Of a DNA stretch of 64,000 bases, positions 1 through 64,000 are shown piece after piece. The notes under the pieces are model-generated. The model saw only the letters and a program-made list of their open reading frames with translations, did no database searches and was not told where the DNA came from. The stretch is from Hirudinaria manillensis (lineage: Eukaryota; Annelida; Clitellata; Hirudinida; Hirudinidae): assembly GCA_034509925.1 (NCBI GenBank), contig CM067529.1, positions 4,102,001 to 4,166,000 of the forward strand. Reading direction: 5' to 3'. The translations under genes were made by a program, and so were the position numbers. The stretch's first letter is position 1; each line of letters starts with the position of its first letter.

Positions 1-93
1 AAAAATATATATTAGTTCATCATTTCAATCACAACCAGCCAATCAATCAAAGAGTTACCATCAATCATTTCCTAAATTTTTGGCTACAATCAG

Positions 94-3000
94 ATAAAAT
101 CAAGGTAGGACGTGGATCCGACAGATTCATCTATATGGATGGCTCAAAGTCTCCTTCCAATCTGACAGTCACCCCGTCGGAATCCGATGTCGAGTTTCTG
201 CCAACCGCCGATGGTAACATGTTTTTCCTTGGACTAATGTTTAATCACTTCATTAACTGTTTTTAATATTAATCTTATAATATAATCAATAAGTTAACTT
301 TGTACCAAAGATGTCGGTAAATGCTTAACTAATAGAAAAAAAACACTTAAAAAAATAATGATAAATTTATTGATTCCTAATTACTTTGCAGTTTGCGAAT
401 TGGACGCAGGGGTTGAATACGAGCTCGAGGAAATATGGGATGGAACGAGATGGAAATACGTCAAGAATGTTCCTAAGAAAACCAAGGGTATTTGTAACTG
501 TAACAATAAAATTGATGTTATTATTATTATTATTATTTATAAAAAAACTTGAAACATTAATCAATGCAGACAAAACTCAGATCAAGGATGACCTCAAGAA
601 GACCGACAATGCATCTCTCACAGTAGAAGCAGTAGCTCCGACTGGCAGGACCACACCAATCGTCGATGTCAGCGACACCGATCTTCCGGGTACAATCCAG
701 AAGAACGTCATCGTCGACGAACCAGACGACGAGGCTAGCCACGGTCCCACCTCGTTCCGCGGGTGGAAGGCCCCCACTGTAACGGACGTGACCGACAGCC
801 TGGAGGTGGCCATTACCAACACCGAGACGTCTCTGGCGAGCGTCCAAGAAGAAGAAGCTGTCGCCGAAGAGGACGAAGACGAGAGGGAAAAGACGCCGAT
901 CATTGACGTACTTGAAGACCAGGATTACAAAAAGACCACGACTGATTCCAGGGAAGAAAGGTTGGAAGATGGGACGACCGTGCGCTACAAGACTCAGACC
1001 GTCCAGACGGTTCGGCCGGTAATCGAGAAGTACTTCAGCTCCGGCAAATGGCGCGAGGAGCGCAAAGAATTGATTGTCGGCGAAGAAATCCAGGAAGAGG
1101 TCCTGGAGTTAGCGCCTGGAGTGAGCGTAGAGCACGGAACAGATCTAGAAAGCGAAACGACTGTCGAAGAGTTCAACGAGACTCTTCCAAACGGTACCTG
1201 GATCAAGAAAAAAGTCTCACGAATCAAGGTCACCAGGAAGCGCTCCCCGGCTCGGACAATAGCCTCTCCGTGGGACGATGCCATTGCCACTGGGAAGAAG
1301 GTACCCGTAACAAGTCTGACCAGGGATACTCTGTCCAAAGAGGAACATCCCGTCAGAGTCAAGGATCAACCTCCAAGTGAAGATGTTGAAGTTAAGTTTG
1401 CCGAGGCAAAAGTCCAGCAGACGAAAGTCGAAGGTCAGAGGAAAATTAGTCTAAACTAAAATCGAATAAATAAAATTCAGTCTGTAGTAATTGTTGGTAA
1501 TAATATAAACTAACATAAAAGTAATAGTCCTTTGTTATTTATCACAGCTTTGCCAACCCCGTTGGTCCAAAGTCAAGAAGTCAAAGAGCGCAGCATGGTT
1601 GCGATGGAGAAGGTGATGCCTGAAGATATCATCGAAGAACCAGAAATAGTTGAACACGAGGAACTGCTTCCAGATGGTACCATACTTCATTACAGGACCA
1701 TAACTAGGAAGTTGAAGAGACCAAGGACTAGAAAAGTGGTGAGAGACGGGAGCATAATAGAGACGATCACGGAAAATGAGCTGGTAGCTACAACGGTTGA
1801 GGACGAAATAACCGAGGTGTCTCTCGATGCCCAGAAACTCGAAAGGCCGGAAACCGCCGAGAGAAGTATTTTGAGCGTCGAAGAGTTTGAGGAGAAGATG
1901 CCCGACAACAGCGTTCTGAGGAGGAAGATCACTAGGAGTTCTTTGAAACTCCAGCCAGCTGCTAAGGCGATGCTGAAAAGTGAAGATGAAATCGCTCTCC
2001 AAGACACCCGGACTGAAATAACCCAAGAGATTCGCGAAGCCCGTTTTCTCGAAACTTCAGAAAGGATCGGAGATCAAAGGACGACCACAGTTCAACAGGT
2101 ACAACTTCCTCAGACTTCTACTGGAGAATTTGTAGAAATTTCTAGGCGGCCAGTCGATCAAGAACGTGCAAAATCTGACTTGCCAGAATTCAAACATCCA
2201 CAGCAAGAGTCTGTAACCCCAATACCACCGTCTAAGGTTCAACAGGTGAAGGTCGTTCAAAAGACATCAGACGTTGTGGATCGAGAAAGAACCTCTGGAG
2301 CAATAGCTCAAGAATCCGACAAAGCCGAATCGAAGACTCGAATGGTTCACCAAGAAACAGTGGCCATAACAGAGTTGAGTCCAGAGGAGGAGACTGTGAA
2401 CATTCTGACTCCAATAGAATTGCCAGTTACCCCTCAAACCGTTTACAAAGTCAAACCTCCAAAAGACAAGCAGGAGACTTCGACTGTTCCTGCAAGTGAA
2501 TCTCCGGTAACCTCCAAAAAAGGGGCAACGTTTTTGCACATTTCACCGGTTCCTGTCATGCCAGTCGGTCAAACCACGATGATTTCGTCGCCCTCTTCTC
2601 CGACATCAGGGCCCTACGAGCTGCCCCCGATAACCGAGACCTTGGGAGTGCAAGAATGGGAAGACATCAAATCCGATGGGACTAGACAATGTTTCAAGAT
2701 TGTAACCAAGAGAAAGATGAGGCCCATAGCCGTCATGAGACCCGCCTTGGACGGTAATGGTTTCATTGAAAAGATCATCAAGAAAGAAAAGATAGGCGTC
2801 GAAATCGATGAAGAGATCACGGAAATTGCTCCAAACGTAGCCCTCGATGAAGAGGAGGACTTGGACAAAACCACTTCTATCGATGAATTTCACGAAACAG
2901 CCAGCGACGGTACATGGGTCAAAAGGAAGGTCAGGCGAACCGAAATCAAGAGATCTGAAGACATTGAAGAGTACATTTCAGAGGAGTCCGCATCGTCAGC

Positions 3001-6000
3001 CGAACCAGACGAATTAGCCGAGGAACAAGTCTTCGGTCAAGAACGGTCCTCGGACGAGAAGATAGTGGCCTCTTCATTTGCCGAGCGCCTGGAGAAATCT
3101 GAGGACCATCGTGAAACAATAGGAAACACCGAAAGCATTCCTATGCCATTACCTAGAACGAAAAAACAAGTGGAGTCTGAAATTTGGACGGGCCAAATCG
3201 CAAAACATGCAACATCAGAATCGATTTCCTTATTATCTCAACACCATCATCATCCAGGTAGCTCTGTTGAGGAGAAAGTTGATCCTGTCCTGGGCAGAGT
3301 AACCGTGGTGACGTTTGCTGACCAACCGAGAGTTGACGAGAGAGAAGAGACCGACTCAACCGGGGGAACTCTGAGGTACAGAATCCTCACGAGAAATTTC
3401 AAGAAGAGAACATTCAAAAAGTGCGACGACGGGTCAGAAAGACTGGTCCGGGAGGAGAACTTTGGTACAGAAGTAGAAGAACACATCGAAGAGATAGAGG
3501 CAGGTCTCAGAGGAGACGACGAGGTAGGAGTCGAGAGAAAAACATCCGAAGATGAATTTAACGAGACGATGCCCGATGGAACTTGGCTCAAGAGGAAAGT
3601 CTCTCATGCCAAGATCTACAGGAAGAGACGCGACGATTACACACAGAGACTCCCTACCCCGGTCAGGAGTCCTAAGATTGGCTCCAAGTTCGCCCACAGT
3701 CATGGCATGGAGCAGGTGACCGAGCCAAAGTTTGACGAAAGGGATGAGGTCGCTCCCGATGGCACCAAGTTAAAGTTCAAGGTCACGAGTCGAGACCACG
3801 TGGTTCGAGCAGGCAATGAATGGAGACGTATAGGTACAGAAATAACCGAAGAAATTATTGAAGTATCGCCAGAGGTAGTTTCTGATGACGACGAATTTAC
3901 TGACAAGGTGACCTCTGTTACCGAAACTGAAGATATCCTAGATGATGGTACCTGGATAAAGCGCAAAATCGTTCACGTGAAAATCACCAGGAGACCACTC
4001 CAATCTGAGCCCACAGATAGGCCAGTCGAAACCATGATTTATCAGCAACCACAACTGTCAAGCCAGCAAGGTCTTCCACTAGCCAGAGGTGCTCCGGACA
4101 ACAGCGAATTTACGGAGATAGCAAACATAGAGGAGCACGAAGAATTGGGAGACAACGGAAACCTGATCACCTACAAAAAAACGACCAAGAAGTGTTTGAA
4201 GCCAGTGACCGAGAAGATCTTGGCAGACGATGAGGTTGTCGAGAGGGTGTCGCACGAGGTGGAATTAGGTACCCTGATACTCGAGGAAACAGTGGAGTAT
4301 GAACCTGGATTGGTGCCGGACTTTATGGAATACACCGAAGAAGAAAAAGAAAAGGTCCACATCTTCGCTGTCTGCGAGGAAAGCAGCGACCTCCTTCCGG
4401 ACAACACCTGGCTGAAGAAGAGACACGTTCTTACGAAAGTCGAGTGGAGAAAGGAACAGCCCGGAGAATCACCGGTTCGTTTGTATGAAGTTCCTCAAGC
4501 TGCAAGTCACCAAGAAGTCAAGCAGCAGACTCATACAGAACAAATGATGAGAGAACTTCCAACTCAAATCGCCACCACTCTAGAAAAACAAGCCATCACT
4601 TCCGAAACCACCCATTCTGAACGAGTCCTAAGCACGCAAGAGGTGAATATTACAGAAAAAGTAGAACATACAACATCCATTGTGGCCCAACCTTTTGAAG
4701 CTATAAGTCTCCAGACAGCTCCGGATGACCACAAAAAGCTGATCAAGGCGACCACGAAACCGGTGGAAAAGATTCCTATTGAAAAGCCCATTCAGTCGAT
4801 GGACAGAAAGGATGAAACTTTCATTGAAGGAGAAACTGTGGAGGAGACGGATCTGGACGAAATCTTTGATGAAGTTTCAAGGATTGAACGTCAAAAGCAG
4901 ATTCAAATAAAGAGGAAAGGTGACAATGTTCAAGCTGAGGCTTCTGATTCTCCCTTGGCAACAACGACAACTGAAACAGCAGTAGTTTCCCAATCTGAAG
5001 AATCTAAAGAGGTCACTACTATAACCTGCCATGCCGAAGAGGCCGAAGCAGGTCAAAAAGACACCGTCGTTTTATTCAGTCCAGATTCTGCTGCTGTGGT
5101 CAAACCTGATGAAACAAAACCTATCCAAGAACATGTTATCGTTGCTGTTGTTGAGGAAAAGAAAACGTTCGGAAAAGAAGAATCGACTCCAAGTGTTAAT
5201 GCAGAAGTACTGGTTTCAACTACTTCTGGCCAATTTGTGGTGCCCTTGACATGTCTAAGTGAACTGTCAAAACCAGACGAATCTGGAACCATCGAAAAAG
5301 TTAAACTCGAAGATTCTACAGTTTGTGAAGAGAAAATCGAATTTAAAGACGAAGTCTCGGTCACTGAAGTGTCGAAGATTTTATCTCGTGATATAGAAAC
5401 AGAAGGTGAGGCTGGAGAAGCAGTTCCTCTTGCAGCTAAACCCCAACACCTGGAAGAATATACATTTGGGGCAGAGGAAGAGGAAGAAGATGTTAATAAA
5501 GTCATTAAAGGGCAAAGTTTGGAACAATTAACGGTCGAAACATCGTCTATCTCAGTTGGGGAGAATCAACTCTCGGTCAAAACAGTCGATCAATCACTAC
5601 AACTTCAGACGAAGGAAGCCTCCCCGAAATCACAAATTTTAGAAGTCAAGGATGTGCAGCAGAAGGAAATGGTTGTAACGCAAATAGTGGATGTCTTTGA
5701 AACTCAAAGAGTCGTCAGGGAGGAAAAAGAAAAGACATTTCAAGAACTTCCAATCGAAATAACTGATTCGACCATCATCAGTCAAACACAAACGTCTGAA
5801 ATCATCGTTGACACCAAATCGTCGATTGATGTCACGAGTTCAGATATCAAAGTCGAAATCGTTGCTGAACCACAAGTTGTCAAAAGTGAAACGGAGGAAA
5901 CTGAGACGATCACCTTTGACAAGCAAGCCACTTTCATTCTGGAAGAAGAAGAAACTGAGAAGATGGCAAGGACAGAAGTGGCTGAAATTCCACTGACGAT

Positions 6001-9000
6001 AACAGAGGAACAAACCCTGACCTCGGTTGAGAGATACGAAGTTGTTAAAGAATCCGTTCAAGTCGAGAGCACACAAACACAAGTTGAAGAATCAATATCA
6101 TCAGAAACTGAAATATCTAAAGTTGAAGTTGAAAAGTCAGAAATGCCTCAAGTCGAAGCCCAACTTTTGGAAAAAGTAAAGTCAGAGGAAGTTCCAAGAA
6201 AGTTGGAAACTCAGATTGAATCTCAAAAAACAATTTCAGAACTGACTCAGGCCACTGAATTGAAATTAGACACAACAACTGTTGAAGGAACCCATATTGA
6301 AATGTCGCCCGAAACAGCAATTGACAAAATGACAGTTGAAAAAGACGCAGTTGTTACTAAACCCAAGAAAAGTACGGAAACCCCTCCTGATTCATCAAAA
6401 CTGGAACAAATTCATCCGGAAGCCGCTGTTCGACCAGGCATTGACGAAACAACCGAGTTAAAACCTCTTGCAGAAGAAAGGGGTGTCGACGAATTTGTCG
6501 CTGATAGAGTCGCTACCGAAACACTTGAAGAATCACAGACCGTCAAAGAAGAGAAGGTAGAGAAACAAGCAAAATTATTCCAAACCACTGAAGTTAAAAA
6601 GGAAAAGTTTGAACCATATAATGATTCTTCAGTTCCACTTGAAGTTGACAAATTCATACAAGAACTTTCCGAAACGAAAGAAGTAACAGTATCTAAGGAA
6701 GAGACTGAAACTCTCAAAGTAGTCGAAGTGGCCCAATCCAAAATACCGGACAATCAGTTGGTTCTAGAAGGTACAGCACAAGAGCAAATCGATCAAAAAG
6801 TTCCAGAAGTCAAAGCAGAAAATCTGAAAATTCTGGAAACATCCGAAACGGTTGAAAAAAAGAAAGTTGATGAAATATCACGAATTGAACGTCCGATCAA
6901 ACACACCATCACCGAGTCAAAGGAGGAACCACTGATCACTGACAAACCTATTCCATCCGACAAACAACTGGACGCAAAATCTCTTCTAGTTGTCAAAGAG
7001 ACCAAAGAGGTTCGACCTGAGTTACTGGCAAAAGTTGAAAAGATTCACCCAGAAAAGGAGGAATTTACTCCAACACCTGTCAAAGAAGAGGTAAGGATCA
7101 CCGAAGTAACCAAAACTGATCAGCCAAAACTGGAGGAATGTCCGGCAAAAGTAGAACAAACACTTATCAAACATGTCGAGGTAATAGTTGATTCAAGAAT
7201 CGAAATTGAATCACAAGTCTTAGAGGAAGTGAAAGGCGTTGACATCATGTCAGTTATTGACACTACAAAGCCCAAGCTGCCAGAAGTTGTTGAAGAAAAT
7301 TTGACTCAGAAATCAGAAGAGCCGAAGGTTACCAGGGAAAGCAAACCACAAGAACCTGAAGATGAATCCTTACAACCAGTTGAAGTCCTTAAGAGCGACA
7401 CCCAAACCATTGTTCAGCCAATTCAGGCCGAGACAGCCAAACTGGATGAGGAGAGAACTCCTGAAAAACAAGAGGTTATTGAACAAGCATCAAAAGAAGG
7501 GAACTTTGTAGTCGAAGAAAATATTGAAATCATCCATAAACCTACCAGAAGGGAAGTCTCTGCCTCACGTCAGGACCAAAAAGCAGTCCCTCAACCTATC
7601 CCTGAGTCCAAGTCAGATGGTTACGTGAGGGAGGTTACAGATGAAGTGTTGCAGACAAGCCCGAGTAACATCTTACCCAATTCTAAAAATTTATTTTATT
7701 TAATTTGTTTTATTTAATAATTTCTCAATTAGACCCCAATTAACAATAGTGATAATAAGTTAGAGTTTTAAAAAATTGAGAATTTGAGAAAATGAAATTT
7801 AATATAACAATAGTATTTTTAATTTATTATTTAAATTATATTATTATTTTAACTTATAATATTATACAATTAAAATGGCTAATTAATTACAGCCGACGAG
7901 AGCTTTGCACAGAAACTTCTGCAGTTCCAAAAGCCACACGAGATTACAGCAGAGAGCCTTTCCTTTGGATTCACTCCAGTACAAGAGCAGCTGGAGACCG
8001 TGGAAACGGTGAAGGAACTGAAGCCGAGGGGCATAGAACTCGTCCACATGGATTTCTCCAGTCCAGATGTTTCCCCAACGCAGTCAGAGAAAGATTTTCT
8101 CGAGCTGCTGACCAAGGAGAAACTGGAAACCTACGAGCGGGTCTTGATGGATCTCGAGCAGGTCTTGGAAGCCCGAGACACCGAGACCAAGTACAGAGCT
8201 CCTCGTAAGATCTGTTTGAATTTTTTAAGCAGTTTATTTACTTTTAAAACTCTTAAAGTTTGAGATTACACAGAACTTTCTTCAGCCTTTTAAAATGCTT
8301 TTTGTTATCCGAGTCAACTGGATTTTACCCACATAATTACATTATTTCCATGTGGATTCAATGTAGCACATGAAGTATTATTTTAATTCCAGTTGCTCTG
8401 GTCAAGGCTATGCTCTACCAGGCGAGGCACCACTCGGACAAGGAATTTTCAACCGAGCAACAGAGTCAGGAAGTGGAAACGCCGGTCGAAAAACCTCGAC
8501 CGACTCCGGTTGCGAGTCTATTTAAAAGGTTCTTCTCCGAAACAGAGCTTAAAGACAGCTCGACGAAACCAATTGCTACAGAATCTCTTCAAGTGAAAGG
8601 AACTTTTCATTCAGAACCTGAATTTTTGGATGACGTCACAAAGAAGGCCACTTGCTTAGCAGAAGAATTGAGTATCTCAATTTTGAAGTATTTTGAGGCT
8701 TCAGGAAACCTTCTGGAGGAAAAGATTCTCTCGGTGGAAGAGGATGACTCATGCAACAAGATAGTCAAAGGAGAAGGTTTAGAGAAACACTCTGAAGAAT
8801 TTTTGGAAGGCCTGACAAAAGCTGTCATTGAGCGATTTCAAGAAGACCAAACCTTACAACAAGATGTCAAAGAATCAGCAGCCACAAATGAAGCAGTTGA
8901 AACAAACACTAGTCATACTACTTCGACAGATACTCAATCCACCAGTATGATGGCTATACCTCAAGATATAGCCGAATTCCCGGTAACGTTGGTAGAAAGT

Positions 9001-11937
9001 CTGACATTTGCAAGAGGTGATGAAGCCAAAGATGCTGGCCACAAACGACTTCAAGAAGAAAAAACAGTAGCGCATTCTAAAAGAGACTTTGAACAAACTG
9101 TCGTTGAAGTTTTGAAAAGTGATGTTAAAGACAGCACGGAAGCTGTGGTCGCCACTACAACTCAGATTGAACAGGTAAAACAGGAAGTGAAAAAGGATTT
9201 GGATGCGACCATTTCAACTTCGAAAGACGAACCACAAGGTGAAAGGTCGGTGACAACTGAAGAAATGCCAGTCGATTCAAAAGTGGAGCAAAAAACTGAG
9301 GAGGTTGTGGTAGAAAGTATTGTAGAGAAAGGAGCAGCCAGTGAAGCCAAACAAGAAACAATTGTTCAAAAGCCCTCTGTTGTCAAGAAAAAGAAAACAA
9401 AATCTCAACTGGAATCAACTACGCAGATCGACTTACAAGAGAACCTCAAAAAGACAGACGAAGTCAAAACAATTAGACAAGACATCCCGTCGACTACTTT
9501 AAAAGCAGAAACTACTGAAATTGAAGAAATGAAGGATGTTTCAGTTGAAGAAACAGCCACTGAAGAAATTAAAACTGAAACTATGATCAGAGAATTTACT
9601 GAAAACACTAAACTAGTCAAAGAAGTACTGTTAAGGGAAGAAACTGAAATGAGCGAGTCGATCAAAGATCTACATCTCACAGTAGGAACAGAATCGACAA
9701 CCTCATCAGGACTAGGTGAAAGGAAGGACTTGGAGACCAAAACGGAAATCAAAACTGAAGACAGGAAACCAGTCGAAGAAGTGGTGCATGCCACTAGGTC
9801 TGACATTTCTGCAGAAAAACCGACAGAAAAGACAATAACTGAATTCGAAACGCTACGGTTCGAAGCATCGTCGTCGGCTGAAGTCACAAAAGGAAGCTCT
9901 GAGCAGTTAGAACGAATCAAGAGTACTGACGAAGTGCTCAGCAAAGAGGTGCAAAGGATCAAGATGGTTTCTGCAGAGGTAATCGAAGACAAGTCGCATG
10001 AAGAAATTAGCGATGATCTCCCGTCATCTACAGTCATCGACTTTACAAAAACCGTCGTCTCAACTGCAGTAGCTACAGAATCTTGTTCGGCAGCAACCAC
10101 AATTGACGTCACCACAACAATCGTTTCAACCACCACTACCACTACAACGTCTACTTCAATATCTCCATCTTTACCGGCCGTCCCTTTGAAAATGGAAGGC
10201 GCCACTGCCCATCAGGAACCTGTGGAAATTATTTCCACTCTGGATACCCCAACGGCAGAAGAGTTCGTAAGAACCGAGTCGTCAGACGCTGTGACGCTTG
10301 AAAGAACAGTGGAGTTGGAACGAAAACTCGAAGATAATCAGTCAACCGTGCAAACTTCTCTCGAAGTTTTGCCATCTACGACGACTGAAGAAGAACAAGG
10401 CATAACATTCGAGACAGTGGAGGGAGACATACGATGCAAGGTGGACGAGTCAGAGAAATACGAACTGTCTGAGGATGGAAAGAAATCCATAACTAAAAAG
10501 GTCATGACCAGGAACTACTACCAGACTCACATACGGAACAAAATCAAGGAAGGAATCATAGTGGGCGTTCAGCCGATAGAGACCTTCGTGGGTAAGTGCG
10601 TTGACGAATGCATCTTCGAGTCGGCCACCGACATATCCGATCCGTACGCTGCCGATGTAGAGACGACTACCTCTATCGACGAATCCGAGGAAACTCTCGA
10701 TGATGGTACCTGGGTGAAGAGAAAGACGACGACGGTGGTTGCCTACCTGGCCCACGAAGAATTGGACAGTCCCAGCATATTTTTGGAGGCAGTGACGCTG
10801 CCGAAATCGCCGAAACCGGCACTTGAAGAAAGTCGAGTAGCTCAGACTGAGATTCTGGAAAGCTTCGGAATCAGTTTCCCGGAGTTTTTCCAGCAGACCG
10901 AAAACATCGACAATGTCAAGATGCGCATTCTCAGAATGCCCGATTCGAGACCAAAAATCCACGAGAGTCGCAGAAGCTCGGGGGCGAAGGCTGCAAGGCA
11001 TTCGTCAAAGCAGCAGGAACAGCAAGCGTCTGCCGCTTCTCAGACGTCCGCCGCTAAGGTCGAGTCCAAGACGAAGCGAGAGGGAAAACCCCCTTCCTTT
11101 GTATTGCCCGAGGCTCGATCAACCAGGACCACCCCACCTTCCAGAACACAGACAGAGGCCATGTCGACCACCTCGACTGGTAGCAAGCGACTGCTCAGAT
11201 CCCGCGTTAGAAGAACCATCACGAGGAAGATCCGAAAAGTCCTCCACAGCGGAGAGGTCATTGAGGACGTGGTGACAGAAGAGATACCGGACGTCGAGAT
11301 GAGCGAAACGTCAAGCGTCAGGTCTGGTCAAAGCGACGCCTTTGACTTTATGTCTCCGATGTCATCGTCTGTCGCTTCGATAGCCTCGCCTTCGGATGTC
11401 GCCTCGCCTAGGCGGAGGAAAGGTTCGGCATCGTCCCATTCCAGTCTCAAGGTCTATACCGAAACAGTCGAGGGACAACCCGAGGTTACGACGGAAGTCC
11501 AGGAACGCGAAGAGACTCTACCAGACGGTCGTGTCATCGTCAGGAAAGTCATCAAGACCAAGCAGAAGCAGACCACCGTCAAGCGGGTGGTACTCGAAGC
11601 AGACGAAGACCAGCCCGGGGAGACTGACATTTCAGCCCTGATAGGCGAAGACGATCCCTCGCTCCGTATGTATGCCGATAGCCTTCTTCAGGAGGCCGAC
11701 CCTTCTAGAAGAAGCACGCTCGGATCGCGGGGTCAAAGTTCGTATGTCGACGAGTGGCTGCAACAAGCAGTGGCTGCCTCGGGTGAAGCCCCCCCTGTCG
11801 AGCCGAACACTGGACCAGTAGTTGTTTCAAGGGTCCATTCTGCTGCCTCGTCCAAACCAAAATACAGGGTCTCTATGGAGAGAACGGACGCCACCACAGC
11901 GGCGGGTGCGGCAGCAGCCGAAGAGCAGCCAAAGTAA
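94..11937 (+). CDS. Giant ankyrin-like protein, C-terminal part (5' end outside window)
   Basis: Exons read as 94-213 (or 109-213), 392-487, 570-1433, 1548-7664, 7893-8204 and 8393-11937 (TAA). Every junction is phase 1 and the frame stays open for about 3,680 residues. The protein is highly charged, disordered and Glu/Lys/Thr-rich, with no globular domain visible. It carries seven ~100-residue modules, each opening with a DGT/DGS turn and closing with DGTW(I/V/L)KRK. Near the C-terminus are ITRKIRKVLHSGEVIEDV, a Ser-rich SSVRSG segment, LPDGRVIVRKVIKT and TVKRVVLEADED. From memory these resemble the C-terminal regulatory tail of ankyrins (human ANK3 has VTRKIIRR and VIKRVVLKSD), which follows the death domain, so I infer a giant neuronal-type ankyrin isoform tethering membrane proteins to spectrin and microtubules. 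Ankyrin repeats, ZU5, UPA and death domains would lie upstream of the window. Another giant cytoskeletal protein is the alternative. The donor at 1434 (GTCAGA) is the weakest junction. Confidence 0.68.
948..10749 (+). repeat. Seven divergent ~100-residue coding modules in the ankyrin-like tail
   Basis: Approximate modules: 948-1245, 1645-1955, 2644-2955, 3331-3630, 3728-3996, 4127-4455 and, far downstream, 10441-10749. Each has a first half of the form E-x-E-E-x-x-DGT-x-x-x-(Y/F)-K, a middle containing GxEIxEExxEIxP followed by an acidic stretch, and a last half ending DGTW-x-KRKV with a basic tail. The middle modules are interrupted between 4456 and 10440 by a Glu/Lys/Val-rich low-complexity linker. 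Nucleotide similarity is low, so this is an old protein-level duplication, not a DNA satellite. Confidence 0.75.
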
Positions 11938-13175
11938 CGCCCTAGGTACTTATTTGTATGCAGTTGATGTTGGCTGGAATTTTATCAGCTAACCAAAATC
12001 AAGGCGCATTTCGTTCGAGAAACAAGTCATTTAAATTTGCCCTGCCTGTCCTTTAAGACCTGTCGGTCGAAGGGGTTCGGATAAGAGAAAATGTGGCGTT
12101 TTGCGATTTTGAATGCTAAGTGGGTTTTGTAATATTTCTAATTAATAAGGGCACTTTAAAATTTATCAAATATTATCATTAAAGTATAATAATAATATTT
12201 AATAGTGTTGTATTTATTATAATTAATTTTTTTGTCTCATAGTCGCTTGGAATCGTTCGGAGGTTCATAGATGTGTTTCATTGTAATTCAATTGAATTTC
12301 TGGCTTTGCAGAATAGAAAGTTAAGCGTTCGCTTTCATGGCTAATTTGATCTTTTAAATGTTACCGAAATACTTGCTTCGCTAAAGTGCAATATTCTGAA
12401 TCATTTCTTCGTGACGGCGTACGAAGTGTGCAAAATACCAATTAGAGTTTGTAGCTGTTGATATTTTTTGTTCGTGATATGATAGCGCGACTCAATGTCG
12501 TTAATAATTAAATTTGTATTCTCTCTTCTTCTTTTTTTTAGCTTTGAATCAACCATTGTGAATCACTAACACGATTTTGAAGTGCCTTCAAGTGCTTGAT
12601 AATTCGAAAGGAATGAAATTATGCTCATAAGAAAATATTCTGTAAACACTGGCTTGTTGTAAACTAGATTCTAAAAAAATCAAAAAGTCCTGTTTTAACA
12701 TGGGGAATGGAGAATAGTCATAGGGAGTGTTTATAATCGACACAGTATTATTCTCTAAAATTGATCAGAAATTATGATGAAAGTGCAAGTTGAGAAAGCA
12801 GAGGAAAATTATGTGTAGCTCCAAAGAATCAAACACCAATTTACAAAAAAAGATCGTGATGGCTGAGAAAGCATAAATAATACCATTACTGCGCTAACGT
12901 TTAAATTTATTATTATTATAAGCTCTAGGGGTATACTGACAAAAAGAGTATTTAGGAGAGATTTATCAAAAAACATAGCTAACTTCGGGGATATCGAAAA
13001 AGTCCAATTAATGAATGCATAATCCTTAAAATTTTATTGTTTAAGTTAGTTTTTAAAATGTTTGAAAAGATGTTCATCAAATTAGTAACTTTTGCTATTA
13101 ACTTTCTATGCCAGACATAATCTTGTTTGTTTTCGAAGAGGCGGGCGAGATAGGGTGCTTTGAATTAAAATAAAT
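11938..13175. other. 3' UTR of the ankyrin-like gene and intergenic spacer
   Basis: AT-rich sequence after the ankyrin stop. A possible poly(A) signal ATTAAA lies at 12178-12183. No coding region was found in the rest. The last ~100 bases before 13176 presumably hold the LARP7 promoter and 5' UTR, but no TATA element stands out. Confidence 0.5.
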
Positions 13176-16100
13176 ATGTCTGAAACCGAAAAGCCAAAAG
13201 AAAAAATGGATACGGGAAGCGGCAAAAAAAGAGTTCGTCAGAGAAAATTAGGTTTATACGACAACATTCGCAAACAAGTTAGAAATTAACTTATGAAAAC
13301 TTTCCATAATTGAGACCATGCCCAAGCAACTATTACTTATACGAAATTGAATTTACAAATGGATAATTTCCAACTGTGCAACGTTTGTTACAAACTTAAT
13401 GCATCTAAAAACATCTATCACAATTTATTTATGTATGTTATTGTCAAGGCAATCACATTGCAGGAAAAATGCATTCTACTTGTGTAACTAGTAATCTAGT
13501 AGTTGTATAACTTATTACATAACATTTAATTACACGATCTTCATTCACAGATGGAGTTTTACTTCAGTACACCAAACCTGCAGAAGGACAGGTTCCTCAA
13601 AAAGCTTGTCACGTCTGACCCAGATGGATGTAAGTGTGACAGTAATGATGAGATAATCAAGCCTCATAACACCTAACATTATTGTATTGGTTATTATTTA
13701 GCATAATTATTTGACATAATGTTGATAGCTGTAGCGATCTTTTTTGAAAGCTGCCTAAGACCATTTAGCATTAATGACACATCAGGAGTAATGTTAAGAA
13801 ATCACTCGTCAAGTTTTTAACTAAAGTTCTCGTACTTAACGTGATTAATTAACGAACGATGTTCCACAAAAATTTTATTTTTTCAAGTCGTAGAATTGGA
13901 AATGTTTCTCAACTTCAACAAGATCAAGGCACTCACGACGGACTTGAATTGCATCCTGAAGGCGATCAAGGAATCCAAAATGCTGATGGTTGCTATGGAT
14001 GACTTATTTATTGGGAATATTATCCTACTAATGACAATGAATGCTAAACATTCTGATGATATATTCATATTCTGATGATTATATTTTGGTGATTATGTTA
14101 ATGTATGTGGCTAATGGAGTGATATAATCATTGATGTACAAAATAATTGTTGTTACTGTCAAAAATCATTTTTTTAGTAATTATTTTTCGGATTTATATG
14201 GTAATTTATGACATTTATCCTAACAATACTATGACCTTCGTTTGACAAAGGTCGACGAGACAGGAAGTAAAATAAAGAGGAAGTTCAAATTTGAGGAACC
14301 GCAAGACACCGATCAGAGAACCGTATACGCCGTGGGTTTATTATGCACTCTTTGTCGCGTTGAACCTTTTTTAATGTTTTTAATGATTACATTTATTTCA
14401 GAATTTGTGTAATTAATAATATGTGTTTGTAATAATTAGGAAATAATTTTAATAAATTTGATTGCAACAAGCTGTAGCAATACTTGTGCATGACATAGCT
14501 AATATAAGATTGATTTTGCAGCAGAAACTGATATAAGCTAGCTTATTTTTATTATTAAATTATTTTCCTGTAGTTTAGTATTAGCTAAAGGATATTATTG
14601 TTGCTATTATTTTTATTAATTATGGTTTTGATTAATTATCATTGATGCCGTTATCTGCAAAAGGAATTCCTGCCCAAAGATGCAACCATCGACTGGCTCA
14701 TCAAGCACTTCTCCCAGGTTGGAAAAGTGGTTCACGTCAGTCTGCCTAAGTACAAGAGCACCGGAGACATCAAGGGATTTGCTTTCATTGAATTTGAAAG
14801 CATCGAAGCTGCTACCAAGGCCTGCCAGGTTTGATTGAGGAGGGATGCTGCTTGAATAATGTCATTATTATTATTATTATTATTATTGTCTTAAGTTTAG
14901 TCTGAGAAATTATTCCAACGAATTTGCCATTTGAGTTGCTAGATAAATATTTTAGGATTTGTTTCCTTATTGGACCCTTATTGGAAATGAGGAATTTTTT
15001 TTTTTTAAGTTTTTGTTGTTGCATGGTTTTATTTGTTCAAATGGAAGGTCTTTAAACTGTATCTTAACACTTTCATGTTATTATGGGAATGTCACCACAA
15101 TGGGCCAATGTTTAATGAATTGATACCATCATCATCATCATCATCACCATCGTCGTTGCAGTTACTCAACTGTCCTTCAGAAAAAGTCTTCAGCACAAAG
15201 CCAGGAATTTTTGCCAAGACTTTCAAAACCGGAAGACACATGAAGAAAGCACTCCAACAAGGTTTGTTAAGTTATATTATATATGCTTAACCTACGAGAT
15301 ACCAGGTTCTTCATTCAAATCATCATTATAACATATCTAATAGTAGTCAATACCCATTAAAATGCTCGCTCGATTACATGTAAGTGAACTTATGCCATGG
15401 ATTTCTTACAACATAACATCTCGTTGCAAGAATCGGATGCCCCCGAATCAATGAATCTGGAAGGAAATGCATCCCAAGTGAAAGAGGAATGCGAAGAGGA
15501 GGAGAAAATGGAGGCGGACGGCACGAACCCGAGCCAGCAGGAAACCCACGCGTCGAAGGAAAAGTCAAAGAAGAAGAAAAGAAAGAGGAGCGAAAGTTTC
15601 TCGGGACAAAACGAATCAAAATCCTCAGAGGACGTCAAGCCCGAAGCGACAGAAATGGATGCGGAGCCCGTCTCGGCCAAGGTCGATGACGAACTCGAAG
15701 CTTCTAAGGAAGACGTCCTCCCCGACACCACCAATGAGGACGTCGTCGAGAGTAAAAAGTCAAAAAAGAAACGCAAACGATCCGAGTCTTGCGAGGTCGT
15801 TAGACGTGCGAAGATGGAAAAACTCGAGGTTGGCGAAGGAAATTTTATGAATCTCGATGTAGCACATTTTACAGCTTGTTAATCAATTAGATATTTACAA
15901 TTTAAGTGAATTAATACAAATGAAATAAATGCAATGAAATTTCTAGCAAAAATAACAACATTAATAATCCCTTTATTAACCACCTGACTTCGTAGGAACC
16001 CCAAGATGTCCAAGAATCCGTGACAAAAAAGAAGAAATCCAAATCCGTCAAAGTCAACGAAGAAGGTGGAAACGTCAAGAACCCCGAAACCGCCGTCGAG

Positions 16101-17330
16101 TCCTCGGAACCCGATCGCTCGGCGACGCTCGAGAACACCCCGAAGAAGAAACCTGCCAAGAAGAAGGCCAAGCAGGTGGTCGAAGAGAGGAAGGAAGGCC
16201 TGAGGGTCATCTCAAAGTGAGTCCTGATTGCAGTCGATAATGAATGGTTTCAACTCTCACTGTAAGATGATATGATAAGCAGTTGAATGCATTGCTTCCA
16301 GGCAGGAGTGGATGGAGTACAGGCAGGACTATTACCAGCGTCACAAGCAGAACATGTCCGAACTGAAGATGAAGATCAGAGAGGTCAAGGAGAAGCAGAC
16401 GCCCGAGGCGCCCTACGAGCGACAGACGACAACAAACGGCGACGCATCGGAAGCGGTCTCGGATCGGCCGATAGGGAAGGAGGACGGACTGACCTTCATC
16501 CCCGGCGTCATCGTCAAGGTCACGCTGACAGAACCGGTCTCCAAGAAGTTCTTGAAAGTACGATTGCAATCCTCACCGATCATTTTAATGCTATGACATA
16601 AAACAAAGTCTAATTATAGTATTTATTATTTTAATATATTATATTATGATGTTAATATAGTCTATTTAATCTTTTTGCTTCTGCTATCATAAACTTCAGT
16701 ATGGTTATTTGATCTGACTGCATTTATTAATTTTTTTTGTCTAATTTGAAACCAATTACAAATGAAAATGACGGCCTCATTATGATTAGCACTCATTCTC
16801 TTTCCAAAGGAGCACATGTCAGAGTCAGGTAAGGTGGCTTTTCTGGACATGATGGATGGGGACCTAACTGCCCATGCCAGGTGCGAGGACATTGACTCTG
16901 CTGCCTCCATCCTTAAGACGTCCTCAGGGGAATGCCAGTATGCCCTCCTCCAAGGTTAGCATATATGATTCATTCATCACCAAATGTTGTCATTTATTTT
17001 ACATATTTGTCATTGCTCATTGCCCTCTTGCTTTTGGATTTTTTGTTGTTGTTATGAAAATTTGAATATTCATCATTTCAGGAGATGAAGAGAAGACATA
17101 CTGGGACAAGGTCTTCAGCGATCGAGAGAAGAGACTTGCGACGAAAACAAAGAAAAAGGTCAGAGGCAACGACAAGGTCAGTTGATGATGATGATGGCTT
17201 TGACGATGAATTGTTAGTTATGACCATTGACCTAAATTTCCACTCATTGACTTTCTAGATTCTGGCAAAAGCCGACAAAGTGCTCAGGTCGATAAAGGAG
17301 AAGGCGGTTCACATCGTCTTTGATGACTGA
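13176..17330 (+). CDS. LARP7: La-related protein 7 (LARP7), 7SK RNA-binding protein
   Basis: Twelve exons: 13176-13277, 13551-13629, 13888-13988, 14251-14331, 14664-14828, 15162-15261, 15431-15828, 15996-16216, 16302-16557, 16810-16954, 17082-17176, 17259-17330. They join in frame to 604 residues, close to human LARP7 (582). Domains: La motif at about 30-100 (FYFSTPNLQKDRFL, FLNFNKIKALTTD); RRM1 at 112-185 (RNP2 VYAEFL, RNP1 KGFAFIEF); the conserved KPGIFAKT linker; a Lys/Glu-rich linker with KKKRKRSES at 210-400; the segment LRVISKQEWMEYRQ; and a C-terminal xRRM at about 480-575 (FIPGVIVKV, HARCEDIDSA, YWDKVF). The family binds the 3' oligo-U end of 7SK snRNA in the nucleus and holds the P-TEFb-sequestering snRNP together. 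The exon 3 acceptor is fixed at 13887 because the alternative AG at 13893 would create a stop at the junction. The exon 6 acceptor sits directly after an ATC microsatellite. Confidence 0.95.
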
Positions 17331-18317
17331 TTAAAAGTGTTTTGGACTGTTTCAATATTGGATGTCACGTTGTTGTTGTTGTTGATGTTGTTGTTTATCG
17401 GTTGCGTGTATATTATTCCAATTTCTTGGCTTTAGATTGCATGAAATAAACTCTTTAAGAAGCACTAAGAAGAAATAAATACTAATAAAAATAAATTGTG
17501 TTTCATGGGTCAGTCTACTAGCGGAAGCATGTGCTTCCTTAAGGCTGGCCCTTTGAGTTTTATTTTTTTTGCTGCTCTTTTCAGTTTTTTGTGTTAATGA
17601 AGGAATAAACTCATAAACCTCAAAAAAAAAAAATTACAAATGAAATCCCCAACCCCAAGTTGTCGAAAAATTCAGTTTTCCTCCGAGGCCTGCGTTGTTT
17701 TTATCGAGATTGTGTTTAGCACTCCTTGGTGGGTTTGTAACTACCATATGCCGACAATACCTTTAAAGAGCTTCCTTCCCCTTATTCTGAACTGAGTGGG
17801 CCTCGAATCTTGCGGCATTAACTAATTATGATCATGATTAGAAAAAGATTTAAAGCGTTTTTTTTACCTAATGGCTATTATTTCTATTAGGTTACTTAAA
17901 GTGTTTGTAATTTTTCATTGATTAATTGATGCTCCAAAACTTCAATATTCAAAAATATTGTTCGGGATTCTGAAAATTATTTATTCACAAGTAATTTCAT
18001 AAATTCGTAATTTCTTTCAATAGAAATGTACTAAAATACATACTCTAAATTTGAAATTTATCTTAGTCGCAAATACAAAACACAGGTGCTATCTATCTTT
18101 GCTCAGGTGTGATTACCCGTCTATCCAAACACTCGCCGATGCATAGAAGCGACTCTTAAATGCAAGTTAGTTCTTTAAGCAAATAATTTAATTATTTTAA
18201 TCCAACAAACGGAATCAAGTATTACGGAGAATGCCAGTCGTTAAATCTCGTTTTCCCTCCGAAGCTTAAATCGTTCAATTTGCTTCCCGGAGTCCTGTAA
18301 ATAATCAAACCAATATC
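17331..18317. other. LARP7 3' UTR and spacer before the Cache-EGF gene
   Basis: Contains the LARP7 3' UTR with a (TTG)n-like stretch near 17370-17395 and the poly(A) signal listed separately. From about 17650 to 18300 no coding region or recognisable element was found. The promoter of the next gene should lie in the last few hundred bases. Confidence 0.5.
17445..17450 (+). terminator. LARP7 poly(A) signal AATAAA
   Basis: A canonical AATAAA lies 115 bases after the LARP7 stop codon. Further AATAAA hexamers follow within 60 bases, so the exact cleavage site is uncertain. Confidence 0.6.
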
Positions 18318-21300
18318 ATGGATTCCAAACGTTATCTTGAGCAATGCTCTGTCAGGATTGTACTAGTTTCCCTCTTGGCCATAGCAGCCATCATTCTGAC
18401 AGCAAAAGAATCAAGCGCCCAAACGTACCAGAATGCCTACGACTGGTTGACTTACGACAAGTTTGACGAATTGGATGACAGGATGAATGCAGTCAATGCT
18501 CAGAACTGCCACACCAAGTCTGCCAGCGAGCTGAGGCTTCCGGCAGATTCCGTGGCCCAGCCCCCGATGTTCAACCGCTTGCTGAGTTACATTGTTTATC
18601 CAAACAGGACCAAGCTGCTCCATACCCACAACATGGCTCTCAACAGGGCATTCTTCTTCAGCTACATCTTCCAGAAGCTCAATACCAGTGATACCTTCCC
18701 TCTCCAACCGGGATTCATGTACTATTATTTCTCAACAGCAGCGGATGTCAGTGCCAACCCAAACAACATCAATGCTTCTGGGATCTTTTTTGACATCAAC
18801 ACCAACTTTGCAACCTGGTACAAGACCTTGCCATTCAACACGACCATCCCACTCTTTGGACCTAGGGCATACAGATTTGATGACTTCAATGAGCCAACAA
18901 ACTGGATCAGAGAGCCAACCAATCACACGATAAACACCGAGGACTATGGTGCAGGCTCTCAGAACAACTACACCCTTAAGTCCTATAAGATCAATCAGTG
19001 GTATGACCTCTTCCTTCCAGACAAGTGGGTGGATCAAGGAGAGGATTCGCTAAAGAAGTTTCAGTATAGCATCGGCATCAAGTATTCAAACCAGACCGGA
19101 AAATTCGAGACAGACTACTATAGGCCATTCACCCTTTTTGGCCCTCCATCTCCTGGGCAAAAGGATGCCAAACACCTGCCAGTCCTCTTCACTGAGCCCT
19201 ACTTTGACTGCGGGAGATCCAACAGGTGGATCGTGTCGGCAGTTGCCCCGGTCGTGGATCACATACCGAGATACTTGGATTGGTTCCACATCAGAAGAAT
19301 GACGTGAGTCAATAAAGATGTTAATGAATGACAGATGAATTCTTAAAAATTAAATATTGGGCAATATGTAAGCAGTAAACCTTATGAATATCTCATAATT
19401 TTGAATTTCGAATTATCCAAAAAAAATATTCTTCCTCAGTTACTTATTATTATTATTATTATTATTATAACTCACTGAAAATATGATGACATGTCACCAG
19501 GTACACTGCTGTAGCAACAATGGACATGGAGTTTCTGAGTATTGACTTCAATCCATGCCCCTACAGCGTGGGCAACCAGCCTCCAAACTATTTGAACAAC
19601 GTTGCCAGATGCAAGCCAAGCACCATTGTAAGATGCCCTTGCATTGTACACTTACATGCAATTATTACTAATGTTAAATAAACATAATTAATAAATCAGT
19701 TAGTAATTAATTAATAATAAATAATTCATTAATAAATCAGTTTACTAAGTTCAATAGTTGGCTTCCAGCATAATATTCAGTCTTAAAGCCACATTATAGA
19801 TTGATGTTCATATTATATAAAAGTCCCAAGTTTAGGCAAATTTTTAACATTTTATAGATTTGGAATTACAATAAACATTAACTTTATATGGCAGTGTGAA
19901 CCTCTTTATGGGTGGGGATTCAGAAGAGGAGGTTACAAATGCATGTGTAAGCCAGGCTACAGGTACCCCCCATGGCAGCTAGGACCATTCTTGGGCATAG
20001 AGATAGAGAGTGCCACCTATCACGAATACCAAAATGGATTTGATTGCATTCCAGTGGAGTGTAAGTAAAGTGGCATTTCCAATTTCAAATAAATAAATAT
20101 AAAATTATTTCAAAATATTTCAAATTCTTTTCTAAAGTACAATATCTCAGTAGATAATATCAGCAAATGGAAAATACCATTTTACAATTTCAAATTTTTT
20201 AATTTCATTTTTATTAGTAAAATAAAAATAAAAGTTATGTTCACCAACTTAATACGATTATCCAACATTTTCTTTAGTACACTTTAATTCTAAATAATTC
20301 ACCAATTAATTCTCAGTGAGGCAAGTCATCCCTGTCATCAGAAGCAACGACACCCAGGGAACTCCGCTCTTCAACGTTGGTAGAAACAAGAGAAGTGCAG
20401 ATCTCCCCGAAGGTGCTGCCGCCATTGACGATAAAGATGATGCCGAGGAAGATGAAGAGGAAGAAGTCGGAGAGGATGAAGATTATTACGATGATCCCTG
20501 CACTCGCCCCGAAAGGGCACTGAAGACAGACCGAGCCCTGAGAAAGGTGCCAGATCATATCCAGCAAACGAGGATTCTCAACAAGAAGCTAAGATTTCTG
20601 AGGCTACTCAACTTAAAGGAGACAAAGGTGGTTGCCAATGAAAATGAGCTGCATCTGGTAAACCTCACAGAAAAAACCACAAAAGTTAAGGTTGTCCCAA
20701 GGGTTTCTCATCCCTATCATCTTCAAGACAAAACAAACAAGAAGATCCAGTTCGTTCCAAAGTAGGGAATTAAACACTTTTTTATTTTGATTTGATAACT
20801 GATAGAGCGCAATAAATTGTATTGATCTTTCAAGATACGACTCTCAGTCAATCAAGAAAAGGAGAGCCAAAAGGCAAGCTTTTGATGAGAACCAGTACAA
20901 TCGCATGCAAGAAATCATGAACTTCAAGACGTCCATAAATGGTGAAACCTGCAAGACTTACCATAAGGAAGACCTTTACCTGCCTGGAGACGTTGGTTAC
21001 AATGTCGATGTCCTCTTCTCGAATCAAGCCAGGACTGCCCTGAGACTGTCCCACTTTCTTAGCAACTTCTTGCAGAATGTGGACAAGTATGAGGAATATG
21101 GAAATCTCAGAGGAGACAAGCTGCTCAATGTTGAGCTGGTGAGATTGCTTTCTCATCTAGCAATTGTTTCTGCTTTGTTTTAGTCACAATTTTTATATTT
21201 TCAAGTACTTAAGTTCTCTGATAAATAAAAAATTAATTGATTATAATTAGACTCAATAATCATCACCATCCCAGAGATATTATATTAAAAAAAAACATTG

Positions 21301-22637
21301 TGCAGCTCTTTGGAGAAGTCTTGGCAAACACTATGGGCGATCTGAAGCTCAAAGCCAGTGGTGTCTTCTATGACCTTAACAAGTTCGTTGACCACAACGG
21401 CATCACTAGGCAACTCTTCGGACCTTACGCCTACAGATTCGAAAAGCCGCCCGATCCAGCCAGCCCGACTTCGGATGTGGCCAACACCAATTTCAGGGCG
21501 GTCGATTGGGCAGGCTATTCTACCTCCTATCTGGATGAGTCGTGGTTCAAAAATGTCAAGGAAAGGTGGCAATCTAATACCTACGGTCTGAGCAAGTTCA
21601 GAGAAAAGCTGGTCATAAGGAGTGATGAAAATGGTACCAGTCAGGTAAAATTTCTGGGCATTTGCATATTTTTTTGGCATGTAGATTTAACCAAATCATG
21701 GATGATTAAATTTTCCTGTTGCAGGTTAATTTCCTCTTGTTTCCCATGTACTACAAAGCTCCAAGAGAAGAGGACGGGCTGTGGTCAGTGCCTTACTTCA
21801 GCTGCGATGGAGAGATCAACGACTGGCTGGTCACATATTCCGTTCCCTTCTTTGGGCTCAACTCTGTTGGCACAGACATAGAATTCAAGTAACCTCGAAC
21901 ACATTTTTTTTCTAATTAATTTTAATTATTTGCCACTTTTGACTTGTTGTTCAAGTTGCATTATTCAAGAATCATAAAAGTATTTTGTGATGTTAAAATA
22001 TATTCTGAAAGTCATCACAGATATATCTAAGCTTAGGTCAACCAGCAACAACTTTCTTGTCTTTACAGTCATTGCATTACAGAAATTAACTTCCTAATAT
22101 TTCAGGGGTGTTGTGACAGTGGATGTGAAGCTAGATGAACTGGACATAAACCAGTGCCCACAGGATTATTTTGTTCCTAATGCATTTAAAGATACAGCTA
22201 GATGTCACTATGAAACCACCTATGTAAGATACATTTTTCTGCCATTGTTTGCCTCTCAACGTGCTTAATTAATCATTTCTCCACCAGTGTGTCTACCTGG
22301 CTGGAAAGAAGTTTGTTAAGGGAGCCTACAAGTGTGAATGCAAAGTGGGGTACGAATATCCCTTCAATGACAATGCCTGGTACTTTGATGGCCAGACCAT
22401 GGAAGAGGAATACAGGAAAAAGATTGTAGGGGATAAACAGACAAGGTTAGGGAATTTACAATCCAAGTCGTGATAGATCTGCAAAATCGATTCTGATCAT
22501 AATTACATTTTAACTGTTATCCTAATTTCAGGTATGATAATCTCCAGTGCAGAATATCCATATCATCTCAACTATCAAGCCCGTCCTTCATACTGATATT
22601 TGTGCTGCTACTGTGCTTCTCGATATTTTCTAAATAA
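18318..22637 (+). CDS. Secreted or anchored protein with two GPR158/179-type Cache-EGF ectodomains
   Basis: Ten exons: 18318-19303, 19501-19627, 19895-20060, 20317-20761, 20835-21138, 21306-21644, 21725-21888, 22106-22223, 22288-22445, 22532-22637, giving 970 residues. An N-terminal signal peptide (VLVSLLAIAAIILTA) is followed by two copies of one module: a Cache-like region with LFGPxAYRF, then (P/E)PYF-x-C, W(I/L)V(S/T), an (I/V)DxNxCP segment and a small EGF-like stalk (GGYKCMCKPGYRYP in copy 1, GAYKCECKVGYEYP in copy 2). This matches, from memory, the extracellular part of the orphan receptors GPR158 and GPR179 (GVMKVDINLQKVDIDQC and GAYECICKAGFYHP in human GPR158). The seven-helix domain is absent. 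The protein ends in a hydrophobic stretch, FILIFVLLLCFSIFSK, suggesting a GPI signal or short anchor. The copies are joined by an acidic linker flanked by two furin-type sites. A ligand-binding co-receptor or decoy role is inference. Confidence 0.85.
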
Positions 22638-22752
22638 TGCAGAGGTCTCAATTGTTTAACAATTCCTATTTCATATGCATATTTTTATTGATATTTGAAA
22701 ATAACTTTGGTATAAGAGTTGAAATCAGATGAAAAATTCGTTTCTTTTCTTA

Positions 22753-22758
22753 AATAAA
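22753..22758 (+). terminator. Poly(A) signal of the Cache-EGF gene
   Basis: AATAAA lies 115 bases after the stop codon at 22635-22637 and about 110 bases before the stop codon of the convergent Ly6 gene, so the two 3' UTRs may nearly touch or overlap. Confidence 0.5.
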
Positions 22759-22867
22759 TCCATGCGTGTACAATTTCACAGGCGACATGAAAAGATGTTT
22801 TTGGCCCTTGTGCAAATATTTACAATTTTAATTTACAAAAAAGTAATGAAGTCAATCTTCTGGGACT

Positions 22868-23326
22868 TCAGAATTCATCGTTGCAGAGATCGTAAAGGCA
22901 TCCGCAAATGATGCCAGGGGCGTAGCCGTTCACCAGCTCACACCCTAACTTTTGGACCCTCTGGCCGCATGACCGGCCTTCAACTCCTGTTGTCGCTATT
23001 ATTGCATGTTATGCCATTAAGTCATTAACTAGCCTTCGTAGTTAAATCAAAAGGGATTTCCAAGAGCGATCATCGCACTAACCACTCACGAATATGACGC
23101 ACATCTCCGAATGACTGGAACAGTTGACTATTTTGGCTGTTGATCTTCTGAAGGGGAAACTGCAAGCCGAGTCACGGCGTCCGTAGAGGTCTTCTAATCC
23201 GCATTCATAACAAATGATGGAGAAAATACTGCGAATAAAGCAGATAGAAATAATTATATTGATGAGCAGAAGTGTAGTCGGAAATCGCCCCTTTAAGCCA
23301 AAGCCCAAGTTCTCCAAATAGTCCAT
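22868..23326 (-). CDS. Small secreted Ly6/uPAR (three-finger) protein
   Basis: Two exons on the - strand, 23326-23083 and 22986-22868, join in phase 1 to 120 residues. A hydrophobic leader (LLLINIIISICFI) precedes a mature start at about IICYECG. The mature part has ten cysteines in the Ly6 order: CYEC at the start, AC, NC and MC in exon 1, then SC, GC and the diagnostic CGCLYDLCN end in exon 2. The donor GTTAGT at 23082 was preferred over GTGAGT nine bases earlier because only it keeps exon 2 in frame. There is no C-terminal hydrophobic tail after LCNDEF, so it is probably secreted, not GPI-anchored. Ly6 proteins modulate receptors or channels or act in cell adhesion; the partner here is unknown. 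It converges on the Cache-EGF gene and is divergent from BOLA1. Confidence 0.8.
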
Positions 23327-23813
23327 AAGCTGACAGCTGACGTATCGGCCAAAGCAGATTTGAAATTAGAGCAAAAGTTTTTGACATTACAGTAAATTAT
23401 TACTCATATAATCGCAAGTGGTAATAAGTTACTAATTTTAATTCTTCATCTAAAATTTTTGTACGAATCTTAGAAGTAAAGTTAGAGATATATAAAATAT
23501 GTTGACATATGAACTCAAAACATTATTCTGACCTTTTCGTGGGTGACGAAAAACTTGGGCATAATTAATTTATTCTTAATTGCTTTAGATTCAACTTTAA
23601 ATTAACTGTCATTTTTAAACGCAACTCGATGAACGTAAACACTGCATGATATGGCACGGGCTTTCGTGCGTCCTCTGAGTTAGTATTTGCGTCCGTGGAC
23701 TGTTAACAACATACAAGTAAATATTTTTCAGTTTCAAATTAAGTGTCGTCATTTTAGAAACGCTTCAAATCACGCAATTTACCACATTGAGAGGAGTTGT
23801 TTTGAGCAAAAAC
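23327..23813. promoter_or_regulatory. Divergent intergenic region between the Ly6 gene and BOLA1
   Basis: About 490 bases separate the two divergent start codons, so promoters of both genes must lie here unless BOLA1 has a further 5' exon. The BOLA1 frame stays open for about 70 bases before its ATG without another ATG. No TATA element or conserved box is obvious. Confidence 0.4.
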
Positions 23814-24820
23814 ATGGAGGTGAATATTTATTTTTGAAAAGTATTTGTGTATAAAATGTCGATTTATTGACAAAGTCGTAAGTGATCATTGCAGGGTGCT
23901 GTCCAACAAACTATTCGTAAAAAACTAGAAAACTTTTTCCAGGTTTGACATATTGCTCAAAAAATTTGTTTGGAATGCACTTTATTATTTAATTATTATA
24001 TCAAATAAAGAAAACATTATTTCAGCCAGCTCATCTCGAAATAATCAATGAAAGTTACAAGCACAATGTTCCAAAAGGTGAGCAATGGTTATTTAATGTG
24101 ATACCTGATTCCAAATGAGATGAAATCAATAAAAAAAAAACATATCATTTTTTATTTTAGGATCAGAAACACATTTTAAGGTCGTAATTGTTTCAGACAA
24201 TTTCAAGGACAAAATGCTAGTTAAGGTGAGAAAATTGGGTCAGGGCATAATTTCATTGGTTTATGTCTCTAAAATTATTAAATTTCTTCATTCTATTTTG
24301 AAGAAAATTGGTTGTTCAATGTCACAATTGATATTGTGCAATAAATATTTTTAGTAGAATGACTTATGGTTCATAATTTCTAGCGACACCAAATGATTTA
24401 TGAAATCTTGAAGAATGAACTTAACAATGGAGTTCATGCCTTGTCTATTGTGGTTAGATGGATTTTTTAATTTTCTTTGGGTAAGGTTTCTGATGCTACC
24501 TCTGTTGTAGTTGTTGAAATGATTTGTTTCTAATTACATCTATTTTTTATTTATTCTGTGTATTTTGGATCAATTTGTAGTGCTTCCTATCACTCATAGA
24601 TAATAGTACACTATTGTGGTTTATTTTTTGGTAATGATTTGTAGATAGTGTAAAAGTTTAAGAGAACCTTCAGTTGGTAACTGATAATTAACATGTTATG
24701 ATAATTTATTGACACTCATATATTGCAATTTCTTTTAAGGCAAAAACTCCTGACCAATGGGAAAATTCTGACCAAAGAGTCGAACCTTCTCCTCCCTGTC
24801 TTGGAGGAGGAAAAAGATGA
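23814..24820 (+). CDS. BOLA1: BolA-like protein 1 (BOLA1)
   Basis: Six exons: 23814-23819, 23895-23942, 24026-24077, 24161-24225, 24384-24452, 24740-24820, encoding 106 residues. The whole protein is one BolA domain: an N-terminal helix (GAVQQTIRKKLENFF), the loop HLEIINESYKHNVPKG, the strand ETHFKVVIVS, a helix with RHQMIYEIL, and the conserved GVHALSIVAKTPDQW end that carries the C-terminal iron-sulfur ligand histidine. BOLA1 pairs with monothiol glutaredoxin 5 through a shared [2Fe-2S] cluster in mitochondria. The first exon codes for only two residues before the domain, so no mitochondrial presequence is visible; an upstream exon may supply it. The tail after the domain (ENSDQRVEPSPPCLGGGKR) is short and not recognised. 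Confidence 0.93.
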
Positions 24821-24872
24821 AAGTGTTTGTGTTTATTTTTATCGTTCATTACTCAGAAGAAAAGAGGCTGTT

Positions 24873-24878
24873 AATAAA
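24873..24878 (+). terminator. BOLA1 poly(A) signal AATAAA
   Basis: A canonical hexamer lies 52 bases after the BOLA1 stop codon. Confidence 0.6.
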
Positions 24879-26079
24879 AGAATTCTTCTTTACTTTATTT
24901 TGACTTGTTACTGGAACTAATTGTTTTCTTAATGTTTTCTTAATGTCTGCTTTTCCAGATTTATGGCAAATTAATCTGAATCTTGAGCAACTGGCTGCAT
25001 GGTACTGATGTGTAATTTAATCTATAGGCTCTGTGTTGATATTGGTACATTAAATTAAGTATTATCTATATTTGTATACCAAAAATGATGCTTATAAACA
25101 ATGGCGTCGTCTGTTCAGTTATGTAAACAAATAGCTGGGTGACCACCATCACAAATTGCATCAGGGTCCTCAGATTTCAGCCTCATTCTCCTGGGAGAAA
25201 GCCCATTCTGGCTTAACTTTCCCCGACGAAATAACCTTTTAGCTATTAAAAAATGTCGGTGGTCGGATAAAGCTCTCACCCCGTAACTTTTCAGTCGAAA
25301 ATGAAATTAGGGGTCCATCCGCGTCTGTTAACACTTTATAATATAAAGGAGAAGGTTTAGGGTTAAGTAGGGCCAGAGCTACCATGATCTAGGGTAGGAT
25401 ATGTTCTTGGGTTAGATTTTTTGTTAGGATTTTGTTTTATGCCATCGTGCGTAAATGTTAAGAATAGGGTTAAGTTCTGCTTACATCAGAATGAATATAC
25501 ATAAGAGCGGTTCAAAATATTTGATATGCTGTTGGTCTTATATATGAGAGTCAAAACATTATAAAAATACAATTTCAACACTTTTGATAATTATATAAAA
25601 TTTATTTACAATATTTAGTCCCAACCCTATCTTGAACTTCCTGATTGGTAAATGCCTCTGACGTGTTTTAAGATGACATGAGTATTATCAAATTTATTGT
25701 TTCAGTGTCATAATTTATTTGCAATCGTATATCTAATGTGTTATTCTTCTTATTTATTTCATTTAAATTGTCACTTGATGCTTACGTCAGCATTGCGCTT
25801 TAAATATAACCATATCAAGCGCTAAATAATTTATATAAATTGAATTACCATTGCTAGTAATATCTATGCCTTTTAGCTTCCATATTTAGGATTATCCGCC
25901 CGGAGTGCTTTGGGAGCGTGCACGCCTGTATTTGTTTTCTAATTGTTTCCTAAAGGTAATAGTGTTCGCCACTTGTTTACTAATTAATTCTCCTCGACAT
26001 TTCGGCGGCGTGTCTATTCATTATCTCTGTCGATTTGCATTTGTCTTGATAACGTTTGACCAGAAATTCTCGAACGAAA
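24879..26079. other. Intergenic spacer between BOLA1 and UBE2I
   Basis: No coding exon was found. The block at about 25,130-25,330 is less AT-rich than its surroundings and could be an old mobile-element fragment, but no terminal repeats or protein remnants are visible. The UBE2I promoter should lie near 25,900-26,050. Confidence 0.35.
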
Positions 26080-28416
<2,337 letters not shown>

Positions 28417-30003
28417 ACATAGGTGTGAACATCTTTTGCTTGTACAGTCTTTTACTTTTTTTTGACAAGATTTTGGCTTTTGTGGAGGCACGTTTTTGCA
28501 CGTGCGAAAGTTATTTTGCTGGGGTTGGCGGTTCGTTTGGATCGACCCGAGACCAGGTGTCCTCGTTCGGGGAGCACGTAGGTCTGGGGGCGTGAAACCC
28601 CAAAAATCTGGTCTCGTATTCCATTTGATTGTCGTCACCTCTGTCGTTCTGTGTCTTGTCTTTTTGTTCAGTTTGACATCGAGTTCTGATGCGTCTGAGC
28701 GAGAGGTCTCATTGTTTTAACGGAGAGTTTTAGGGATCCAAGGATGAGACATGGAGATGTCACCAAACGAGGAAGAACCTGCCATGCCGACGATCCCATT
28801 GAAACCGTGAAACTGACTGACAATTGTTGGTTTGAAGCTCATAATGACTATCATTATGTTGTTTGGCATTGTCACTGGTTTATTATGTTATATCACAGTT
28901 ATTATATATTTGCTCCAGCCATAGGCCTAATTTATTATGACTTCTGTTTAATGGCAGGGCATGACAGCTGTTGAGTCTATAAGGGGGCTGACTGAGTGCT
29001 GACTTGATTATGCTTACTAGGCATTTGAATGCCAACCATCTGGCTTAGAGATATGCCTGGTTCTGGCTTTTTCCTGACAGGATGGGGCATTACGTAGTTC
29101 TGTGGTCAGGATCAAGTGCTTTGGAAGTTCTACATGCTTGCTGGTGATTAGTGAGGCTGCAGAAATATATGTGTGGTCCTGTTGGTGGAGCAAGACTCCA
29201 ACATTGTTTGACAGTTACTAGTACTCCCGGGGAATAATTGTGTTGTGTGGGTGTCGTGTCTCGGTGTTTGCGTTCACCATTAAAAAAATCTTTAAAAAAT
29301 TTGGGTGCCCGGAATGATCCATTTCTAATATGGTTTTGATCTCGTCGGTTTAGGTTTTAATTCAGGGATGAAGGGGCGAATGTTTCCCACTGGTTAGTTT
29401 ATTAATTTTGACAACTGTAGCGGTTACTGAGCAATCGCATTCCAAATAAGAGCTTGTCTGCCATTTTCCAAGAATATCACCGATTCTGCGGGTGTAATTA
29501 CATCTTAAGTCGCATTCACCAAGATACTAACCTATAATGTGTAAGTGACTTTAAAAAACATAATGTAAAATTAGAAAATTCGTTAATCAACTGTTTTATT
29601 TATTTCTTTATTAAAATTGGAATTCCCAAACGGAGGAGACCGGGTCTTCGAATGTCAACAATTGTTTTGAAGCAAATTTCGAGGCATAAATTACGAATCA
29701 TTCATGAAAACAAAATCAACGAATTATTAATTTTGAATTATGTTATTATTGTGCTTGTATATTGTAACATGTTTTAATATTTTCTCTAGCGATGCAACTA
29801 TTTGGGGCTTTTTAGCCTTCTGATGTTGTAAGCAAATGGCATTGGCCCCAGTAAGCGAACGACTCATTTCTGTAAATGTCAAAAAGCAGAGAATATTTTA
29901 TAATATTTTATTAAATTGACTAACTAACTTAAACAAATTCGGGTAATCCAAATTGAAGCAATGTATTTTTACAAAATCACATTGTTTCAGTTTTTAATTA
30001 TAA
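28417..30003. other. UBE2I 3' UTR and intergenic spacer to the secreted-peptide cluster
   Basis: The first several hundred bases are less AT-rich than the distal spacer and probably 3' UTR; a possible ATTAAA signal lies at 29279-29284. Beyond 29,300 the sequence is AT-rich with no coding exon on either strand. This spacer separates the + strand conserved genes from the - strand peptide cluster. Confidence 0.4.
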
Positions 30004-30470
30004 TTAATTAATGTCCTTTTTATTTTGGAAAGGTTCAGCAATCGCCCGGCAACTGGCAGGAGCACAAAAGAAAGGTGATGCAGCAAGAAGCCCCATAATT
30101 TAAATTATTATTATTATTATTTTAGATAATCTCAAAGGGTCAATGTACGTCAGAACTGTTAACTAATTTATAAAACATTTACCTGTTAAGAAACATTAGT
30201 TTATTCATTCATTCAACTTACGCGCACTCAAGGTAACAGAGATTCTCGTAGGTGACCCCACTTAATGAGCAAACCTTGTTTAATTTGACTGGACATAGAC
30301 ACAGAGTCGAAACGTAGGGACCAGCCACGGCAGCTCCATGTGTTATGTCTTCAAAGAATTGGAAAAATGAAGTATATCTCAAAATTAAACTGAATTAGAA
30401 ACAGATTTCTACCGAATTTATGACTGGCTCCAATGAAACAGAAAGCGAAGAATAGAGTGAATACCTCCAT
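30004..30470 (-). CDS. Small secreted Kazal-type peptide 1
   Basis: Three-exon model on the - strand: 30470-30413, 30348-30222, 30052-30004, 77 residues. Exon 1 is a signal peptide (MEVFTLFFAFCFIGAS). Exon 2 carries most of a Kazal domain: CLCP, then VCSLSGVTYENLC, then YLEC. Spacings C1-1-C2-7-C3-10-C4-3-C5 equal those I remember for leech-derived tryptase inhibitor. The residue in the reactive P1 position is Val, which would suit elastase-like targets. The donor GTAAGT at 30221 is excellent; reading through it instead gives a stop right after ECA and only five cysteines. Exon 3, after a strong pyrimidine tract, adds the sixth cysteine, though one residue after C5 and not ten. The leader differs from the SQQ leaders further along. 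A protease inhibitor role is inferred from the family. Confidence 0.7.
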
Positions 30471-30916
30471 TGTTAAAGATAAACTCAGACTGAAAGCGAT
30501 CGGCGACGAGCCACGCATAAATCGCCAGAGAAATCGATGATGTATGACATGGATTTGTCGACATGGCAATTTTTGCTTATCAATTGGAGATTGATCTTTC
30601 AGATCGTATTTTTTTTGCGATGAGATTTCTCGCGTGGAAGGATTCACTTTGGCGAGGGGAAGTCCTTTCATCTCAGAGGCCCAATCTATCAGAGAGGATC
30701 AATACCCTTCCCTCTTCAAAAATTTACTAATTAGAATTAACGAATGACTTGAGTCGAGACAATTTTAAAATTTATCTCATTATTCGTCATAAATCATTCA
30801 AAATCATCGTCCGTTTGGACATTTCCCCCGATAATCAAAACACTGGCTCTGAACCACTCTGCCAGACGTTGAACAACCAATTATTGAACACCAAAGCAAG
30901 TTATCTGCTGCTAATC

Positions 30917-30922
30917 TTTATT
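30917..30922 (-). terminator. Poly(A) signal of Kazal-type gene 2
   Basis: AATAAA on the - strand, overlapping a second copy, about 64 bases after the stop codon at 30986-30988. Confidence 0.45.
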
Positions 30923-30985
30923 TATTAAAAAAAATAATGATTAATTAGTTGTTAATTAAATTTAAAATAAATGACAAGTTGGATG

Positions 30986-31623
30986 TTAAATGTCCATTTT
31001 GTCGTTCATTTCAGGCTGTCCTTCTTCTGGACATTTTCCAATTCGTTCTGGATAATCCCCTCTGCGGAGTCATCATCAAATAAATTATGTTTATTGCTTT
31101 TCTTGATATGTGCGCAATATGCCTAGTATTATTTGTTATTTATATTAATTTCAGCAATTAATTTAATATTCAAATTATGGTATAACTAATTAATGATTAA
31201 TTATGGATTAACATAAAGTTAAAAGTAGGTTCGTTGGAATTCAGATCACCCACGCGCAAAACAGTCTGCAGAGATTGTCGTAACTGATTTTCATGACAGA
31301 GCAGAAAGGTATCCCAGTATTCGCGCAGCGGCAAAGGTCACGGCACACTTCGACACTGTCTCTCCCCAAAGCACTTGTACTTACGTTGTAATTCAACCCT
31401 AAGTCCCTCAGGATGTTAGAGACAACTCTCAGAACTGGACATTTTCGATAAAGAGATTAATATTGAACAGGTTCATTAACATTAAACGTAGACATTTCTA
31501 AATCGACTACATGGGGTTATGAACCTCCTTCCTAGCTAGTTCAGCACACAAAGTGAACGTACTTCCACGACTTTGTCCGAAGAAAGAACATGCAACCAGG
31601 AGGATGAATAGATATTTTCCCAT
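30986..31623 (-). CDS. Small secreted Kazal-type peptide 2
   Basis: Three exons on the - strand: 31623-31563, 31434-31254, 31061-30986, 105 residues. Exon 1 is a leader (MGKYLFILLVACSFFGQSRG). Exon 2 gives LCRCANTGIPFC, SVMKISYDNLC and RLFC. Exon 3 begins AGDYPERIGKC. The cysteine spacing from C1 to C6 is 1-7-10-3-10, exactly that remembered for leech-derived tryptase inhibitor; the last spacing is only reached by splicing at GTGGGT (31253), which supports the three-exon model over read-through to a stop at 31241. An additional cysteine (EVCRDL) precedes C1, leaving one cysteine unpaired. The P1 position is Asn, an uncommon choice. The exon 3 end (NDKMDI) resembles that of Kazal peptide 1 (NKKDIN), so the two genes are paralogues. 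Confidence 0.75.
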
Positions 31624-33406
31624 TCTTGATGCGCTTGAAAAAGAGAAATTATAAATCATCTACAAAGTGTCATATAATGGACTCCTTTTAATAGTCTTAG
31701 GAATTTAGAAACAAACGGCTTTTGTCGAATCATAATTGATTCTAAACATGCAATCAACAATCTATTCGTGCTTGCCGCCATCCAACATGCTGATAGGAAC
31801 ATCCATTTTTTATTGATTTATTGAATTTACATTTATTTCAATTTTTGTTTTTGCTTCCGATTCATCTTCTGGACGTCTGCTTGTACTTGATGCGATTTTT
31901 TTGCGATTTGTTTCATTATTTCTATTAATCTCCTCAAGACGGGTAAATCCAATCAAAGCGATTCTTGATTGGACAAGGACAATAATAAATCATTTTAATT
32001 TTTATCAATTGTTTGAATTAAACTAATTATTATTAAATAATTAAATATAATTTTATTTACTTTCTGATATACATGTATTTGGTGATAGTCATTCTGTATT
32101 TATTGGATTTGCTATTTTCGCCCGTTAATTAATTAAACCATGATCTTCAAATTAATTGTCGAGAAGAAATCGATTATCGAAATGACATCGTGCATTCGAA
32201 ACAAATAACTGATGTCCTGGTTACTACTCATAGATCTACGCGTAGATATGGTGAGAGGACACACAGGCTCTTATGCTTTGAACCTCATACCTTATCTTCA
32301 AGGGCAAGCCCCAGTATGTGTAGTTCCCGAGATTTACAGGTCTATCATACACGCCTGCATTTGTGACTAAAATTGATGTTTCCCACATTGAGATCCAAAT
32401 TGGTCCCGACCATCACAACCGCTCTTCTCGAAATGTAATTATTATTTATTTATTTATTATTCCTTAATCTTTTAATAAACAACATTTATATTATTCACGA
32501 ACGTCATCTTTGCCGGATCTCTTAAGACTTACTCAGATGAGAGAGAATTACTCTATGATTTGATAACAACAACTGTTAATTACTACGTTAAATAATATTT
32601 TATTTACCTAATTAGGGCATACGTGAGTAAAACCTTTTGTTAATTCATAAAAAGTCACACGATCAAAACAGTTGGCACGCAACAGGTCAAGGACAGTTGA
32701 CCTCAGTGTAACGTCATTCGGCGCATCGTTTTTAGATGTACTTTTTGGAATCCATTAAAAAAATCCTCAAATAAAAAAGACTCCAATTTAAAATCAGATT
32801 CTCATAAATATTTATTACTAATATTTTAAATAAAATCTTGTTATTAATATTTATAATAACGGAATTGAAGACGCAGAAATTGCTCAAATTGTTGAACGTC
32901 GATTAAATCGCAAATCAGAAAGTTGGCTGAATTTAGGTGCTCGCGTTGCGTTTTTTTGCTTCTTCTTCTCTCTTTTTCTCTAACCTTCTCTTGCGTCTTT
33001 CCTCTCCTAAAAATGCAATACATTAATTTCACTAAAATTGCAAATATTGAGATGAGTTGCTATTACTACACGATCACGATAATGCAATTGTACTTTATCA
33101 TCAAAATGAACTCTGCGGCAAATATAGAAATTTTCTTTAAAAAAAGTGATATCCTATTAAATCCGTCCCACTAGCAATAATAAAAATAGTAATATTTACA
33201 TAACAACTACAATAACACTTATTAATATTTCATTTCTGTGCAGAGATGGGCAATGCAGCTATTCCCAGAGAAGCACACCAACTTAAACCACCTAGAGCTA
33301 AAAGATCTTATCATTAGCCGTGGGGTCAACAGCCTCGTAAGCAAAGGTGTTCCCAGCCACCTTTCCCCTAAATTACGCCCCCCTTTTATTTTTTATAAAG
33401 TATTGT
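31624..33406. other. Spacer within the secreted-peptide cluster
   Basis: AT-rich. Two short stretches look protein-like but cannot be placed in a gene. One is a - strand stretch near 32,230-32,395 containing VYDRPVNLGNYTYWGLP. The other is a - strand Lys/Arg/Glu-rich stretch after a TTTTTAG acceptor near 33,003, which might be an alternative 3' exon. The segment 33,240-33,360 is open in more than one frame and could be a mobile-element fragment. No complete gene was found. Confidence 0.35.
31679..31700 (-). promoter_or_regulatory. TATA-like promoter motif of Kazal-type gene 2
   Basis: On the - strand, ACTATTAAAAGGAGTCC lies about 60 bases upstream of the ATG. The block AAAAGGAGTCC is also present upstream of the Asp-rich gene at 34.2 kb. 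Confidence 0.45.
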
Positions 33407-34168
33407 TTACATGAAAGAAATATATGCCAAAATGAACCAACTTCTTCGCTCGCGTTCTCGTTTTCGCTTCCAATGACTGCGGTGGACGGCCGCTAAGTCA
33501 GTGTCAAGCTCGACGTCGGCGTCCAAGTCATCGTCCAAGTCAGCCTCCACGTCGGCGTCCAAGTCGGGGTCAAGGTTGGCATCGACAGTGACCAACAACT
33601 TATCAGCATTTTCGTTAAGCACTTGAAAGGGAATGGAGAGATTTCATAAAAGATAAAAATTAAACCAGACTAATATAATATAATATAATATAATATAATA
33701 TAATATAATATAATATAATATAATATAATATAATATAATATAATATAATATAATATAATATAATATAATATAATATAATATAATATAATATAATATAATA
33801 TAATATAATATAATATAATATAATATAATATAATATAATATAATATAATATAATATAATATAATATAATATAAATGCTTTTTGACTACTGCTTTTAACGC
33901 ATAATGAAAATAATATAATAAATAACAAATTTGTAACAAAGGCTAACGTTGTTCGCTCAATGCCTCATCGTTTGTATCAGCAACTACATTCGTGTTGATC
34001 TCTAAAAACGAAAGAGAGATTATAACTAATAACTATATTTATTATACTAATTGAAGCCAAATATATAATCGAATAACATATTTATTTTTATAAGTATCAA
34101 TGAGTCTCACGCTGTTGGCTGAGTGCCAATAAGCCGAATACCAGGCAGAAGATTAGTAAGGACTTCAT
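33407..34168 (-). CDS. Secreted Asp-rich precursor with basic C-terminal tail
   Basis: Three exons on the - strand: 34168-34111, 34001-33948, 33621-33407, 108 residues, with both introns phase 1. Exon 1 is the shared leader (MKSLLIFCLVFGLLALSQQ). Exon 2 adds INTNVVADTNDEALSEQ. Exon 3 holds a run with Asp/Glu at nearly every second position (NLDPDLDADVEADLDDDL), then HRSHWKRKRERERRSWF and a short hydrophobic end. An acidic pro-region followed by a cationic segment is the layout of many antimicrobial-peptide precursors, but no dibasic processing site separates the two cleanly and there are no cysteines in the mature part. Function is unknown; Ca2+ or mineral binding by the Asp run is equally possible. 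AATAAA lies just after the stop (33385-33390, - strand). Intron 2 holds a (TAATA)n array. Confidence 0.6.
33671..33872. repeat. (TAATA)n array, about 40 copies
   Basis: Almost perfect pentanucleotide array inside intron 2 of the Asp-rich secreted gene. On both strands it yields meaningless long open frames. Confidence 0.95.
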
Positions 34169-34211
34169 TGTTGTGTAGCCTCGAACGGTAGCAACTTAGG
34201 CTTTTTTGGAC

Positions 34212-34232
34212 TCCTTTTAAAACTTTCAGATT
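34212..34232 (-). promoter_or_regulatory. TATA-like promoter motif of the Asp-rich secreted gene
   Basis: On the - strand, CTGAAAGTTTTAAAAGG lies about 45 bases upstream of the ATG. The core TGAAAGTTTTAAAA recurs upstream of the other SQQ-leader genes. Confidence 0.5.
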
Positions 34233-35619
34233 CAATTGATTGAAGGCTCTAAGTATGTTTTGTCAAATACAAACTGGGTTTAAAAATAATATTCAATAAA
34301 TAAAAATAATAATTAATTACTAGTGATGAATTGTTTTTATTGATTTACATTAATTTGTTAAACATGTTGCCATAATGAATGTTTTTTGCTTGTCATTGGT
34401 CGATGTTAAAACCAAAATTTCATGCAAGATTGATTTCATATTCATGTTTTGAGAAAAATTTAGCAAATTTCCTAAAATTCAGAAAGTAAAATTACATTTG
34501 AAATTGCTATACGAAATCATTGCCCAAATAAATTGCAGAATTTCTTACATTCGATTTTTAAATTCGTAAAAATGGTCTCTCCTATAACAAAGGAATGGTA
34601 TCGAAGATATTTTTTAGCAATTACGATATGCTGAAATAATCATTATAATTGCTTCAATAATCATCGTTGTGTAATACCAAATCTATAATCTTTGTTTCTT
34701 GCTATTTTACAGTTTACAATTGATTTTTCAGAGGTGATTGGGGCTCTTTGGGGTTTCTTGTTTATCCCAACAGGATTTGAACACCTCAATAACAACAAGT
34801 GCGATTTCAACTTTCAATGACAGTAACGAATAAGATCAAGTTGGTATGCAGGATGGTCGAATGCGGCGGTTATGGCAACAGTTGTGTTTGATATCCAGCC
34901 TGCAAAGAGCTGCAAGGGCCTAAATGATGTGCCCAACCCGACCCGTAGTCATATTTAGCAGGTCCGTATAGATTGGGTCGCCGCTAAAGATGGGGATACT
35001 TGATTTAGCGCACTTAAGTGAATCGAATATCACGATGCCTTCAGTAAGTTCACACCCTCAAGCACTGTAACTACTTCCAGATCCGGAGAGTTACACATGG
35101 AGCTATTCCAAGGCTTCGTCCCTTTGATCGTTGTTGAACAGTTAAAAATGTTAAAACGCTTGATGCTAAAAACTTGTCTCGTTTCTATAAGTACATTAAT
35201 CCTTGCCATATTTTCATTATTCATTTCAGTGCATCACCGAAACCCTGATTTGAATATTTTATGATAATTTTATTTCTCAGACACTTGATTTGTTTGTCGA
35301 TTTTCCTCCGAATACGTAAATATTTTTTCACAATAACAATGAAGATTGTTTCATTATTCAATAACTACATTCATATTTTATTAGAAAGGACAAATTCTTT
35401 TTAAATATATGAACACATGTATTTATTTTTATTATATTATTTTATTTATAATTTCATTCATTTATAGTTAAAGTTTTACTTATAGTCTACAAATGTCTCT
35501 CATCATGTTGGCTGGATTAGCAACTCTAACGGCTTTTCCAAAAGATCGGCTGGAAAATTATTTGTTTGGTGGAACTTCAACCTAGTAAATGACGAAAATA
35601 CAACGCACTGATGAAAACG

Positions 35620-35929
<310 letters not shown>

Positions 35930-35960
35930 GATTAATTGAACCTTTATTTAATCGATCAGT

Positions 35961-36275
35961 TTATGAGAGGACAGTAACCCAATGATTATCAAGATTCTTG
36001 TGGTCAACAGGTTTCACTTCTGCATCAACAGGTTTCACATCAGCATCATCACGTTTCAGAATCGCATCAGTTTTAGCATCATCATCGAACCCTGGGACAT
36101 CGTGGACGTTTGAACCAGACCCTGGGAATCATGAAATTTTCTTAAACTAATAAATTAAATTTATAAAATAAATACCATATAATATAAGGGAAAAAATATA
36201 ACAATATGTCTCACACAGTTGTTGGCTCAGTCCTAGGAAGCCGAAGAAGATGCAGAGATACAAAAAAGATTTCAT
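35961..36275 (-). CDS. Small secreted peptide with Lys/Asp repeat
   Basis: Two exons on the - strand, 36275-36215 and 36121-35961, join in phase 1 to 73 residues. The leader (MKSFLYLCIFFGFLGLSQQL) belongs to the SQQ family. The mature part is short, acidic and lacks cysteine: NVHDVPGFDDDAKTDA, a KRDDADV stretch that could be a KR processing site, and a duplicated DVKPVD/EVKPVD element. AATAAA follows the stop within 20 bases. The family is not recognised. The leader exon is convincing; the mature exon rests on one good acceptor (ATTCCCAG) and frame continuity. Confidence 0.55.
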
Positions 36276-36337
36276 TGTTGGCGAGCTTCAAGTAGAAACA
36301 TAAACGAAGTAACTGATGACAGAACCAAGTTCAGGCT

Positions 36338-36357
36338 GCTTTTATAACTTACAGATT
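36338..36357 (-). promoter_or_regulatory. TATA-like promoter motif of the Lys/Asp-repeat gene
   Basis: On the - strand, CTGTAAGTTATAAAAGC lies about 65 bases upstream of the ATG and contains a canonical TATAAAA. It aligns with the TGAAAGTTTTAAAA core of neighbouring genes. Confidence 0.5.
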
Positions 36358-36743
36358 AAATTTAAATTTAAATCAATTCATTCTTAGGTTCATTTATCAA
36401 ACACCTTTCCAGGCAAATCGATGAATTTGCAATTAAACGTGAAGCTTAAAGGTTTTTTTTGGTTGATTTTCGTTTTGTAAAGTTGCATCATTGATTTTGG
36501 AAAAAAAGTTCTGAAGGATTGATTCAGTCACGAATAACTTTTTAACTGTTTGACAAGAAATAAAAATTCACTGAATCCATGTTAAGAGTCGATGGTCCGT
36601 TAAATCTATTTTAATGCAATTACGTAATTAAATTTATATAATTAAACAATTATTTTTTATTTTCTTAATTTAGTTGCTCTCATCGAGACGCAATCTGGCG
36701 AGCAATTTATTTTTTACGAAGTAACGTGATCAGGCCAAGCACA

Positions 36744-36876
36744 TATAATATAATATAATATAATATAATATAATATAATATAATATAATATAATATAATA
36801 TAATATAATATAATATAATATAATATAATATAATATAATATAATATAATATAATATAATATAATATAATATAATAT
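36744..36876. repeat. (TAATA)n array, about 26 copies
   Basis: Near-perfect pentanucleotide array upstream of the Lys/Asp-repeat gene. Confidence 0.95.
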
Positions 36877-37269
36877 CAATGCCCTTTGACTAATGAACTT
36901 AGTGGAGGATGGGGAGGGTCTGTAATGGTTTGGCCACGAGGGACAAAATCTTTTTACTATTGGCAACACAATTTGACTTAAAATTGGGTTCTTATAAGTT
37001 GGACCTGATGCAATACTAATATACATAAATAGAAACATTTTAATGACAAGTCTCTAATCTCGGCTCAGAATGAAATATTATTAACATTTTTATTATTATT
37101 AATAGCTTGGTAAAAAATTCGTCATCTATTCATTACATTTTTATTTACTGATTCCATTACTAACATCCAACATTTCGAAGTTTTATCAACTTTTATCAAT
37201 AAATTTATTTATTTTATATATTTAATTTATTAGTTTAAGAACAATTAAATAAACGAATTCTTTATGAAA

Positions 37270-37374
37270 TCAGGAACCATAATATTTTGAATTTGGATGT
37301 TTCTTGTCTAGTACTTGTTGTTGGCTCAGTCGTGGAAAGGCTAATGCCAGGCAGAGGAACAGAAAGTATTTCAT
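37270..37374 (-). pseudogene. Duplicated leader exon without its donor site
   Basis: The leader encodes the same 20-residue signal peptide (MKYFLFLCLALAFPRLSQQQ) as the copy at 38.6 kb, with an intact promoter motif at 37431-37450. Directly after the CAA codons the usual TGTGAGAC donor is replaced by AGTACTAGAC from an unrelated duplicated segment. Read through, it gives VLDKKHPNSKYYGS and a stop, 34 residues in all. It may be dead, use GTACTA as a weak donor, or express a minimal secreted peptide. Confidence 0.5.
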
Positions 37375-38008
37375 CGTTGTGAATCTTCAAGGAGAACCAC
37401 AAACAAAATGGCTGTTGATCAACTCAAGATGTTCTTAAAACTTTCACGTTAACTATTCAACACGACAGCATGACAACTTTTATCAATTTCTCCTTTTTAA
37501 ATAATCGATGAATCAATGATCAAATGTGAAGTTTAATGTCCATCTTGTTGCTAAGTTTAACTTTGATTTTGAAAAATAATAAATTCACAAAATAATTTAT
37601 AAAAAATATTTTTATTATGTATATTGTATTATGAAGTTAATGATTTGGTCAAAAATTCGCCATCTATTCATTATTCCCGAATAAGGGACTCGATTACTAA
37701 CAGCTAACATTTCAAAATTTTATCACCTTTCATTAAAAATTTTTATTTATTTTATATATTAAATTTATTAATTTAAGAACAATTAAATAAACGAATTATT
37801 TATGGAATCAGGAACCATAATATTTTGAATTTGGATGTTTCTTGTTTAGTACTCAGCACAAACGTTTAAATATTTCATTCCTGTGAATATAAATGTCACG
37901 TTTAATTTAAAAGAAAAAATTAACGACACATTTATCTCACAATTTTCAAAAATTGATTTCCGTGTTTATTAATTTTATATTTAACAGATAATCTCGAATT
38001 ACTAACGC

Positions 38009-38631
38009 TCAGTGCAGATAGCACTCGTTCAGATAGATTCTTTCACTTTCCGCGCAGGCAGGATCGTAGTTTTTACGGCAATTGCAATTTTTTGTCACTC
38101 TTGTAAGAATTGATTACATCTACCCTCACTTCTTTCTTCAGAAGAGATACATTGTCTCTTAGCTTGCTTAAATCAGACACTGGAAATGAAAAGAGAAATG
38201 ACTGGAAAAGCTAAAGTTTGAAAAGATATAAAAGAAAAACAGCAACCATAATAACAACTACAATGAGAATAATAACAACAACAGTCATAATGACAATAAT
38301 GATAACGACAAGACTAATAATAATAATAATAATAATAACGTAAGCGATCTTCATGGTCTTCGTCGGTCCCAACAGCCCCAAACACTGGAAAAATAGGAAA
38401 ACTTTCAGAACGATGTGATTGTTATCGACGAGATGGAAGTTCTATCATAAAAAATGGAACGCACGGTGATAAGCACAAATGATAAACAAATATATTTTAA
38501 TTTCAAGTGATTAATGATTAAAATAAATATGCAAATCGATAAAAATTAGGCTGGTAACAAGAAGTCTCACATTGTTGTTGGCTCAGTCGTGGAAAGGCTA
38601 ATGCCAGGCAGAGGAACAGAAAGTATTTCAT
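38009..38631 (-). pseudogene. Broken third Kazal-type secreted gene
   Basis: Three exons on the - strand: leader 38631-38571 (MKYFLFLCLALAFPRLSQQQ), 38384-38340 (LFGAVGTDEDHEDRL) and 38179 onward (LSDLSKLRDNVSLLKKEV). All joins are phase 1. The third exon runs into TAA at 38073. One base back in frame, after the A6 run near 38090, there is a Kazal core with CNCRKNYDPAC and ESERIYLNEC, spacing 1-7-10. The codon expected for C5 reads TGA (38009-38011), followed by GC and a GTTAGT donor, where paralogue 1 has TGC, GC and GTAAGT. So there are two independent lesions: a one-base frame slip and a Cys-to-stop change. The P1 residue would be Lys. If the homopolymer count is an assembly error, the truncated product could still be made up to C4. 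Confidence 0.65.
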
Positions 38632-38686
38632 CGTTGTGAATCTTCAAGGAGAACCACAAACAAAATGGCTGTTGATCAATTCAAGA

Positions 38687-38708
38687 TGTTCTTAAAACTT
38701 TCACGTTA
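38687..38708 (-). promoter_or_regulatory. TATA-like promoter motif of the third Kazal-type gene
   Basis: On the - strand, GTGAAAGTTTTAAGAAC lies about 60 bases upstream of the leader ATG. An identical block sits at 37431-37450 in the duplicated copy. Confidence 0.5.
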
Positions 38709-38860
38709 AAGATTCAACACGACAGCATGACAGCTTTTATCAATTTCTCCTTTTAAAATAATCGATAAATCATTAATAAAGTGTGATGTTTAATGTCCAT
38801 CTTGTTGCTAAGTTGAACCTTGAGTTTTAAAAATAATAAAATGCAAATATATAAAAAAAA

Positions 38861-39137
38861 TTAGTTACGCAAAAGTCCCACGTGTCCAGTATGGAAAAAT
38901 GCGAAGACATCTTCCAGCAAGTCTTCATATAGCTCTTTTTGATTTGAAGACGAAAAACGTAATTATGATATCTAATTAATATAATAAGTAATTATAAATA
39001 CAAATGCACTCAATCTATAATATATCAAAAATTATAAACAAATTTGTATTATTAATTTAGTAATCAATAAGCTCCATGAATTTGGCCAAGTGTCGAATGT
39101 CCACGTATGCCAGGCAGAAGATCAGAAAGGACTTCAT
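38861..39137 (-). pseudogene. Degenerate leader-type gene
   Basis: An ATG at 39137 starts a leader beginning MKSFLIFCLAY, matching the Asp-rich gene leader for about 30 bases, after which small indels destroy the SQQ end and the donor. A downstream stretch, 38934-38861, preceded by AG, reads ELYEDLLEDVFAFFHTGHVG and ends in TAA, and may be its former mature exon. No intact splice path joins them. Confidence 0.4.
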
Positions 39138-40071
39138 CTTTGTGGGGAAAACCACAACAAATGGCACTAAAAAGAGATTTTTATTCAAAAAGATAATCTC
39201 GATTCAGAATTAATTTTGAAAAAAATTTAAAAGCGGTTTTTTTTTATGTTATTTTGAGAACAATTGAGCGTGTTAAATGCGACAGTAGAAGATTTAGTGG
39301 TCCTCTGAACTTGTAAAGCGGCCTTTAACCAATTAAAGTTAATTAAAATTAATTTAATTAATTAATTAAAATAAATGTGATACCGACGCTATGTATGTAT
39401 GCACCGATCTTATTAGACAAAGTTGGGGTTAGGGTTACGGTTATTCTGCCCAGTATTACTAAAACACTGCTCTGGATTTTGCGATTTGTGAGTAAATTAT
39501 TTTAATCTCTATTTTATATTATTCAAACAATTCTTTTTAAGGATCGTTACGAATTTCAAGATTTAATCATGGAAAAAGCTGCAATAAATCGAATAAAATG
39601 GTATCACAAATTTCAAAGGAATTGAATTCTCTTTATTTTTAAAACTTTTCATTAATAGATAAAATAAATTTTATAAACAAGTTAATCGCGAAATCCTTTC
39701 TTCATTCTAAAATTGCTTCACCCTTGCGACGTCCTTAAATGTCTTTTGAAGTATTTCCTAAAAACAATTTTAAAAACAATAACCATGATTTTTAGAAATA
39801 AAAGCAGATAATTTGTAAAAAAAAAAAAAAAAGAAAGAAAAAGAACCTTAATCGTAAATGTTTGAACTTTTAAACATTTAAGCGGTAAATTTTGAATCTT
39901 CCAGAAAATTAACTAACATTGAAATGGATACAAGCTGCTAATAATATTAAATAAATTAATTATAACATAATATTTTAAATTATTATGTTAACAATTGTAT
40001 TAATTAGTAATATTTTGATTAATTTATTTCTAAGGTGTCAAGGCCTTTCCATGACAATCCCGATTACAATT

Positions 40072-42552
40072 TTAGGAAATATGGATATTCAAAGGGTACC
40101 AACAATTACGACGATAATGATGACGATGATGATGGTGATGATGAGGTCCACGACCAGAGAAAGGACCTGCTGCTTGGTCAACAAACGCATCGGCTTCATC
40201 ATCAACACCGAAATCTATAATATAATATAATATAATATAATATAATATAATATAATATAATATAATATAATATAATATAATATAATATAATATAATATAA
40301 TATAATATAATATAATATAATATAATATAATATAATATAATATAATATAATATAATATAATATAATATAATATAATATAATATAATATAATATAATATAA
40401 TATAATATAATATAATATAATATAATATAATATAATATAATATAATATAATATAATATAATGTTGGATCCCTGGATCCAGTTAATTAAAGAATATTTAAA
40501 ATTATATTGCTAATTAATTCATTTAATAATTAATTAATGTTCAGGGTACTATTCAGTCTCTTTCGTTATGAACCTCGACAAATAGTTATCTCGAAAAGGA
40601 GAGCGAGAATAAGAGAAACAGCAGATTCCAAGACTTAGACAATTGAGCATTTTACATCTTCCAAGCCATCTGAACACTTTCAATAAACCTGACCTTCCAT
40701 AATTAGTTTGAGGACCCCGGGTTATTACAATAATATAATGTAATGTAATATAATATAATATAATATAATATAATATAATATAATATAATATAATATAATA
40801 TAATATAATATAATATAATATAATATAATATAATATAATATAATATAATATAATATAATATAATATAATATAATATAATATAATATAATATAATATAATA
40901 TAATATAATATAATATAATATAATATAATATAATATAATATAATATAATATAATATAATATAATATAATATAATATAATATAATATAATATAATATAATA
41001 TAATATAATATAATATAAAATAACTCAAAAGAAAATTGACCTGGGTTAACGACCACATCGTTGACTTCGTCATTGTTATTGAGGTCTGCGTCGTTCAGCA
41101 GGCCATCACCATTCCTATCAAACACTGGAAAATAAAGTAACTACTGCAATATTATTCATAGTTAATATAATATAATATAATATAATATCGTAACGAGGAT
41201 GTTAACGCCTTCCATGTCCATGACCATCTAAAAAACTTTGACCTGGGTTAACGACCACATCGTTGACTTCGTCATTGTTATTGAGGTCTGCGTCGATCAG
41301 CAGGTCATCACCATTCCTACCAAGCCCTGGAAAAGAAAGTAACTACTGCAATAATAGCTATGAATATACTATAATATAATATAATATAATATAATATAAC
41401 ATAACATAACATAACATAATATAATATAATATAATATAATATAATATAATATAATATAATATAATATAATATAATATAATATAATATAATATAATATAAT
41501 ATAATATAATATAATATAATATAATATAATATAATATAATATAATATAATATAATATAATATAATATAATATAATATAATATAACATAACATAACATAAC
41601 ATAACATAACATAACATAACATAACATAACATAACATAACATAACATAACATAACATCAGATCACATAACATAACATAACATAACATAACATAACATAAC
41701 ATAACATAACATAACATAACATAACATAACATAACATAACATAACATAACATAACATAACATAACATAACATCACATAACATAACATAACATAACATAAC
41801 ATAACATAACATAACATAACATAACATAACATAACATAACATAACATAACATAACATAACATAACATAACATAACATAACATAACATAACATAACATAAT
41901 ATAATATAATATAATATAATATAATATAATATAATATAATATAATATAATATAATATAATATAATATAATATAATACAATATCGTAACGAGGATGTTAAC
42001 GCCTTCCACGTCCATGTCCATCAGAAGAACTTTGACCTAGGTCAACGACTACATCGGAGTTGACTTCGTCCTTGATATCGAGGTCTGCGTCGATCAGCAG
42101 GCCATCACCATTCCTATCAAACACTGGAAAATAAAGTAACTAATGCAATATTATTCATAGTTAATATAATATAATATAATATAACATAATATAATATAAT
42201 ATAATATCGTAACGAGGATGTTAACGCCTTCCATGTCCATGACCATCTAAAAAACTTTGACCTGGGTTAACGACCACATCGTTGACTTCGTCATTGTTAT
42301 TGAGGTCTGCGTCGTTCAGCAGGTCATCACCATTCCTACCAAGCCCTGGAAAAGAAAGTAACTACTGCAATAATAACTATGAATATAATATAATACCAAA
42401 TTAAGTAACATAATCAAGAAGGTAAATTATTATAGCACAATGAAATAATATAACTATTCAAATTATAACCTAGTTAGTAAAAAAAACGCCTCACATTGTT
42501 GGCTCGGTCCTACGTAGCACAATGTCAGACAGAGGAGCAGAAAGAGTTTCAT
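40072..42552 (-). CDS. Secreted protein with four EF-hand-like loop exons and alternative ends
   Basis: Leader exon 42552-42495 (MKLFLLLCLTLCYVGPSQQ) ends in phase 1. Four 84-87-base exons follow: 42345-42262, 42123-42037, 41326-41243, 41124-41041, each phase 1-1. Exons two and four encode FDRNGDGLL(I/N)DADL, an EF-hand or dockerin-like Ca2+ loop with Asp/Asn at 1, 3, 5, 9, Gly at 6 and Asp at 12. Exons one and three read LGRNGDDLL and have lost loop positions 1 and 6. Two possible 3' ends fit in frame: 40589-40549 (DNYLSRFITKETE, stop) or 40214-40072, which gives FGVDDEADAFVDQ and then PHHHHHHRHHYRRNCWYP before a stop. Products would be 145 or 179 residues. The His-rich acceptor lies within the TAATA array and is weak. 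Repeat exons are certain as sequence; the complete transcript is inferred. Confidence 0.55.
40216..40461. repeat. (TAATA)n array, about 49 copies
   Basis: Near-perfect array between the two candidate terminal exons of the EF-hand-like gene; its edge supplies the AG used as the putative acceptor of the His-rich exon. Confidence 0.95.
40731..41018. repeat. (TAATA)n array, about 57 copies
   Basis: Array in the intron after the fourth EF-hand-like exon, starting about 23 bases from its donor. Confidence 0.95.
41370..41975. repeat. Composite (TAATA)n / (TAACA)n array
   Basis: Between EF-hand-like exons two and three. The blocks run ATAAT, a short ATAAC block (41396-41418), ATAAT to about 41580, ATAAC to about 41897 with two ATCA-type interruptions, then ATAAT again. 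The sharp block borders show that a single T-to-C variant was amplified as a homogeneous unit. Confidence 0.95.
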
Positions 42553-42618
42553 TGTTACGAAGCTTCAAGCTTGACACCACGAAAGGCTGACCGACTGAAA
42601 GAATCCCCAACTCGATCT

Positions 42619-42638
42619 GCTTTTAAAACTATCATTTA
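42619..42638 (-). promoter_or_regulatory. TATA-like promoter motif of the EF-hand-like gene
   Basis: On the - strand, GATAGTTTTAAAAGCAG lies about 70 bases upstream of the leader ATG, matching the motif of the neighbouring genes. Confidence 0.5.
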
Positions 42639-42871
42639 TCAATTTGTTTCTCCATTTATCAAGCCACCACTTCACAGATAAATCAATAAATTATGTACGA
42701 AATCTGAATGATAACCAATGAACTTTTTTTAAGTCAGAAATGATTAATATTTCATTGATTTTTGTAGAAAAACGTTCATGGAGAGTTACGTCAGTGAAAA
42801 GAATGGAAATACCTGAACAAGTGAAAAACTAAAATAAAGCAATATGGAGAAGAAACATCAATAAAATGTCT

Positions 42872-42937
42872 CTCAAAGTTATTGGTTGAATCCTAACAAG
42901 TTGAATACCAAAGAGAGGACCGGAAGGACCACTTCAT
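42872..42937 (-). pseudogene. Frameshifted leader exon
   Basis: ATG at 42937 on the - strand starts a leader-like stretch (MKWSF then stop in frame). In the next frame it reads VLPVLSLVFNLLGFNQ, clearly a decayed leader of the same family with an indel near its start. A promoter-like GAAAGTTGTAAAAC remains at about 43,005-43,020. No mature exon was found downstream that is not already used by the EF-hand-like gene. Confidence 0.5.
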
Positions 42938-45633
42938 TGACTAGGAGATTCGATAAGAACTACGACCGAGGAGAGGGAAGGAAGCAGTTCCAGTAAAGAC
43001 TGCAGTTTTACAACTTTCAGATCAAAGGAACCATCCGCTTTTTGCAGTTTGTTTATAAGAATTAATTTTCTTTATATATATATATATCTTATATTTATAT
43101 ATTTACACTGCCTTTTACAGCTATATTATAATTATTAAATTATAACTGCCAATAATAAGCTGTTATTATGTATAGCAGACTTTCTTCTTGAAAATGAAAG
43201 CCAAATGTTCCAAACCATCATTTTACATAAAATTAGGTTATCGGATAACAAAGGGGCTTTCGATCAAAGCTATTTTATGATAATTGTGAAATTATGAAAG
43301 TTTCGTTTAAAATACATAATAATGTTATTTTAATGTATTATTTCAGACCTTGACAAGATTACCGTAATTTTGTTCCGCAACTTGCCTTTCAAATTTGATT
43401 TTTAATGATCTTGGACTTTCTGTAACTTTTTCTTCTTCGGATTTTTTGTCCACAAATGGAAATATTTTCGTTCAGTTACTTTTTAAATACTGTGTGAGTA
43501 TTGGATGAAATTAATTAAGTTATCACTTCTAAGGGGAATATATTTTACGATTTGTAATGTTTGATTTTATAAAATTATGTTTCAAATACCTTTTTTGGTC
43601 CTTTGTTAAATTTAACAAAACCGGTCAATTAATGACTTGGTTCACTTTTTCAATCGACTCAAAGATCGAAATATTCTTACACGTTTACAATGTTTAACAA
43701 TGCATATTAATAACGTCATATAATGCAATGTAGTTACATGTTTCTCTATCAGATGTCATTAGATACTCTTAACATAGTTTTCTGGCGGGGAATCCATGAT
43801 TTTATATTTCTGTGTCTCGTTATGTATACTTGATGCTATAGAATTATATTCCGTTGCCGAATTTTAGAAGATAATTTGAAATGACTAATGTTACTTGAAA
43901 ATATGCGAAATATCTGAAATACGTTTTATTGTAAATGTGACAAATATCTCAGATCAGATGCAGAAAAAAGTTCAAAGACACCGCTTGTAACGAGATCGAT
44001 AGCTTTCTTTGAGCAGGCCTTTCACAAGAATTAAGGTCCAGATAAATAGAATATCCATCGCAATTACTCATAAATAAATTTATAAATATTTATAATATTG
44101 TATAAATACAATGCAAAAGTAATTGAATCTTGTTTGTAGCAGTTGCGCATCATGTGGTGAGCAGAGAAACAGTCAGATCATCGCCATGAGTCGATTTCAA
44201 AACGCAATAAATGCAGAAAAATATTCTAATTACACAACAATTGCTTTCAAACTTTCAATAATTCTTCGTCAGAAACATTAAAACGTGCTGATTTTGCCAG
44301 AAAAGTTACTTTAAAAAAATCAAGCGAGTCTAGCTAGATGTGTCTGATAGAAATGATTCCAAAAGCTTGTCCACTTCACAAAGCTATTTTACCCGTCTTG
44401 TCGTTTATCCAAGATTTGGCCGAAGTTTACCCATGTCAGGACAGCTAGCCAATGAGAGTCACATTCTGCTGGCTGACAGCCAATTCGAAGCTCAACACAA
44501 CCGAATAGACACCGAAGATTTCGTAAAACATCGACGAAGACAAAGGTTGAAACGATGAGAAAGTAGCTAACGAACTAGGTGAACAGTAAGCATTCTCTAT
44601 GGTACACTACGAGATGAAGAACAGGCATGACAGAGGAATAGATTTTCAGAGAATGTTTCGCTTTGATGCTGCAACACAAAACGAATTGCCTGCTAACTCT
44701 CAAATGAACGAAAACAGTAAAGACGATTACAGGAAATAAATACTATCAGTCACTTGTAATACTGATGCAATAAAGGCGTCCCAACGCAAGCTGTTCTGTC
44801 ATCTCTGAACGCATTTGCCAGAGATCAAGTTAGCGCGTTACAGATGAAATGGCAAATAAATTATAAAAATAAATAATGATTTTATCTATATAAATATAAT
44901 AATTATTTCGGACTGTCGTGAACAAACAACTTTATAATACTGCTTGAACGACAACCTCAAGAATAACAACAACAGATGGAGGCAAATGAACGAACGAATG
45001 AATGAAGGAATTGGAAAAGCATTGATCCACCCTATGGAATTCTTATTGGACCACAACAATATAAAGCTGGCATTTTCAGTGCAATGACAGGTCACGATTA
45101 AAAGACATTTAAAGCATCGACAGATATTTGTTATCGAGTTAAACGCAATATAGATTTCATTGCAAGTGAGTATATCTAAATCTACAAGATACCAACATAT
45201 GCTATGCATGTTAGTACACGTACATAGATATAGAAATGACAAATCCACTCGATAATAAATAAATGCAATGAAGATGAGTTCCAAAAGCAACAACAAATGA
45301 ACAAATAAGCGAATGATAAATCAATTCTTGATATTACCGGGTCGAATATTAAAATAGCATTGTTTTTACCATCCATTTTATGTCTTCACTGACGGCCATT
45401 TTCCCTAGAAAGATCTTCGTATATTTACCTAGCGCTTAACTCTATCTGGGATGAATGATAAATTAAATCGGTGAAAGACGGTCTGAAATACAATGAAAAA
45501 AAAATTGTAGCCATTTGAGTGGATTAATACGAGACATCGAAAACAAACAGCATTTGAAGAGATAATTAGCCGTGGAACTTCGAGAAATACGGATCAAAAT
45601 TTCCAAGATCCTCTGCTTTTAGTCGAAGGAAGT
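42938..45633. other. Intergenic spacer at the end of the peptide cluster
   Basis: AT-rich with a short (TA)n tract near 43,073-43,087. A 72-codon + strand frame at 44,340-44,558 has no leader, splice context or recognisable motif. No gene is supported. Confidence 0.4.
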
Positions 45634-50940
<5,307 letters not shown>

Positions 50941-52883
50941 GTCGTCTTTAGTTTTCTAGAGGTTTTCTACTTGATGAGGTTTCTCTGATGGAAAGGCCAA
51001 GGACTATTGGAGTCGATGTAGTTGCGATTTTCTAGTCGATCTAAGAAATAAGAAGCAATTTGAAGTCGTACCGGTAGAGTAATTATGCAATCGCAACAAG
51101 TTAATCAGCGACAACTACAAAGCAATAACAACGTTATTTAATGACGACAACAACAATAATAAGAATCTTCAAGTACAATCTCTTTGCAGTACCAGTGAGC
51201 TCAAATCAGAACTGGATTCTTGGAGAGTCCAGGTTAATGGAACCTGGTCATTCATTTGTCATTGAGCCAGTAATTTTAATAACATTCTGCCTGTAACCCA
51301 TTGGTAATGTATCGATATTCTATCGGGATTCATGGCGGAAGGTAACAAGAGGCGAATCACCGACAAACTGAGGCTGCAATTAACTTTCAATGAATCACAA
51401 ATAGCTCTAAAAGAAAGACCGACTGCAAAACATAATAAAAAGACAATGGTTGCATCGAATAAGACATATAAAGAGACAGAGATAGATAGAAAGAAAAAGA
51501 GAGAGAGATGGTGAAAGAGAGAAGTAAATTCTGTGAGAGTGATAAACAGAAAGTGCGAGAGAAAATGAAGTAAAGTCATCGCAGAAGTGAATCGGTCATG
51601 CTATGAATGTGTCGTCGTAACAGGATCACAACCTTCCTAGTCAACCCAGCCAAACAAGCGACCGGTCATGCAAAGAGATAGCTACGGGAAGAGGATCATA
51701 CATACGCATTCATGTAATGACAGACAGGTGGTCATTGAGAAAGACAAGGAGAGAGAGAGAGAGAGAGAGAGAGAGCGATTGAAAGCGAGAGAGAGAGAAA
51801 GAAAGATGGAGAAGATAGAAAGCAGCCTATCTGTATCGAGGGCGCGAACAACTTCAAGAGAAGTCCCGGTTGTCAGGTCCAAAAACTAAAAAAAAAAACT
51901 CTAAATGGACACTTTATCGCTCGCCGCCAACATAGAAAAAACAGCAACAACAAACACAGAACCTTTGATCGTAGATTGAATGACCTGCAATAATACGCCG
52001 AGATCATCGCTCCGCTAGAATAGCGCGCACTTGCAGTATAAAATGATGGCGGCCAAAATCCGAGTGGCGATATTAGAGGAAGATAAACAAGCATAGACAT
52101 CCGAGTCCTAGCACTTGCGTAATACGATCGCCGATGTATCCATCGACGACGGTGGAAAATCTGCTTCCAGGTCTTGGATACTCTGAGTATGGTTTAGTAT
52201 GTCTTGTAAAAACTCAATTGACGATATAACATAAACACAGGAGGAAGCGGTATATGATATCTATGCCATCCTGATACGGACTTATATTAGTGATCCTTTA
52301 CTAAGCCCTTCTCAGGCACGGATTGCCCCATGGAAAGGAGGTGTGGTGGGGTTGCAATTGCAGAAAGAAACATTTCGACGTGGAAAATGTCTTGAAAGCA
52401 ATTCAGAGAAAAATGTGAAAATTGTTAATAACAAAAAAATATATTAAAATTAACAAAACGCATAAAAGGACTGGTATTCCAGTATTCCGAATTTAGAAAA
52501 TTTTCCGGATTCGCTTTTCCACCTCCGGTTGCCATGGTAACCGACGAGGCTGCCGTGGAGGCTGTGAATCGAACTTCTAGGAACGAAATGACTCTTGTAA
52601 ATGTTTCTAAATCGTCGTAAAAGCGCTTAGAAAAATATCGTTACGTATGAAAATATAGCTGTAGGTCTCTGTTTGCTTGTGCTTGTGGTTCTCTGTGCTT
52701 CGGTGTCCGTATTATTATGTGTAAGTGTATGTGTGTGTGTGTATATATTTGTATATGTATGTGTGTTTGTGTATGGTAAAACCATTAAATTCTTCAAGCG
52801 GTGGCTCTTCAATGATTTTTGTTGATTGTCTTGCGAGCGATAAATGAAAGGCTTTGAATAATGTGCAGTGATGATGATGATTA

Positions 52884-52915
<32 letters not shown>

Positions 52916-53461
52916 TATGCGGGCATAATTGTTATTTTCTTTGTAATTAGTCACCGGCTATTATTCATTATACATTTAATTCTAAGCTTAATTACGGGCC
53001 GAACTATAATTATCATAGGTGTTGCTGATGTTGTTGTTGTTGATGATGATGACGACGACGGCGGGCGAGGAGGACCTTGATGAGTTTTAGAATAAAATTG
53101 AAACTATTTATAAAATATTTATCTCTTGAAATAGAAAGAAAAGATGGGGGAAAAAAGCCTATTGTCGTAGAAGCAAATGATTCACTCGCAATGCAAAATT
53201 ATGCTAATGTGTCACGACCTCGTTACTCATTAATTCAGTAATAAATTATGTTAATTAGCCAAGGATTATATAATTATGAGCAGCAGATCATTGAGAGCCT
53301 CGAAAGAAAGAAATTTCCTAAAACTTTTTGAGGGACTTTTTTGATGAAATTTCAAAACATGGAATCTATTTTTAGCATCACAATGGACGAAAAACATGTT
53401 TAAAACGTGTTAAATATTAAAATATTAAAGTTTAAAATTTCAAAAAATATCTGTATTTTGA
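50941..53461. other. Intergenic DNA, microsatellite-rich
   Basis: No coding exon was found. Holds a (GA)n tract at 51749-51775 inside a purine-rich strand segment (51,460-51,810), a (GT)n tract at about 52,728-52,770 and (TTA)n at 52,890-52,917. The promoter of the 349-residue secreted gene is presumably within 50,941-51,200. Confidence 0.4.
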
Positions 53462-53474
53462 AATAATAATAATG

Positions 53475-53526
<52 letters not shown>

Positions 53527-53527
53527 T

Positions 53528-53574
<47 letters not shown>

Positions 53575-53617
53575 TATTAATAATAATAATAATAATAATA
53601 ATAATGATATTAATGAT

Positions 53618-53688
<71 letters not shown>

Positions 53689-53745
53689 TATTAATAATAA
53701 TAATAATAATAATAATAATGATATTAATGATATTAATAATAATAA
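53462..53745. repeat. Compound (AAT)n array with GATATT interruptions
   Basis: AAT trinucleotides punctuated by AATGATATTAAT units, which recur singly and as pairs, showing amplification of an interrupted unit. Confidence 0.95.
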
Positions 53746-54279
53746 CTTCGTGCTCAATTTTTTATAATGATTTCAAACGTTCAAGTAAAACAAGGTCTTT
53801 CAATTAAACCTATTCCTAAATAAATAAATAATGAATATAATAATATATAAATAAAAATAAATAAATAACTTAAAATATATAAACAAATAAAAGAAGATTC
53901 TTTTTTAAATTGCAAAATAAATTTCAAATACCTGTTGGAAAGATCTGGGGACAAATAGCCCTTTTTGAGATTAGCAGCACGTCAAAATGAGGAGGAAAAA
54001 GAAAAAATACTTGAAAACGCTTTCAATGCCCCTCAATGAGCTGACAATCTCGATCGATAATTGATTCGAGTTAATCGAATTATTTTCTTAATTAATTAAT
54101 AATCGTGTAATTAAATAATTTATTTATTTATTAATTTATGTATTTATTAAATCGATTGATTTATTCATTCATGAAACCGCGTCGCCAGCGAGTTGTTAAA
54201 AAAGGATTTGAGCTCTTCAAGTGCAGTCGTCGATTTTTATACATGTAGTCGTATTAACGGTCATGATGACGATCACGAC

Positions 54280-60754
<6,475 letters not shown>

Positions 60755-60900
60755 CCTGTAAAGAAACATGTCGTTAGAACGTCGCTTTTCTGCTCTCGAT
60801 ATGTCCTGCAATTCTCTCGCTTTTCTCCTCAAAACGTGAGTCAAGTTGGCTTCAAGGAAGTCCGAATTGCTCCTCAGAAATTGAATTCCTTCGATCGTCC
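60755..60900 (-). CDS. Orphan coding-like exon
   Basis: On the - strand a TTCAG acceptor precedes an open 146-base segment ending at a GTACCT donor. It reads TIEGIQFLRSNSDFLEANL, then THVLRRKARELQDISRAEKR and RSNDMFLYR. The composition is that of a soluble amphipathic protein, and codon use is unlike the flanking simple repeats. It starts in phase 1 and would continue in frame from the leader exon at 63,781-63,727, but no following exon was found. Alternatives are an exon of a gene extending leftwards out of recognition, or chance. Confidence 0.35.
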
Positions 60901-61863
60901 CTGAATGCATTTTTGAGATAATTAATTTCGAACTAATTTTTGGGATTTTTTTTAAGTCTTGAAATAATTTTTTTTTTCATTCCAGGATATTTAAATCTCT
61001 TTCTCGTGATCTGGAATTTTTAACATTTATTTATTTATTATTCATTTATTATGTATTATCCCTCATATATGATAATAATAATAATAACATTAATAATAAT
61101 ATTAATAACATTAATTTATAATTTAATAATTTAAAAAAAAAACTCCTCAGCTTCGAATGATGCCGACTCCTTGAGGTCTGATTGCAAGACTCGGAGGTCC
61201 GAGGTTCAAAACCTGGAATTGGAACTGAAGGATTGGGAGGTCATTGTTATGCTGTTTGGAAGTTCAACAATCAATCCTGTAATCAGTCTGCCTTTGACGA
61301 CGACGACGAAGAAGAAGAAGATGATGATGCTGACGATGAAGATGACGACGACGACGATGATGAAGACTAAGAGGAAAATAATGGAGCGAGGATAATGGTC
61401 ACGGTAAACAATTGAAACTGAATCCTGAAGCACTGTCACCTCACCTTGTGTGTTATGCAGGAGGACATAATAATAATAATCATCATCATCATCATCACCA
61501 ACATCATCATTTGATATTTGTTGCTGTTGTTAGTTTTGTAGTTGCTGTTGTTGCTGTAACACGTTGTTGATGACAAGGCGTTCTTGACCTTTTTTTAGGA
61601 GTCGAAACTACTATGATGACACAAATTCGTCATCGTCGTCGTCTTCCTCATCGTCGTCATCGTCATCATCGTCACAGTTCATTGAAAAATGTTCACCGTT
61701 TTTAATCGGAACCTTCAGTTATGCCTAAGTCGTGAACAAAGAATATTTCTCAAGATATTAAATTTATTCCCAATAATTTCAATAAAATAATATATAAATT
61801 AATTAATTATTTAATTAATTTGTCCTTAACCATCTTATTTACTTAATTAATGTGCTTATAAAC

Positions 61864-61902
<39 letters not shown>

Positions 61903-63330
61903 TTGTCCAACTCATCTTATTCGTTTAAGTAATATAATTATAAACTTTAATATTGTTGTTATTATTATAAATTATAAATTAAATAAAGCAGAAAAAAAAT
62001 GTCTTTTCACTTTCGTATTTTGCTGGCATCGTTCCAACAAAACATGAACGGAATGAGATTCCAAACAATGGCTGAGAATGTTTGACCTTTGAATGCCTGA
62101 AATTAAGCATTTAAACTGAATTTAAAAATTCTCTTCCCCCTTGTAATGTTATTATTTATTTATTTTTTTTTATAATTCAAATTAACTTTGAAGAGAAGAG
62201 AAATCGTCCAATAATCGTTAGTCACGGTTCCTTTACGCTCCATTTGGCGGACACCTGTTACTCATGTTACTCATGACATTCCGAAGTTTGCGAACTAGAA
62301 ACGCTTCACCGGTCCTTCTGCTTTCCAAGTATCCACAGGTGCGAGAAGGGGGGGGGAGGTATGGTGTGGGGACGCAGAGGAATAGACCCATGTGGCGCTT
62401 GTCCATCCCACAGACAGATTTCGTCACGAGTTGGTGAACTTTATTTATAATATAAATAATATTATAACATAATTAATGAGGTAATCCAAAGAGCTGATGA
62501 TGACGACGATGGGATTTTTTGCATTTTACTGATTAATTAAAGATTGGAATAAGTACTGCCACCGCTCTCTTCATCATCACCATCTTCGTCATCATCATCA
62601 TCACCATCATCATCATTAAGCTCACCCCCTTCATCGTCCTCTTCTTCATGGTCATAGCAATCGGGACACCATGATCCTATGATTCGGTCATTCAAAGATG
62701 AGATTGCATTTTTTTGTCGTCATTGTTGTTGTTGTTGTTGTTGTTGCTGTTCTCCTGGTTTTAATCTATTTTTAATATATTCGATTCGTGATCGAACCTA
62801 AATAAAAACCGAATATAACCTGCAATGGCAGAAACAACAACAAGTACGACGACGACGACGACGACAAAGACGATGGTGATCAATTTGCATAATGGAGAAC
62901 CCCGTAGTACAATGATCATCATCATCACAGCCGCGACAGTCTCGTAGGCGTCACCGATTCTGACCTTAGGGTCAAACGAACGACTACATTCCAACGATCT
63001 TCTATTATCGTCCGCTGTTTTTTTATCCTATGGTTTATGACTCCGATGCCTCTTTTAATTTTCCTCGTGTTAGTTTTACCGACCACATTGACGACGACGA
63101 TGATGACGACGCCGTGGATGATGATAGTGCTAGTGATGACATGAGTGACGAATAAGATGACCTTTATTATTCTCCCCTTTTCTTAAGACTAAAAGTCTTA
63201 AAACATTCAATATTGAAGTTGAAATCGAATTTTGTTATTCCAAAACAAATAATGCAACTGGATATCGCAGGTACAGACCGGCATAGAGTCGGACCGTTAA
63301 ATCAGGTCAGACTAATTTGCAGTTCAAAGG
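60901..63330. other. Intergenic DNA, microsatellite-rich
   Basis: No gene was identified. Repeats include GAC/GAA/GAT at 61,283-61,370, ATC at 61,478-61,510, GTC/ATC at 61,627-61,675, (TTA)n at 61,869-61,901, (ATC)n at 62,565-62,650, (GTT)n at about 62,717-62,750 and (GAC)n at 62,838-62,865. A tRNA-like B box lies near 61,205 without cloverleaf support. Confidence 0.45.
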
Positions 63331-63781
63331 TCACTGTTCGTAAAGGTCGTGGGATCTGAAATTGCTCGGAAAGCAAGCCACGAGAGGGTCGCAAATGTGG
63401 GGAAATCTGGAGCAGAGCATGCACCAGTAGGGACCGTTTATGCCCGAGTTGTCTCTCTTGAACTTCGACCTAATTCCCGCATCGACGTCTGGCCTTAGGG
63501 CGCCGATGACATCGTGCCCCCGACTCGGGGGCACGCCCTGCTGCTCGAGGTATCCGTCTACCTGCGCTGAACTTTGGCACCCTGCACAACGATGGGATTC
63601 AATTAAAACTTGAATTTTTACATTATTAAAAACTTAATATTATTTAGTAAATCATAAATTACTGTTTACTTTTTAATCTTTGGCCAAATATAATAATTTA
63701 TTATTATTATTATTATTATTATTAACCCTGAAAGTTGAAGAGGATTAGTAATAGAAGTATCGTTTGTCTGACTCTTTCCAT
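63331..63781 (-). CDS. Small secreted cysteine-containing peptide precursor
   Basis: Two exons on the - strand, 63781-63727 and 63581-63331, join in phase 1 to 101 residues. The leader is MERVRQTILLLLILFNFQ. The mature part starts near GCQSSAQVDGYLEQQG and ends with NGPYWCMLCSRFPHICDP, LVACFPSNFRSHDLYEQ. A dibasic KFKR just before DNSGINGPYW is a plausible prohormone-convertase site that would release a ~40-residue peptide with four cysteines (WCxLC, IC, AC), enough for two disulfides; one more cysteine stays in the pro-part. The family is not recognised. Splice sites are GTTAAT (donor, moderate) and TTGTGCAG (acceptor, good). The leader does not belong to the SQQ family. Confidence 0.65.
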
Positions 63782-64000
63782 TTGAGGTGTTCCTCTGGGG
63801 AGTTAAAAGTAAATTATGAACATAATTATTAGACGTTGTTATGATTCACAGGTTATAATTACAAGCTTACTATTTATTTCAATTAATTATTCAATAAAAA
63901 TCTTATTTATCATGATTATTAGGGAATATTAATTTCTTGAATTCCTTAGATTAACAATTCAATTAATCACATTTATCTCGTTTAAAAACAAATAAAGCGT
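63782..64000. other. Upstream region of the small secreted peptide gene
   Basis: AT-rich flank that should hold the promoter of the - strand gene ending at 63,781. No distinct TATA element or coding exon was seen. Confidence 0.4.

What the first reader, a model, noticed from the sequence alone, without database searches (positions are those of the whole stretch)
30004..42552. Modular cluster of small secreted genes: one leader exon, different mature domains
Four SQQ leaders (34.1, 36.2, 38.6, 42.5 kb) encode MK-x-(F/L)L-x-x-C-L...SQQ and end in phase 1. Each is joined to a different mature part: Asp-rich plus basic tail, Lys/Asp repeat, Kazal (broken), or EF-hand-like loops. Three more leader copies are chimeric or decayed. 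Two Kazal genes with other leaders lie in the same row and orientation. This is the pattern of a birth-and-death family in which a secretion cassette is reused by phase-1 exon shuffling, as in venom, salivary or immune effector loci. I know of no described family with this set of mature modules.
Basis: partly seen in the sequence, partly recalled or inferred. Interest (0 to 1): 0.88.

Follow-up and report, generated by a model that had tools for sequence, protein, structure and literature searches.

The report
Leech cluster of acidic secreted genes
A buffalo-leech chromosome carries a small row of duplicated secreted-peptide genes with a similar secretion signal and fast-changing, mostly acidic bodies, next to protease-inhibitor genes; it looks like ordinary gene duplication and divergence rather than a shuffled cassette, and no description of the peptide family was found.

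Summary
The window lies on chromosome 4 of the blood-feeding leech Hirudinaria manillensis (assembly statistics; 15,581-base mitochondrial contig). The four SQQ leaders are real: each has a conserved start context, a TATA-like box 55-77 bases upstream and a phase-1 GTGAG donor. A donor-end pattern has exactly four matches in the 148-Mb genome, these four, and none for the reversed control; so the leader is not a mobile repeat. One chimeric copy, two decayed copies and one diverged relative at 3.62 Mb, beside another Kazal row, were also found. "Different mature domains" holds only partly: the Asp-rich exon of the 34.1-kb gene is homologous to one EF-hand-like exon of the 42.5-kb gene (0 of 2000 shuffles; weaker with the other copies); the 36.2-kb exon is only weakly linked. 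The Kazal exon given to the 38.6-kb leader is broken. Two other Kazal genes share a putative intron position with other Kazal exons of this chromosome; one shares 14 promoter bases with the 34.1-kb gene. Best reading: a lineage-restricted birth-and-death family of small, mostly acidic secreted peptides, with exon duplication among TATAA arrays. Expression and function are not shown.

The parts
42495..42552 (-). Leader exon (coding part) of gene C, MKLFLLLCLTLCYVGPSQQ, phase-1 donor T|GTGAGG; TATA-like box at -77
42262..42345 (-). EF-like exon 1 of gene C, phase-1 start; either weak phase-1 donor G|GTCAAA or runs on to a stop at 42221
41996..42123 (-). EF-like exon 2 (to its stop), loop DRNGDGLLIDAD
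41202..41326 (-). EF-like exon 3 (to its stop), 1 substitution from exon 1
41041..41124 (-). EF-like exon 4 (to putative donor G|GTCAAT); otherwise runs into the TATAA array
40072..40214 (-). Probable last exon of gene C: acidic N part, His/Arg-rich C part; putative acceptor lies at the end of the TATAA array; AATAAA about 45 bases after the stop
42866..42968 (-). Decayed leader copy, frame broken
39105..39147 (-). Decayed leader copy, frame broken; hit of the leader model not used in building it
38571..38631 (-). Leader exon of unit D, MKYFLFLCLALAFPRLSQQQ, phase-1 donor T|GTGAGA
38314..38384 (-). Short acidic exon of unit D (phase 1), running into an ATT repeat
38007..38179 (-). Broken Kazal exon (frame broken before the first Cys, stop at the place of the fifth Cys, by eye)
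37315..37374 (-). Chimeric leader copy: leader identical to 38.6 kb, usual donor replaced by sequence repeated at 37742-37853
36215..36275 (-). Leader exon of gene B, MKSFLYLCIFFGFLGLSQQL, phase-1 donor T|GTGAGA; TATAAAA at -72
35961..36121 (-). Mature exon of gene B (Asp/Lys-rich), phase 1; poly(A) signals about 12-16 bases on
34111..34168 (-). Leader exon of gene A, MKSLLIFCLVFGLLALSQQ, phase-1 donor C|GTGAGA; TATA-like box at -55
33943..34001 (-). Optional short acidic exon after leader A, phase 1, ends in a stop
33407..33621 (-). Mature exon of gene A: Asp-rich part then basic tail; poly(A) signal about 17 bases on; homologous to EF-like exon 2
31563..31623 (-). Leader exon of Kazal gene K31.6, phase 1 (donor GTACGT); shares 14 promoter bases with gene A
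31254..31434 (-). Kazal-like exon of K31.6 up to 2 bases after Cys5
30986..31061 (-). Putative third exon of K31.6, supplies the sixth Cys and a stop (phase 2)
30413..30470 (-). Leader exon of Kazal gene K30.5, phase 1 (donor GTAGAA)
30222..30348 (-). Kazal exon of K30.5 up to 2 bases after Cys5 (Kazal_1 above cut-off); third exon unclear

Best explanation
This is a tandem family of small secreted, mostly acidic peptides of a blood-feeding leech. The unit that was copied is promoter, 5' UTR, signal exon and start of the first intron, followed by one or more phase-1 mature exons. After duplication the signal stayed recognisable while the mature parts diverged by substitution, repeat growth and exon duplication among TATAA arrays; some copies died. 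The signal is probably cut after the S of SQQ, so that the secreted peptide begins with Gln-Gln (inferred), followed by an Asp-rich part that in several members ends in a basic or His-rich tail. The most likely action, inferred and not shown, is binding of calcium or of basic surfaces by polyacidic peptides secreted together with Kazal protease inhibitors.
Against: No transcript, protein or orthologue was seen: protein searches of mature exons gave nothing. Of the EF copies only 42.1 ties strongly to exon A; EF42.3 with A gives p 0.04 and neither EF42.3 nor EF41.1 with A is in the p < 0.1 list of the local test, though anchored tests give 0.0027 and 0.0011. Gene B's exon is tied only weakly (anchored p 0.002; about 0.013 with EF42.3 and 0.3 with EF42.1), so it may be a different module. 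B also lacks the basic end. The EF-exon donor is weak. Selection counts are tiny and the leader pairs are not independent. The promoter stretch is the best of 15 comparisons, and K31.6 resembles no other SQQ promoter. No SQQ mature exon tested matches any Pfam model, so calcium binding rests on a loop motif alone.
Confidence: 0.64

Rival explanations
1. Phase-1 exon shuffling: one secretion cassette was joined to unrelated mature modules.
For: Mature exons of B, D and the 3.62-Mb relative are hard to align with most others; the 37.3-kb copy has its leader fused at its very end to other sequence.
Against: Exons of A and C (EF42.1) are homologous; copies share promoter and 5' UTR, not just the leader exon; the one clear fusion (37.3 kb) replaces the usual donor. 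The mature exons of A, B, the EF type and 40.2 have no other copy in the genome at meaningful E-values outside this row, so no source of modules is seen at that sensitivity.
Confidence: 0.16
2. Mostly decaying copies: a relic family of an older Kazal-type or acidic secreted gene, with few or no working genes left.
For: Broken leaders at 39.1 and 42.9 kb, broken Kazal exon at 38 kb, chimeric 37.3 kb; EF-like exons show no sign of purifying selection; microsatellites run into exons.
Against: Genes A and B keep TATA-like box, start, donor, acceptor phase, open frame and poly(A) signal; leaders look mildly constrained in 7 of 9 differing pairs.
Confidence: 0.16
3. The leader is part of a mobile or dispersed repeat.
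For: Seven copies in 9 kb.
Against: Only these copies plus one diverged copy at 3.62 Mb were found by three genome-wide pattern scans and by the model on about 117 kb of other loci, some overlapping.
Confidence: 0.02

Closest known systems
Leech non-classical Kazal inhibitors (LDTI, bdellin)
   Same: Rows on the same chromosome; phase-1 signal exon; GT (putative donor) two bases after the fifth Cys in 13 of 13 exons matched by one spacing expression, the two window genes included. Bdellin also has a highly charged repetitive tail (PMC10671345, section 3.4 part 1 read).
   Different: SQQ mature exons of genes A, B and the EF repeats have no cysteines and no Kazal match. The label bdellin for the exons at 0.44-0.55 Mb is recalled; searches show only that the one tested is a Kazal exon.
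Hirudin superfamily of leeches (hirudins, decorsins)
   Same: [quoted passage not shown] genes placed on chromosome 4 of the same assembly (PMC12651989, passages seen).
   Different: That superfamily has a six-Cys globular domain; the SQQ peptides A, B and EF have no Cys.
Conotoxin-type gene superfamilies of cone snails
   Same: Conserved signal with hypervariable mature part (recalled; search listing only).
   Different: Here Cys-poor acidic peptides, a handful of genes, expression unknown.
EF-hand / dockerin D12 calcium loops
   Same: DRNGDGLLNDAD fits the spacing DxNxDGxLxxxD (motif recalled).
   Different: No Pfam match at E up to 10 for the two EF-like exons tested; flanking helices not established.

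Membership tests
Leech non-classical Kazal inhibitors (genes K31.6, K30.5) | Kazal domain by profile | tested here: inconclusive
   K30.5 above the Pfam cut-off (26.4 vs 21 bits); K31.6 no match at E up to 10
Leech non-classical Kazal inhibitors (genes K31.6, K30.5) | Intron two bases after Cys5, as at the LDTI-like exons of this chromosome | tested here: met
   GT two bases after Cys5 in both window genes and 11 other exons, 13 of 13; splicing itself not shown
Leech non-classical Kazal inhibitors (genes K31.6, K30.5) | Sixth Cys supplied by the next exon | tested here: inconclusive
   A fitting exon with a Cys follows K31.6; for K30.5 none was found at the usual spacing, by eye in the sequence
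Hirudin superfamily (SQQ genes) | Six conserved Cys in the globular domain | tested here: not met
   Mature exons A, B and the EF repeats hold no Cys
EF-hand or dockerin proteins (SQQ gene C) | Profile match to EF-hand or dockerin | tested here: not met
   0 families at E up to 10 for the two EF-like exons tested, of four
EF-hand or dockerin proteins (SQQ gene C) | Calcium binding | not testable with these tools
   Needs protein
Birth-and-death secreted gene family | Tandem duplicates with decayed members | tested here: met
Birth-and-death secreted gene family | Expressed and secreted | not testable with these tools
   No RNA data at hand; hydrophobic signal-like N termini only
Phase-1 exon-shuffled family | Unrelated mature modules behind one leader | tested here: inconclusive
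   Not met for A and C, whose exons are homologous; B and D unresolved

The most novel reading that the evidence does not exclude
Pentanucleotide TATAA arrays act as the engine of the family: they lie beside the EF-like exons and directly at a putative splice acceptor (40214), and permit unequal exchange that multiplies symmetrical phase-1 exons, so that a leech secreted-peptide gene gains and loses acidic, calcium-binding repeats quickly, in step with a neighbouring Kazal inhibitor that has a related promoter.
Probability: 0.2. Interest if true: 0.55.

Novelty: new member of a known kind. Interest (0 to 1): 0.42.

Why it matters
The survey of this leech genome whose methods I saw looks for known anticoagulant families with known queries (PMC10671345, section 3.3). 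A clustered, lineage-restricted set of secreted peptides without a profile match would be missed by such queries, and the row offers a compact case of signal conservation with rapid change of the mature part, including exon multiplication among microsatellites. If expressed in salivary tissue it would add a class of leech secretion products; if not, it is a tidy record of gene birth and decay.

Tried and rejected
Mobile repeat: rejected by three genome-wide pattern scans. In one search (up to 3 mismatches) 8 places matched against 2 for the reversed control; four are copies known from other calls (36.2, 34.1, 42.9 kb and 3.62 Mb). Of the other four, C2, C3 and C13 gave no model hit and by eye no signal peptide. 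The fourth, C4:5.09 Mb, reaches E 8e-5 with the leader model and has a hydrophobic stretch ending FLGRSQ, but it lies inside a longer open frame whose nearest preceding Met is over 80 residues away; I do not count it as a leader, without proof.

DNA similarity search of the genome was too insensitive to serve as a negative: the 42.5-kb leader found only itself, as did the 3.62-Mb leader.

Homologous proteins: EF-like exon 42.1, no candidate; alignment of exons A and B, 10 candidates, none at E up to 10. A control with a neighbouring large exon gave 69 relatives, the best 93% identical, so related animals are in that database; but short exons of split genes need not have been predicted there, so these negatives are weak.

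Pfam and solved structures: nothing for the SQQ mature exons tested (best PDB match of exon 42.1 E 0.1, a polymerase tail peptide, taken as chance).

One search used wrong start coordinates for the two Kazal genes, so its 'no TATA' for them is void; one search repeats the look with the right starts: of 15 comparisons only K31.6 with gene A stands out; K30.5 and the 3.62-Mb copy show no significant upstream similarity. One search, a looser promoter pattern, gave 3 matches against 0.40 expected; 1 of 100 shuffles reached 3.

The shuffle tests covered 55 pairs (9 of them printed as p < 0.1 both ways) and 15 pairs without correction; apart from EF exons among themselves only EF42.1 with A survives a correction in both. 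A with 40.2 is 0 of 3000 but p 0.02, and may reflect shared acid-then-basic layout rather than descent; A with B is not significant (p 0.06 to 0.13).

The signal-plus-donor scan asks for GTRAG and so does not return the two Kazal leaders, whose donors are GTACGT and GTAGAA.
Full report
Identity of the source. The window is G000:C4:4102001-4166000 of a genome of 148,429,096 bases in 23 contigs. Contig C1 has 14,755,599 and C6 11,463,318 bases; C23, which carries cox1 with TGA codons, has 15,581 bases. Liu et al. 2023 (PMC10671345, section 3.1 read) report for Hirudinaria manillensis 22 scaffolds of 148.59 Mb, longest 14.76 Mb, N50 11.46 Mb, and a mitochondrial genome of 15,581 bp. The totals differ by about 0.2 Mb; the other figures compared agree. 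I take the source to be this leech. An exon on chromosome 4 at 0.146 Mb resembles Kazal chains of known structure; agrin and ovomucoid rank first (E 1.4e-18, 2e-16), the leech tryptase inhibitor next (3.3e-14). That exon is one of two Kazal exons in a row there, as the paper describes for its LDTI gene.

The leaders. Four open leaders on the minus strand read MK-x-(F/L)-L-...-SQQ and end in a phase-1 GTGAG donor. A scan of the whole window for signal-like starts with a GTRAG donor returned these four as its only minus-strand hits between 19.6 and 57 kb. A sequence model built from six copies finds these six and a seventh not used in building, at 39.1 kb, E 1.7e-7 (9 rows at E up to 5, the last two at 2.5 and 3.4). 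Genome-wide, the 35-base start pattern with up to 3 mismatches has 5 matches, all here, control 0 (it misses 36.2 and 42.9 kb); the SQQ-plus-donor pattern has 4, all here, control 0. The model on 20 other loci (96,939 bases, some overlapping, including 10 kb on either side of the window and other Kazal rows) gave one hit, C4:3,620,600-3,620,661, E 5.1e-7, and none in 20 kb more beyond it. That distant leader reads MKLRLILFLIFNFVGLSYQ and lies about 2 kb from a Kazal row on the other strand; a Gly-rich exon after an acceptor follows it, but its donor is not clear (by eye).

The copied unit. Similarity runs from a TATA-like box 55-77 bases before the start codon (6 of 6 leader copies tested; the 39.1-kb copy was not tested there) through the 5' UTR and leader into the first bases of the intron. 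Thus gene heads were duplicated, not a bare exon. The 37.3- and 38.6-kb copies are 93% identical over 280 bases: 20 differences, all in the first 172 bases, none in the last 108, which reach to the end of the leader. The 37.3-kb copy then continues in sequence repeated at 37.74-37.85 kb, so it is chimeric.

Gene C. Four EF-like exons stand among TATAA arrays, alternate in type (GL, VF, GL, VF) and would be symmetrical phase 1-1 exons if the weak donor G|GTCAAA is used; GTC also follows at the place of the putative donor of two Kazal exons on this chromosome (GTCAGA, GTCGGA). Three of the four also run on to a shared stop. Which form is made is open. EF42.3 and EF42.1 differ by 11 non-synonymous and 1 synonymous change plus one in-frame 3-base gap, too few for a firm claim of selection. 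For the leaders pN is below pS in 7 of the 9 pairs that differ; in the two pairs of 42.5 with 38.6 and 37.3, whose leaders are identical, pN is slightly above pS (0.25 and 0.23).

Kazal neighbours. K30.5 exceeds the Kazal_1 cut-off and resembles Kazal inhibitors of known structure, best rhodniin, E 7.8e-7, leech tryptase inhibitor 0.011. K31.6 has no profile match but shows the cysteine spacing, GT two bases after Cys5 (13 of 13 distinct exons matched by one spacing expression over the loci held then, all on chromosome 4) and a fitting third exon with a Cys. The genome has 69 Kazal_1 matches at E up to 0.1, a lower bound. Gene A and K31.6 share TTAAAAGGAGTCCA in their upstream regions, at -52 to -39 and -68 to -55 of the start codons; no shuffle of 2000 reached its score, and its 13-base core occurs in the window at these two places only. 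This is the best of 15 comparisons; K31.6 resembles none of the four other SQQ promoters compared, and K30.5 none of the five. It suggests joint descent or control of one Kazal gene and one SQQ gene.

Mechanism. Shown: similar gene heads, donor and phase, decayed members, homology of exon A with EF42.1. Inferred: cleavage after S, secretion, Asp-rich mature peptide, calcium or charge-based binding. The loop DxNxDGxLxxxD is recalled as the D12-type calcium loop; no profile supports it.

Novelty. Searches of the paper library listed leech anticoagulant surveys and hirudin-superfamily work. Of PMC10671345 I read sections 3.1, 3.3 and the first part of 3.4 and saw passages; of PMC12651989, PMC12592272, PMC7191736 and PMC7261268 I saw passages. 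None of what I saw describes this family. The kind of system (tandem secreted genes, signal conserved, mature part diverging) is known.

Noticed in passing
L035:333-662 (-), chromosome 4 at 3.620 Mb: A diverged relative of the SQQ leader followed by a Gly-rich exon, beside another row of Kazal genes.
   Followed up: partly
L039 and L040, chromosome 4 at 0.44 and 0.547 Mb: Three Kazal exons that I take for bdellin-like (label recalled; the one tested is a Kazal exon above the cut-off), while the genome paper reports a single bdellin gene.
   Followed up: partly
window 374-11937 (+): Very long open frames (2067 and 1187 residues) with repeated LPDGT...KRK-like motifs, resembling a giant exon of an ankyrin gene (recalled; no profile match over its cut-off for the one tested).
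   Followed up: no
window 18270-21881 (+): Conserved exons resembling the extracellular part of a GPR158-like receptor (recalled); 69 relatives found for the first exon, none named as such in the listing.
   Followed up: partly
G000:C9:3026446-3027786: A copy of cox1 on a chromosome with the same score as the mitochondrial one, either a recent insertion or an assembly artefact.
   Followed up: no
window 50599-50955 (-): An open frame of 118 residues with a signal-like stretch, weak CIDE-N match below cut-off only.
   Followed up: no
C4:5094302-5094328 (-), L059: Match to the end of the leader inside a longer open frame, with a hydrophobic stretch ending FLGRSQ; not counted as a leader.
   Followed up: partly
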